A stretch of 64,000 nt of DNA from Polyporus tsugae (taxonomy: Eukaryota; Basidiomycota; Agaricomycetes; Polyporales; Polyporaceae): contig JAHRBS010000004.1 of the NCBI GenBank assembly GCA_024305745.1, forward strand, positions 5,208,001-5,272,000. The letters are read 5' to 3'. Shown piece after piece: positions 1 to 64,000 of this stretch; the first letter of the stretch is position 1; each line of letters opens with the position of its first letter. Position numbers and translations under genes: made by a program. The notes under the pieces were generated by a model. The model had not been told where the DNA came from, ran no database searches, and was given only the letters and a program-made list of their open reading frames with translations.

Positions 1-2
1 CA

Positions 3-1926
3 TCTGGCTTCACTACAGGCACGGTTCTGTCTCAGGAGGGGGAAGACGGCAAATGGCACCCCATCGCTTTTCACTCCGAGTTGATGAACGATGCTAAACG
101 CAACTACAAGATCTACGACAAGGAAATGCTCGCCATCATTCGTGCCCTGCAGGCCTGGTGTCACTATCTCGAGGGTCTCCCCAGTGTGTTCAAAATCCAG
201 TCGGACCACAAGAACCTCGAGTATTGGCGCACAGCACAGAATCTCACACGCAGGCAGGCACGATGGGCTCTCTATCTGTCACGATTCAACTTTGTCATCT
301 CGCACAAGCCTGGGACGTCTAATGGTAGGGCTAATGCACTGTCAAGACGGCCCGACCACCAGCACGAGGATGCAGATGACAATCTCAGTCAAGTCTTGTT
401 GCAGCCAGAACGATTCCAGGTATTGGCAGCCAAGAGAGGGCACCTATTGGTGGTTCCAGAGAAGGCACTGCTTTGGTGTATCCGCAAGTGTGGAGAACGC
501 GAACAGGAGGTCGTGGAGGCACTCAGTAAGCTGGACAAGCTTGGACCAGCGCGTCTTCAGAATGACTTGGTGGACTGGAACAGTGAGCAAGGCCTGCTAC
601 TGTACCAAGGCAAGGTCTATGTCCCCAAGGACGATGTACTGCGTGCTGAGATTGTACGCATCCACCACGACCTCCCACCCGCTGGACCCCCTGGGCAGTC
701 GAAGACGTTGGAGTTGGTCACACAAAACTACTGGTGGCCGGGCATGGCAAAGTTCATTAAGGATTATGTTGAAACCTGCGACACCCGTCGCCGCGGCAAG
801 GGTTCGCATGCCAAACCGCACGGTCCTCTTCAACCGAACGAAATCCCTGATGGCCCGGGCCAGATTGTGACGTGCGACTTCATCACTGGACTTCCAGAGG
901 TGGATGGGTACAACGCGCTTCAGCTCATCGCTGATCGGCATGGAAAGATGATACATCTTATTCCCTGCACCAAGGAGATCAACGTGGAAGGAGCTGCTGA
1001 CAACTTCATCCGAGAACACTTTCGTCTTCATGGACTGCCGCGGAAGATCATCTCTGATCGTGGGCCCCAGTTCTCAAGCAAACTCTTCCGCGCCATGCTC
1101 AAGGGACTCGGCATAGAAAGTGCAATGTCCACAGCCTACCACCCTCAGATGGATGGGCAATCAGGAACGATGGAACCAGGAGATAGAGGCGTACCTTCGT
1201 ATGTTCTGCTCACGGCGCTGTGATGACTGGGTCAAGTGGCTGCCAATTGCAGAGTTCGCCTTTAACTCGCACCAGCGCTCGTCAATGGGTTACTCGCTAT
1301 TCTACCTCATGTACAGCTACAAACCCCAGTTCCATATTCCGATGTTGCCTATGGCCGATGAACGTCGAGAAGAGTTGTGACAGGTGCGAGAGGATGCAAC
1401 CGCGGCCTTGACTCTGGCAGCTCAGCGGATGAAGGAGTACTATGATTGGTATGTCTGTGACGCCCCAGAGTTCAAGGAAGGCCAGAAGGTGTGGCTCGAC
1501 ACAAGGAACTTCCGTGTTCCTGGAGTCTCTCGGAAACTGGTGGATCAGTACGCTGGCCCGTATCCGGTTGTACGCAGGGTGGGCAATCTAGCTTATGAGC
1601 TTAGACTCCCTAAGGACCTTGTAATCCATCCAGTGTTCCACGTCTCTCTCTTACTTCCACACAAAGAAAGTCGACTCCCCGGTTGTCACCCGGCAGAGCC
1701 AGCGGCAATTGAGGTAGAGGGGGAGGAAGAGTACAAAGTGGAGGAAGTGTTGGAGTCGCGGCGGTATGGGCGGTGGAAGAAACTGCAGTACCTCGTGCAC
1801 TGGAAGGGTTGGGGCCCTGAACACGACAGCTGGGAGGATGCAGTAGACCTTGCAAACGCGCTGCAACTCGTGCAGAAATTTCATTCAATGCATGCAGAGG
1901 CGCCTGGCCCTCTCAAGAAGACTTAG
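3..1926 (+). pseudogene. Ty3/gypsy pol (RNase H, integrase, chromodomain), degenerate
   Basis: The frame is open from the window edge to 1223, shifts near 1165, continues to a TGA at 1378-1380 and then runs to 1926. The first part is a Ty3-type RNase H domain, with the DKEMLAIIRAL block near 120. The acidic residue expected in its first motif is replaced by glycine at about position 9. The integrase follows. Its zinc-binding HHCC region has lost one His (AGPPG where AGHPG is usual) and one Cys (CDTRRR). The catalytic Asp residues in CDFITGLP and ISDRGPQF are present, and the third acidic residue lies in the shifted frame. The last 60 residues form a chromodomain (YLVHWKGWGPEHDSWE), which in chromoviruses steers integration to particular chromatin. 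The stop and frameshift mean only fragments could be made. Confidence 0.9.
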
Positions 1927-1958
1927 TCGTGAAGGCACGACCCTTAGGAGGGGGGTAT

Positions 1959-2345
1959 TGTCATGAATGTTCTATTCGGCGCCTGCCACCAGCGCCTTAG
2001 TTTCCTTTTCCGGACAATCTACTTCTCACGTCGTACTTATTGTTCTCCATTGCATTGCATCTCGTCCTTTGTTCTCTAGCACAATAGCTCCTTATTGTCC
2101 ATCATCGCTATTGTTCCGTTTCCATTGTTCACCCGTGTCCATAGTTACCTATTGTCCCCGGGTTCCCGTTGTCCTCTATATGTATATAAGGACCTGTACT
2201 TTGCTGCCTGGAGACCTCAGTTTTGACCTCTTGTCTCCAGCCCTGACCGTTGAGCCTTGCTCCACTCTCGCTGCACAAGTGCTTGTCGGTGTTCCTGCTC
2301 GTCTTGTACGTATCCCTGATCCTTGCTTGATGCTCAGTCGTAACA
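1959..2345 (+). repeat. 3' LTR of the Ty3/gypsy element
   Basis: The LTR starts TGTCATG directly after the purine tract and ends TAACA, giving the usual TG...CA termini. A TATA-like box (TATATAAG, 2183-2190) could be the LTR promoter. The NOG1 reading frame resumes within two or three bases of its 3' end. The partner LTR is outside the window, so no target-site duplication can be checked. Confidence 0.8.
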
Positions 2346-4281
2346 GGTCAACTCCGTACTGCACGCCATCTCATCAACCACGTCGCCAAGGACTACGTCT
2401 GGCTCCTCAAGTTCGGCGATTCTCTCTACCGATGCAAGCAGCTCAAGCGAGCCACCAGAGGTCGTATAGCCACAATCATGAGGTGGCAGAACAAAGTGCT
2501 TGAGTTCTTGGAGGAGGTCCGCAAACACATCTCCCGTCTCCCCGCCATCGACCCCACCACCCGTACCCTTCTCATATGTGGATACCCCAACGTCGGCAAG
2601 TCGTCTTTCCTCAACAAGGTCACACGCGCGGATGTCGACGTCCAGCCCTACGCATTCACGAGCAAATCGCTCTTCGTCGGCCACCTTGACTACCGTTACA
2701 TGCGCTGGCAGGTCATTGACACCCCTGGTATCCTTGACCACCCCCTCGAGGAGATGAACAATATCGGGATGCAAAGCATCACCGCGCTCATGCACCTCAA
2801 GGCGTGCGTGCTGTACTTCATGGACCTCTCCAAGCAGTACCGATACTCCGTCGAGGCGCAGTGTCAGCTCTTCCAGGCCATCAAGCCCCTCTTCGCAAAC
2901 AAGCCCACCGTCGTCGTCCTCAACAAGGCCGACGTTTCGCGATTCGACGACCTCGCACCTGAGCGCCGCGCAGCCGTCGAGGAGATCATCAACGCAGAGG
3001 GTGTCCGGCACATCCAGGTCTTGTGCTACACCGATGAGGGTGTCGCCATCCTGAAGACGACCGTGTGCGACGCACTCCTCGAGCACCGCGTCGACACCAA
3101 GCTCAAGGGCAACAAGGCCAACGCGATCCTCAACCGTCTCCACGTTGCGCAGCCGAAGCCGCGTGACGACGTACGCGTGCCGTTCATCCTCGACGCGGCC
3201 AAGGGTTGCAAGAAGTTCGACAAGGATGATCCCGACCATCGTCATCTCAAGCGCGACATTGAGGAGGCCGAGGAGGGCGGCGCGGGTGTCCACAACATCA
3301 ACCTCAAGTATACGTCTCTGTAGTTTCGCTGATGTCTTCGCGCGCGACTGACTATGTTACCTGCAGAGCACTACTTGCTCGAGAACAAGGAGTGGAGGAA
3401 CGATACCATCCCCAAGATCATGCACGGCAAGAACATTGCCGACTTCATTGACCCTGACATCCTCGAGAGGCTCGATGCGCTCGAGCGGGAGGAAGAGAAG
3501 CTCGAGGCCGAGGGCTTTTACGATACCGAGTCCGAGATGGTACGATCTTCTGCGGTGATGGCGTGCGTTTGTGTTCGTATACTGACGATGCTGCTCTCTC
3601 AGTATGATCCGGAGGACGAGCGTGAAGCCGTCGCCGCCAAGGCGGGGCACGAGAAGAAGCTCATCTTGCAGAGCACCAATAAGGCAATGAATAACCGCGC
3701 ACGGCCGGCCTGCGGACGTTGTCTGAGCTAACAGAGGGGATGATGAAGGCGGGGCTCGATCCGAGCCGGATCCAGGAGCGCGCGGAGATGCTTCTGAAGG
3801 TCGCGGGGGCAAAGTGGAAACACCAGCGCGAAGAGGATGAGGCACAGATGGACGTGGACAAGGACGCCGAGATGGGCGAAGAGGGCGAGGGCGAGGGCGA
3901 GGGCCAGTGGATAGACGTCGATGGGGAGGAGGCGCCGCGGTTGAAGAAGGTGAAGGCAAACTTGGGCGATGTCGTGAAGGGCGCGAGGCATCCACGGTCG
4001 AATTGCCAACTTGTGGGTATGCGGGACGATGCGGTGAGTACATCGTTGGTCACCTTGACATGCAGTTGGTCTTACCGGCCACCCGTCCATAGCAAGCATC
4101 AAAAGCAATCAAGTTGCGGAATCTCGGACAGAGAGAACGCAACATGCAGGCACACGCGGGCGAGAGCGATCGCGCTATCAAGACCAAAATGGTAAGCAAT
4201 GTCCTCCGGATCATCTTTACTACGTAGCCAAAACATCTTTTCTCTGGAAAGCGGAAGATGGGAAAGACGGATCGTCGGTGA
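2346..4281 (+). pseudogene. NOG1: NOG1 (nucleolar GTP-binding protein 1), truncated and decayed
   Basis: Nog1 is an essential nucleolar GTPase of 60S ribosome assembly. The relic begins inside the N-terminal helical domain (QLRTARHLI) and carries the whole G domain: P-loop GYPNVGKSS near 2580, DTPG near 2720 and NKAD near 2921. It then has the conserved C-terminal tail ending KHLFSGKRKMGKTDRR before TGA at 4279-4281. Introns are seen at 3540-3602, 4034-4092 and 4192-4227. Three faults show that it is dead. About 170 N-terminal residues are replaced by an LTR. The intron after NINLK (about 3308-3366) has no donor/acceptor pair that keeps frame. A frameshift lies near 3705. Because Nog1 is essential, another intact copy probably exists elsewhere (inference). 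The 3' end converges on the TRS65 relic. Confidence 0.9.
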
Positions 4282-4439
4282 TCCAGCGGTCCCTTACATA
4301 TACTCTCGGTTCTTTCGCAATGCTGTACTTTCATGTTGTATTTACGATTTGTTACGACGTGTTTCTTCACCACAAATCCTTCCAATGTGTGCATATGAAT
4401 TACAGCATAACAGATGTAGCACACTGCTACAGTGTCTTT

Positions 4440-7400
4440 ACATTCTGGTTCATGCACAATGATATCGATAACAGACCTAGGGGGGCCAAAGCGTTGAACA
4501 AGTTGGTTTGATTGAAATAAGGGAATGACAGCGTACCTGAGATTCATGGTGACGCTGCTCTGAATGTCCGTCAGAGTCAGCGTGTCGATCAAGTGGACGC
4601 CTGGCGCGAGTGCCAAGAAGTCCATTCGAACAGATTGGCATATCGATGGTAAGCGGCCTGCACACCGTCGTCAAGCTACTGCTACTCCCAAGATTTATAA
4701 AGATTACAGTACTTAAGACGTACCCGATATGAATGCAGTTCCCCAGCGGGATGATTCCCGGCGGTGGAGCGTCCTTCAGGCCGCCGTCCCCCTTTTCCTC
4801 CGCCTTCCGCTGTCGCCTCCGCTCCTCCGGGTAGCTCACCTCAAACCGCCGCGTCCATGACAACTGGTTGAAGACGAAGATGTCGAGCGTAAACTGGTCG
4901 AGCGGGTACAGCTCGCCCGCATGCGACTTGCCATGCCCCATCTTTCCTGTGTGATTCAGAGGTGACGGAGGCCGGCGGAGACGACGATTCGCCGCCACTG
5001 TCGTTCGCGGCGGCCTCACCGATCTGCTGCAGCGGCTTCATTGCTAGGCCGCTGAAGCCGCTAACGGTAGGCCCTGGGGTCTACGGGATGTTCCCTCCGC
5101 GCTCTCTGTGGATCTCGATGCTTGGGCCGACGGCGCCGGGACCGGATTGCTGCGCGATGTGTGTTGACCGAAAGGGAGTGGGTGGTACAGGTGTGGGCAA
5201 GCCTGGATAAGCGGGATATGCGAGTGTACACGAAGGTGCGGGGTCGAGGACTTCGTTGATGGTGCTTGCGCTGTCGGATGACGAGTATGCATCACCAGCC
5301 AATGGGTTGGTTGGAGGGAGAGGCGGGCTAGTCAACGGGGCATAGGTCGTGGGCGAACACGGGAAGTTCGTTTGGAAGAAAACAGAGGGTGGGATGTACG
5401 AGGCACGGTTGGGGATGCTGAGCGTCTGTCCCGGAGCGACCGCCGGCTGATGTAGGGCTGGAGTTGGGAGGGGCGGGAGGTTGGTTATGGGGATTGAGCA
5501 CGGAGGTTGAGCTCTGGTAGTTCATAGGCGACTTGGGCATGCGAGCGTAATCTCCGATGGGCGTAGCACTCATATGTCGCTCGCTGCCTGCTATCGCAGT
5601 GAGAGGAGCGACGTGCGTGGTAGACAGAGGAGTAAGTGCCCTCTGCGGTGGAGTGAGAGGAGTGGTTGGAAATGGGGAAGCGGGCGTCGGAAGAACAAAG
5701 TACTGCAGAGGTCCCTCCACCTCATCCTCGGCGTCGCGCGACTCGCATGTTTGTTTCGCTACGCTGTTGGGCTCAAACGGCCGCACGATAAGATAGATCG
5801 CAACTGCTCTCTGAAGCTCCTCTGCAGGGCCATTCCTCTTGTCGCTGTCTGGTCTCGCCAGGGAGAACTGTTCCACCTTCGGGCCCCGGAGGAAAGAGAC
5901 TGCGTAGAGGAGATTTATCTGCTCGCGTGGACCTACTTGCAACGGGAAGACGTCCGGACCATGTCCGCCCTATCCAATGAAGGAAGCGCGTGGGCCGGAG
6001 CCGCTGATGGCAATGTCGACATGATCCACTTTGATATGGTGGGATCCAGGAGACGATCCCGCGAAGAGGTTCTCAACTTCCACGCTTAACACGACGGTCT
6101 TCGTTGCCAGCTTCCCTTTGTTCCCGCTCTTCGAGGATATCATCATCCAGGTCTGACTCCGAATCCGAGACATCAGAATCGACGTCATTGAGGCGTCGTG
6201 GTCGCTGCGTTTTGCCATTCGAAATGTCCTGCAGAAGGAGGAAGTATGGGACGAAGACGGTGCGCATACGGACTCGAAAGCCCATGCACGTCTTCAACGT
6301 ATTCCGGAAAGATCTTCGAAGTGTCGCCGCCTTGGGGAGACTACTGAGGCTACCCCCCGCAGGCAGGGACGTGACGCCGGCAGATTATGGACCAGGGGTC
6401 TCCGCGGACAACAAGTTGGGGGCAGGAGGAAGGGAGAATGCGCGTTGGCGCACGGTAGTGCCTAGACGTGTAGTAGGAAGGAGGAGGTGTTTTGGGGGAT
6501 CAGTGAACGTCGGCCCTGGAATGGCTCGTGAGCGACATTGCTGGTATGAGGTAGGAAGTGAAGATGAGGGTCACCTGTCGCGAGACCCTCGAGAAGATTG
6601 ACCTCCTACAACCCGGAGACGAGTTCCTCATCATCGCTCTGCAGCGAGTCGCGGTCCACGCCATTCTCCTTGACAGGAGAGGTCACGGGCTCAAGTTTCA
6701 GTTCTCCGGCAGCATCTATGAGAGCGGCAAGGATCTTCCTGGGAGACGTGACGGCTAACAGCTTGTTTCGAAGGGTGGTGGAAACCGTGATGCACAAAAG
6801 GAAGTCAGGTACCTTGGTGATCATGAAAACTAGTAAGAGCTTTAGGATTCATCGCCAATTGAGGAACCCAACCACTTACGAACTAGGATTGTCATCTTAT
6901 AGATGGCAACCCAGGACCGGTCGTTCACATCCCATAAGAGCATGAACGCTTCCTTGTCGCGGTTGTCCGACTCGCCCCAGACGGCAGAGACTAGAGGTGT
7001 ACCTTGGAACTGTACGTACTTCAAGTCGGACTGTGCGGAAGAAGGAATAGGATGGGGGGTATGAGGAGGGAATATTGAAGGTGAACCACCGAGGAGGGTG
7101 TCTGGCCTGCTGCGCTGCATGGAGCTATTTCGGGGTAGGGCGGTGGAGAAGCGTGAACTGGGGGTTGGATCCGATGCAGTAGCAGAGGGAGAGATGTAGG
7201 AGGTTTGATAGGATATCTGTAGATGGGCGAGGTACGAGAGGAGGTGTGTGGGAGGTTGAGGAATCGGGTCGGAATGGAGACCTTCGTCGGACTCGAGCGC
7301 GGGGAAGTGAATGGTGAGGAAGAAGTCCAAGTTTTCGTCCAATATTAGATGGTCAGTGTTACCAGCTCTGCGGTATGACGACGACGGGCACACACCAAAG

Positions 7401-7552
7401 AAAGCCATTTTCCAGTCTCCCATGTATCCTCGGCTACGAGCTATCCATTCCGATGCTTTCTCATTGGTGTACCCCGATGGGAACTCGAGAGATGGAGGGG
7501 GTGCTATGATGTTAAGCATGCTGGATTCGAATAGTTCTTCATAGCTAGACAT
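4440..7552 (-). pseudogene. TRS65-like TRAPPII trafficking subunit, decayed
   Basis: Conceptual translation on the minus strand matches my knowledge of fungal Trs65, a TRAPPII subunit acting in Golgi and cell-wall traffic. The N-terminus (MSSYEELFES at 7552) is followed by YLAHLQISY, FPPHTPHP and VQFQGTPLVSAVWGE. Then come the beta-rich central segments (ITVSTTLRNKLLAVTS, RVRMRTVFVPYFLL, EQINLLYAVSFLRG). The C-terminal block (LDQFTLDIFVFNQLSWTRRF, then FLALAPGVHLIDTLTLTD) ends near 4443. Introns at about 4643-4723 and 4487-4540 still have splice signals. At least four frameshifts or stops break the frame, for example near 6890, 6070-6110, 5330 and 4650. The expected stop after HEPE is also lost. 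It is tail to tail with NOG1 and head to head with RNase H1. Confidence 0.8.
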
Positions 7553-8489
7553 CAGTTTTATGGCGCTGTCCAGGCGGGAGGAGATAGAAGCAAGAGGCAA
7601 GTCCGAGTCGTGGGCAACGGCGAGCGACTCATCCCACGACACCTGCAAGCGGCCACTTGAAGCTTGAAGCCTCTCTCCGGGCTCCCTCTCCTCTGTCCCG
7701 ACTCCTGCGACGGCAGCCGTGCTCGATCCTCGACTCCCTAGTCTTCCTTCGTCGCAAGTTTCACCTGGCTTACGGTCGTCTGCGCTGTTTCGGAAGTGCG
7801 ACCTCTGCGGTCGGATACCAAACACTGGCTGTCTCTGGGTTCATAAAACATTCTCGTCTCGGGGTCTACACTCGACGCTCGCCGTCCTTGCGCTTCAGAG
7901 CTTCGCCCGTCTCGTATTTCCCTCTGCCATTCGCACCGCAGTCCTGTTCTCATCCTACGTCTGCGCGCCCCCTAATGCTACCAAGCCCGGGTTCTATGCT
8001 GTCGCTAGAGGTCGTGTCCCTGGAATCTACACGACCTGGTGTGTTCGTCTCGCCGTGCATCCTGTCGCATAAGGAATTTACTTCAACTGCAGGGATGAGT
8101 CTCCAAAGCAGATCACCAGTTTCACTGCAAACAAGCACCAGAAGTTCTCCACCGTCCTGGAAGCGAAGACGTACCTATCCCAACATGGCGTAGGCACAAG
8201 TAATGAAATCTCCACCTTTTCTGGCCCGTCGGCGACCTCTTCTGCACCCCCTTCAAATCCGACTAATCAACAGCATGGTGCAAAGCCGTACTCAAGACCC
8301 ACAGTCACTGCCAACGCAGAAGCCCGGGCGAGTGGTTCCAAATTGTCGAGGTGGGCAGCTTTGACCACCGAGGTCATTGAGGACGAATCCGGTTGGGATG
8401 TCGTGTATTTGGACGGTGCCTGCAAGGGGAACGGGAAGCTAGGCTCGGTTGCAGGGATCGGTGTCTGATGCGACCAAGTCATTACATGT

Positions 8490-9190
8490 ATTACAGCTAA
8501 TCCCGAAATGGATGAGACTGACCATTTTTTGCCTGTCAAAACTGACGTCAGGGTATCTTCCAACCTATCTTCCGAACTAGACGCCCCTCCCCTCTACTTA
8601 ACTTCGAAGACAAGTACCACGACTTACAACATAGCAGCCATAGCCTGAAGAATTGTTCAGGTCGGTAGCTAAACTTACCCTGACACAAGTGCGAGGTGCT
8701 CAAGAGTTCCAGTCAAACCACAAGACAAGTGCAAGGAGTCGTGCGAGCCGGGGCGCCTCGTCGTACCACCGCGACTGAACGTTACGGTGCAATACTCTCG
8801 GTACCGTACTGAAATGTGATAGTAGGAGACAGCTGCATTGCGCCGTGCGGCCTTGTAGCTCTACTCGTCATTGTAGTTTACGCAGCGCCTCATTATCCAT
8901 CGTATCTTCCCGTGGTGATGGGCCGTGTGCGAGTGCGCGCCAGCTAAGTACTTGCTGTACAAGTTGGCATCGCTCGCGCGGACCTCGCGTCAGCCTCGCG
9001 CTGAGGGGGGACTCCTCAAATTGAGGAATATCGCGCACAGTGTCTACGGTCACCTTGGGTGGGCGTCTAAGCGCTTCGAAGGTAGCTGGGAATATTGGTC
9101 GGAAGGTTCGACAGGTGCCAGAGGCGTGAAGAAAAAGATCGGCCGTCTCATCCATTTCGGGATCTGCTGTAATTTGCCACCACATAGACC
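8490..9190. repeat. Imperfect inverted repeat inside the RNase H1 relic
   Basis: The segment ATCCCGAAATGGATGAGAC at about 8500-8520 recurs in reverse orientation at about 9145-9170, with weaker similarity on both sides. The 600-700 bp between the arms matches no part of RNase H1 that I can recognise, and it replaces the middle of the catalytic domain. It could be a small inserted element or an inverted duplication. Evidence is by eye only. Confidence 0.35.
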
Positions 9191-9660
9191 CACAAGTGCA
9201 CAACCAGCTACACAAACATCGCCGAAGGATGCCCGGGAGGGCAGACGAATAATCACGCTGAGTTGTTCGCATGACACTGACCTCAGTGCTATTCTTCCCC
9301 AGGTTTCCGCGAGTGGATGCCGAAGTGGCTCAGAAGCATCGCATCAAACGGAAAACCTGTCAAGAACGTGCCCCTCATTCGATATCTGTCTGCGCTTCTT
9401 GAGCGCGCTCACGAACGCCAAAAGGTACGACCCACACATTATCACTTGTTCCTCGTCCTGACTACATGCATTCCGACTAGATCCAATATGTGAAGGGGCA
9501 TGCCAGCGAGGAAGGGAACGAGAGTGCCGACTATCAGGCGAATTGCCTGAACGTGACTGGGATGCGCTCATCGCGACTCTTGGGGACGTCAGCGAAGACG
9601 TACATGTGACATTTCAACAGGTCTCATAATGCTGAATGCATGACGTTTTGGCTTGCAGCG

Positions 9661-11493
9661 CCTGAAGGAACCTCTTTTTTTTTTTTTTTTTTTTTTTTAA
9701 TAATCTCAGGATGTCAGCAGTACTGTAATACATGAGGAGCTTATGTAACTACAGCAGCGCGTCTCCCGGTATCCTACGTTTGGTTGACGCGATGTGCTTG
9801 TGCACAGGTAGGACCACGGCTGAAGGCCAGGAGTGGTAGGGAGGGCCAGTTGGTAATTTTCCGTCTTACCACCGGCCCGACGATCGTGTTTCCAGAGGAG
9901 GAGCCTCCGTGTCAGACGTGGGGCCCGCCAGCTCATCCGCCTGGGCTACGTCTATAGCAGGTGTCTGCAGGTGGGGACGATTTCTCTTCGTTCTACCCAC
10001 TGTGGACCCGCGCGTGCGATGGTGAACCTGCGTGAGGGGGCGCAGGTATTGGTCGATATGGACAATCAGCGCGCTGCGCTCCATCGGTGGGAGCGTGCAG
10101 GGCGTGGTGTCCGTGTGATTTGTGTCGACGATCGACGCGCTGCGATCCAATGGAGGACGCATGCAGGGCGTGACATCTGCGGAGGGAGGGCTGCATGCCG
10201 CGGCGCCAGGCCGCAGCATGCAGGGAGGGACGTGGGGGAACACCGCCAACGGCGGTGGTTTATCAGGGTCGAGCGCGACCAGCCACTCAGGGAGCTGGCA
10301 GCCAATCGCGCGGTCAGGTGGTGGGCCTTCCGGGTGCGCAACTGGGGCGCAGCGCCGGCGGCGGTGTGCGCGAACTCGGCCTTTGCGTGTGCAAGGAGCG
10401 AGTGTGTGATAGTACTGTCGAACCACGAAGTCACCGTGGAACGGGTCTGTGAAGGAGACGATTCTGTACGCGTAGCGTCCAGAATCAAGGTCGTGCGGAA
10501 CTGCGGCACGAAGCCAGTGTTCCGTGAGCCAGCGAGGCGGGCTGAGGTCAGCGTGGGCGCTCGGCCACAGTCGCCAGCTGTTGGGGACGTTCCGGGGATC
10601 GTTGCCATCAGCAGCCACTACCTCATCGAAGAGGCGTGCGTTCCATTGGGCGATCAACAGGATACGTCTGTATGCGTGGCCGGTACTGAACCGCTCCCAA
10701 AAGGGGGTCCAGATGGCCCGGTTTGAATCAGCGGGGAGATAGACTTCGTCCCGCGGGTGTGTTTTGGACAGCGACCCGGCCGCGATCAGGCTAGCGCCGA
10801 CTGCGATTACGTTGGGTATTTCGCACGGGTCGTGTGTGTGTCCGTTCTCCTCAAGCTCGGAGATGTATCGGAGATAAGCGCTAGCGCCCTGGAAGTGTAC
10901 CAGGACGTTCTCGCTTATTTCTGTGTGTGTGTTATAAATTGCCATGAGGACAGGGACCTCGGCAAAGAGTGAAGGGGGGAGATGGAACGCGCTCCTCGCA
11001 GGAACGAACGTGCCCTCCTCGCTTATGATCGCATCGATGAGTGCGATTAACGCTTGTGTGTCGTCGACCTCCTGGCACACACATTCCCCAAGGGCGGGGA
11101 TTTCGTGCCATTCGTCAACTGGGATGATGAGTGCGATTTTCGCGAACGTCGTGATTTGTGCCCGAGAGCGGGGCCGATATGGCAGTCCGCCCTCTAGGGG
11201 GTAGTGCGTGAAGGTCGACATTGCCACATCGAGTGGCATGTCGGCCGGTATGTGTGTGGGGGGTAGGTACAAGGGGGGCGCGCTGCGCGTGTGGTGCGCA
11301 CCGCTTGACCCCCCGGTCCCCGCCCGGGTAGTACTTGGGTGCATGTTTGGTCTCCCTGGGACCAGGAATTGGAAGGGGTGTAGGACCCCCGGTGTGCTGT
11401 ACTCGCTACGTGGGTATGGGCAGCGTAAACAATGGAGGCGCCCACCAGATGGTGGTGGTACGAGGGAGAGAAGGGATGGCCTGAAGGAACCTC
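9661..11493 (-). mobile_element. Retroposed sequence with poly(A) tail and 14-bp target-site duplication
   Basis: CCTGAAGGAACCTC occurs at 9661-9674 and again at 11480-11493. Directly inside the left copy is a run of 24 T (9675-9698), which is a poly(A) tail read on the minus strand. The inserted 1805 bp hold one long minus-strand ORF with a short leader and trailer. Long direct flanking repeats plus a terminal poly(A) are the mark of LINE-machinery reverse transcription, giving a retrocopy of an mRNA or a non-autonomous LINE-like element. Joining the flanks restores the RNase H1 last exon, so the insertion point is certain. No reverse transcriptase is encoded inside. Confidence 0.88.
9866..11344 (-). 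CDS. Hypothetical 492-residue protein inside the retroposed sequence
   Basis: This open frame fills most of the retroposed insert and has no obvious intron, as expected of a retrocopy. I recognise no domain. The first 280 residues are rich in aromatic and aliphatic residues and look globular. The C-terminal third is rich in Pro, Cys and Arg and holds two imperfect copies of a roughly 20-residue unit (TPCMRPPLDRSASIV and TPCTLPPMERSALIV), encoded by a near-duplicated segment of about 66 bp around 10040-10180. The start (MHPSTTRAG) is the first ATG of the frame. The undamaged frame suggests either a recent event or continuing selection. It could instead be the coding part of an uncharacterised non-LTR element. 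Confidence 0.55.
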   Translation of the reverse strand: MHPSTTRAGTGGSSGAHHTRSAPPLYLPPTHIPADMPLDVAMSTFTHYPLEGGLPYRPRSRAQITTFAKIALIIPVDEWHEIPALGECVCQEVDDTQALIALIDAIISEEGTFVPARSAFHLPPSLFAEVPVLMAIYNTHTEISENVLVHFQGASAYLRYISELEENGHTHDPCEIPNVIAVGASLIAAGSLSKTHPRDEVYLPADSNRAIWTPFWERFSTGHAYRRILLIAQWNARLFDEVVAADGNDPRNVPNSWRLWPSAHADLSPPRWLTEHWLRAAVPHDLDSGRYAYRIVSFTDPFHGDFVVRQYYHTLAPCTRKGRVRAHRRRRCAPVAHPEGPPPDRAIGCQLPEWLVALDPDKPPPLAVFPHVPPCMLRPGAAACSPPSADVTPCMRPPLDRSASIVDTNHTDTTPCTLPPMERSALIVHIDQYLRPLTQVHHRTRGSTVGRTKRNRPHLQTPAIDVAQADELAGPTSDTEAPPLETRSSGRW

Positions 11494-11564
11494 AGCAGTC
11501 CATCTCTACAAGCAGAGCTAGAGGCAAGTCACGTCCAAGCCCGTCGTCAACGTCTCCGTGCTGA

Positions 11565-14500
11565 TCGGATCGGCAGGCCTTTGCCGCGGGGCTAGCGAAT
11601 GACGGCGATATGCCGTGTTCGATGAACTTGTCGGGGTGCTCGATGGGGTAGGGCGGACGTGCCGCGCTGAGTGTTGAACTTGCGAAAGAGCACGGTATCT
11701 TGAGTACCGAACACGATCCCACGCTAGACGAGGCCCGAGACGTCAGCTGCAGACGTCTGTCCAATGAGATCCTGAGGAGTTTATGCTCGAGGCCGAGTCG
11801 ACCCCATACTGTACCCGTCGAAACCGAGTATTCGTTCCTCGCTGTCCGGGGGCCCCAGATGGGCCGTACAGACTCGACGATGTCCCCTTGAGGGTTTCGG
11901 AAGGCACTGGCAAGGCGACGACCAGCCGTGTTCTGCGAAAGAGGGGAGTTGCCTCCGGGCACTCGTCGACCCGACCATAAGCCAAATTTGAGAACCTCCT
12001 CCCTACTGCCGAGAACCGTTCGTTCGTGGCCCCTGGGACCTACAAATGTCGCGAAAAATGTCAGCCGGCCCTGCCAAAATTCAAACGCAATGAATTCGAC
12101 CAAATTTCGAAACTCGTCGGATCGCCGCAAAACCGGCCTTGTTCGACGCGGAGTGGTGCAGGGACCTTGAAAATCACATGTAGCACGTGAATAGACGCGG
12201 AAGCGGCGAGAGAGGCGCGGTTTTCGAGCTCACCTGGCACAGAACCCCACCCCGCACGCTCGCGTTGACGTTCCACGGTTCGCTGGCCGTCGTCTGGGGT
12301 TGACGGCAAGATGGGCGAGATGCAATGAAATCGACATTTTGCGTCGATTTTTGAATCGTTCGCTGGCGGCGAAAGACGGCGCATTCGTTTCCAGGGTGTC
12401 CGTGGATGCTGTTACGGCACTTATGCCGGCTGCGAGATGCTGTACGGCAGAGACATGACAGAGGTTTTGTCGGCGGGGCGGACGTCTTGGGGATGCCGCT
12501 CCGCGACCACAGCACGGCCAGCTTCCAAATGTATAGGCCACGCTGGCGGGCTGGGACATGCATTTTGGGGGTCGTCGACGCCGGCCACACGTCCGTTGTT
12601 GCGAATTTCGTGCACCCGGCGCGTTCAGCTGCCAGCACGACGACGGCGCAAGGGCGGAAAATGCAGGAGCGCGGCGCCAAGTCGCGCAAACCTGCACTGT
12701 CGCCACAAGACACGAAAGGTACACCGGCACTCCTTGTAATTACGCGATATCGGTGCTGATAGAGCGTTGCAGACGTGCCCAGCTCAAATCATGGTGCACC
12801 GAGGCCAGGATCTTTAGCGAGAAGCGGGAGGACACTGTAGCGGATCTCTCCAGCTGCCCAGCGCACCAGTCAGAACGAAGCTGCGATGTGGGGTTCACGA
12901 ATTACGGCCAGAACACTTACTTAGCACAGAACGGCTCTTTCGATGTCCTGCTCCAAGTTCCTCGCCGGCTCGTCATATTTGAAGGTTCCAAGGTCTTCGC
13001 AGACGCCAATGGCATAGCTTTGACGTACCTCGAATGTCAGTTAGATGCATTGTGGCCGGCGGAGGGGGTCGGGATCTGGCCGAGCTTGCCTTGCACATGC
13101 TGTCCAGAGTGCGCCGTCACGTACGCGATGCCAGACGTCTTGAAGACGTCGTACGTATCTGTTGCAGCCGGCACGTCAGCGCGTCGTTCGCAGAATGAGG
13201 AGGCTTGGGGCTTTCTGCTTACCTACGTCGGCCCGCGCCGAGTAGAGCCCTCTGCGCAAGCGGCCGGCCGTTCCTTCCGCTTCTTGCCAATGTCGCCCTT
13301 GCGACCATTGCGGGAAGAGCGAGAGCGTCGTTCGTAGACGTTCGACGAGCGCGTTGTTCCCGGGAATGGCGGTGAACTTACCTGCACTGGGAGTCCAGCT
13401 GCCGAGATGTGTCAGGAGGCGGCAGTGCTCGCCCGGACGCCGGTTGCTCCCGTACCTCCGGGACCGACGGCTTGCGCGACAGGTTTGAACCATTCGCCCA
13501 CTTGTATGGCGAGGTTCGTGGTGTGCTCGAAGCCGGCAGGATGGCGGGTGGCTGGTGAGAGCTGAGATGCGACTCCTTCCATGTTCCCATTGCGCACGCG
13601 ATGCCAAAGGTTACATTGGCGCTTTTTTTTGAACCCATCCCCGGGTGCCGCGAATCGTGCGTACGTGGTCCCTGGGACCCACAAACACCGCCTGCGGTGT
13701 TCGCCGCATCGTCCGAAGCGACCGCCGGGAAACATTGTGCGCGGGGTGTCGGCTGGAAATCAAACGCAATGAAATCGCGTTTTTGAGCGATTTTCAGATG
13801 TCGTCCAATCGCTGCAAAACCAGCTGTGTTCGACGCTGGGCGACGCTTGGGCCCTGAGAAATGCCATTAGTACGCTCGGAGATGGAGGAGGCATGAGGGA
13901 GGGGTGATTTTCTCACTCACCCGACGCAGAACTCCGCCCTAATCATTGGCAATGGCGTTCCAGGGCTTGCCGACCGTCGTCCGAGGCTCGTCTGACTTCT
14001 GTTGAAACGTCTTGGACGACAGCCAGTCGATCCCGGGGGGACGCGGAAGGGATGAGGTCGGTGGTCGTGGCATGGGCCCCAAACACCATGAAATCGACGA
14101 TTGGCGTCGGGTTTTGTAACCTGCGTTGGCGGCGAGAAACAGCCCGGGCGTGTCTCGTAGATGTTCATGGATCCTTGTAGGCCGTGTGTGCTGCCTGCAT
14201 GATGATCAATGACATGATGTTGTGTGTTTGAGATATCACGCGCTTTGTGCACGGGGCGTTGTGGCGCGTTTTCTCGCATATGCCGTCTTGTGAACGCAAT
14301 CACGTACGCGATGCCGAACATCGGAGGCGTTGTGGGTACCCGTTGCAGTTGTTAAGTCAGCGCTGAGTCTACTTCAAAAGGATATACAGTGTCAGTACCT
14401 GGCTGACCTGCGCCGTCTCTTACCCACCTACGCCATATTTGGTTCGTCTGAGCAGTCTGGACTGTTTTCCTGCTTACCGGGCCTACTTCGTGGCGCGTCT

Positions 14501-14750
14501 GATGCAGCCCTACCTCCAGACGCAATTTCTCCCACGTCTCGCCCAGGGGGCCGATCGCGTACGAGGCGGCTACTTACAGTCGAAACCCTCTTATCCCATA
14601 CCTCTCATAACCCATAACCGGTGCATAACCCCTTATACCCCATGGGCCAAGGCCCTTCCCGACTCGGGAAAGCGGGGAAAACCCACGATCCCCTGAAATC
14701 CCATACCCATACCCTTTTGGGGGCCCAAATCCCATAGCGCCCGGGGGTAA
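11565..14750. other. Gene-poor stretch with diverged repeats
   Basis: No frame here shows conserved motifs or a coherent set of exons. The open frames are short and mirror each other on both strands. The only structure seen is a pair of diverged repeat copies and, at 14575-14745, C-rich simple sequence with many CCCATA-like words just left of the transposon nest. Confidence 0.5.
11995..14370. repeat. Two diverged copies of a repeat, about 1.65 kb apart
   Basis: Blocks in 12000-12440 recur in the same order in 13640-14170. They include a CCTGGGACC(T/C)ACAAA block, an AAACGCAATGAA block, a CGCAAAACC...TGTTCGACGC block and an AATGAAATCGAC block. A CACGTACGCGATGCC block near 13120 also has a partner near 14300. 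Spacing and order agree while much sequence has diverged, so this looks like an old tandem duplication of a non-coding or unrecognised unit. Confidence 0.5.
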
Positions 14751-14958
14751 AATATGTTTTTGACTCTGATCAAGGTGGTCATTCTGAGCATAGATGTGAT
14801 ATAAATGCTGTTCGAGTGAACAGCAAAGCGTTAGTGACCCATTTCAGGTCGTGTATGTACGTAGATGTGCTGGCAGAGGACCCCTGACAATTCACCCATA
14901 TCCCTGATGCCTAATCCGGACAATTTTTGGATTTTGGAGGGGTCCATGCATGATTTTT
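14751..14958 (+). repeat. Left copy of a 208-bp direct duplication (Q)
   Basis: The sequence is repeated at 26781-26988 with a single difference seen by eye. Its last 82 bases are the left terminus of the TIR element found whole at 26907-27690, and the first 126 bases are that element's upstream flank. The copy stops abruptly where the repeat of the tyrosine-recombinase element begins. Confidence 0.85.
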
Positions 14959-15288
14959 TCGGGGTAAGATGACAGTTTTCACGAGTCGAATCCCCCAGCG
15001 TGCGCGGTGACTAACTGGGCACTGACCCGACGCGCGCTACACCAGCGCCGCGACCGCACCGCATTGGATATGCATCCATATCCGACCGAGCCCGCACGGC
15101 TCCTCTTCCCGCTACGAGTCCGCCGACTCCTGAGCAGCTGGGCTCATATGTAGGCAGCCGGTCGAGACAGGAGACGCACTCTCCTTCTCACCCCCCGCGC
15201 GCTGCCTACAGGTGAGATGCGTCCTGGTCTCACTATGACAGCTCATGCTCACCCCCCGCGCGCTGCCTACAGGCTTTCGTTTTCGCTA
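14959..15288 (+). repeat. Left 330-bp direct repeat (A1) of the tyrosine-recombinase element
   Basis: It matches 26378-26707 with about two differences seen by eye. Inside it the 26-bp segment around CCCCCCGCGCGCTGCCTAC occurs twice (near 15187 and 15249). This copy is the leader of gag, so a promoter probably lies within it. Confidence 0.85.
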
Positions 15289-15315
15289 TTTTTGCTTTGC
15301 ACCATCTGACGAATC

Positions 15316-16764
15316 ATGACGGATGCGCCGCCCACGTCGACCAAAGAACGTCGCAAGCCGCAGCCCAAGGCCGGAGCTTCTGGACACGGGCAAAGGGAGC
15401 CCGAGCCCGAACCCGCCAATGCTGGAAGCACGACTCAGCAGCCCAAACCGTCTGTGGCTAGTGGATCGGCTCAGCAGCCCGGCACCGACGATGACGACCA
15501 CCCGCACGACGACACGGAGGCCCGGCCAGGAGGCGTTCGACCGGGACCACAGCAGACCGACGCTGCTGGAGCGGATCTCGAGGTCACCCGTGCATGCGAG
15601 GACATCGTCGAGGCGTACAGGCGAGGCCAAGCACAAAGGGGCTCAGCCTTCATGTCACTCGCTGCGGCCCTCGGAATGCAGCCGGGAACAGACAACGACG
15701 CCGCCGCCGTCAAGGCTTTCGACTCCTACACCGCGCAGATGCAAGAAGTCGACGCATACAGAAAGGAGAACGAGCCCGGAGACCGCGCGAGGGAGCAGTC
15801 ACCGGGCCGGGGCGCAGAAGTCGAAGAGGAGAGAGGCCGACCGAGGGCGGTCGGCAAGTCCAAGGGGAAGGAGAGAGCTGCCGGAGGTCAATCGAGGTCG
15901 ATCTCTCATCGCCGTTCACGCGGCCGGTCACGGTCCCTCACTCCTAGCGAGGATGAGCGACCCGCAGCCAAGAGGCCGAAGCAGGACCCGTCGCTTTTTG
16001 CCTGGGCGACCAAGAACACGGACGCCAAGAAAGCTCTGCGACCGGAGCTGCAGAAGACAATCGAGCTCCTCCGCGTGTACGCGCTCGACATCAAGTCCGC
16101 GAAGGCGAATTTACTCAACTCCGTCACCATCCCCGAGTTCCCGGACGCGGAATGGACCAATGTGCTTCAGGGCAAACCGGTCGACCTCAACCACGTCTTC
16201 AACGGTCAATACATGCTCGAGCAGGATGACAAACACGTCGAGAAGTTCGGGCCGGTCGAACTCTCCTACCGGACCGCTACTCCCGCAAAGGTCGTCAAGA
16301 CCTCCGGGGATTGGGTCATTGCCTGGCAGCGGACGATCGCCGCCACACTGTATGCTTTCCCCCATCGAGGCCCCGAACTCGACGGGTACCACCTGCACAT
16401 TTTCAGCCTTTTCAGCGCCATCCACTACACACGTCACTGGTGCATCCTCGACTATGACCGAGCCGTGCGAAAGAGGGTCGCGGCCAAGCGCGACCTCATG
16501 CTCACCGATGCACACGAATTCAGGGACCTCCACCTACAGTGCATCGACACCTTTGGAGCATCCGCAACTAAGGGTCCTGAAGAGGGGAAGAAGCGAGGAG
16601 GTGGAACACGGAAGCCGAAAGACGATGAAGCCTGCCGCCGGTGGAACAGAGGTATCTGCGACATCACCGACAGCACCTGCAAGTACACCCACAAATGCAG
16701 CATCTGCGCCTCCGGCGAGCACCCGGCTACCCGATGCACTAAGAACACAAAGCGCAAGAACTGA
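15316..16764 (+). CDS. Gag-like protein of the tyrosine-recombinase element
   Basis: 482 residues. The first 220 are polar, rich in Arg, Glu, Ser and Pro and probably disordered, including an RS-rich stretch (SRSISHRRSRGRSRS) suited to RNA binding. The middle (about 225-430) has helical character expected of a capsid. The C-terminus carries two zinc motifs: C-x7-C-x6-C-x3-H (from CRRWNRGIC) and a CCHC knuckle C-x2-C-x4-H-x4-C (CSICASGEHPATRC). The ATG at 15316 follows the left repeat closely. The stop lies 46 bp before the pol ATG, and pol is in the +1 frame relative to gag. Its job would be packaging the element RNA. The frame is intact. Confidence 0.85.
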   Translation: MTDAPPTSTKERRKPQPKAGASGHGQREPEPEPANAGSTTQQPKPSVASGSAQQPGTDDDDHPHDDTEARPGGVRPGPQQTDAAGADLEVTRACEDIVEAYRRGQAQRGSAFMSLAAALGMQPGTDNDAAAVKAFDSYTAQMQEVDAYRKENEPGDRAREQSPGRGAEVEEERGRPRAVGKSKGKERAAGGQSRSISHRRSRGRSRSLTPSEDERPAAKRPKQDPSLFAWATKNTDAKKALRPELQKTIELLRVYALDIKSAKANLLNSVTIPEFPDAEWTNVLQGKPVDLNHVFNGQYMLEQDDKHVEKFGPVELSYRTATPAKVVKTSGDWVIAWQRTIAATLYAFPHRGPELDGYHLHIFSLFSAIHYTRHWCILDYDRAVRKRVAAKRDLMLTDAHEFRDLHLQCIDTFGASATKGPEEGKKRGGGTRKPKDDEACRRWNRGICDITDSTCKYTHKCSICASGEHPATRCTKNTKRKN

Positions 16765-16810
16765 GGGGGCCTCAGCACCCCGTTTCCTCCGAGGTTTTGT
16801 ATGGGATGAT

Positions 16811-17717
16811 ATGGACCCGCCGAAACGTACTCTTTTAGACATGTCTCTCACGCATGAACCTTTACCGGATGTTCCTGACTCGATTCGTAACGACCCTGTG
16901 ATAAACGCTACTTTACGCTCGCGCCCAGACCTTTTCAAAATCGTAACACCCATTAAAGTAGATATTTTCGAATCCCTGCTTGCAGATCATCCCAACCCCA
17001 TTTTCGTTCAATCCGTTGTCAAAGGTCTCCGCGAAGGCTTCTGGCCTTTTGCTGATGGACGCCCAGACAAGTATCCCGACACGTGGGACGAGGTCCGCCC
17101 CCCGCTCACCGACGAGCACGCCACACAATTCCTCCGTGACCAACGAGACGAAGAGATCGCGCTAGGCCGATACTCCCCCACTTTCGGACCGGACCTCCTC
17201 CCCGGCATGTTCGCGATGCCCATTCACGTTGTTCCCAAGCCCCACTCGGACAAGCTCCGCCTGATCAATAATCTCAGTGCAGGAAAATTTTCTCTCAACG
17301 GCATGATTCGCCCGGAAGCCATCAAGGGCGCTGTCCTCGACGGCCTGCCAGCCCTGGGATACGAGTTCCGCAAGCTGCGTAAGCAGCACCCAGCGGAAGA
17401 CATCATCTTCTGGAAATCGGACGTCTCCCAAGCCTACCGCCGCATGCCCATGTCACCCTTCTGGCAGATCTTCCAGGCTGTCACCATTGACGGCCAGCGG
17501 CACATTGATCGATGCAACACGTTCGGCGGGCGCGGCTCACTCCGGGTTTGGCTCGCGTTCGACTCATGCGTCGCGTGGATTGCTGTCAACAAACACGACG
17601 TGTCCTGCCTCGTATCTTATGTCGATGACAACGCCGGACTGCAACTACGATGCCTCGTGGAATGGTATGTCACCTACAATGCCTACATGCCGAGGGACCA
17701 AGCCCGCACTCTCACCC
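16811..17717 (+). CDS. pol of the tyrosine-recombinase element, 5' part (reverse transcriptase)
   Basis: The frame from MDPPKRTLLDM holds the reverse transcriptase fingers and palm: PIHVVPKPHSDKLRLINNLS, WKSDVSQAYRRMPMSP and the catalytic YVDDN near 17618-17632. It is cut at 17717 by the copia element, whose target-site duplication CACCC is at 17713-17717. Beyond the copia element the protein resumes in the same frame at 24120, so the split is the only lesion seen. The frame is also open far upstream across gag, so translation by frameshifting instead of re-initiation at 16811 is possible. Confidence 0.85.
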
Positions 17718-18045
17718 TGTTGAACCCGGGGGCAAAGCCCACACCGGGCAGCAACTCTAGCGGAAGCTCCGCATACTCACCTGGAGGGGTTGTTGAGGCT
17801 TGTTAAGTGATGATGGTGGTAGGGTGTAAAGAACTGTCTGTATTGGGGGCTCTGGGGAGCCCGTATATATACTACTAGATTACATAAGAACTGTACAGTA
17901 GCATACACGGTGCACAGTCGAGCTGTGCGTGATTATCATAGACGAGGCTATGAGTAATCTGGCATGTGTGACAACTGGCGCTATGGCGGTGTCACAGCCT
18001 AGCGGCTATGTTGGCTGCCAGCGCTTGGCAGTGCCGCGCTCAACA
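17718..18045 (-). repeat. 3' LTR of the copia element (left copy)
   Basis: 328 bp. Its plus-strand sequence contains a TATATATA-like stretch near 17870 that may be the LTR promoter. On the minus strand the purine tract GCGAGGGGGAG lies directly inside it (about 18046-18056), so this is the downstream LTR. Confidence 0.93.
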
Positions 18046-18055
18046 CTCCCCCTCG

Positions 18056-21000
18056 CTAAGTACTCGGCATGGGTACGAAAGCGGATTTGGCGCTATAAGC
18101 TGGCCGTGGAAAGTGGAGCCCGAGTTGAGAGCGGAATTTAACGAATTTCATCGCTCCCAAGTTCTTGGTAAATATATCGGCGGGATTGTCGTCACCTTCA
18201 ATGTAGAATAGGTCGACGATGCCCTTTTCATGTACCTCCCGAATGTAGAATAGGTCGACGATGCCCTTTTCATGTACCTCCCGAATGTAGTGATAGCGGA
18301 TGTCGATGTGTTTAGACCTCGGTTCCGTTACTGGATTCGATGCAATGAAGATAGACCCTTGGTTATCTCCAGAAAGAGGTATATGATCGATATAGTAGCC
18401 GAGTTCTGCAAGTAGGTTGCGAACCCAGACTACTTGGCGACTACAATCACTCATCGCCATATACTCAGCCTCAGTTGAGGAATGAGCAATCGTTTTCTGT
18501 GCACGTGAAGTCCACGAGAAAACACCACCCGCTAGTTTCAGGAAGAATCCTGTCTGCGAGCGTCGAGTGTTGGGATCTGATGCCCAATCAGAGTCAGTAC
18601 CGGCAACTAAGCCAGTCTGAGCTTTGCCTTTGTAAACCAGGGAGTAATCCTTGGTTCCAACCAGATAGCGGCAGATATAGAGTGCATGCTTGAGGTGCTC
18701 CTCAGATGGGTTGGATGCAAACTGGGACAATTTTGTCACAGCGAAGGCTAAGTCCGGCCTTGTTCCTAACATGATATACAGTAGGGAACCGATGACTGTC
18801 TGGAACCTAGAGCGAAGCTCTGGTGTGGATTGCTCTTTGTTGGGCTCAGGTTGGTAACCTGCTGGGAGCGGAGTAGTAGCTGGTCGCGCGTTAGTCATGC
18901 CGCAATGTTCCAGTACTTTCTCTAGGTAGGCGCATTGATCCAGGTGGATATCGTTGCCTTTGCGTGTAATACGCATGCGTAAGAACTCTTTGGCATCGCC
19001 AAGGTCTCGACACTCCCACTTTCTCATGAAGCGAGCTTTCAGTTCAGCTACGAGCTTCCTATTTCGCCCACAAAAGAGTGCATCGTCAACGTAGACGATA
19101 ACAACTACAAGTGCTCCATCAGAGCGTTTGTAGATGTATATGCCTGCATCATTGCTGAGCCGTTTAAAGCCCATCAATGTCATGGACTCAGACAAGGTGC
19201 GCCACCACGCTAAACCTGCCTGCTTAAGCCCATATAGAGCACGTTTGAGTCTGAGGACTTTGTGCTCTGTGCCGGGTGTGCGAAACCCTTCTGGCTGCTC
19301 CATATATATCTCTTCGTCCAGCTTGCCATATAGGTAGGCACTGCGTACATCAAGGCCTGAGATATGCCAGTCCTCGAGCGTTGCTAATGCTGTGATGAGA
19401 CGCACTGTCTCGAATCGTACAACTGGGGAGAATATTTTGTCGAAGTCTTCGCCTTCGACCTGGGAGAAGCCTTTCACAACAAGCCTGGCTTTCTTTCGTC
19501 CGTCAGTTTTGACGTCGAATACCCAGCGGTTCTTGACAACCTTTCGCCCTTTGGGCCGGTCAACCAAGTCATACACATCGCGCCTGCAAAGAGCCTCTAA
19601 TTCTTCGCGGCAAGCATTGAACCACTCCTTTCGCTCATCCTTTGGTAGGACAGCGATATCACGGAAGGTCCATTCGCGCACATTAAGTGGCGAGGCCTTC
19701 TCCCCCTCATCGTCTGGTGGGATAGCCTTAGAAATAAGGTATTGGATGAGATATGCTCCCCCTTCCCGGCATAGTTCTGCCACATCAGTTCCATCTGGAT
19801 CACGCAGGGCATCTTCGACTTCCTCTGAGGACGCGTCTTCATCATCATCATCTTCGTATTCAGATGATTCGTCCTCATCATCAGTTTCTTCCTCAGAACT
19901 TTCGTTCGAGTGTGCCTCTGAGCTTTGCTCACTAGGAGCGCCTGAGTGAGGTGGAGGGACTGGCTCTGCAGGTATAGGTTCCGGTATGGGACCAGAGTCA
20001 TCCTCTTCCTCAGCGTCGCTGCTACTAGGTGAGATCATGGGAGTAGGCTCCCGTGGCGTGGTCCATTTCGAAGGTGGACGGAGTACGGGTTCATCGCGTG
20101 ATCGCGGAAGTGATCGAGAAGAGCTAGGCCCGGGAAGCCTCTCATCTCTGGATGGTGGCGCGGTATGAGAGCGACTCGTTTCTCCACGAACTTCAACCAT
20201 TTTCTTCCATGATTCCCGTTTCTCTATGTCCTTGAAAATGTCTGTAGGGTGTCGTGATTCACCATAGACATTCCCTTCGCGAACTGGTACTTTCCGTTCT
20301 CTCCCAGATCGTCGCGGAGGACTCGCGCCAGATCTTTCAACCGGAGGAGATTGCGGCAACACAGGGCTATGCACACTCCGCGGCGTCTGTCTGCGTGAAG
20401 TACGCTGTATAGGTAGTTCAGCCGGTGGTGCAGGAGGTGCGACGTCTCGCGCCTTGCCCTTGTCCTTTTTAGAAGGAAGGTTTTTGGGAGGACGATGTGG
20501 CTCCTCATCGTCATCAGGGAGATTCTTAGGAGCGGGGACTTGGTCCGCGGATTCCTGTGATTCCTCTTCATTGGGCGCAATCTGCTGCCTCTGTCGCTTC
20601 TGCTCGTGCGGACACTTCGGAAACATATGTTCATCAAATAGCGCTTGAGCAGCTGTAAAGATGACATTGTTTGGTAGGCGCATGAACTTATAATTGTGAC
20701 CTCCATCGCCGATGCCAAGGTAAACCATCAACTCCGATTTGGGGGATAGTTTATTCTTCCGCACTTCAGGTGGCAAGAAGACATAGGCTCCACATCCAAA
20801 GACGCGTAGGTGGCTAATGTCTGGCTTGGAGTCGTATAGAAGTTCATAGGGGGTTCGCCATTCCAGACGACGCATAGGCGTCCTGTTATAGACGTGTGTA
20901 GCATGATCAAAGGAGAATTCCCACCAGAACTGAGGTATGCAAGCGTCGTGTCGCATTGCCTCCCCTTTGTCCATGAGCGTACGAATTATGCGCTCGGCAC

Positions 21001-23467
21001 GGCCATTCTGTTGATGAATGTGTGGTGCACTGGTTATAATCTCGATGCCTCTGTCCTTGAGCATATTCGTGAAGGCTTTTGATTTCAATTCACCTCCAGC
21101 ATCAGATTTCCATTTCTGCACCTTCGCGCCATATTGGTTTTCGACATATGTCAACCATTGTCGCGTAGATTGTAGGGCAGTGTCCTTGGTACGAAGTTTG
21201 ACGGTCCACACGTGTGAAGTGTAGTCATCATAGTACAGTATAGCGTACTTGTGTTTGTGGTACGAAGGGACAGGGAATTCTTTGAGGTCGGTGTGGACTA
21301 GCTCAAAAGGTTTCGACGCTCGTCTAAGATCGAGCGGATGGGATTGCGATGGCATTTTGCCTTCAGCACATCCTCGGCAAATCGAGTCCTCTTTGGGAAT
21401 CTCAACATGCGGGCACTTGTCAGTGTGTTTCCGAGCATGTCTCAGCACATCACGCGAAGGGTGTCCTAAGCGACGGTGTAGAGTATCATAGTCGACAGCT
21501 TCAAAGGCTGTGATCATGTTTCGCGCCAGTAAAGGCTGCGTGAAGATGACATAAATAGTGTCACCAACGTTTTGTGGTTGAAACGTGACTACAAGCTCAT
21601 TTGCTTGGTAGAAGGAGATACTAGCGGTCGATGCACGCGCTTTCATTCCTTCACGGAGTAATGCTCCCATTGAAACAAGTTTGTTGGTAAGATTTGGGAC
21701 CAAGGCGACATTCATCAGCCTTATGGTCTTTCCAGACTCTAAAGTTAGGAAGACAGTCCCTTCACCAGTCATGAACGTGACCCCATCTGCTGTGTATAGT
21801 GGTCGATGGACTTTGTAGTACCGGAAATCGGCAAAGTCACTCATGTTGAACGTAAAGTGCATTGACGCTCCTGAGTCAAGCATCCACATGTTCGAGTCTT
21901 GCCGTTCAATCTGCTTATTCTTTCCCTTACAGCGCGCACACTTAGCATGTGAAGAGTGGTGAGGACATGTATTCTGCTCTATAGCTACAGATACATGCGG
22001 GCTGTTTACACAACAAGAGGGACTTGCGACATTATCAGCTGCCATTAAGGGCGCGAAGTCAGCATACAACTTGTTGTGGGGAGAAGAATAGACTGACCAG
22101 TACTGATCGAAGAAAGATTCAACTTCATCTTCAACCATGCCGAGCGACACGACGTCCTCGTCGTCCGTCAGCTCGTTCATTGGGTCGTCCAGAGGGGCGA
22201 GGCGCTCCTCTAGGGTGCGCTCTGACATGCGCTCCCTGAGGGTGCGCTTGCGCTTGGGCGCGCGGTCCTCCTCGCTGTCCGAGTCCTCGAACTGCGAACT
22301 GCTGCTCTCCTCGGTGCCACTGGGCAAGTCGTCGCCACCACTCATCGTCGGAGATCGGGTTGATGAAGATGCGAGTGGGGTGGCCGCGGGCGAGGCCGCG
22401 CGGTTCTGTTCCTCTGGGGCGCGAGGGGCCTGTTGGAGTCGGACGAGGTCCTCGAGGATGCGGATGCACTCGAACGTCGGCTGGATGCCGAGTTCCTCGG
22501 CGAGGGATATGGCAGACGTGAGCGAGGGGTACTTGTTGTCCCCTGTCTTTGCGCGGACGGGCTTGCGCATGAGAGCGCGCGGATCCTCCACTCCGCTGGG
22601 GCCCTGGGTGATCGTGGTTGGGACGTCAGTGATGTGGGCAAAAGGCGCCACGTCAACCATATGGGCAAAGTGCGCATGTTGGTGCGCACCTGGCTGTCCA
22701 CCACGACCACGTCCAGAGCAGCGGCCGCGAGAGCGTCCACCTTGTTGCTGCTGCCCATCAGGGCGCTGCTGCTGCCGCTGAGGGCGCTGCTGCTGCTGCT
22801 GACGGAAGTTGGGGTCCGGCCCCTTGCGCTTGACAGCGCTGATCTTGTTGGCGTTGTTACGCGACTGGTGACGTCCTTGGCGCTGTTCCCAGTGCATGAT
22901 CACGGCCTGGCGGACGCCGGCGAGCGTGATCTTCTTGATGGCAGGGCCAGCAGCGTCATCCTTGAGGCCAGAGATATAGACCTGGATGACGGGATCCATG
23001 GACTGAGGGAGCTTGGAGACGAGCATCATCCCCTTGATGTGCTCTGAAACATTGAACTTGTTGGTATCAAGGCGCTGGAAGTGCGCCTCGAGCTTGTCGA
23101 GGGCTGGGATAGGATTGGAGTCACTGGGGACGGTGAGACTGATCGCGGCACGGAAGTCTTGATAGACGATGGGGATGCCCGGCTTCCCGTAGTTCGTCTT
23201 GAGGTGGTTCCAGATGTCCGGGGCAGTGGTCTTGCTAGCGATGGCACTGATGATGCTTTGAGCGAGGCGAAGGCGGATGTTACCCATGGCCTTGCCGTTG
23301 AGTTCGTCCCATTCCGCTTGCTTGTCAGCGTCGGTGGCGGGGCGAGACTCGTTGATGACCTTCCACTGTCCTTGTGCCAGGAGGTAGGACTCCATGGTCA
23401 CGGCCCACTCGAGGTAGTTGGGGCCCGTGAGGACGCTGGTAACGGCGGTGTAGAGCGCGTTCGACAT
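18056..23467 (-). CDS. Copia gag-pol polyprotein, intact
   Basis: 1803 residues with the Ty1/copia order. Gag (about 1-330) has a Gln-rich, Arg/Gly-rich patch. Protease has its active site in MLDSGASMHF. Integrase has an H-x-H...C-x2-C zinc region (LHRRLGHPS, CRGCAEGK) and DDE residues in HTDLKE, SDAGGEL and NGRAER. A long acidic Ser/Pro-rich linker follows. Reverse transcriptase has YVDDALF, and RNase H has TDSDWASD and STEAEY. There are no internal stops. Near the C-terminus a 14-residue unit (YIREVHEKGIVDLF) is repeated exactly in tandem, from a 42-bp duplication at about 18205-18288. This lies after the last catalytic RNase H block and may be tolerated. The ATG at 23467 is the first of the frame after the leader. 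Confidence 0.95.
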   Translation of the reverse strand: MSNALYTAVTSVLTGPNYLEWAVTMESYLLAQGQWKVINESRPATDADKQAEWDELNGKAMGNIRLRLAQSIISAIASKTTAPDIWNHLKTNYGKPGIPIVYQDFRAAISLTVPSDSNPIPALDKLEAHFQRLDTNKFNVSEHIKGMMLVSKLPQSMDPVIQVYISGLKDDAAGPAIKKITLAGVRQAVIMHWEQRQGRHQSRNNANKISAVKRKGPDPNFRQQQQQRPQRQQQRPDGQQQQGGRSRGRCSGRGRGGQPGAHQHAHFAHMVDVAPFAHITDVPTTITQGPSGVEDPRALMRKPVRAKTGDNKYPSLTSAISLAEELGIQPTFECIRILEDLVRLQQAPRAPEEQNRAASPAATPLASSSTRSPTMSGGDDLPSGTEESSSSQFEDSDSEEDRAPKRKRTLRERMSERTLEERLAPLDDPMNELTDDEDVVSLGMVEDEVESFFDQYWSVYSSPHNKLYADFAPLMAADNVASPSCCVNSPHVSVAIEQNTCPHHSSHAKCARCKGKNKQIERQDSNMWMLDSGASMHFTFNMSDFADFRYYKVHRPLYTADGVTFMTGEGTVFLTLESGKTIRLMNVALVPNLTNKLVSMGALLREGMKARASTASISFYQANELVVTFQPQNVGDTIYVIFTQPLLARNMITAFEAVDYDTLHRRLGHPSRDVLRHARKHTDKCPHVEIPKEDSICRGCAEGKMPSQSHPLDLRRASKPFELVHTDLKEFPVPSYHKHKYAILYYDDYTSHVWTVKLRTKDTALQSTRQWLTYVENQYGAKVQKWKSDAGGELKSKAFTNMLKDRGIEIITSAPHIHQQNGRAERIIRTLMDKGEAMRHDACIPQFWWEFSFDHATHVYNRTPMRRLEWRTPYELLYDSKPDISHLRVFGCGAYVFLPPEVRKNKLSPKSELMVYLGIGDGGHNYKFMRLPNNVIFTAAQALFDEHMFPKCPHEQKRQRQQIAPNEEESQESADQVPAPKNLPDDDEEPHRPPKNLPSKKDKGKARDVAPPAPPAELPIQRTSRRQTPRSVHSPVLPQSPPVERSGASPPRRSGRERKVPVREGNVYGESRHPTDIFKDIEKRESWKKMVEVRGETSRSHTAPPSRDERLPGPSSSRSLPRSRDEPVLRPPSKWTTPREPTPMISPSSSDAEEEDDSGPIPEPIPAEPVPPPHSGAPSEQSSEAHSNESSEEETDDEDESSEYEDDDDEDASSEEVEDALRDPDGTDVAELCREGGAYLIQYLISKAIPPDDEGEKASPLNVREWTFRDIAVLPKDERKEWFNACREELEALCRRDVYDLVDRPKGRKVVKNRWVFDVKTDGRKKARLVVKGFSQVEGEDFDKIFSPVVRFETVRLITALATLEDWHISGLDVRSAYLYGKLDEEIYMEQPEGFRTPGTEHKVLRLKRALYGLKQAGLAWWRTLSESMTLMGFKRLSNDAGIYIYKRSDGALVVVIVYVDDALFCGRNRKLVAELKARFMRKWECRDLGDAKEFLRMRITRKGNDIHLDQCAYLEKVLEHCGMTNARPATTPLPAGYQPEPNKEQSTPELRSRFQTVIGSLLYIMLGTRPDLAFAVTKLSQFASNPSEEHLKHALYICRYLVGTKDYSLVYKGKAQTGLVAGTDSDWASDPNTRRSQTGFFLKLAGGVFSWTSRAQKTIAHSSTEAEYMAMSDCSRQVVWVRNLLAELGYYIDHIPLSGDNQGSIFIASNPVTEPRSKHIDIRYHYIREVHEKGIVDLFYIREVHEKGIVDLFYIEGDDNPADIFTKNLGAMKFVKFRSQLGLHFPRPAYSAKSAFVPMPST

Positions 23468-23774
23468 CGTGCGAGAGGGGTTAAAGTCTGGAGGGAAGAA
23501 GACGTGTCAGTCAACATCCACAAAGACTTTTTTAGGGCAGCGGTCATGGAAAAACGCGCTGGCATAGGTTCCCCCTCTATTTGGTGGAGGGCAGGCAGCG
23601 ACCTCGAAGGCGCGCCACATCCAGCTCCACTGCTGTGGATGGCAGGCAGCGGATAATCGCGCCACATCCATCCAACAGGTCGTCTGCCATAACGGCGACG
23701 AAGGGATTCCAGGCAAGCTGGGAGCCTCACAGGTCGCAGCCAGCAATGAGCGGCGCAGTACCTGGGCATCACCA

Positions 23775-23786
23775 GGGCTCATAACC
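23775..23786 (-). promoter_or_regulatory. Primer-binding site matching an internal region of initiator tRNA-Met
   Basis: Directly inside the 5' LTR the minus strand reads GGTTATGAGCCC. This is complementary to the anticodon stem-loop of initiator tRNA-Met (GGGCTCATAACC, containing CAU), not to the tRNA 3' end. Priming by a half-tRNA cut in the anticodon loop is known for Drosophila copia and some fungal copia elements. The identification rests on recall of the tRNA sequence. Confidence 0.7.
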
Positions 23787-24114
23787 TGTTGAACCCGGGG
23801 GCAAAGCCCACACCGGGCAGCAACTCTAGCGGAAGCTCCGCATACTCACCTGGAGGGGTTGTTGAGGCTTGTTAAGTGATGATGGTGGTAGGGTGTAAAG
23901 AACTGTCTGTATTGGGGGCTCTGGGGAGCCCGTATATATACTACTAGATTACATAAGAACTGTACAGTAGCATACACGGTGCACAGTCGAGCTGTGCGTG
24001 ATTATCATAGACGAGGCTATGAGTAATCTGGCATGTGTGACAACTGGCGCTATGGCGGTGTCACAGCCTAGCGGCTATGTTGGCTGCCAGCGCTTGGCAG
24101 TGCCGCGCTCAACA
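23787..24114 (-). repeat. 5' LTR of the copia element (right copy)
   Basis: 328 bp, read as identical to the left LTR, and followed at 24115-24119 by the target-site duplication. On the minus strand it precedes the primer-binding site and gag, so transcription should start in it. Confidence 0.93.
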
Positions 24115-24119
24115 CACCC

Positions 24120-25030
24120 TGTGGGATGACCTAGGCCTCAGCCACGACCAACCAAAGCAAAAACATGGCATGTGCGAAGCCTTTATCGGTTTCGAGATCG
24201 ACACCGCCACATCCCACGCGACCCTGCCACCCGATGCCCGCGAAAAACTCCTCACCGCACTCCATGATTTCTGCGCACCCACACATGGCCGCCGGCGAAC
24301 ACTTGTTGAGTTCCAATCCCTTGCCGGCTACGTGAACTGGGCCCTCAATGTCTACCCCCTGCTGCGACCGGCACTCTCCTCCCTATACTCCAAGATTGCC
24401 AACAAGACACAAAAATACGCCACTATCCACGTCAACAAGCCCATCCGCGACGAGCTCACCTGGCTGGCGAACCACGTCCGCAACCTCCCAGGCATCCGCA
24501 TCCTCTCCGCCACTGTTTGGTCCCCAGCGGACCTCCTGTCCAATTCCCTCGACGACGAATTTGCAATGGTAGATGCATCTGGACGCGGCCTTGGCCTCTA
24601 CTTCCCGTGGCATCATCTTGGCTACTACTGTGAGCTGCCCCTCAATGCCCCAACGGGTGCAATTTTCTTCTTCGAAGCCCTTGCCATATGCGCTGCAATC
24701 CACAAAATTCCTCGGTGGCTCCAGGCTGGACGCACCATCCGCCGCATTGGCATCCTCTCCGACAACACCAATGCAGTCAGTATCTTCCACTCCCTCCGCG
24801 CCGACCCTGTCTACAACCAGATCCTCATCTCGGCGATCAACACCCTCATCCGGCATGGTGTGGAGCACCGCGTCGATTGGATCCCCGGCAAGGACAACAT
24901 CGTTGCTGACGCGCTCTCCCGCGGTCGACTAGATGTCGCCCGGCAGGAGGACCCCCTTATCCGCATCCTTCCCTTCACACCACCACACGACGCACTCAGC
25001 GGGACGGTACCATGCCCAGGACCACTCTAG
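24120..25030 (+). CDS. pol of the tyrosine-recombinase element, 3' part (RT connection and RNase H)
   Basis: This is the continuation of the reverse transcriptase after the copia insert. It begins WDDLGLSHDQ and contains the thumb/connection motif FIGFEID. RNase H then starts around MVDASGRGLGLYFPW, has a GILSDNTNAVS block and ends with the HRVDWIPGKDNIVADALSRG block. The frame is open and stops at 25028-25030. The recombinase ATG lies 19 bases before that stop in another frame, so the two overlap as is common in this class. The few open codons immediately upstream (24077-24119) come from the copia LTR and are not part of the protein. Confidence 0.87.
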
Positions 25031-26034
25031 AGGTATGGCCTTCCTACCGCACACGCCAGCTACAACCACTCCCGCTCGCCAAACTCCTGCACAAACGGGC
25101 TGTCGCACTCGCCTTCGCACACGACATCTCAACATCGTCCTCGTTCTCCTCAGCCACCAATATGTACCTGTCTTTCTGCCAGCGCCAGGGTCTCCCCTTT
25201 GACCCCACACCCGACACGCTCTCCCTCTTCGTCACCAATGAATCCCTCCGCAACCTGGAACCCCGATCCATCAACTCGTACCTCTCAGGCATCTGCAGTG
25301 AGCTCGAGCCTTTCTACCCTCGCGTGCGAGCCGCTCGGTCCAGCCCCCTCGTGCGCGCAACCCTCACGGGCGCCATGCGCCTTTACAGCAAGCCCGTGAG
25401 GCGCAAGCGCGCACTCGCAACTGACGACCTCGACCTCGTCACCACCTCCCTGCCGCGCAAACGCTCCCATGATGACCTCCTTTTCCTCGCGCAACTCCTC
25501 ACAGGGTTTTACGGGCTCTTGCGTCTCGGAGAGCTCGTCTGGCCAGACAACCCCAAACTGCGCACCTACCGGAAAGTGTGCCGCCGCACCTCCGTCTCCA
25601 CCAACGCCACCACCTACGCCTTCAACCTGCACTCCCACAAATCTGACCGTGCGTTCGACGGCGACCGTGTCCTCGTCGACTCGGACCTGTCCGGCCCACA
25701 CCCACACGCCGCTTTCCACGCATACCTCACCAGCAGGGACTCCAGCTTCCCTTATCATTCCGAGCTGTGGCTCCGCGCCGATGGGTCCGTCCCATGCAGG
25801 GCCTGGTTCATGCGCCGCCTACGCGCCCTCTTCCCATCGGATATCAGCGGCCACTCCATGCGTTCCGGTGGAGCCACCGCCCTCGCCATTGCCGGTGTCC
25901 CCGCTACACAAATCCAAGCCATCGGATGTTGGTCCTCTGATGCATGGCAAGCCTACATCAGGAAGCACCCTGTCATCGTGCATGCCCTTATGATAGCCAA
26001 CCAGCTTGCGTTTGCCGGAGCTGGCAGTACCTAG
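25012..26034 (+). CDS. Tyrosine recombinase of the Ngaro/DIRS-like element
   Basis: 340 residues with a phage-integrase-type fold. The N-terminal half has a SAM-like core-binding region (TNMYLSFCQRQGLPF, INSYLSGI). The catalytic half shows the first Arg in GFYGLLRLGELVW, the His and second Arg in ISGHSMRSGGATAL, and the nucleophilic Tyr in WSSDAWQAYIRKHPV. All four key residues are present and the frame is intact. It should catalyse insertion of a circular DNA copy without a classic integrase. It overlaps the end of pol by 19 bp. Confidence 0.9.
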   Translation: MPRTTLEVWPSYRTRQLQPLPLAKLLHKRAVALAFAHDISTSSSFSSATNMYLSFCQRQGLPFDPTPDTLSLFVTNESLRNLEPRSINSYLSGICSELEPFYPRVRAARSSPLVRATLTGAMRLYSKPVRRKRALATDDLDLVTTSLPRKRSHDDLLFLAQLLTGFYGLLRLGELVWPDNPKLRTYRKVCRRTSVSTNATTYAFNLHSHKSDRAFDGDRVLVDSDLSGPHPHAAFHAYLTSRDSSFPYHSELWLRADGSVPCRAWFMRRLRALFPSDISGHSMRSGGATALAIAGVPATQIQAIGCWSSDAWQAYIRKHPVIVHALMIANQLAFAGAGST

Positions 26035-26377
26035 ATTTTCCCGCTCTTCCCTGTATCCCCACAACAGACCCTTCCCTCCCCACCAGGGCTTATTACATGT
26101 ACCCCGCGCTCATCCCCTATGTACCTCTCCCTCTCCTCGTACTCCCCATCTCTCGTATCATTGGCTCAATTCGCTCCCCCCTCGCTCATCCCATTTCCTT
26201 CTTTTCCTTTTTTTTTTTTTTCTCTTTTCTTCTTCTTTCTCTTCCATTAGCTCTTACCGCTCGTACTCGGAATTACAGCCAGGGTGTCCCCGCGCCGCCA
26301 CGCTCCGAGCCGGGGCACCCGTGTTTAGCTATGCTAGGCCTGTGCCGCCCGAGAAACGAAAGCGCTAGGGGGATTTG

Positions 26378-26707
26378 TCGGGGTAAGATGACAGTTTTCA
26401 CGAGTCGAATCCCCCAGCGTGCGCGGTGACTAACTGGGCACTGACCCGACGCGCGCTACACCAGCGCCGCGACCGCACCGCATCGGATATGCATCCATAT
26501 CCGACCGAGCCCACACGGCTCCTCTTCCCGCTACGAGTCCGCCGACTCCTGAGCAGCTGGGCTCATATGTAGGCAGCCGGTCGAGACAGGAGACGCACTC
26601 TCCTTCTCACCCCCCGCGCGCTGCCTACAGGTGAGATGCGTCCTGGTCTCACTATGACAGCTCATGCTCACCCCCCGCGCGCTGCCTACAGGCTTTCGTT
26701 TTCGCTA
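26378..26707 (+). repeat. Right 330-bp direct repeat (A2) of the tyrosine-recombinase element
   Basis: Copy of 14959-15288. It is preceded by 108 bp (26270-26377) that the left copy lacks and followed by a 73-bp end segment (26708-26780) that closes with the 15-bp word also found at 26255-26269. This is compatible with B1-A2-B2, although B1 and B2 share only that short word. Confidence 0.8.
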
Positions 26708-26780
26708 CCCGCCGACCCACCCTTACGCAGGCTCTACTTCGCATACAGTCCGCATTGTACTTCTATACCGCTCGTACTCG

Positions 26781-26988
26781 AATATGTTTTTGACTCTGAT
26801 CAAGGTGGTCATTCTGAGCATAGATGTGATATAAATGCTGTTCGAGTGAACAGCAAAGCGTTAGTGACCCATTTCAGGTCGCGTATGTACGTAGATGTGC
26901 TGGCAGAGGACCCCTGACAATTCACCCATATCCCTGATGCCTAATCCGGACAATTTTTGGATTTTGGAGGGGTCCATGCATGATTTTT
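26781..26988 (+). repeat. Right copy of the 208-bp direct duplication (Q)
   Basis: Matches 14751-14958. Here the sequence runs on without a break into the rest of the TIR element, so this copy is the original locus and the left one is the duplicate. Confidence 0.85.
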
Positions 26989-27690
26989 ATCCGGACATTT
27001 GGCCAAAATGCCCCATGCCATGATCCAGACATATGTGGTCGACTTGGGCAGAAGCCTGATCCCGGGACGGAAATCCGGCAAGGCTATGGCGGAGCAGGGC
27101 AGAATTGGGTGATGGTCCGGCCGATGCACCGGCCTGCTGGCGGTCTGGTGACCAGCAAGGGCCTGGTTGTGAAGTCTACAGTACTGTTTGTAGTAACACT
27201 CATACTTACCGTCGATTGATGTGTCCAACGGTTCATATAGTGTCTAGAAGCGCCGTACAAATCTCTTGAAGCCATGTATTAACAACTGAATCTAATGTAC
27301 AAGCGTAGTGCGGAGTGTGGAATCTTGATCAGTGCGTACTTAGTGGACATGATCCGTCCGTAGATACCCTCCGTATCCTTCGCTGCTTGCTCCACGCCCT
27401 GTAAGTAGCATCCCTCAGTTGTATCTCGCCAGCCATTTAGCAGTAGTATATCACATTTTCTTGTGTTTTCCGACAACAGAGAGCAAAAAATTGGCCTAAT
27501 GCTCTCGGATCCGGACAAAATCGCCCTCTCGGAGGCCACATCCGACTATCCGGACAAACGGGGCTCCAGGGCCCGAACGCCTGATTTAATCCGGCCAAAT
27601 TGGCCGCCAAGTACGGCCTGATCTTTCGGACAATTCTGAGCGAAATTTGGAGGCAGGGATCAGGGATTTTGGTGAATTGTCAGGGGTCCT
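26907..27690. mobile_element. 784-bp non-autonomous TIR element
   Basis: The ends are perfect 20-bp inverted repeats: AGGACCCCTGACAATTCACC at 26907-26926 and its complement at 27671-27690. Weaker pairing continues inward through an ATCCCTGAT block. The word TCCGGACA recurs near both ends (about 26946, 26990, 27510 and 27552), as transposase-binding subterminal repeats often do. No coding frame of note lies inside. No clear target-site duplication is visible, so I cannot assign a superfamily. Confidence 0.75.
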
Positions 27691-28189
27691 ACCGTATCCT
27701 ACTCGGCGCGCGACACCAGTGCTCGACACGCGCCCTGCTCTCCTCGCTGTTCCGTCAGCAACTCATGGTGCACACCATCCTGCAGTCACATCGCACTGTC
27801 CCGCCTGTGCTGAGCAGCACACTTACCGCACCGTGCGCCCTCCTGCCGCCACTGTTTCCATGCGTCCGCTAGGTCGTCCGCCGCCGCCTCCTCCTGCGCC
27901 TCCTGCCACGCCTTGTGACTACCTGCCCAACGCACCGACCGAGGGAGGGATGGATGATACTGCCAACCTGTCGTGAGCACGCATTGTGATTCGCATACGT
28001 CGGTTTCTTATTGGTTGACAGCTCTTCACCATCAAGGGTGTTGGCTTCTGTGCGCGAGGCGGAAAAGAAAACGGAGGACAACGTATGCTGTTTCCAGTAG
28101 GGAGAGATTGTTGTCACAATGTTGCGGTACAGTTAGTACACGGAATGGATGGATACCCTGTTGATCCCTGTGGGTGGTTGAGGTACCGC
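27691..28189. other. No gene seen
   Basis: Short frames only, with a C/T-rich stretch at 27720-27930. No conserved motif, repeat or structural RNA was recognised. Confidence 0.4.
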
Positions 28190-28470
28190 GCGAAGGCCCA
28201 ATGAGTGCGTGTGCGGAGCTTTTGTATGCCGAACGGCTTTATACTTGCGCGCGGGCACTGGATGTGCGTTCGCGCGACTCGATATCTGTGCGTGGACACG
28301 TGCACATGGCCGCGAAGGCACATGTTGTGCGTGCGCGCGCGAGGGTCCGATAATATCTCCATGCATCCATGCGCAGAGGCACATTGTGTGCGTGCGCGCG
28401 CGACAGGTGTCCGACCGAGAGGCGCGATGTGCGCAAAGGCACGGGACGTGCCTTTGCGCACGATACGTGG
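28190..28470. repeat. GC-rich quasi-repeats ending in a perfect 15-bp hairpin
   Basis: Degenerate units built on GCGCRAAGGCACAT and GTGCGTGCGCGCGCG recur about every 60-80 bp (near 28190, 28305, 28370 and 28430). The last forms a perfect stem, with GTGCGCAAAGGCACG at 28429-28443 pairing with 28447-28461 across a 3-base loop. Alternating purine-pyrimidine runs could adopt left-handed DNA. The frames across it on both strands are side effects of the repeats. Confidence 0.6.
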
Positions 28471-28689
28471 TCCATCCAGACCTCCCTGTCATATGGATCC
28501 ATCTAACCACTGTAGTGGTAGAGGATGGTGTATCCATATTCCTCTGTACTTGGTGTGGCCCACTGTAAATGTATCCATAGTGACGCCAAGCAGGCTGGAT
28601 CCGAATAGGACCGCTGGTGCCTGTGCGGTCCGCTCATTGCCCAATCGGGTCAGCATGTGCACCGCAATACCGCCCTTCACCTGATCCTC

Positions 28690-29140
28690 CCATCATCCTA
28701 GTAACTATAGCTTGACATTGTGATCGCCTATTTTTTCCCGGCTCAAGACTTAAGCCGGATTATCCGCCGCTGCGCAGGCTTAACTTCCCGGGGCCGACTT
28801 ACTGACTTAAGTCGGCACCCGCCGGATTATCACTCCTCATGAGGATTAACTCAAATGGGGGCCCGGTTTGGTGCTATAGTCACAGTACTAGCAATACAAC
28901 ATGCCTCGCGTTGAATCTTCGCCTGCCATAACCAGGGTATGCGGCACAGGGGGCCAGAGAGGCGTACAGTAGGCAGCTTATGTAATGGCGGTGCAATAAG
29001 CCACGCTTAGACGCTTAAGTGGGCGGATAAGCCGCCCGGGGTGGGATGGATTAAATGACGGCGGGAGGCTTAAATCACAGTAACTACTGGCTGAGATTAA
29101 CTGTTTTTACAGGTAACTACCGGGAGAAGATTATCCACCC
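28690..29140. other. TTAA/CTTAAG-rich segment of possible transposon origin
   Basis: It contains many short inverted words around GGATTATCC, CTTAAG and GGCTTA, and its right edge (near 29141) truncates the ABC transporter relic. This suggests a small inserted element, but I could not define clean terminal repeats. Confidence 0.3.
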
Positions 29141-32100
29141 TGGTTGAAGTCCCTGTGCGCCTGCAGCATCCATGCGCCCAAGCGCGCCGCCTCGCGCACG
29201 TTCGCGTCGTCGTGAAAGTGGTCCGGGTCCCCAAGGGCGATGTTGTCGCGGATCGAGAGGGAGAAGTGGGTGTAGTCCTAGAAGAGCAGGGCGACGGCGG
29301 AGCGGAGGTCGGCGAGGCGCAGTGTGCGGACGTCGTGGCCGTCGAGGAGGATCTGACCCGCGGAGGGGTCGTATAGCCGCACGGCGAGCTTGAGGATCGT
29401 GGACTTGCCCGAGCCGTTCGCGCCGACGATGACGCAGAGCTGGCCGGGGGCGAGCGTGAAGGAGACGTTGTGGAGCGCGAGCGGGTCCGAGCCGGGGTAG
29501 CGGAAGGAGACGTTCCTGTGGGAAGGTGAGCGTGGCGATGGGTAATGCGATGAGAGGAGTATGTATGTACCTGAACTCGAGCGAGATGCCATGCCTGATC
29601 TTCTGTGCGTCCTCGGAGAAGGGGACTTTTCCATCTGTTATCCGGTTTGGGATGTTTGCCACCTCGTACAGCCTCCGGATTGTCGCCAGCTACTCAGTGA
29701 TTGAGCTCGTTTGATCGAAGAAGCGCCAGACGGTGAACGAGAAATGGGACGTTGTCTGTTGCAATAGGTTGAGGGAGGCGAGCGAGACAGGCATCGAGGC
29801 CGGATATTGGATCGCGCGAAGCGTGAACACGATCTGCGGTAGCTCGCGCAGGGGGTCTTGGAGTAGGCCAAAGAAGCTGAACTGTTGTCGGTTTCGCGAC
29901 GCGCGCCGAAGTTCATTGAAGTCGACCGCATTGTCTGGCCCGACACGTTCAGACACCTCCTTGAATTCTGGCGGAGAGTTAGCACCGCGCGCGGGAGGCG
30001 AAGAGGAGATCGTACCCTTCGTCATGAACTCGGCGAGGTTGCCCGTGATGAACTCCTTCCGGTGCTCCATATTGTTCACGATGTACTTCATCCCCATCAT
30101 CTGGATGTAATCCTTGTCCTTCGTCGTCGCCGCCCACACTGCCGCCCGGTCAGCACGGCGTTTACCCATCCGCGTCGAACGCCACTCGCCCTGCTCCGTC
30201 GCGAACGCGTTCCGCGTTACCCAATCGCTCATGCTTGTCGCGAAGCTCAGGATCGCCAGCAAGATCCCGTCCCTCTGCCCACCGAGCACGCTAGCCAGCA
30301 CGCTCATCTGCGACACGACCTGCACGAGCGTTGACACGATCCCCGCGCCCATCACGAGCGTGTCATACGCGATGCTCCCGGACGTCGACGACGCATCCTC
30401 GAGCTGCCGCTGCACGAGCGGGTCCTCGAACGTTGGCAGGTCGAGGCGCGCCCGGGCACGGAAGAGATGGAGGGAGTACTGCGCTTTCAGTCTACGCGCG
30501 AGGGGACCGCGCAGCTCGGAGAGGGCGTGGTTTAGGATACGCCGGGCGACGGAGCATGGGGCACGGTAAAAACGACGCAAGGTGACGCGACGCAGCGTTT
30601 GGCGCAGAGGGTGACACGAGTGACGCAAAGTACGGCGCGAGCGACGCAGACTATATCAGAGGCGACGCAGGCCGCCATGCTCGGATCGACCTAGGGCGAC
30701 GCAGAACGGCGTGGGCGTGGATCGGCACAGGCACTGGCCAGGGCCTCATGACGAGGAAAGCCACAGAAACGAGAGGCAGGGACCACAACGTTAACACGCA
30801 TGCTGCTGCTTGCTCAACTAATATGCGTGTCAATACATCGCGAGGGTGTATGTACAATGGGAAAAGCTGAAGCTAAAATTGGAGGCATGGAATTGAGATG
30901 CGCGAGAGCAGTTAGAACCGAGAGATATAAACCAGTTATGGCGCCAGAGGGTATCCGACTGGACCATAATTGATGTTGTCACTCCTAGCGTGCCCTGTCT
31001 GACAGTGCGCCTATGCCTACCCTTGTCTCTGCCGCATCGTGGCAGGCATCACAGGACACTCGGCGACATCGTCGAGGGTAGGGACTAAATGAATCAGCTG
31101 CCCAAAGGAACCAACAGCTGTCTGCAACACCAGTCATATGAATATAAGCACTGGCTTCAAGACCGCCAGAAGCGAGAATCCGGCTGGCTGCCACAAGGGA
31201 CGCGATGAGTGACGCAGACGCGACGAGTGTCGCAAGGGACGCAGGGTGTGACGCAGTGGGCGACGCAAGGGACGCAGCACACGACGCGAGCGACGCAATG
31301 AGCGACGCAAGTGACGCACAACGAGACGCGAGTGACGCGGAGCGCGCCGCAACGGACGCAGTGAGTGACGCGACGGACGCAGAGAGTGACGAGACAGATG
31401 CTGCAAGTGACGCGACGACCTTTGCGAGAGATGTATTGACAGCAGTGAGTGCCAGTGACACTTGTACATTGGAGGCCCCTCCTAGTACAGCACCTAATAG
31501 CAAAGTTGTGAGACTTACTACTGAGCATTGCCGTGTCGAAGAGTCGAGCCTAGTAGATCCCCGTGGTAGTTCGAGCAAGTGGCCGGGAGTGCCAACTCGG
31601 ATGTTATGCTCCCCAAGTTCTTCCCAGGGGATGGGTCTCCCTCGACCCCGGGAAGACAAAAATAGGGCTATGTCACTGGTTGAACTCATCGGCATGCAGC
31701 TTAGAAGGGGGGCGGAGCAGAGGAGTAGCCATCCGACTCGGAAACCATGCAAGTACCAATTCTCACGCTATAAGAGCTAAGCGCCAAAGTTGATCGCGCG
31801 CCACTACTACTTACCACTGCGTACTAGTACTACTTATGTCCGAATGGTACCTACACGACCTCTACCCCCATAGTTCTATGGAGATCCCCGGCAAAGCACT
31901 ACATTTCGGTAGACTCAACGTAAGTAGTGATGCAGATATGATTGACGCAGGCCGACGCAGAGAGACGCAGCGACCGACGCAGGCGGACGCGGACAGTGAC
32001 GCGAGTGACGCGAACACTGACGCAAATGCGTCACTCTGCGTCGCCTTGCGTCAAAATATCTTTGCCCCTGAGCATGCAACGCGGCCGACGCAGATGCGGA

Positions 32101-32977
32101 AGAGCGCGTCAGCGTCGACTGTCCGCGTTTCTATTGTTGTTTGTAGCTGGACGTGGAGGGAAAGTCAGTTCATTATGCTACGACGGACGAACACATAGAT
32201 AGGAAGAGCACATGGCAAGGGAGTGCATGAGCCGTCTGATGCGCACTGCGCTGTGGTTGAATGGGCAGTGTACCGTGATTTGCACATCCACCCCAAAGGA
32301 CACCAGATCCAGGTCGCGCGCACGTCAACGCGCTCGTGATACTGTGTTAGAGACTTTGCTTAGCTTCGTGCTGACGGAAGGGGGCGGAGACAAGTGCCGT
32401 AGCATCCGATCACGAAGAGGTTGGGCGTCGTGATCATGAGCGAAAGGATTCATAAGTGAGTGAAAGGGAAAGCCTCCACCCGCCTACGCAAAATCCACTA
32501 GACCCTTACGACATGTTCCAGCCTTTCTCATTTTCTTCCCATTTTCATTTCTGGGACGTGTCCTCAACCGGCTGGGTTGGAGACTAGTATACAGGGACAG
32601 CGAAGGGTTTCTCGGAGCACGGAACAGAGGGTGGAACAGTGATATATGCACGAGATGTTCAAGACGCGCACGATGTTGATCAACTGGCCCGAATACCTAT
32701 CCAAATGGCCCTCAGCACAATCCCTCCCTGCGCCGCAAGCCCCCTTCGGACCAAGACCCGAACACGCACCATAACGACGCTGCGGGCAAGAGCGCCTGCC
32801 CGCATTCGGCAAGGGCGTAGGCAGCCAGCAGGAGCCAGCAGCTCCGGATCGCGAGGACGTCGCGGACCATGCGCGCGAGGTAGGGGAGGCATTCGTATGC
32901 AGCGAACGCGCGGTCGGCGTAGGACGCGCCTGGGACATGTGCACGGGCGGGGTCAATCTCTTCGTAGAGGTCCCATA
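29141..32977 (-). pseudogene. ABC transporter relic (half-size type), split and truncated
   Basis: The minus strand starts near 32977 with DLYEEIDPARAHVPGASYADRAFAAYECLPYLARMVRDVL and a 69-bp intron leading into LWYSGQLINIV. An insert of about 2 kb follows. The protein resumes at about 30565 (SVARRILNHALSEL, then TFEDPLVQRQLEDASS) through several membrane helices. Then come the nucleotide-binding domain with Walker A GANGSGKST (about 29400-29426) and a Q-loop region read LLF-stop-DYTHF. Coding ends at about 29141, before the signature and Walker B motifs. Stops lie in the linker after SSITE (near 29690) and at the Q-loop, where the expected CAG is TAG. Introns near 29970-30017 and 29517-29572 keep their splice sites. 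It was probably an ABC exporter; its substrate is unknown. Confidence 0.82.
30560..32680. repeat. GACGCA-rich minisatellite block inserted in the ABC transporter relic
   Basis: Three clusters of the motif GTGACGCA and variants (GACGCGA, GACGCAG) lie at about 30565-30720, 31200-31430 and 31940-32110. They are separated by ordinary-looking sequence with no recognisable gene. Both edges fall inside the ABC coding sequence, so the whole block is an insertion. The frames across the clusters read as Asp/Ala/Ser or Ala/Ser/Val repeats on opposite strands and are not credible proteins. Terminal repeats and a target-site duplication were not found. Confidence 0.6.
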
Positions 32978-33333
32978 CTGCCGATCCTTGTATGTTTTAC
33001 GCGCGTGCGGTCTGCGGGATCGAATGTGCCTGGGCGGGCTGTGTGCGCACGGCGGGAGCTGTGGCCCAAGGTGTTTGGGTTCTCGTGTTCGCGTGTTCGG
33101 GTTGTAGTCAAGCAGGGTCCAAGGGGAGTCGGGGCAGCCAAAGCAGGTCGTAAGAGCAGAGAGGAATCAAAGCAGGAATCGCATAGACTAGATCGTCAAG
33201 AAGGGGGTATACGTATGAACGCAAGCAGGCAGTCGTGAACAGAACGCGGCGCGCACTCAACCAACGACCCTTGGCGCCAACTCAGCATACAATCGGGAAC
33301 AGCCGATGCCGGCTCGGAGTCTCTCGGGGCGCG

Positions 33334-34140
33334 TCACCAAGGGTGCCAGCCTCGAGCCATGCCAGCTACAGGGCGCGCGATCAGCTCTGATGTTGTGCTG
33401 TTCATGCTGGACAACAGATCACGGTGTAACATAACACCACATAGGTGAATGAAACTCACACTTAGCTTTGTGGCGGGCTCGTGTGCAAGGTTGCGGAAGA
33501 GTCCGTCGATACAGCTATCCATACGGCAGCGCTCCCACTCCGTGTCGTAGAAGCGGTCAAGGAGGTCTCGACCACGGATGAGGTCGGCAGTTCCGGGATT
33601 TTGGATGAAGTGAAAGCTTTCAACGGCGTTGAGATGGTCCAGGGTGTGTAGGAGAGGTATGACGAGGTTGTGGGAGCTTAGTTTGTAACGGCTGGCACCT
33701 CGGGCGTCCGGGTCCCAAGGAGAGTTGGAACAACCGGAGAAGTCCGCGAACTTGGAGAAGGACCAAGGGGCTGCATTGCCCATGTAATCGGCCTTGCGTC
33801 CAGCCCAGGCGAGTTGGAGGGACGCCCAGAGACGGTAAAACGGAGGGAGCAAAGCAGACATCGCGACGAGGGGACGATGGCGGGTGACAAGGAGGATGTG
33901 AATGGAACAGCAGCGAGGTTGAATATAGCGACGACGGCCGATCGGGCAAGTGAGGTTGTCCAGGGGTACTCGCAATGGCACAGGATTTAGGAAGTGATGG
34001 AAGGATTGCGAACGTATGGACCGATCGCGCCTAATGTCACCATCACCAAGGGGATACATGGGGAGATCAATAGGTACCTTGACCGTGACGGCGCGATGAG
34101 GGCAGTCTTGGAACCGATGGCGCATTGTGAAAGGGGTCAT
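33334..34140 (-). CDS. Hypothetical protein, possibly a gene fragment
   Basis: Up to 268 codons on the minus strand. The more protein-like part begins near MSALLPPFYRLWASLQLAW and includes FADFSGCSNSPWDPDARG and LLDRFYDTEWERCRMDSCIDGLF. I recognise no domain. Splice-like sites near 33470 and upstream of 33880 suggest it is one or two exons of a larger gene. It lies in the same orientation as the broken gene at 34512-36867 and the minus-strand genes at 49-51 kb. Confidence 0.35.
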   Translation of the reverse strand: MTPFTMRHRFQDCPHRAVTVKVPIDLPMYPLGDGDIRRDRSIRSQSFHHFLNPVPLRVPLDNLTCPIGRRRYIQPRCCSIHILLVTRHRPLVAMSALLPPFYRLWASLQLAWAGRKADYMGNAAPWSFSKFADFSGCSNSPWDPDARGASRYKLSSHNLVIPLLHTLDHLNAVESFHFIQNPGTADLIRGRDLLDRFYDTEWERCRMDSCIDGLFRNLAHEPATKLSVSFIHLCGVMLHRDLLSSMNSTTSELIARPVAGMARGWHPW

Positions 34141-34511
34141 GAGGGCAACGACTGTGGAACTCTGAACTTGGGGAACTGTGCGTGGACAGGGGATGTGGTA
34201 GAACGACGATGCCGTCGCAAACGGAATGATGGCTCCTGTTAGCCCCAGAGAAACAGCCTGCTCAGGAATGGGGCCATATCACCGCAAAGATACGTTGATA
34301 TGAACAGGGCGAGGATAAAATTGTTGACGTGGAACTTAGTATAGCTAGTGAAGGCAGGTACTGGACTACCGGCCGGAGAGGGGTGCGGAAAGCTAAGGGG
34401 TGATAAGGCTATGGCAAAGACGGGTCCGAAAGCACCCGGAGTACATATTTGGAGTGACGGGCTAACTGGAATATTTTCAACACGGTGCGGGGGGATGAAC
34501 GCTCGATGTGG

Positions 34512-36867
34512 AGATAGACATACCGGCTAAAGAATATCTGCTTCCAAGGTCTCGGGGACGTCGTGACCCAAGTCCTCGACGACATATGCCGCTAGAGCAT
34601 CCGGTGCATGGTCCTGTGCCGTGAAGAACGCCTCGACTTCATCTGGATGCATCAGTAATTCATCAAAAGTCTGACAGGGTCTGAGACGGTCTGATTCAGA
34701 CGATTCAGACACTTTCAGACCCTGTCAGACATCTTTCAGACCTGTCAGACATCTTTCAGACCTGTCAGACCGTCAGAGATCAGACATGCAAAACCACCTG
34801 TCAGACATTTTCGAAAACCACACTTACACGGGGGAAGCGCTATGTTAGGGTCACTTTAAGGATTTTGCTCTTGGGAATTTCGCTAAGGGAATCTTAAGTG
34901 AATTGCGTTTGAGGGCCCTTGAAACTGACCTAAGAGCGATATTTCTCAAGTTGATCTTATGATGCATCTCCGATAACCGAGGTCTCACGCTCCGAGAAAT
35001 CAGTCAGATGGACCAATTTGGGACATTTACTACCAGCCAGATCACTCGCATTCACGCCGCTCATAGGTGGAAAATAGAAATATATTATCGCTACGACTAC
35101 AGCAACAGCAACTACAAACAAACTACAGACAAAACTGCTGAGCATACCATACCCCAGGACCTATGGGCACGGGCTCAGATCCAGCGCCAGAACCACGTTG
35201 GTGGCAGGGACCGCGTGCCTACCCAATGGACCAGCCGCGATGGAAGAAGTGTTGCGAGCCAAGGTGCGTGCTTTGCGCAGAACCACGCCGCGAGGTCAGA
35301 CACATCGGGGGGCCGTCACGGTGCTGTCGACGGGACTGTTCTTGGAACGTCCTTCCGGAACGCGGGGAGGCAACAAGTGCACTGTTGGAAGATTATCAGC
35401 GGCATAGCAATTGCAGTATTCAAATACTATCAATGCAAGTAAAAAACACTTACAATTGTCAGGCAATGGCGAACGTCCCCGCGGCGTCGAACTGGTGCCA
35501 CGTCAGCACCACTTGAAGACATGAAGATCACCTGTGAAGCACCCACCAAGTTAGCTTGGAACGCCATGATGTATGCTGTAAAAAAAAAAAAAGGCAACCG
35601 GTTGCCAATGTCGACCGTCCGCAAAGGGCTGAACGGAAGGGGAGCATCCACTGGTGGGCAGACGATGGTGGGGGAACAAGGAAGAGAACGACAAGTCCAG
35701 CATGGCCGCTCTTGGTCGGAATTCGAACCGTGTGAACTCGGAAATTCTCGCTTCCGGAGCCACCATCAGTCCAGTCTTCCGACCGCCCGGCTGGTCTTTT
35801 GGCTGGGCCCGGGTTTTAAGGTCGACTTGAAGTCCATCGGCGCCGGATTGATAGCATCTCGGTTGTTGGTAAGCGGACGTTGGAATGCGCGCTCCCTGTC
35901 ATCAGAATTTCTGATAATTGAATTTTACGAGAGTTACAGGATTTTCGCTCTTAAGGGCCCTCGTCTTCCCATCAAACTTGAAACTCACTCAGATTGGCTT
36001 TTGGCCGTGTACCGTCCAGCAGCAGGTCCGAAACATACCCAGATGGCTCTGACCCTGTCTTCAACACCCCTCCGAGACCCTCCGATCACAAATCTGGTGC
36101 ACAGCCGCCGCCATCGTCAGCAACGGCGGCGGCCATCGTGGAGGGCCCCACAAAGGCTCGGGCATCGCGCCGGCTGTGCGTGGCTCTCGCGCGCTCTCAG
36201 GCCCTTCCGGGGGTGCAACACGACCTCCCGCACATTGAATTTCCCCGCCGCGGAGGGTGTGCTGCTCACGGCAGGTCGAGATAAGTTTTCGAGCCCTTAA
36301 GCGCCTGGGTGCCAGACATTTCAGACATTCAGAGTTTCGATGAATTACTGATGTGCTCCAACTCCCGGCGGTAGATTGTTTCACTGTGGGCGTCCAACGA
36401 TTCCCGGAAGGCTTCGTCATGTGGATGAAGGCAGGGCTGGAACTCCTCTTCCCATTGCAACTCCTTATGGTCAGGGTGGGGAGGAGTATCAGCCGGAGGG
36501 GACGGGAATGGATCTTCGGGGGGCGGAGATGGGGGTTTGGGAGAGGCCGCGCGCGGCTGCCACAGGTCGCGGAAACAGAGAGGGGGGAGTGTGGCAAGGG
36601 GGACAAACCGTTCGTGTTGATCGTGATGATGTGCGATGAGGGAGTGGCGGAATACGAAGGAGTAGCCGGGGCAGGTTCATGAGGCGGGTGCGATGTGGCG
36701 GGGGGCGAGGTATCCATATCTGAAAGGGAACATATGAGCTGATAGAAAGACAGGGGGCGAAGATAAGCGTACCATGCATGCCGGGATTGTCTAATCTTTG
36801 AAACTAAGCCTTGGTGCAAAAACCGAGAGGGGAGCGGATAACTCAGCGGACGTGAGATGCGCGACAA
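34512..36867 (-). pseudogene. Hypothetical gene interrupted by a TIR element
   Basis: On the minus strand a Pro/Ser-rich N-terminal part starting near 36717 (MDTSPPATSHPP) leads to an acidic block, ELQWEEEFQPCLHPHDEAF, and then YRRELEHI just outside the right end of a 1.7-kb TIR element. On the far side the frame continues as MHPDEVEAFFTAQDHAPDALAAYVVEDLGHD and stops near 34527. The two parts may be one disrupted protein. No domain is recognised, and a frame change within the first part means the model is rough. Confidence 0.35.
34651..36352. mobile_element. 1.7-kb TIR element with CAGAC-rich subterminal repeats
   Basis: The ends are perfect 14-bp inverted repeats, ATCAGTAATTCATC at 34651-34664 and its complement at 36339-36352, with further pairing inward. 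Inside the left end, TTTCAGACCTGTCAGACATC-like units recur from 34673 to 34800 (two near-exact 20-bp copies at about 34721-34762). The right end has a shorter set of CAGACATT words. The interior has a small Cys-rich frame (35163-35516, with KCCEPRCVLC and RCCRRDCSW) and a run of 14 A near 35580, but no recognisable transposase. Target-site duplication is not clear. Confidence 0.6.
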
Positions 36868-37202
36868 GGGAGATAGACGAAGCCACGGGGGTGCACGACG
36901 ATAATGGGCGGACGATGAGGAACATAGGGGGCCAAGGGGCTTGCAGGTCCGGCCGCATGTGGGATCGGGTGGCTGACTGGTGCCGGGTTACAGGAAGCTA
37001 TCGAGATCGATACAGGTAGCGAGACGCATTGCGTGGACATCTAAGTGAAACCGTTCATGATACGAAGCCGGGTTATTGGGTCGGCATTCCGGGCCTGGCG
37101 GCTCGCTCCTGGCTGGACAAAGTTCGGGTGCGGTCACGATACTAAGCGTCGACTGGCGAGCAGAGCAGGGTGCTAGATAGCGGCGATTAACTAAGTAACT
37201 TA

Positions 37203-37646
37203 GGGCCCGTTCGGCGCGGGTCTATTACGCGTAATAGACCCCATTAGATTAACTCTCCATTAACTAAAATTAGGCGCCTTGTAATCCAACCCGTGGGAAG
37301 TCGTTTTGCTCCGGGCGCTCGTTCACCATCTGTCGTGAATCCACCTCCCTCTGCTGGTCTCTCTCCACCACCAAAACTTATCCGTAGGGCCAGAAAACTA
37401 GAACTATTATTTGATATGTCTGTGGAGACCATTATATAAATTTTCGCAGAAAATCTCGTTGGGGAAGGGATGATATAGAGCTCCAAGTTGACTGGCAACA
37501 GATGGGCGGGGTCGATTGCCAGTGGCTTAATGGAGACGTTAATGGAAGCGGCGCCGAACACAAGGTCTGTTAAGTCGGCGTCGGGTTGATCTTATTGTAA
37601 TCTAATGGAGTCTATTACGCGTAATAGACCCGCGCCGAACGGGCCC
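37203..37646. mobile_element. Harbinger-like MITE with TTA target-site duplication
   Basis: 444 bp. The ends GGGCCCGTTCGGCGCGGGTC and the exact complement extend as inverted repeats for about 48 bp with few mismatches. TTA flanks both sides (37200-37202 and 37647-37649), as in the PIF/Harbinger superfamily. Each terminal repeat itself contains the 20-bp palindrome GTCTATTACGCGTAATAGAC (about 37220-37239 and 37610-37629). No coding sequence. Confidence 0.9.
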
Positions 37647-38042
37647 TTATAAATGCACGACCGTTGAGATAACCCATGAGACCTACCCACGATACCAAGG
37701 GGGCCATTCCGGTGAAGCCCAAGTGAATGAATGGAGATGGGTCGGGCCCGAGTTTGGAAGGCGTGAAGGACTGACCGTGTGAGGGCGTGGAATCGGAGTA
37801 ATGGGCGATGTACTTAGCAAGACAGTGATACTTGTTCCTGGGTGCTAACGACGCTGAGAGGGGGCGGTAATCACTGTAACATTTGAATGGAGATCCGATA
37901 AAGGAACAGAACCGATGGAGTTAAAGTAAGTGCAGCGTACGACGAGATCGGGAGGACAGGAGGAGGCCCCTTATACTGTGAGTAAGAGGGGTGGAGCTGA
38001 AAGAGAAATCAACTTTGGCATAAGCACCTGGAATATTGTGCA

Positions 38043-40425
38043 ATGCCGCGAATGGGACAAGTAAGTACTGCGAGGAGGACTTCAACGCGAACAGCATCCA
38101 CGCAATCGTGGGCGCTTAATCTCGCGTCGCGTACTCCCATGTCCACCCCTCGGCGCGAGCCAGCAACGTCCCTGGCACGGGATCTACCGTCTACGCTTGC
38201 CTACATCTACGCTACGTGCCCACCTAGGGTGGATACTGCGACATCCAAATCCCTGTTCGACGACTTCCTGGCCAGCTCGAGGAGGTACCCAGATACAGAC
38301 CCCCCGGACAAATATTTGGAGAGTTTCGTGGACTTTCTAAAGGGGCGTATTGAAGGATCGTTAGATGACCTGCAGGCTTTCATTCGGGAGTACTCAACGG
38401 AGACGCGTGGCAGATGGCGGACCCACTGCATCCAAAAGGTCGAGGACGCCATGAAGGTCTTAGAGGCGATGGACCGCGGAGAGGAAGGCGACTCTATCGT
38501 GATCTATCCCCAGGAGGACATCGGGACCAAGAAGGTGAAGATAGTGCCGTCCACAAGGAAGCAAGCGGTAGACGTTACTAAGCGGGCCTTGTCTTGCGCG
38601 AACGAGGCGGACGAGAGGGGTACGTCTGGGAATTGATTTTCTATCAAGAAGTGCCGTAACTGACTGATAGCGATGTGCTGGCAGTGAAATTTGTCAAAAC
38701 CCATGGCGCGTACAGCTTACGCCTGGTGAACGTGTCTGTCGGTGTATCCGTTCAGGGCGCTGAGGTTCACTGCGCAGCTGGTACCTTGGTGAGTGATCGG
38801 CTAGTAAGGGAAAGCTTTGGGTAGGATCCATTTGCTTACCCTGTTACAGTACGCCCGTCATGCGCCACCCAACGCCCGCTTGACGGAATCCAACCGGGGT
38901 GTTACCAGTGCTCCCGGTGGGCGTCGCAAACGGGAGAACAGAATGTACGTCTTGGTACCGGCGCGCGTCAAAGCAAAGGCGGCGGGGACGTCATCCCGGA
39001 ACGCGATTACCAACGGGAGCGGGCTCGTCCAACAGGGAGAGGCGGTGGTGGCGGTGGTGGCGGTGGATGACGAGATCGACGAGTTGGCCGACGACGATGG
39101 CGAGAATGGCGTGACGGGGTCTAGCAGCGCAGGGAAACCTCTAATCTGGAGGTGGGACTCGAGGGAGGTGAGTGATGGTATAAGTTTCGGATCTGGAGCT
39201 TATGAATTAAATGCTGACGGAACTCTAGTGCGACAACTGCCTGAATCCGGGGGACGGCGTTCAGTGCACGCCTGCCCCTGGATGTGCGGGGGTCTGCATA
39301 ATCTGCCAGAAGGCGCGTCAACGGTGCACTCATTTCGGTAGAGACAGTCAAGGCGAGATCAAGGCGAGATACCTCCCGGTCGCGATCGCGACCGAGAATG
39401 GGCAGCACGCGATACGAAAGGACGTCCCTGCACGCTATCGGGTCTGGGTGGAGGCCCTGTGCTACACGTTGGAGACGGATCCGACCGCGCCACAAGGACA
39501 ACTGCTTGACGCGCAGGCCTTGAGGGCCAAGTTGAGCGCGGCCTCTTCGAAGTTCGAACTCGCAGAAGAGGGCCGAACTCCGTACAGGAATGCTACCTCT
39601 CGCCTACCTCGGCTTACTCGCACCAAGTCGAAAGCGGTGGAAGATATGGCGCTCGTGACAGCGCATGGACCGAAGAATACCCAGGACTGGAGCACGGGAG
39701 AGAGACATGGGGGGGATACGTCGACCGAATCAGGGGGAGGACCAGCACAGAAGAATCCGCGTCCGACAGACGGCGAAATACCGCGCGCTATGGACAACCC
39801 AGAGTCGGTCGCGCCCAGATCCAGATCGACATCACAAGGGCCTCGTAGGGAAGCGGGATTGGCACCGCGAACGATGCCGCTGTTCCTGCCCACCCCCACC
39901 GAAGACAGAAGCTCGGTCGCTGAGAGGACCAACCCTACCCGTGCCGCGTCCACAAGGCCCCGGTCTGACCGAGCGCAGACGTCAGGGAGTGGCTTCTTTC
40001 ACATCGACCCGGAAGGGCCATTCGGATCTTTGCTAGTAGATGAAGGAGAGGCCGATGCAGGCCAGTCGCGCCCAGAGGTCACCGGCACTGGCGGAGCGCC
40101 TTCAAACCCTGAAGGGAGAGAAGGGAGGGGAGGCGGGACAGCCCAGAAGGAGTGGGATGGTGGAGTGGGCGATGTCCAACAAGCTGCCAGGATCATGGCT
40201 GCTCAGATAGAGTACGATGTGGCAGCACGTCGAGCCCAAGATATGCGGAGGTCGCTCGAGGTCGGGGAAGGGCAGCGTTCAACGATCGGGGGGTCCGAGT
40301 CTCACTGGCGAGGACTGGGTCCAGCTGTCAAGCAGGCCCAGCTCTGGCTCGTAGAGAGCCAAATGGGTTACCTGGAGGCGACAGAAGGGTTGACGATGTC
40401 GCGGTTGCCAACCCGGGAGGAGTGA
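38043..40425 (+). CDS. Orphan family gene A: N-terminal shared domain, Cys-rich cluster, C-terminal coiled coil
   Basis: The four-exon model is 38043-38623, 38671-38788, 38850-39167 and 39229-40425. All introns are GT-AG and frame-keeping, giving 737 residues. Residues about 55-160 carry a block shared with the genes at 42.9 and 47.5 kb (RRYPDTDPPDKYLESFVDFL then DDLQAFIREYSTETRGR). An acidic linker precedes a probable zinc cluster at residue 340 onward with spacing C-x2-C-x8-C-x5-C-x3-C-x2-C-x6-C-x-H. A long Arg/Pro/Ser-rich region and a C-terminal helix (IEYDVAARRAQDMRRSLEV) follow. No known family is recognised. The cluster resembles DNA- or protein-binding Cys motifs common in mushroom proteins (inference). 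The intact frame suggests a working gene. Confidence 0.62.
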
Positions 40426-40874
40426 GTACTTGGACTGGGACCCTGGGGAGGACTGTATTTAGAGCAGGACGTGCGGCGTAGGAGTGCTGGTCTGGCAGGA
40501 ACTTGAGTTTCGATGTAGCACGCTGCGTGTATGTGAACGCGTTGTCGCATTGAACAACGCAGGAGGAGCTAAATACCAAGTTAGTCAGAGTGGCGAGGAC
40601 GACGTTGGCGTACGAAAGTTTATACGACGAGGGGGAGTGTTATGGGAGAGTATCACAGAAATTTACGGGGAGTATGTGAGACGTCTCATGTCCTAAGACT
40701 TCAAGGCGAGGGATCGCCAAGACGCCATAGTAATCCTCAGGATGGTCGATCGAAAATGAACATGGAAGATCCGCGGACAGTTGTGCGTACGATGGCGCAG
40801 TCACACTCAGGTTGGATGGCACGACGCGAGGCTGTGGGTGGATAGGTACGGCGCGATGCAGCTCAAGGGGAATT

Positions 40875-42482
40875 CTAGCCCGATGAATGTGAATTGATTA
40901 CCTCCCCCGCCCAAAACAAATTACAAGCGGCAGCGACCAAAACCTGCGGCCGAAACTCATGACTGTACGCCGTGTCGAATCTCATGAACCCCGACGACAG
41001 ATAGGCTGGCAAGCGGCTGGGATAATAGTCCACATCGGAGGTGCTCGCGTACAGAGGGTGAACTTGAACGTTGCGGGGGAGGAGTAGAGCTTGAGGGGAC
41101 GAAATACTTGGTGAGGAACGCACGGAAAGGAGTGGTGGGGTGCGTGGCCATGACGCGGGACTGGACAAACAGCATAGTTGCAAACCGTCAGAGGAGGGGA
41201 TGAACACACCAACTGTGGATGACTGCGATGGACCTAGTGACTTGCAAAGCCCGGCCCGGCCCAAAAGCCCCGGCTCGGGCCCAGCCTGGAGGGGCTCAAG
41301 CCCATGGGGGGGCAGAGCCGGGCTTTGGGAGACGGCTCAAGCTCGGCTCGGGCCCGGCTCGGCTTGAAGCCCTGGCCTATGTCCCTCCCGAGAGAGGTCA
41401 TAAAAATGGACCTAGGTGAGTTTCATGAAGTCAAAGGTGGTCATAATCATGACCTACGTTGTCTGAAGAGCTCCGACGCATTCTTATCCCCAGGATTACG
41501 GCATCGGAGAGTATTGCGTGGGCGCTTCATGTGCCATATCCGGTCAGTCACCTTGGCTGAGACGTCCACCGGCAGCTCACTCACCGGATAGAGGCTCTAG
41601 ATAATTCAGAACATCGAGGAAGCACATCAAGTGAGTAAATCCAGTACCATTTAACACCAAATACTGCTGATACCAATGGCCACAGAAGCCCTGGCCTAAG
41701 CTTTGCGGCCCGGCCTCATATGACGACGGGCCGAGCCGGCGGGCCCTCTCAAGCTCTGGTCAAAGCCCGGCTTGGCCCGGCCTATTCAGGGCTCGGCCCA
41801 GCGGCTTAACGGCCTGAGGCCAGGATTTGCAAGTCACTAGATGGACCCTAGGTCGAATTCTGTTGCCCGCAGATTGTGCCGCTGTGAATCTTGGGGGGCG
41901 GCTAAGCGAGAGGGGACAAAGGGATACACTGGCAGTGTCGTTCCCTATAGGTAGAACAATAAGGTCGCTGCCGGAGACATGGTGTAAGTGGACGGAGACG
42001 AATGACTCACAAGAAACCATGCACTCGAGATAATGAGAGACCGCCGATCGACTTTGGGCGGGATGGAGGGAGGGGGTGAAGCGGAAGCGGGCCCAACGTT
42101 AAGTGCGAGACATATCAATTGACGTAGGCAGAACGGGAACCTGACCGAGGACGCACGGCAGTGAGGAGGGAGGACGGACAGCTGGCAAGGAGAATATCTC
42201 TCACGCGTACGACACTTGCCGGAAAGAGGTGTGCAAACACAACCATACGAAACATGGACGCGCGGGCTGCGGGGGATGGCGAACGATGGGTGGGCGATTG
42301 GCGGAACAAAATGTAGCGAAGGGGAGCGACACGGAGAAGGCGAATGCACTACGAGTCTTACCAGCCAGCGGAGTGGAGGACAGGAGTAAACACCAGCTCG
42401 GGGTGAGAGATAGTGACATCGACTGACCTTTGACCAGGAGCGGCTGCGATGGGCTGGACTGGAAGCAATCACGGCCATCCAT
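40875..42482 (-). pseudogene. Hypothetical minus-strand gene fragments around a hAT-like MITE
   Basis: Small exon-like pieces are seen, such as VMATHPTTPFRAFLTKYFVPSS with VDYYPSRLPAYLSSGFMRFDTAYSHEF below 41240, and pieces between 41945 and 42482 on the other side of the MITE. Frames change often and I could not build a single model. Position and strand match the minus-strand genes next to the other family copies, so this may be the partner of gene B in a repeated two-gene unit. Confidence 0.3.
41235..41839. mobile_element. hAT-like MITE with 8-bp target-site duplication
   Basis: 605 bp. The inverted termini are TAGTGACTTGCAAA (41235-41248) and its complement ending at 41839. An 8-bp duplication GATGGACC lies at 41227-41234 and 41840-41847, the size made by hAT transposases. 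Subterminal regions are rich in GGCCCGGC and GGCTCGGGC words, as in Ac-like hAT elements. No coding capacity. Confidence 0.9.
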
Positions 42483-42854
42483 AGGTATTCCGTGTGATGT
42501 GGTTCAATAGCAATCGGAGGGACCAGAAGGCAGGATGAAGGTGGAGGACGCAGGTGGAAACCCTACCCCGTCCGACACCCGGTCATGACGTCGCTAACAT
42601 GGAACATGCGAACTGAAGTGAGTAAAATCTTACACAAACAACTTGGTGAGACCATACCGGGGCTCGAGAACATAGGGACAGATACTGTGTTTATAGGTGT
42701 ACATGAGCATGCTCGAGGCGAGTAGGTCTACGTGAGGGAACGCGGGATAGACCACGCGAGGGGGGGGGTCACGCGAGCAGGGCGCTAGTGGATAAAACGA
42801 ACGATCACGCATAGGAAACGTCGACTCTGACCCAGCTTACGCTTACGAGCTCCG

Positions 42855-44806
42855 ATGTGGCCGGCCGCTCGCAATGGTGTACAATCCGCTGTGCTCCCTC
42901 CATTCATCCGTACAGAAGATGCACAAGAACTCAATAGCATACTGATGGCTTGCATGGCGTCGTGCAGGAAGCCACCGTTAGACGACTCGGACGACACCCT
43001 TTCTGCGTTGTACGAGAGATTCATGCGCGTCGTGGAGTTATTCCCAGCAGAAAACCCTCCCGACGAGTACTTGGAGACCATGGTCCGTTTCTTGTGCACG
43101 AACCGCCCCCAGCCACCACGACCGGATATCGAAACTTTCATCAGGAGATACGCGGCCACCATTGGACAGCGAAAGTTCACCGCGGCGATGGATCACGGAG
43201 TGAAGACACAAGCGTGGCTCGATAGGACAAGAGACGACTTGAAGAACTGGAACTGGCACGAGTACTTGAATGGCGACCTGCCCATGAGAAGTGAGATTGT
43301 GGAGCGCGTTCGAGCATTGGAGGAAGCGAATCAAGACGCCGAGAATGCAATAGATTCTGCAACCGATTGGCCAGGTAAGTTAACTTGCCTTATAAACGGT
43401 TGGGTTACTTTCGTAGAACGGACTGATGAATCATGATCTCCTCAGATCGCTTTCTCGATCACCTTAGAGAACGAAATCCTGATCTCGTCGAGATCGGCAC
43501 TGTGCCGGTGTACAGCGGAGTCGATCCCGACGGATGTGAAGGGCCAGGTAAGAAACATCGCTATAGAAAGGGTTTGGGCTTGGTTCGTAGAAAGTACTGA
43601 TGAAGCTTCATCTGCTCAGAGCCTTATCTCGACGACCGTCATGGAGAAAGAAATCACGACCTCGTCGAGATCGGCACTGTTGACGTGGACACGACAGGTG
43701 ATCCATACGGTGGCGGCTCAGAGACAGACTGGCAGCAGCCATGGCTGCAAGTCGACGGAGTGCCAAGCGAAGGCTTTGAGGTCTGGACGGGATACCTCGC
43801 CTGCCCCACGCAGGGCATCGGGAGAGGCCTTACGGTCAGACCTTGCGAGTCGGAATCGAAAAGCAGGGGTCATCCAATGGTGAGTGCCCTGTGCGCAGTA
43901 AGTTGACGTTACGTAGAGGTTGACCACGATGTGCAGGCGGACGGGTCATCCATGGCCGTGGGAGACGAGGATATGCCTCCGTCTAGCCCGAAGAGCTGTG
44001 GGGTGCAGCAGCGAACGGACCGGGATGCCTGGGTGCAACCGCTGGACATGTCAGAAGGTAGAGATGATATTGCAGCGAACAGGAGCTCAGCCAATATCAT
44101 GACAGCTCGGGAGGACGTGGCCACTATGGAGTATGCGGATCACCACGACGATGAGGGCCGGCGCACCCACATTACCCAAACGTACAGGCGGCAAGGGTTG
44201 AGAAACCCTCGGACCGTCCTTCAGACCGTTGCTGGGTCCGTCGATGTGGCGCCCAAGTTCACCGGCAGCAGCCCACTGGAGGAGGACGCCGTAGGATCTG
44301 GTCGTGTCGAAGACCTCACTCTCAAGGCTCTTCCCATCCCCTATTTCTCTCCCAGCCCACCAGGATCGGACTTTTTTCGTCTCGACTCCTCCTCACCGGG
44401 ATTCGCGTTGGGGGATACAGTAGAGGGGGGTCCAGACGGGGTCGTATTCCCCGTGTTACTTGGACCGGAAGACGGCGCCATAACGACAACCTTCGACGCA
44501 CCTACGTCCTCGGCCTCTGTATTGCACAAGAAAACACCACCTGATGACGTCGCGGGTTCCGCATGGTTGGGGGAACCCCTACCCATTCAGATCACGCTAG
44601 CGCCTGCAACTACGGGGGTTGGAACCCACGCTAGACGATCCGCGATCACGCGTGCAGTTCGAGTTCGCGCGTTACGGAATGAACACGCGTTGGCACAAGA
44701 GAGACTGCGCCTCTTGGAAGAACGTAGGGAGGTACTCGAGAGAAAGCTCAATGACGTAGAGGGCGCACCTATTCCCCGGACGCCGACCCAGGAACCTCCG
44801 GCCTAA
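42855..44806 (+). CDS. Orphan family gene B, with a duplicated exon
   Basis: The four-exon model is 42855-43374, 43446-43547, 43620-43879 and 43937-44806, all GT-AG and in frame, for 583 residues. The shared block is LFPAENPPDEYLETMVRFL then PDIETFIRRYAATIGQRKF, followed by a Trp-rich helical segment. Exons 2 and 3 start with near copies of one another (ERNPDLVEIGTV and ERNHDLVEIGTV), and the introns before them are alike too, with a period of about 173 bp. The C-terminus is a strong heptad helix (RALRNEHALAQERLRLLEER). It lacks the Cys cluster of gene A. Function unknown. Confidence 0.62.
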
Positions 44807-46548
44807 ACGAAGGACAGGGGAACGGTGTAGGACCCATGGTTAAGGATGCTGGTAGGGGAGGCCGGCTTGTATGGATTTTTTGACGAACATGATGTAAGTA
44901 TGTTCGAGAGTGTATATAGCGTGAACCATGAATAGGCTCCCGCCGGGTACAGATATCGTACGTGTGCAGTGAACGGACAGATTATCGGGTCAGTGGAGAC
45001 CTAGTGAACCCCAATGTCGCAGATGTCAGATGTGATTGGCCTGGAATAGGTACATGTAATCCACGTGCCAGTGGTACCTCAACGGTATATTCACGACGGG
45101 ATGCAGTACTTACTCAACTGGCGCCGACGAACCACCAGGGGAATCCAAGAGGAACCTCGTGGTTCGCGAGACTAGGCTAAGTTGTGCAAGCGACAACATC
45201 CCAGTATCGGAGTAGTACGCGTGCACTGGCGAGTACACTTACGTGTCCTGACGGTGCAACCTGACGCCCCTCCCCCAAAACAGGAGCATGCAGGTGGGCT
45301 CGGTGATGCTTCGTTTAGGTTCGACACAAACACCCTCTCCCGAACGGGAGAGGGGTTTGGATCAAAGTACCACTTGTTGAAGGGGTCTGGGGGATGGCCA
45401 TTCATTATAAAAATTTGTTACTAGATAAGAAACCGTCATCAGTCTGATTATCGGATCAATCTCGAGAATAAAGCTGTCAACTTAGGCGCTCTCCGGGAGT
45501 GCCCTTCCGAAGCCTCTTCCTCCCCGCTAGCCTTACAACGAGAGTAATGACGACCGGGAATTTGCCTTCACAAAAACATAGCGGCATTCCTAGAGCGTGC
45601 ACTGCCCATGTTATGATTTCCAAGGGCTTCATGGTGGCCTTTGGGTGATCTGTCGGGGCTCTTGGAGCCCTCAAAACCCTACCTTATTCCTCCAGCAGCC
45701 TTCATCTTCCTGCCGGGCAGCGGGTGAGATAATTGTCCACTTGGGCACTTCAACCGGGTCGAATACTCTTGCGCCCCTGTCACTAAGTACACCTCCGCCT
45801 TTATCCTGGACCCGGCCAGACACGAGCATCGAGAGCGCAGATAAGTTCCCGGTCAGGAGCCCGCCCCGGGTATTCTCATCCCCCCGAATGCGCTCCTCGA
45901 GATATGCGCTATACAGCGGATAGTTTTTGTCTTTTTTCGGAGCTCACTTCGTTAGTAACCTCGCCAGCGGGAGAACTTGAGCTGGACGGCGTGCTCAGGT
46001 GTGCAGGCCGATGGCCATACATGGCAGCTGGTGGCAGTGCACTTGGGCGCTCGTGTCTTTCATTCGATTACAAGTCAGCTAATTACTTTTGTAATTGGTG
46101 CTAGAAGTACATTACAACGGGTTTGTTATCCGATCTAATGAAAGGGCCATCCCCAGACCCCTTCACAAAGTGGTACTTTGAGACAAGACCGTCCACGCTG
46201 ACACGTGGACGGTCTTGGTATGAGACTAATGCTTCGTTCACATTGAAGGAGACTGACCACCCACAACCCTAAAGAGAGGGCATGGGAAGGACGGGGTGAA
46301 TAACTCTTGTCCAGTGACTGGCGCGTGGAAGTCAGCCACTGGCAGGTCCGATGATTCTGATACAAAATAGTAAACGCCGTGGCGGGTTCGCAATGAGATT
46401 CAGCGCAAAAATAACAGAGCGTGCGTGGCAGGTGGGACTGCGGTATGTGACTGGTCATGTCGGCGTGAACGACAGTCTGCTGGCAGGCGGGATCGGACCA
46501 ATGAAATGAACAAGGTCACGAGCGTCGCCCGTCGCCCGGCAACTTCCA
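44807..46548. other. Intergenic stretch; only inverted repeats with hairpins seen
   Basis: No exon set or conserved motif was found. The notable structure is the pair of inverted arms and hairpins at 45333-46217, listed separately. Confidence 0.4.
45333..46217. repeat. Inverted repeat pair, each arm capped by a different perfect hairpin
   Basis: Arms of about 37 bp at 45362-45399 and 46145-46181 are near-perfect complements (TCAAAGTACCACTT and GGGGTCTGG blocks). Just outside each is a stem-loop. On the left, CCCTCTCCCG/CGGGAGAGGG (45333-45342 with 45345-45354) has a 2-base loop. On the right is a 14-bp stem (46184-46197 with 46204-46217) with a 6-base loop and unrelated stem sequence. Both hairpins are followed outward by related words around CGAAGCAT. 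This looks like two ends of one element, or two facing copies of a short structured element. Confidence 0.65.
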
Positions 46549-47383
46549 CATTCCAAGGGGTCGACCAATATTGGTCGCTGACTAAGCCGGAGATTGGTCC
46601 CCCAGACCAAAAGGACCAATCCAACCCCAACCCTAGACCGACAATAGGCGCCCGAAACCGAAGACCATCGCGAGGGCGAGCAATGCTGCCGGAGGCAGTC
46701 CAACACCCTACCTAATGAGTTTCAGAGTGGGAAAGCAATGGTTTGAAGGCCTAAAATATATTTCCTCCCTTTCAGGAGCATACCGTACACATGGGAAGCA
46801 AAGAGAAGCAATAGTACACTAATTGACTGACAGAAAAGTTGAGCAGAAACAAAACACTATATCGTCGTAAGTGGTAGACGCTTTCTAATGATACTACACT
46901 CGTTTGAAAGCGGTGAGACATGCCTTTCAAACGAGCCCAAAATCCCAGAACTGGAGGAGAAACGGGAATGTCAAGTGCACTACAAGCGCTGACATGCCGG
47001 GTTGCCCGAGCTAATACATAGTCTAGGCTACTACGAAAATGATACTCACTAATGAATGGGTGCCCCTATATCACAGCGCGAGAGGTGCGCGCCACGTTGA
47101 TTAACCAAAGTAGATATCAAAAAGAGCAGGTGGGGGAGAAGCAGTGATCGCGGCCCAGGTCAGGGGATGGGACAGCCGCCGCGAGCTTTCGGAATTTGAA
47201 AGCGCGAAAGGCGATTTTTGGGAAGCTGGAGAGCCAAATAGCTGAGGAAAATGAAGAGGCCTGGATAAATGCGAGTACAAGCTGGCGGTGGTCATGAAGT
47301 GAGCGCGCGACGATTGGTCCAACCCCTGGGCACCTTTGGGCGCCTGACGGCGCCCCGTCCGTCCGGGCCACCCCCTTGGAATG
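46549..47383. mobile_element. CATTCCAAGGG-TIR element, copy 1
   Basis: 835 bp with 12-bp inverted termini CATTCCAAGGGG. Near the left end are palindromic words built on TTGGTC/GACCAA. The right end carries GGGCACC and GCGCC palindromes. A related element with the same terminus lies at 52889-53595. No transposase frame and no clear target-site duplication. It sits directly upstream of gene C. Confidence 0.6.
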
Positions 47384-47500
47384 ACCAATTTTCCCAATTT
47401 TCCCGTCGCCCGGGGAGCTGGGCGCTTAATAGCGCCAGGCTTAGATGTACGTACTACGTGCTCGGTCTGACCTCGTCAAGGCACTGTCAAGGCACCCACC

Positions 47501-48760
47501 ATGTCGACCGCAGCAGTAACCCTACCAACTGCGACACATCCACAGGATCACGTTGAGAACATGGCGCGCACGATGGAGCAAATCTTCGCGCAATGTGCGA
47601 ATGACAACCTCGAACCAGAAGATTGCAAATTTGTCTACGAGACTTTCGTGCAGGCAGTGCGGAAGTACCCACCAGATGACGCCCCTGATGACAGCTGCGA
47701 GCTCCTCGCCAACGTCTTGTGTGCCCTTCGCAAGCCGCCGCCGATGGATGACCTGCGGTCATTCATCGCAGGTTACTCCAGATACACCCGAAGGAGATAC
47801 CTCCACTTCGCGCATGAGCAAGAGCGTACAGCAAAGGCGCAGCTGGCTCAGGTGGGTAAAGGAGACATGACAGCGATGAGCCTACAGCTAATCCCGGTTA
47901 CAAAGGCTTGTGCTGAGCGCAGAAGTGAGTGTGAGGAGGCCGTGACCAGAGCGAGCAAGGAGCGCGAGCATGCGAAGCAAAATCGTGAGTGGACCTAGAA
48001 CTAGTACGACACACTGACTTCCCTCACTCATGGTTGTTCGATCAGACGACTATGTTTTGTCGCACGGCGTGTGGGAGCCCAGACTGCTGAAGATCGTGAA
48101 CGCATGCAGGCCTGCGGGCAGTGAGGAAAATGGGTCGAACCAGGCGGCGGATGGCCAGGTACCTGGACGGCAGGTGCGAGAAGGAGAGGGCGGTAATAAC
48201 GCGAGGGTACAGGAGCGTGCATCGGTGAGTGATCTGCCCATAACATGTGTGGATCGTGGGCGCGAACCGCATGTAGAGTACCGCCGCACTCTTGGACGTG
48301 GACAAAGACGGGCATCGCTCTTTCCCGGGCGCCGTGGTCGCAAGAACCCTATGCTCGAGGACTGAGAGGACGAACACAAGGTGTGTCTCTATCCCATGTT
48401 CACCGGTGAACACTCTGACAACTCAGCACGACCAGGGCCTCTGACACCCGGCGCCTGATCATCAAGCTACCGGCACAGGGTACGAAGTCAGTAGAGGGGA
48501 ACCCCAATAAGCCTCATGGACTCGAGTCAGCGCAGCCGCATGCATCCACTCCGGCGATTGACCGGACAGCTGAGATTACGGCACTCCGCTTGGAGTACGA
48601 AATCACCTGCCATAGGGTCGGGATGATAAGAAAGGCAATGGAGATTATGGAGAACGAAGAGGTGCTGCTCACAGGGGAACCGTTTGGGGAGTTCACAGAC
48701 GAGTTCATCGAGAGTGCGAAGAACAGGGGGCGTTCTGACGAAGACTCCACTATTGAGTAG
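47501..48760 (+). CDS. Orphan family gene C
   Basis: The four-exon model is 47501-47984, 48046-48224, 48277-48380 and 48427-48760. Every junction is GT-AG and frame-keeping, giving 366 residues that end at TAG 48758-48760. The shared N-terminal block reads VRKYPPDDAPDDSCELLANVL then MDDLRSFIAGYSRYTRRRY, the clearest version of the family motif. A short charged linker leads to a C-terminal helix (ITALRLEYEITCHRVGMIRK) and an acidic end. There is no Cys cluster and no known domain. It is the smallest of the three relatives and the best guide to the family core. Confidence 0.65.
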
Positions 48761-49202
48761 GCCAGGGCCATAGGAATGACTCAACGAAGAGTATATTTCT
48801 TGCACGTAACGTGTAAGCGTGGAGAGGATTTTCCAGGGCTGCGCGAAGAGGACCAGCCGTTCCTGCTCCCTCCCCTCTCTCGCTGCGCTCAGGGGGTCCC
48901 CCGAACCGGGAGCACTCAGGCAGGCACGCTAAAGCCTCGTTCGCGCGAATAATTCAGACCGGCTCCATACATGTAACACGTATCATTAAAACTTCTGGCT
49001 GGATACCAGGACAGCATACGTCAGCACCAGGGGCGAGACCATCCCATCATCTTAGGCCACCGACGGCAAGGACTACGCCTAGAGCAGACGTGGTAAAAGT
49101 GTGGGAGAGGATTTTTTTTTTCAATTGCAGAGAATGCTACTATAGTAGAGCTAAGAGTCGACCAGGGCCCACGACAGCAGGTTGGAGTCAACTATCACAT
49201 CT
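48761..49202. other. Intergenic, no gene seen
   Basis: Lies between gene C and the converging minus-strand gene. It includes a T-run (49111-49120) and GC-rich short palindromes near 48880-48910. Nothing else was recognised. Confidence 0.4.
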
Positions 49203-50416
49203 TCAGAAACCCATCCTCTCAGCAATCCGTCTTCGATGGCGAGGCTGTGCCCAATGAGCTGCAATAAATGTAGACGTTATAGGAACACACCTTATGTATT
49301 GACAGTTGACGACCGCGGCCGTGTTAAGGTTGGCCAGGGCCAGGCGACAGGCATGAGCGGCTCTACAGCCCGCCGCGGGATGGCCGATCCGGGCACGGGC
49401 AAGAACATCCTTCATGACTTGAACGACACGTGCAAGCATCTCTCTGTCAATCGCCTTGCGGTCGACCTCTCGATACCACGAGTGCGCCCACGATGGATGA
49501 GCAGGGGCAAACTCGAGAAGGACGTGGCGGATGAACTTGGTACAACGCTAACAGAAAGGATTGTCAACCCAGCCGGTCGTCAACCCAGCCTGTGAAACGG
49601 ACTGGTAGCTCACTTCGGAACGGATTCGTACGGTCAAGTCACGCATCAATTCGGCGTACACAAAGTGTTGACTGATCGAGTCGAAGTCGACAATCCAGGG
49701 TGGGTTAAGCGTGGCGACCATCATGGACTGGCCGCCGTAAAAGTGTGTTAGGATGAGCAACCCGACCAGGGCAACGTGGACCCCAACCCTACGACGGTCA
49801 TTCAGACTTCGAATATGTGGATTCACTCAGTCCTGCATCCGGGGGGTCATGTCTCCTCCTTCGGGTTGTGTCTCTGGCATCAGCGCTCTGAGTCGCGCAC
49901 AGAAATCCGTGTACGCGCTGGGCCGAATACCGTTGAGATCCGACCAGAACGCCCAGAGGGCGCAGAGGATTGTTTGGATCGTATCATGTGCGAGGGGTGC
50001 GACACGCAATCGCGCGAACGCCCGGGAGCGGAGAAAAGCCAGAAGAATCCGGATAACGGGTCCATCAGTCGGACGAAGCCCGTTTAATGGTAAGCGAACC
50101 TGCAACCGAGGTCGGTACTGATTCATTGCTACCAAGCGATTTGGTAACTCACCGTGAGTTCCGCTCCGTCGTGAGACACCCGGATGGAGTAGTGGAGTAC
50201 GTCGGCGTTTTGCGCGGTGCAAGGCTCAAAGACAGGTGGCTTCGTAGTCGCGGTGGATAGCAGGTACACGTCTGTGCTTGGTGCTGGGTTAGAGGTGGCC
50301 TTGATAGCGATAGAAAGCACCGGAGGGGCCAAAAGTCGCGTGTCGATCTTCCTGATATGACGTGATTCACGGTCACCTGATTTCCCGGTCATGGGTCGCC
50401 GGAACTTCAACTTCAC
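49203..50416 (-). CDS. Hypothetical multi-exon protein
   Basis: On the minus strand an exon from about 50416 (MKLKFRRPMTGKSGDRE) ends at DGAELT. A 54-bp GT-AG intron joins it to VRLPLNGLRPTDGPVIRILLAFLRSRAFARLRV, which runs to about 49850. Later parts (VALVGLLILTHFYGGQSMMVATL, DFDSISQHFVYAELMRDLTVRIRSEV and a short segment near 49400) look like further exons, but the joints are unclear. I recognise no family. It is the same strand as the next gene upstream and tail to tail with gene C. Confidence 0.4.
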
Positions 50417-50537
50417 GCCAGGAGGCGGTTATCCGACATGCTGCGCGACCTCCATATCCGCAATTGTATTGTATAGCTAGGCTGTCGAAACGCGCAGTCG
50501 CCTGCTTGCACGCGTACGAGTGGAACATGGTTCTCTA

Positions 50538-51446
50538 CTACGAAGGCGGTGTGGGTGAGGGGATTTGCAGCAGGATTCCGTCAGAGCAAAGGTACGGGAG
50601 AGTCCGGGCGGTTACGGAGATGGAAACGCTCTCTCGTGGGTCCTCGGCCTGGTGAATGTCACTATCGTACGCGTCGGCCGAGTCACACGCCTCGCACCGC
50701 CCGAGCTCATCGCCGTTCCCCCCGGCAGAGCCATCGCGCTCCGCATCCTCCAAATCTATAGCGTCACATGGGGTTGAGGCGTCCCTCCAGGTGGCGAGGT
50801 CGAACATCCGTCCCACAGCCATCCGATGCTCGCGGTAGTATATCTTTCTGTAGTGAAATATCTCCTGTCATGCGTATTCAGTTACCATCCGCTACGACAT
50901 TTTAGTATATGAAACATACCAGGGGGAAAAATTCCTTGGCTAGGCGAGCCAGACCGGCCACTGTGGGCCCCATATCGTACGTCTCCGGGTATCGTACGTA
51001 AGGTGTAACATGAGGTATCAAGTCGCGCCGTCCTTGCCAATCAAAGAGCTGGAGACGAGGGTCACCGCTGGCCCATGCGTGCACCGCGATGAGCAGAACG
51101 CGGGTCGGTGTCCACGCTTCCATTGGGTAGAACCACCGGGCGCAAAACGATGTTTCCATGTAGGCGAGCGCAGTCTCCAGCATCTCCACGTCCGGAGCTG
51201 TGGCGGTTTGGACACACAGCGGCGCCTGTTGTCCAGTTGGTCATGGGAGAAACATGCAAGTTCCATCGCTAGACTCACCGTCATCCTCCAATTGGGGCCT
51301 CTCATAACCCGCAGGTAGTACTTCAAGTCCTTCCACGAGGCCACGGTAGTCACTGGTGGTGCAGTATCGCGATTCCACCGGGCGAATAGAAAGATTCGCA
51401 GAGGCCACGAGTCAGGGTTGGGTAGGCTCACTTTGATCTTCGGCAT
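50538..51446 (-). CDS. Hypothetical three-exon protein
   Basis: The first exon begins MPKIKVSLPNPDSWPLRIFLF and ends at PNWRMT. After an intron of about 53 bp (about 51229-51281) the second exon reads VEMLETALAYMETSFCARWFYPMEAW to LARLAKEFFPL. A second intron (about 50864-50920) leads to EIFHYRKIYYREHRMAVGRMFDLATW and an acidic, disordered tail. Introns are GT-AG. The protein is about 250 residues with no recognised domain. Trp and Tyr content and orientation resemble the 703-codon ORF at 60-62 kb, but I see no clear shared motif. Confidence 0.45.
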
Positions 51447-51842
51447 GGATGGTGAGGAAGGAGACGCGTCGCCACCCCGAGTCCTGTTGGCAACAACACC
51501 CGATTCCCTTGGTCATGTGACGTATTCATTGTTGGGGAAAGGGAATGAGGGCGATACTGTTCATGGCGGGTCACGAAGACCATGGGGCGAGCCGTTATGC
51601 AGATAAACGTGGATACAGTTCAGACGTGCTCGTTGAGTATCCTTGCTGTGCGAACTACCGAAACCGCAAAACAAGTCGCTAAGGAAAAACACGGGGACTC
51701 GGGGAGGACATGGGGAGGCCGGACGGCCGTAGTACAGCAGACCTCGCAAAAGTAGCAAATGGCGGGGAATCGGGTGAAGAACACATGGACACACAAACCG
51801 CAGATATAAGATGAGGCATCCTTGCAGGTTCCAACCACAGCC

Positions 51843-52241
51843 ATGCCGCTGAAACGTCAGCACTCTGTCCCCTCCCCTGCTACCACTCCAGCCCGAAAAG
51901 TCCCTCGTCTCATGAGGATTCATATGCCTTCTTCGCCCCAACCTGTCTCAGGCGCCCCTACTCTAGTGTCGCCCTCCGACACAGAACGCGTCCCCACCGC
52001 TCCCTTCCCCGGACCCGTCTATCCCCATGACGCCCTATCCAGCTCAGGCTCCTTGCGGGGCCTGGACACCGCCGAGCTTGTGGCGCGCCTCGAGGAGTTG
52101 GCGGAGCACTACGAGGAAGCTGTCGACGACACAGAGGTGGAGATCCTCAAGTTGCGGCGACAAGTCAGTGAGGCTCGGCGCCGTTTGGAGGCGCCTGCTT
52201 CCTTTGAAGAGCGGCAGGCGACGTCCTGTGGCATTCCCTAG
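51843..52241 (+). CDS. Small hypothetical protein with C-terminal coiled coil
   Basis: 132 codons. A Ser/Pro-rich N-terminus (MPLKRQHSVPSPATTPARK) is followed by a helix with heptad pattern (DTAELVARLEELAEHYEEAV, then DTEVEILKLRRQVSEARRRL). A TAG at 52239-52241 is followed in the same frame by 49 further open codons (SYLRKTTVDGKK to SVEEQER). The stop may therefore be a recent mutation or the frame may be spliced. The coiled-coil end recalls genes A-C. Confidence 0.45.
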   Translation: MPLKRQHSVPSPATTPARKVPRLMRIHMPSSPQPVSGAPTLVSPSDTERVPTAPFPGPVYPHDALSSSGSLRGLDTAELVARLEELAEHYEEAVDDTEVEILKLRRQVSEARRRLEAPASFEERQATSCGIP

Positions 52242-52888
52242 TCCTATCTGCGCAAGACGACCGTGGATGGCAAGAAGTCGGAGGAAGAAACCACTGTCGC
52301 AGGGGCGGGGCAGGTGGGTCACGGTTTAGGAGGGGGCATGGACAAGCAAGCTGGGCACGTGGAAGAAAGGTCGGTGGAGGAGCAAGAGCGTTGAGGTGAC
52401 CGAGGAGGAGTGATGGGCGGCATAGGACCCCGGAGGCGCTACCGTTACGCTGGATGGCAGGCGAGGGAGCGCATCCGTCCCTCTAGCGTACCTGTCGTCG
52501 TAGACCGATTTCGTATAAAAAAGGTTGTTAGCACACGCACTCACTTGAATAGGCCATGTAGATTTACCTCGGCGGGGGTAGACAGCCCGTTCCATGGGGC
52601 GACGTGGCCCATACGCCGGACGGATAGCAGCAGGAAACGGACGAGAATGAAGTCAAAGTACATAGCTCTACCCCGTCATCCACGAAGCAGGCGATCAGCA
52701 GCGAACGCACACATCTTCGTTTGCGTAGATGACGTTCCCGTGCCGGAGGTCTGCAGCAGTCCTGCACGGCACGAGAGGTGTGTGGGTGAGAGTGAACAAA
52801 GAGGAAGCGCACGCTGGCGTGGCAGAAGGTTGTTAGTTGTTAGCGTCTCTTTCACGTGGTCCCAGCAGGCACATGTCGGCAGCCCCGC
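52242..52888. other. Intergenic, no gene seen
   Basis: Short frames only, between the small coiled-coil gene and the second CATTCCAAGGG element. No motif or repeat was recognised. Confidence 0.35.
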
Positions 52889-53595
52889 CATTCCAAGGGT
52901 GCCGACCAATTTGGTCCAATTTGGTCCCCCAGACCAAATTTGGTCGAGGGGATCAAATAAACCCTAGCCACACGTTCTAAACCCTAGGGCCAAATATGGA
53001 AGTGGGCCGTCAGAAAGCATGGGCGTCTAAAGCGCGATATGGCTCGCCACAGAGCTTGAGGGTGGATGCAGCCTGCTTGGAGACTTACGACGGCACAAAA
53101 GCAGGCAGAAAATACATTGAATATTGTAGGGAAGCCAATAGGATAGTATTCAGTGGCCAGAAGTCAAAACCCTAGGGCTAAAAACAGCGAAAGACTGAAT
53201 ACAAATGGAATACAAACTGGAGTGGAACTAGAGTGCACGGTAAGACAGTGCTGGGTTCGTCTGAAAGTTTTTATTTTCCTGTTTAAAACAAGCCCAAGAT
53301 CGAGGAAATTGGTACAGAACTCGGGGAGGAATCGCAATTGCAACCCGACGGTGCACGCCAGAGGGGACGCCGAACTGCAGACTAAAACGCGGCGGCGCGC
53401 GCGCCGCCGCGAGACCCCAGTGAATGACGCACAATCCGGGAAGATTTTTAGCATAATTTGCACTATTTTTCAGGCCGAATTGAGGAAGCTGGAGGGAGGG
53501 GGAAGGCATCCATGGTGGAAGGCGCGCCTTCGGCGCGCAACCGACCCTGGGCACCTTTCTGGGCCGCGAAGCGGCCCAGCCCTACCCTTGGAATG
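52889..53595. mobile_element. CATTCCAAGGG-TIR element, copy 2
   Basis: 707 bp with perfect 12-bp inverted termini CATTCCAAGGGT and ACCCTTGGAATG. Next to the left end are stacked palindromes of GACCAAATTTGGTC type (52905-52950). Next to the right end are GGGCCGCGAAGCGGCCC and CGCGCCTTCGGCGCG. It has no coding capacity and belongs with the element at 46549-47383. Its right end is about 330 bp upstream of the TET/JBP gene. Confidence 0.65.
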
Positions 53596-53922
53596 ACTAA
53601 TTTCCCCACATGTCTTTCACAGTCACGTGCATCTGTGCGTCACTCCTTCCCAATATTTCCTGAATCTATACTCTTGACTGAGCCTTTACTCCCATTCTCA
53701 TTCTTGTGTTTGCGACCCCCAGAAATGTAAGCTTGTACTCTGAATGTGATTTTCGACTGTTCACTGATTTTCATATTCACGCAGAGGCAGTAGGAGGGAC
53801 CGGTAGTAGGAGGGACCTGGAGCCCCAGCAGCGGTGTTTGTCTCCCGGGCTTTTGTTGTGGTAAGTGTAGGTGGCACACACTTACGTGCACTATGTCTCA
53901 TGCTATTGCATGCTAGCTGGAA

Positions 53923-55429
53923 ATGGTTGGCGGTGGATACCACCTTCGCTCTAGGGGCCCACCACCTACGGACCTGGACACACAGGCTGCGGCGCGGTCT
54001 CTCCCCGACAGCGATGACGACATTCTTCTCCGCAACACCTTAGAGTATCGTGGGGGTGTTTTCAGCACACGTCCCGCTCCCAAAAAGGTCAAGGCTACCG
54101 CCGCCCAGGTCCTTATGGTGTACAGCGATTACGACCCCTTTGGTTCCTCCGACCTCACCTCACTTGACGATTCCGAGGATACCGCCCTTCCCGCCCAGCC
54201 CGGTTCCAAGAAAAGGCGTCGGTATGTTGTAATTCCAATCTCATTTCATGGGGCTCATTCATGCCTGCAGACGCACTAAGCGGCGCCGTAGAGAGGATAC
54301 CCAACAAACGCAGATTCGCGCGGGACGGGTGCGCCTCGCTCGCAAGGCGGTTGTCTCCGCTCAGATGAAGGTCAACACAGGTGAATAGCCTTCGGCCTAT
54401 ACGCACGATGTCCTTCGTTCACTCACCATGCGGTGCACAGTGCGGCTCCAGAAGTTCGAGATGGAGAAAGCCGTAACTTACACGATGCTCCAGGACCCGA
54501 GCCAGGTGGTCTGCGAAGAGTCTAACGCTACCGTGCTGGATGGCGACACTCCGCAACGGGTTGTCAGTGCGGACGGTTACGACGTTTTGTACCGTATTCC
54601 CGGGGCGTGCCGTGGGAAGTCTTTGGTACGTTCATCTCCCTGTGTGGACTTCACCGCTCCATTACCAAGTCCAGGATTACGTCTCGGGGCTCTGTCATGA
54701 TTGGGGCCGCGTGGCCAAAATCAAGAAGTCTGTCGCCAATGATAAGAAGGGGGGATACAAGAAAATGCGCGGTGCTTTGGTCGGTACCACACGTCTGTGT
54801 ACACTTTGGCACGCAATCGGGCACAAGGTCAGTCGGGGAATATATATATTGTGTGGCGGGAGGACCTACTCATATACCACCTTCATCGATAGTGTGACGA
54901 TCCTACGCCGGCATCCGACATTTTGCACAGCGGCAAAACTTTCCGGGCGGCTGTGGACACCATTTCGGGGCTGGACATGGTCAGCGCATACGTCATGGCG
55001 GCCTTGGAGAGGATCGATCCCACCCATCATGCTCTACTGGAGACGCTGTGGAATAGGACCTGCGAGAAGGAAAAGGTTCAACATCTCTTTGATTCCATCA
55101 ATGGTGGGCTAGCTTATGAGGGTCGCGAGGTCGTGTTCAATCGCTGGTCGGAACGTCACTGGGACCGCCATGACCCGCACTGGTCTTGGGCCAATATCTT
55201 CTACTTTGGTACCTTCAAGAAGTCCATGCTTCGCTTCCCCCAGATCGACGTGACGGTTATGCTGCATCCTGGCGACATGGTCTTTTTCCGTGGCAGGGAT
55301 TTGTGTCATGAGGCCCTGGATTGGGGTTCAGGGACGCGCAATTTTCTTGTTCATTTTACTCATCAGCACATGTGGGACCACATGGACATGACGTGTGCAT
55401 CGGGGAAGGCTATGAATGTGGAGACATAG
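53923..55429 (+). CDS. TET/JBP family 2-oxoglutarate/Fe(II) dioxygenase
   Basis: The five-exon model is 53923-54221, 54271-54380, 54441-54625, 54675-54827 and 54893-55429. All introns are GT-AG, giving 427 residues with no lesion. The N-terminal 140 residues are basic and acidic low-complexity. The C-terminal catalytic core has the double-stranded beta-helix signature of the fungal TET/JBP family: the HxD iron site at H338-W-D340 (RHWDRHDPHWSWANIF), VMLHPGDMVFFRG, the second iron His at 388 (DLCHEALDW) and the 2OG-binding Arg at 398 (RNFLVHFT). Members oxidise 5-methylcytosine or thymine in DNA. The gene converges on the KDZ transposase 140 bp away, an arrangement known from mushroom KDZ transposons. 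Substrate is inferred from the family only. The true start could lie in an upstream exon. Confidence 0.85.
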
Positions 55430-55569
55430 TTCTGTTTCAAACGGGATATACGTTGTTGTTAGATTACATCTTCATCATACCAAGAATCCTACCCCACTCT
55501 TCCTTGTCGTTGCCCAGGTGCATCAGAGGTCGGATGGACTGCAATGCCGCCTCAGCAAAAAGTGCCAGT

Positions 55570-58500
55570 TCACTTAGTCTTATCGACACTCACTAACGTA
55601 TAGTCCAGTCGGTCGTCGGTCGGGGTCTGTGGCGCTTGTGTCACGTCGTATACCTTCTTCAACCCTTCATCGTCATCTTCCTTTAGATCGCCTATCATCT
55701 GGACATGCTGACGGTGCGCAGCCACGACAGACTTCTCCACCTCTCTGGCCATTTGTGAGAACATATGCGACTTCTGCGTTGCATATGCCCTCGCCCCTAT
55801 AGTTCCATCATTCTTGCAATCAGTGGCCATTCGACTTCGGCGTTGCATACGTCCTCGCACCTATAGTTTGATTGTTGTTGCCACCAGTCGCCGTATCCCA
55901 TAAGCCAGACGCGAACTCAAATCCTCGTCGAGCGGCCCTCCCATCCGCATATAGGAGGTTCACCTCCTCGTCAGTGCGTTTCTTGGCGGCCCATGCACGG
56001 AACCAGTCGGTTCGTCTACCTGCAAATATGTATCCAGTGGGGTTAGTTCCGCTTCTGCGTTCCATCGGTTAGCTGCGCACATTCACTCTCCCAAAGCTCG
56101 CCCGCCTCAGGCGATAACGATTGGGGACCTGCGGGCTGAAAGATCCAAGGCATCTGTCGCTTCGTATCTCCTGTGTTATGCAGCTGTCGGGTGGGGGGAA
56201 AGGTCAAGTCTTTTGCTTTGTCGATGGAGCGAAGGGCTGGCGGTATATCCGTTGCAGGATCCACAACCTGAGCCGGCATGCGAAGCTTCTTCAAGCGCTC
56301 CAAGTTTTGATTGTATATCTCCGCTAGGAACCTGGCTTGATCTTGCACCCCTTTTATTTTGCGATGTCCCCTTGTGTGTTCCTTCTGGCCCCGCGCATGC
56401 TTCTCCTTCTCCTCGAGTAGGGCGCCTTTCTTGCGCAGCGCCATCCGGATGCCGGCGAGGAGATCATACGCATGTCCTGTACGAAGCTTCAGCTCGGCCA
56501 GCGCCGCGCGGGTCAGAACAGAATCTCTACTGCTAGTCCCCCATTCTAGGTCTGAGGGCAAACCCAAAGCCTGCGTCTCTGGGCCGTCGTGAGGGAGATC
56601 GGGGTCTTCTAGGTCCTCTTCGCACAGGACGCCCCCATAGCCTGACGTCGCGTCGTGCTCCGAGGCTAGCTCCGGCAACGCGTTCTCCAGCTCTCTCCGC
56701 CATTCATCGAAGTTGTCGCCCAATGCCCGCCTGGCAGCCCCTAACTGGGCCACGTTCTCGGAAGATACTCCGCCTTGGCCCTGTGCCGATCGTCGAAATG
56801 TAACCACTCGCTGCCTTATCTCTTCCCTAAGGGATAAACCTCAGTATTTTTACTGCAGGCGCATGGACGTAATCCCCATATTTATGTCACTCACTGCATG
56901 TATTCCAGTTCTATTGCGTTTTTCAGGCACATCACAGCAGAAGGGGGAAGGATCGCAACCAACGGGGAATGGGGGATGTCGGGTTCATGGCTTGCCACGG
57001 TCTCCCCCACCCGTTCTGGGCCTGCAGGATCGGATGGCGACATGGCGGCTGTGAGATGTGTCCTAGAAGGCTTGACAGTACGACCTAACAATTCATCGAG
57101 TGCGGAACCCTTGCTCGGAACTGGGCCCTTCCTTAGTACGCATGCTGTCAAAGACAACTAGTACTAATTAGACTTACGCTTGGCAACATCTAATACGTAC
57201 ACACTCTGTGGTCTATTCTTGGGACGAGTGTGGTACGTCACTGGGGTAAGTGCGTCGTCATCAAGGTTCAGGTCCAGCCATTCTTTCAGTTCCGAAGGAC
57301 CAGCTTCTTGGGTGAGCGCGGCCAGATCTCTGGTCTGTTGGAGTTGCAGTAGGAGCTTGTCGAGCAGTTTCCGGTGAAGGTACTTCGCTAAATATGCAGG
57401 TTTATAAGTGAGCAAGCGGAACAACCAGTCCCTACTAAATTGGCGTACCCCGGCCTTCGTTCTTGTACCAGTTCCAAGAGTTAAAGAAGTCGTTGAGCGC
57501 ATCCCTTCGCGCTCCTCCATTCATCTCTCGGGTGGACAATCCGATGGCGTTGTGCTCAGCCCAAATTGTTTCTACCATCTCCCCGCATGTATGACCGGTA
57601 CCCTGCTTGAAGCCCATGCAGTAATCTGTCTGACATGATTCTTGGTGGGCGAGCATGTGCATTTGAGGGAGTAGAATGCGAAGTTGGGCCACAATGTGAG
57701 CGAACTTCTCGGGTAGGGCCCACTCTTTCCATTGATCCAGCAGGTTAGCGATGTATTGACAGCCCACGTCGTAGGTGAGAAGCCACTCCAAGAGATCCTC
57801 AGCGGTCTCCAGAGCACCAGCCAAGGCCAGGTCCAGCAGGGGATACCTGTGGATCGTCATCAAAAAGTAGGTGCGCCTGCATGGGGTACGAGACATATGC
57901 TTCGCCGCCAGGCATATCACAAGTGCCTCTGGCCCTGAAACACCCATGTCGAGTGCACGTTATGGAGATAACCCCGCTTACATCGAGGTTCTTGAATTTC
58001 CCGACGCGTTGCGACCTCGTCACCTTGAACCCGCTACATGTCACCAGCTTGCAGACAGTGAGAAAATGAGGGGATTTACAGTGCGCCACCACACTTACTA
58101 TTTGCCAGTCCCCCTTGGGATATTTCTTCAGGAAGTCCTGCAGCTTATTCACGTCATTGAAAAATCCGTTGTCCCCCACCAGACTGTAGTCGGTATCATC
58201 GCCTGGTTTCGTCTTTTTCTGAAGACTGTAGTTGCCGTCCGCTCCTAGAAACAGACGATAGATGTACCTTCGTGACCTCGCATCAGTAAGTTGTACGTCG
58301 ATGTGGCCCTCAAACAGAAACATACTGGAGATCGGGGTCTGTGGACCTGAAGTCGGCCGGTAGGTTGACGCCCGGCCACGGGCAGGTGAAACAAGGCACG
58401 GTCAAGAGCTTGGGATCTCGCCCGAGATAACCAAGTCCATGACACGACCCGGATCGTTTCATCATCTTCATGAATCTCCATAACCTGAACACGTAAAGAA

Positions 58501-59720
58501 ACTCGCGATATCGATCCTGTGATGAAATGACGATGAGATCCGGCTGCTACCCACATATAGCGGACTTACGGTCACCATGTGCGCTGCCTCATTATTTGTT
58601 CGTCGGCGAAGCTTGCGCATGTAGTCGTATGGAGACTTCCTTGATGCCAGGATGTCCTCGTGAGCATCCTCCAGGACCTCCACGGTGAACGCACTCTGCA
58701 GCTTCAGGAAGCTTGCGGGAATTAACCCCGCGAGCACGAGTTGGTCTTCATGAGGGAGACGACGAGGGGAGCTGCATTCGCAGTACTCTATACGGACGGT
58801 ATGGATGCCGTTGACATGATTTATTACCAGATTGTGGATCTCGGGCGCGCCAGACGACATCTGATCGCATCTCTGGCCTTGATGCCCCAGATAGTGCACC
58901 AGGCCCAGTTCACAGAGGTCCCGCTTCTTGAAACACCACTTCGCCACGTCGGACTGCGGCTGAATCCACTCTTCCACCCAGTGATAGGGGGCATGTCGAT
59001 GAGCTTCGCACATGCAGACTTGACACAACGCTGGAGGTTGAGAACAGTCACGGCATCGGTAGAGGGCTGGGCGTAGGTTGCAATGTTGACATGGACCGGG
59101 TATCTTGGGATGTGCCTCTGTCTCCAGCAGACGAAGAAGAATGAGCGGAATGTGGGCGCGGGCTTCGTCTAATTTTTCATTCGCAAACTTCTACGGCCAA
59201 GTAAGCCGGTACGACAAGACGCCACATGTTGGAGGCTACTCACCTTCTTCTTTTTCTGATTTGTCTTGTCCTGGGAGGTTATGGTGGGCATCGGATGTGG
59301 AGGGTGGTCGTTAGTGGAGGCCACACGTGGAGGTGGTGCACCCAGGGGTGAGGAAATCGAATCTTCGACCATGGGCTCATCTTCGGCGTTAACACAATAA
59401 GCTGGCTGCCATCGTGAATGGGAATCCTCGGGTACGCCTTCAGAGATGGGGATGTCGGGTAACGGAGGGTTATTGAAAGTAAAAGAGGTAGAGGACTCCG
59501 CGTTCGGTGGTGGGGAATGCAGTCGTGGTAACTTCGAGGGACGAGGATCGTCATATTCCTCTACATTGACCACGCGATCGGTCCATTCCACCCCAGAAGG
59601 ACTGGCTTCGTAGTAGTTCTGCACCACCATAGATGCGCCGCGATTTCCGGACGGACGAGAGGCTGGATGTTCTCGTTCGATGACCTTTGCCGCAGTCTTC
59701 TTGGGTTTCTTGAGGGCCAT
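55570..59720 (-). CDS. KDZ-type transposase with CxC2 cysteine cluster
   Basis: Minus-strand gene of about ten exons and roughly 1,000 residues. Exon 1 (59720-59244) is a disordered, Lys-rich N-terminus. Exon 2 (59190 to about 58577) holds the CxC2 cluster (CQHCNLRPALYRCRDC, then CQVCMCEAHRHAPYH) and NGIHTVRIEYCEC. DRYREFLYVFRLWRFMKMMK follows from 58516. The catalytic part has YIYRLFLGADGNY, YDVGCQY (acidic residue) and the HTCGEMVETIWAEHN block with the catalytic Glu. A C-terminal helical region (HAYDLLAGIRMALRKKG) and GARAYATQKSHMFSQM end the protein. Introns have normal splice sites and I see no stop or frameshift, so it may be active. Its role is cut-and-paste DNA transposition. Terminal repeats of the element were not identified. 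Confidence 0.85.
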
Positions 59721-59980
59721 GCCGACGAGGATGGGGGACTGTCAGCCTGAGCAATATCGAACAAAGAGTCGCGAAAGGAGACAGCAAGCCGAAACCTCGT
59801 GCCTAAGTCGTGGTCGTTAGCAGCGATCCTTCAGCGCCTCTAAATGACTCATACAAAGGGCTATGTGGATGCAGCCAAGCCGGTTCGCGAGTCGCCTACA
59901 GCGTAGAAAAAACTAATACTATTCGACTACTTAACATACGGACACTATCATACGATGCATGCACGATACAGACGGATAAA

Positions 59981-62092
59981 CTACTTGGGCCCGGGAGGGT
60001 AACAATGGGGAACGATAGGTGCACGGCCAGAGGCGTCGAAAAATGTCTGAGTGTAAAACAACGCCAACCCCAACTCCTGCTCCTCGATAGTCTCCACCGA
60101 ATCCGAAATCAGCAATGGTTTGCCGTCCATGATCTCCCGAGGACACCGAGGCCATGCCATGAGTACCTCGCGAAGCGCATTCAGAGAAATGATTCTACGT
60201 TGAGGGAGAGGGGCGAATAGACCCCAGGAATCGTCCGACGGGATATGAGGCACGACCCACAGACTGCTGGAGGGAAACACACGCGCGACGCATAGTGCCC
60301 TGTCCGCTTCGTGTGCGAGCGAACGCACTGGTCGTATGAAGCGATCTAGAGCCCAAAGCTCGTAACGAAAACCGAGCTCAAATGTCTCCCACAGGATTTG
60401 GGGACCGATCTGATCCGTAACAGCGGTGAGACGGTGCTGATGCCATTCCACCTCTCCGGTCGCGGATGCGTCGATATCTGCGTCGGAAAAGACGCGGCCG
60501 AAGATCTGCTTGATTTCGTATGCGCGCTTGCCGGTTTGCGTGAAGGACTTGGGATCGTCCGGTACCCCGTTGAGAAGGTTTCTCCAAGACTGGGGAGCAA
60601 CTTTCACCGCCCCCGAACCAGGGATTTGCAGCATGTAGAGCCAAACTGGTTGAGCTCGGAGCCAGTTCAGGATATAGCGTTGGAGTCGAACGCGATCCTT
60701 CGGGCCGAGAAGGAGCGCTGGCTCCGGGATCCAGTAGCCCCAGATTTCGGTAGCGAGTTTAGCGACGTGGGACCGATCCACCGCGCGCATTGCTCGATCC
60801 CAACTCGGCAAAGAAGGAGGCATCCATGGATCCGTAACGTCCTGGAACTTATCCCGCCCACGGACTTGGGAAGGATGCGCGAATTTCGAACGGTCTTGTG
60901 CCGCCTTGTCGTCTGAACGGATGATACATATCAGCATTAGCACAAATAAATACGCCGGCCACCTACAAGGTGAAAAATGTTTGTTCTCCGTGTCCTTCTG
61001 GCCCCTAATGCGAGATGAAGGGCCAGTTCTGGAACGGCGGTCATGACCTGATTGCAGCGCGGAGACCCTACCCCCGCTCTCTTGCCGTGCTCCTCTTGGC
61101 GCTATGGCACGATAGTCGTCGGGGTCGGAAATGTTTGCTGTAGGAATTCGGGAGATGTCCATATAGCTGGGGGTGATGAACGTGACCTCCAAATGCTGGG
61201 GGCCAGCGAGCCCTTCGTAGATAGGCACATCGCTCCCCACTTTACAGTGATTGAGCCCAAGTGTCGGTGTAAGGGGAACAAACTTGCGGACTCGAATGTC
61301 GGAGGAGACAACATGAGATGCGCGAACCAGCCAAACGGGAATACCCAAGGTGAATAGCTTCTGCGCCTCGTTAGGCTCCGACGTCCACGCACCCATGAGT
61401 AGCTCGTGGACCGGGAGGGGGGCCCGGGAAGGTCGTCGAGAGAGAAGGTCGTAAAATATCATGAAGGCGGAGCACAGAAGCCAGTTCCGCTGCACCGCTG
61501 CAAGTTGCACCACCTGGTCACGATACGTCGCGGTGACGTGGCGCAGCCTTAGCCACGCCATCATCATCTGTTGATCGTATTGCTCCAAAGGTTGCGGATT
61601 GATCGTTGACAGAGGAGGGATGTATTGACGCGCCTTCGACGACATGTCCATAACCAGAGGCTCCAAGGCGTGGAGAAAATCTGCACGCCAACGACCGAAA
61701 CCTCGCACGAAGCCATTGGGTACGCAGACGAATTGATCGGGGGAAGGATGAGTCCACATCGAGGCGCACGGATGGGAGGGGGACGGTGTATCATGCAGGG
61801 GCGATAGTCCCTTCGGAATGGCGGCAAGGTAAGGGTATTCCGAAGTATATAGTTGAGGCCACTGCAGGGGGTCGTGTTTCCCGAACCCTCCATTCTCCCG
61901 CCTGAAGACCGACACGATCCCTTGAACGATCTCAGGGATATAGGTGACATTCGGCGAGGTTACAAGATACCCGTTCTGGGGCCCCCACGCAGCAACCAAA
62001 CCGTCGTTAAAACCAACATAGTCGGCATCTGAATGGTAATGCTCAATGTGTGCCACACGAATAATGAGCCGCTGGTATCGAACCTTGGACAA
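59981..62092 (-). CDS. Large hypothetical protein beside the KDZ transposase
   Basis: A 703-codon frame on the minus strand, 260 bp upstream of the transposase and in the same direction. It is rich in Trp, Tyr and Pro, with repeated short modules such as FGRWRADFLHALEPLV, MMMAWLRLRHVTATYRDQVV, YILNWLRAQPVWLYML and RRIISLNALREVLMAWPRCP. No known domain is recognised, though similar orphan proteins sit near KDZ elements in mushroom genomes in my recollection. A hydrophobic stretch in mid-protein (CRWPAYLFVLMLICIIRS, about 60913-60966) fits an in-frame 54-bp GT-AG intron better than a membrane helix, so the spliced protein is probably about 685 residues. Candidate accessory gene of the transposon cassette. 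Confidence 0.55.
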   Translation of the reverse strand: MSKVRYQRLIIRVAHIEHYHSDADYVGFNDGLVAAWGPQNGYLVTSPNVTYIPEIVQGIVSVFRRENGGFGKHDPLQWPQLYTSEYPYLAAIPKGLSPLHDTPSPSHPCASMWTHPSPDQFVCVPNGFVRGFGRWRADFLHALEPLVMDMSSKARQYIPPLSTINPQPLEQYDQQMMMAWLRLRHVTATYRDQVVQLAAVQRNWLLCSAFMIFYDLLSRRPSRAPLPVHELLMGAWTSEPNEAQKLFTLGIPVWLVRASHVVSSDIRVRKFVPLTPTLGLNHCKVGSDVPIYEGLAGPQHLEVTFITPSYMDISRIPTANISDPDDYRAIAPRGARQESGGRVSALQSGHDRRSRTGPSSRIRGQKDTENKHFSPCRWPAYLFVLMLICIIRSDDKAAQDRSKFAHPSQVRGRDKFQDVTDPWMPPSLPSWDRAMRAVDRSHVAKLATEIWGYWIPEPALLLGPKDRVRLQRYILNWLRAQPVWLYMLQIPGSGAVKVAPQSWRNLLNGVPDDPKSFTQTGKRAYEIKQIFGRVFSDADIDASATGEVEWHQHRLTAVTDQIGPQILWETFELGFRYELWALDRFIRPVRSLAHEADRALCVARVFPSSSLWVVPHIPSDDSWGLFAPLPQRRIISLNALREVLMAWPRCPREIMDGKPLLISDSVETIEEQELGLALFYTQTFFDASGRAPIVPHCYPPGPK

Positions 62093-62719
62093 CGGTTACA
62101 TTGACCGGCAAAGCCATAATTGAGGAAGGCGAGAGGAAAGGGACTCGAAGTCGTCTGGTTCCTCGATGTGGGGCAAATGCGCCAATGTGATCCACCGAGG
62201 TCAATATCTAGGAAAGACCGCGCGAGGGTGATCTGCAGGCTACGACGGCGTAGGAGGAAGTTACAGTCGAAGATGCGCTTTGGACTCCGCTCCGCGTTTG
62301 CCGTACCACGTGCTCATGGCCGGCGGCGGCAGATCCCGCCGTTGCAACCACTCAGAGGCGCCCATGCTGGCACCGACCCTCGCGATGGTCTTCGGTGTCA
62401 CAGCAGCAGGTAGCTCACAGACAACGTGTTTCACTGATGAGGCCAGGCCTGAGGCCTGAGCTGTGAGGTGTGAGTAATCCACAGAAAGATTCGCCATCAG
62501 TGTATTGTGACTCGGACTCATACGCCGAGTCAGCTGTGCCTCCTCCACTGTACGTCAAGTTCGCACCTTGGGCTGCTATACCAACTAATTCATAATGGAG
62601 CGAAATGTAGTGCTATATATCCCACTGAGGGAAACCCCAGAACGCCGGCTGCGCTCTCGCGGCCGTACTGCCCCATTGATGACTGCGCGTCCCAGGGTAG
62701 TCGGCGTGCGTAGCAAAAA
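62093..62719. other. Intergenic, divergent promoter region
   Basis: Lies upstream of both the 703-codon ORF (-) and the right-edge gene (+). Only short frames are present. Promoters are expected here, but I see no clear TATA box. Confidence 0.35.
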
Positions 62720-62864
62720 ACTTGGCGGGTTTAGGACTTAATCGCGGCTTTGCGACGCTAATCCACCTCCCACTTCGCCTTCTGCACTACGGCCGAACCC
62801 ACACTTGGCGGCTTTAGGACTTAATCGCGGCTTTGCAACGCTAATCCACCTCTCACTTCGCCTT
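62720..62864 (+). repeat. Tandem duplication of 62 bp, period 83 bp
   Basis: ACTTGGCGG...CACTTCGCCTT occurs at 62720-62781 and 62803-62864 with three or four differences. It lies 110 bp upstream of the start of the right-edge gene, where it could carry duplicated regulatory sites. Confidence 0.75.
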
Positions 62865-62971
62865 TAATACGACGCAACAGCCAAGCCGTCAGCGCCGTTA
62901 GGGTCCCTCTTCTCCAGCCAACTGCCCCGCCTTTCCCAGACACCTACCCCTATACCCTACCGCGCTCCTCT

Positions 62972-64000
62972 ATGGCCGAGGACCCTCGTGTACCTCCCCT
63001 TGTTCGTGCCGCGGCCCCTCCCAAATATCGAATTCGCGATGAGCTACCATGCTGCAGTATAACCGGACGAAAGCACACCCACATGATCGTGGTGGGAGGA
63101 CCAAGGACCCATAAAGAAAACATAGGACTTATACTGAGCGTCGTAAGTGATGGTCTGGGCTTATATCCATGTGGCTGACTCGTAATGTTTCCCTTCTCCG
63201 CGGCCGCCTTGCAAGTGCCCGAATGTATGTCTTTCACGCTGCGGGACTTCCATATCATTCACTCATTGTATTTGGCGTGCAAAGCCTCGTGGCTCCCAGT
63301 GTACCGGCCATCTCAAGCCACTGAAGTTGCAGATGTCTGTGCCGAATCGCCTAGGTCTCCTGCTCGACCTGGCTGTTCTAGACCCTCCCCCTTTCAAGAG
63401 CGAAGCATTCGCCCGTTGGTGCTGCCAGGCGACGGTCGCGCTGCTTGCTCGGGATACGCCAGCCGTGGATGCCATGCCTCTTTTACCTGGAGTCTTCCTC
63501 GCTTTCACCCCCTCGATCCACGGCCTAGAACACCTACCGCGCCTTGAACTGGGGGTCTCATGAAGCTCCTACCCAAGTTTTGGCTCGTGCGAACCCTACA
63601 GTGAAGACGGTGGACGGAGAGGAGGTAGATGTGCTTGTGGTCATATACGAGATGGTGCGCATCCCTGTTCGCAGGCCAGCTCCGGCAAGCGTGTGGACAA
63701 CTAACGAGTCCTGCTTTTTAGGACCGTATCGGTCCCTTTCGCATCGTCGCCAAAGGGAAAAAGCTCGGCGCTATCGTGGGGTTCACGTTTCGACAACCCG
63801 CCATCCTCACCGCCCTCGGGTACGCGCCCAACTCGCGAGAGTTGGGCGCGTACCTCATGTACGAGCCCTTCCTGCGGGAATGGACCAAACCTGTCCTACC
63901 GTCTCAGACTTTAACACTGTGTGAGGGAGGAGGTGTTATTTATCGGCATCCCCGGGTCCATGCCGCGCTATGGCTCGACCGCTACGTCAAGGATATTTAT
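62972..64000 (+). CDS. Hypothetical protein, partial at right edge, one frameshift
   Basis: Exon 1 (62972-63142) starts MAEDPRVPPLVRAAAPPKYR. A 73-bp intron leads to exon 2 (63216 on) with VPNRLGLLLDLAVLDPPPF and MPLLPGVFLAFTPS. In a run of five G near 63549-63553 the frame must shift by one to continue into HEAPTQVLARANPTVKTVDGEEV. After an intron (about 63655-63721) it goes on as DRIGPFRIVAKGKKLGAIVG to the window edge. The homopolymer shift is either a sequencing error or a disabling mutation. A perfect 16-bp inverted repeat (63819-63834 with 63839-63854) lies inside the last exon. I recognise no domain. Proteins with this PLLPGVFLAF/TPS pattern are orphan mushroom proteins in my recollection. 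Confidence 0.5.

Follow-up and report, generated by a model that had tools for sequence, protein, structure and literature searches.

A convergent TET/JBP-type dioxygenase and KDZ transposase in Polyporus tsugae as probable core genes of a low-copy DNA transposon

TET-bearing KDZ elements and the P. tsugae locus

KDZ transposons that carry a TET gene, and with them the idea that the oxidase acts against silencing, reportedly go back to Iyer et al. in 2014; transposons equipped with a methylcytosine oxidase constitute a proposed eukaryotic counter-defence. Transposons combining a KDZ transposase with a TET/JBP gene are described by Kojima 2025 (PMC12730594), and the linkage is repeatedly reported there, as the original prediction had held. 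The same paper proposes an anti-silencing role for the transposon TETs, a function that it states to lack experimental validation, and divides these enzymes into AG, PU and PE types (PMC12730594). The AG type, which is close to CcTet, comprises those of Kyakuja and Zisupton of mushrooms; the Kyakuja AG-type TETs conserve Asp337 and have Gly or Ser at position 331, and in PE-type TETs HxE replaces HxD (PMC12730594). Kyakuja elements have 5'-CA..TG-3' ends and a 7-bp duplication without a terminal inverted repeat, while Zisupton and Dileera generate an 8-bp duplication, Zisupton also having terminal inverted repeats (PMC12730594). As to substrates, CcTet is described there as also oxidising 6mA, and CMD1 as making 5gmC (PMC12730594). 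Among the papers listed in a literature search, none besides Kojima 2025 appears dedicated to TET+ KDZ elements. The concept of a TET+ KDZ transposon is thus already published, while the non-AG pocket and the accessory gene reported below may be new.

The locus under study lies in a 64,000-nucleotide stretch of the P. tsugae genome (the window, C1:5208001-5272000; C-numbers are contigs of the assembly, which has 43,241,137 bases, or 43.2 Mb, on 18 contigs). Comparisons covered its own genome, Pfam, NCBIfam, PDB structures and published descriptions. With the TET+ Kyakuja of Agaricomycotina, the locus shares a KDZ transposase beside a TET/JBP gene and a low number of TET+ families, most genomes that carry such elements having only a few of them (PMC12730594). 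It shares the same combination with the TET+ Dileera of rust fungi, which carry a PU-type TET and differ in being published with 8-bp duplications and from Pucciniomycetes (PMC12730594). We read the pair, with a probability of roughly 0.68, as the coding core of a low-copy TET+ KDZ DNA transposon, probably of at least ~13.9 kb, including a nested 730-bp insertion, and with at least one further gene, here called p703. On the precedent of its family, the KDZ transposase would cut and move the element; the dioxygenase would oxidise CpG 5-methylcytosine, acting probably in trans rather than on its own copy alone, and would thereby weaken silencing by methylation at the genes and ends of the element; p703, which recurs beside a second KDZ family, would serve as an accessory protein of KDZ elements.

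The gene models are sequence-based only, and their splice sites were picked by eye, guided by frame shifts and by the consensus. The TET/JBP-type 2OG/Fe(II) dioxygenase gene (53923..55429, + strand; hereafter TET) encodes 427 aa in five exons (53923-54221, 54271-54380, 54441-54625, 54675-54827 and 54893-55429). All four introns are GT..AG and 49-65 nt long, and the frame has no internal stop, against 7 and 15 stops in the alternative frames. On the opposite strand, the KDZ transposase gene (55464..59720, - strand) encodes 1215 aa in 12 exons, with CxC2 at residues 251-359 and the KDZ domain at 436-667; its 11 introns are likewise all GT..AG (43-68 nt), and its frame is stop-free, against 52 and 39 stops in the alternative frames. 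Together the two models thus hold 15 introns, every one GT..AG and within 43-68 nt. The five-exon dioxygenase with its iron and co-substrate residues and the lesion-free transposase with CxC2, both foreseen in the original prediction, are thereby borne out. The genes lie tail to tail, also as predicted, and it is only the predicted distance of 140 bp that changes: in the present model 34 bp (55430..55463) separate the stop codons, and 140 bp applies if the last KDZ intron is unused. That intron (55551-55593) and the last exon are the least certain part of the KDZ model, the stop lying at 55464 with the intron and at 55570, the end of the open reading frame, without it. KDZ intron 10 (55797-55860) is flanked by near copies of a 37-bp sequence that starts AACTATAGG, with four mismatches counted by eye, and looks as if it was born from a tandem duplication that made its own splice sites.

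Identity of the transposase and the dioxygenase

The KDZ protein was matched by Pfam KDZ (PF18758) over 217 of 217 profile positions at E 6e-43, so that comparison with the family covers the whole profile, and by CxC2 (PF18803) at E 2.6e-23. A weak B-box-like Cys/His cluster (residues 192-224) precedes CxC2. D443, D568 and the Glu-containing GEMVETIWAEH (630-640) are in place; D443, D568 and the Glu within this last segment are the putative DDE catalytic residues of the transposase.

The dioxygenase required a less direct assignment. Pfam Tet_JBP aligned weakly with residues 320-406 (16.6 bits, E 0.0047), below its curated cut-off of 34.9, and the TET/JBP assignment therefore rests on a match to NgTet1 of Naegleria (5cg8), which spans the last 60-62 core residues only and reaches E 4.6e-5 with the single protein and 7.6e-9 when a two-sequence profile including a paralogue from the same genome is used. 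NgTet1 (5cg8, 4lt5) is the nearest solved structure by sequence and shows the same H388, R398 and H406 spacing, although the significant alignment is limited to that terminal part of the core; to our knowledge, NgTet1 is not transposon-derived. CcTet of Coprinopsis cinerea (7vpn) is co-linear over the whole core (241-414), with NR....H.D in register, as are the H and R that follow, but with an E value of 1.3 only and with different pocket residues. A Pfam Tet_JBP profile search of the genome gave no match, nor did its controls, and is hence uninformative. AlphaFold modelling of TET exon 5 with three sequences (mean pLDDT 35.2) was too poor for a fold search.

The catalytic core lies in exon 5 (54893..55429, + strand) and contains N332 R333, H338-x-D340, D343, H388, R398 and H406. 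The paralogue at C14:331773, the sole one covering these positions, keeps H338-x-D340, H388 and R398, and likewise N332-R333, D343 and H406. H338, D340, H388 and R398 align with CcTet, and H388 and R398 also with NgTet1; in these alignments H338-x-D340, H388 and R398 fall on the positions of the residues for iron and 2-oxoglutarate. The HxD...H site, whose loss on realignment the original prediction had named as a refutation, is retained in comparison with both the C14 paralogue and CcTet. The pocket was read with the residue roles that we assume for NgTet1, and its further spacing presumably agrees with NgTet1 as well. Residues 96-108 form a basic stretch, KKRRRRTKRRRRE, that appears nuclear-localisation-like.

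Against the published types, with CcTet residue roles taken from PMC12730594, the AG-type features failed: the CcTet 337 position is Ala349 and not Asp, and the 331 position is Asp343 and not Gly or Ser, in contrast to the Asp337 and Gly/Ser331 of Kyakuja. The C14 paralogue has Thr and Asp at the 337 and 331 positions. The PE-type HxE is absent as well, the motif reading HWD. In this comparison, which covered the AG and PE features, the enzyme looks more NgTet1-like. We entertain tentatively a wider proposal, in which the TET lies outside the AG and PE kinds, has an NgTet1-like 5mC pocket, and belongs to a KDZ lineage that moves with p703 as a KDZ-specific accessory recurring across families. 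If true, KDZ elements would have captured a TET on a separate occasion, and KDZ transposons would possess a third conserved component.

Copies, extent and accessory gene of the repeated unit

The protein and DNA searches of the genome score the best candidates only, so that counts are lower bounds. The TET protein has at least nine matches: five are its own exons, one is a 93% match over residues 1-107 at C14:642047, two belong to the paralogue at C14:331773-332491 (45-55%), and one is a fragment at C1:4759004. For the KDZ protein there are at least 21, of which 10 are its own gene, 8 a distant family on C3 and C5 (26-33%), 1 on C16, and 2 at C7:311690-312360 (92% over residues 1-165 and 85% over 159-206). 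Protein and DNA searches of the assembly, with the best candidates scored, revealed no further copy that holds both genes. For 54233-59074, only distant paralogues occur among the protein matches and no copy spanning the region was found; a DNA search with 57000-58000, the sole part of it searched by DNA, returned only the self-match.

Two truncated copies were found instead, and neither holds both genes. The copy on C14 consists of the TET 5' end and 3.4 kb further out: an outer stretch (49829..52877) is shared at 99.1% and the TET 5' part (53607..54232) at 97.6%, ending inside TET intron 1. The copy on C7 consists of the KDZ 5' end and 2.3 kb further out, in two blocks: the KDZ 5' part with the p703 3' part (59075..60450) is shared at 98.1%, the DNA match ending inside KDZ exon 2, and an outer stretch (62166..63727) at 95.3% and 96.6%. 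LTR retrotransposon sequence sits between the two C7 blocks, and 60451-62165 has no match there. Since both truncated copies repeat outer sequence, the repeated unit is larger than the gene pair and probably reaches 49829-63727 or more, a span that takes in the 703-aa gene and, in part, another probable gene. Segmental duplication could likewise explain the shared flanks, and one repeat unit for both genes is not proven because no copy found spans 54233-59074. The original prediction had named the lack of other copies with the pair as its own refutation; none was found, though the 5' ends of both genes are repeated. Its self-contained transposon stands as regards the intact-looking pair, and not as regards a second full copy, recognisable termini or a unit confined to the pair, the unit being wider. 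The window also contains an LTR retrotransposon (17718-24119, with LTRs of ~333 bp), close copies of which lie near both truncated copies.

The termini were sought in several ways. BLAST of both flanks found no terminal inverted repeat, as published for Kyakuja (PMC12730594). The best inverted match (46654-46676 and 62377-62399; 23 bp, 22/23, E 0.006) was rejected, its right arm lying inside the C7-shared block and its left arm outside the C14 block. A scan for 8-bp duplications gave 1604 identical 8-mer pairs; with inverted ends required, the best pair reached 9/12, and 2 pairs reached at least 9/12, compared with 1-5 in shifted controls. A scan for CA..TG ends with a 7-bp duplication gave 41 pairs in the scanned range, none distinguished. 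The CA..TG ends and 7-bp duplications of Kyakuja (PMC12730594) were accordingly not identified here, and the transposase is assigned at the KDZ level only. Positions 49829 and 63727 were rejected as true ends, no flanking duplication being seen and a probable gene crossing 63727. The terminal repeats and target-site duplication expected in the original prediction thus did not emerge, with no inverted repeat found and no duplication beyond chance.

Within the unit, the nested 730-bp element (52878..53607) is bounded by a 7-bp duplication, ACATGTC (52871-52877 and 53608-53614). It is missing on C14, lies 315 bp ahead of the TET start codon, where it may affect TET transcription, and also occurs at C1:263480 and C5:1111897 without the rest of the unit. 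On the right, the probable further gene (63350..64000, + strand) crosses the C7 breakpoint at 63727 and continues for ~611 bases past the window end (1-611 of the adjoining stretch L066); its start and exons were placed roughly by eye, and it has no Pfam match. From 64929, just to the right of the unit, another repeat begins (L066 929-5000, C1:5272929-5277000), which is 98% identical over 4 kb to C15:2185080-2189115.

Upstream of the KDZ gene, p703 is a frame of 703 aa (59981..62092, - strand) with a provisional start (TTG in the mechanical list of open reading frames) and probably one internal intron, read by eye. It has no Pfam, NCBIfam or PDB match, and AlphaFold modelling of its N-terminal part with four sequences (mean pLDDT 35.7) was too poor for a fold search. 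Related DNA occurs on C7, C11, C15 and at C5:253201, with stops or frame changes in the relatives on C15 and C5. Among the matches listed, no KDZ lies near the relatives on C11, C15 and at C5:253201, so that some p703 relatives have no detected KDZ beside them. The C3/C5 KDZ family has a p703 homologue close by, ~3 kb away from its CxC2 exon (E 3e-9, 23% over 294 residues). This second family (L036-L039) has copies at C3:2302000, C3:1232500, C5:1029500 and C5:1856000 that are 98.5-99.7% alike over the 9.4-9.8 kb compared, and one of its ends reads CCCCGTTGTAGTACCTAC; a search of the window and a further 5 kb, allowing up to four mismatches, did not find this motif. The family resembles the present locus in having a KDZ with CxC2 and a nearby p703 homologue, and differs in that its KDZ is ~26-33% identical to that of the window and that no TET was detected (no match below E 0.05 within 16 kb, the best, 0.070 over 19 residues, lying beyond the family edge). 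Because two KDZ lineages share p703, the protein is suggested to be a component of KDZ elements. Its recurrence beside both families points to a helper protein without a counterpart among the families described in Pfam, NCBIfam and PDB.

CpG decay and alternative readings

Differences between repeat copies are frequently of the CpG type. Of the 146 differences that separate L036 from L039, both members of the C3/C5 KDZ family, 127 are changes of CpG to TpG/CpA, with C-to-T rates of 7.0% of CpG Cs and 0.37% of other Cs and no strong preference for the base before the C. CpG-type differences make up 32/52 and 17/23 in the retrotransposon pairs, 5/7 between the window unit and C14, and 11/16, 20/30 and 15/24 between the window unit and C7. 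No CpG bias is seen in the nested 730-bp element (0/7 and 1/11), and the comparison of p703 with its older C15 relative gives 39/357. Four matches to PF00145 (DNA-methylase-like) on C17, C7 and C15 exceed the cut-off. The CpG-specific decay of several repeats together with these methylase-like genes makes a 5mC substrate likely, and suggests CpG methylation of many repeats on which the TET could act.

CpG losses over the blocks compared amount to 6 for the window copy and 45 for the truncated copies (1 v 4, 4 v 7 and 1 v 34), 34 of these 45 falling in the C7 stretch 62166-63727. The retrotransposon copy on C7 has more losses than that of the window (21 v 11 and 20 v 6), the one on C14 fewer (5 v 12). 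In the C3/C5 KDZ family, the C5:1856000 copy lost ~105 CpGs relative to the others, and the remaining three of four copies are nearly undecayed. We do not take these losses as showing protection in cis by the TET, the difference resting on one C7 stretch and the KDZ family without a detected TET being nearly undecayed in three of its four copies; since that family keeps its CpGs in those copies, avoiding CpG decay does not require a TET in the element. The predicted escape from silencing gains partial support, the idea being published and several repeats being CpG-decayed, and is weakened by the family in which no TET was detected. An intact low-copy element amid CpG-decaying repeats offers a clean test case, with the KDZ family in which no TET was detected as a control in the same genome.

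The transposon reading is favoured by the open models, the KDZ/CxC2 matches, the NgTet1 match and the conserved HxD/H/R, and further by the truncated copies, the recurrence of p703, the CpG decay with methylase-like genes, and the published TET/KDZ transposons. Counted against it are the sub-threshold Tet_JBP score, the lack of ends found and the single full copy, as well as the nested 730-bp element without CpG bias and the KDZ family that, with no TET detected, retains its CpGs in three of four copies. A somewhat unlikely yet serious alternative is a dead or dying element whose frames are open through recent insertion, which is immobile, and whose TET is without a function or works for the host. 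Such an element would account for the single complete copy beside two truncated ones, for the 730-bp element 315 bp upstream of the TET start codon and for the unrecognisable ends; both genes, however, are open across 15 introns, and there are few differences from the truncated copies, with CpG losses of 6 in the window against 45 (34 of the 45 in C7 62166-63727).

That the TET belongs to a left repeat unit, as on C14, and the KDZ gene to a right one, as on C7, joined by chance nesting, is quite improbable. The C14 block is TET-side only and the C7 blocks KDZ-side only, no copy has both, and the region is rich in repeats and contains a nested insertion; yet the genes lie tail to tail with 34 bp between their stops in the model, no insertion scar was seen by eye, the truncated copies end inside the genes (TET intron 1 and KDZ exon 2) rather than between them, and TET/KDZ linkage is repeatedly reported (PMC12730594). 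An alternative that we judge improbable concerns the reaction: the dioxygenase might act on another base or yield another product (6-methyladenine, thymine or a hypermodified cytosine) instead of converting 5mC to 5hmC. The activities described for CcTet on 6mA and for CMD1 (PMC12730594) give this some ground, the substrate not being fixed by sequence alone, but the positions of CcTet Gly331 and Asp337 are Asp and Ala here, an arrangement unlike CcTet and NgTet1-like, and the CpG decay suggests that 5mC exists.

Further repeats and frames were observed in the window. A 62-bp repeat (62720-62781 and 62803-62864) is nearly tandem and 95% identical. Two long frames at 24077-26034, without a Pfam match at E 0.01, resemble, in our reading, part of a reverse transcriptase/RNase H and a tyrosine-recombinase-like protein. 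The frames at 38043-38636 and 42855-43436, also without a Pfam match at E 0.01, contain protein segments similar by eye (PPD-YLE...FL...FIR-Y) and are possibly related genes.
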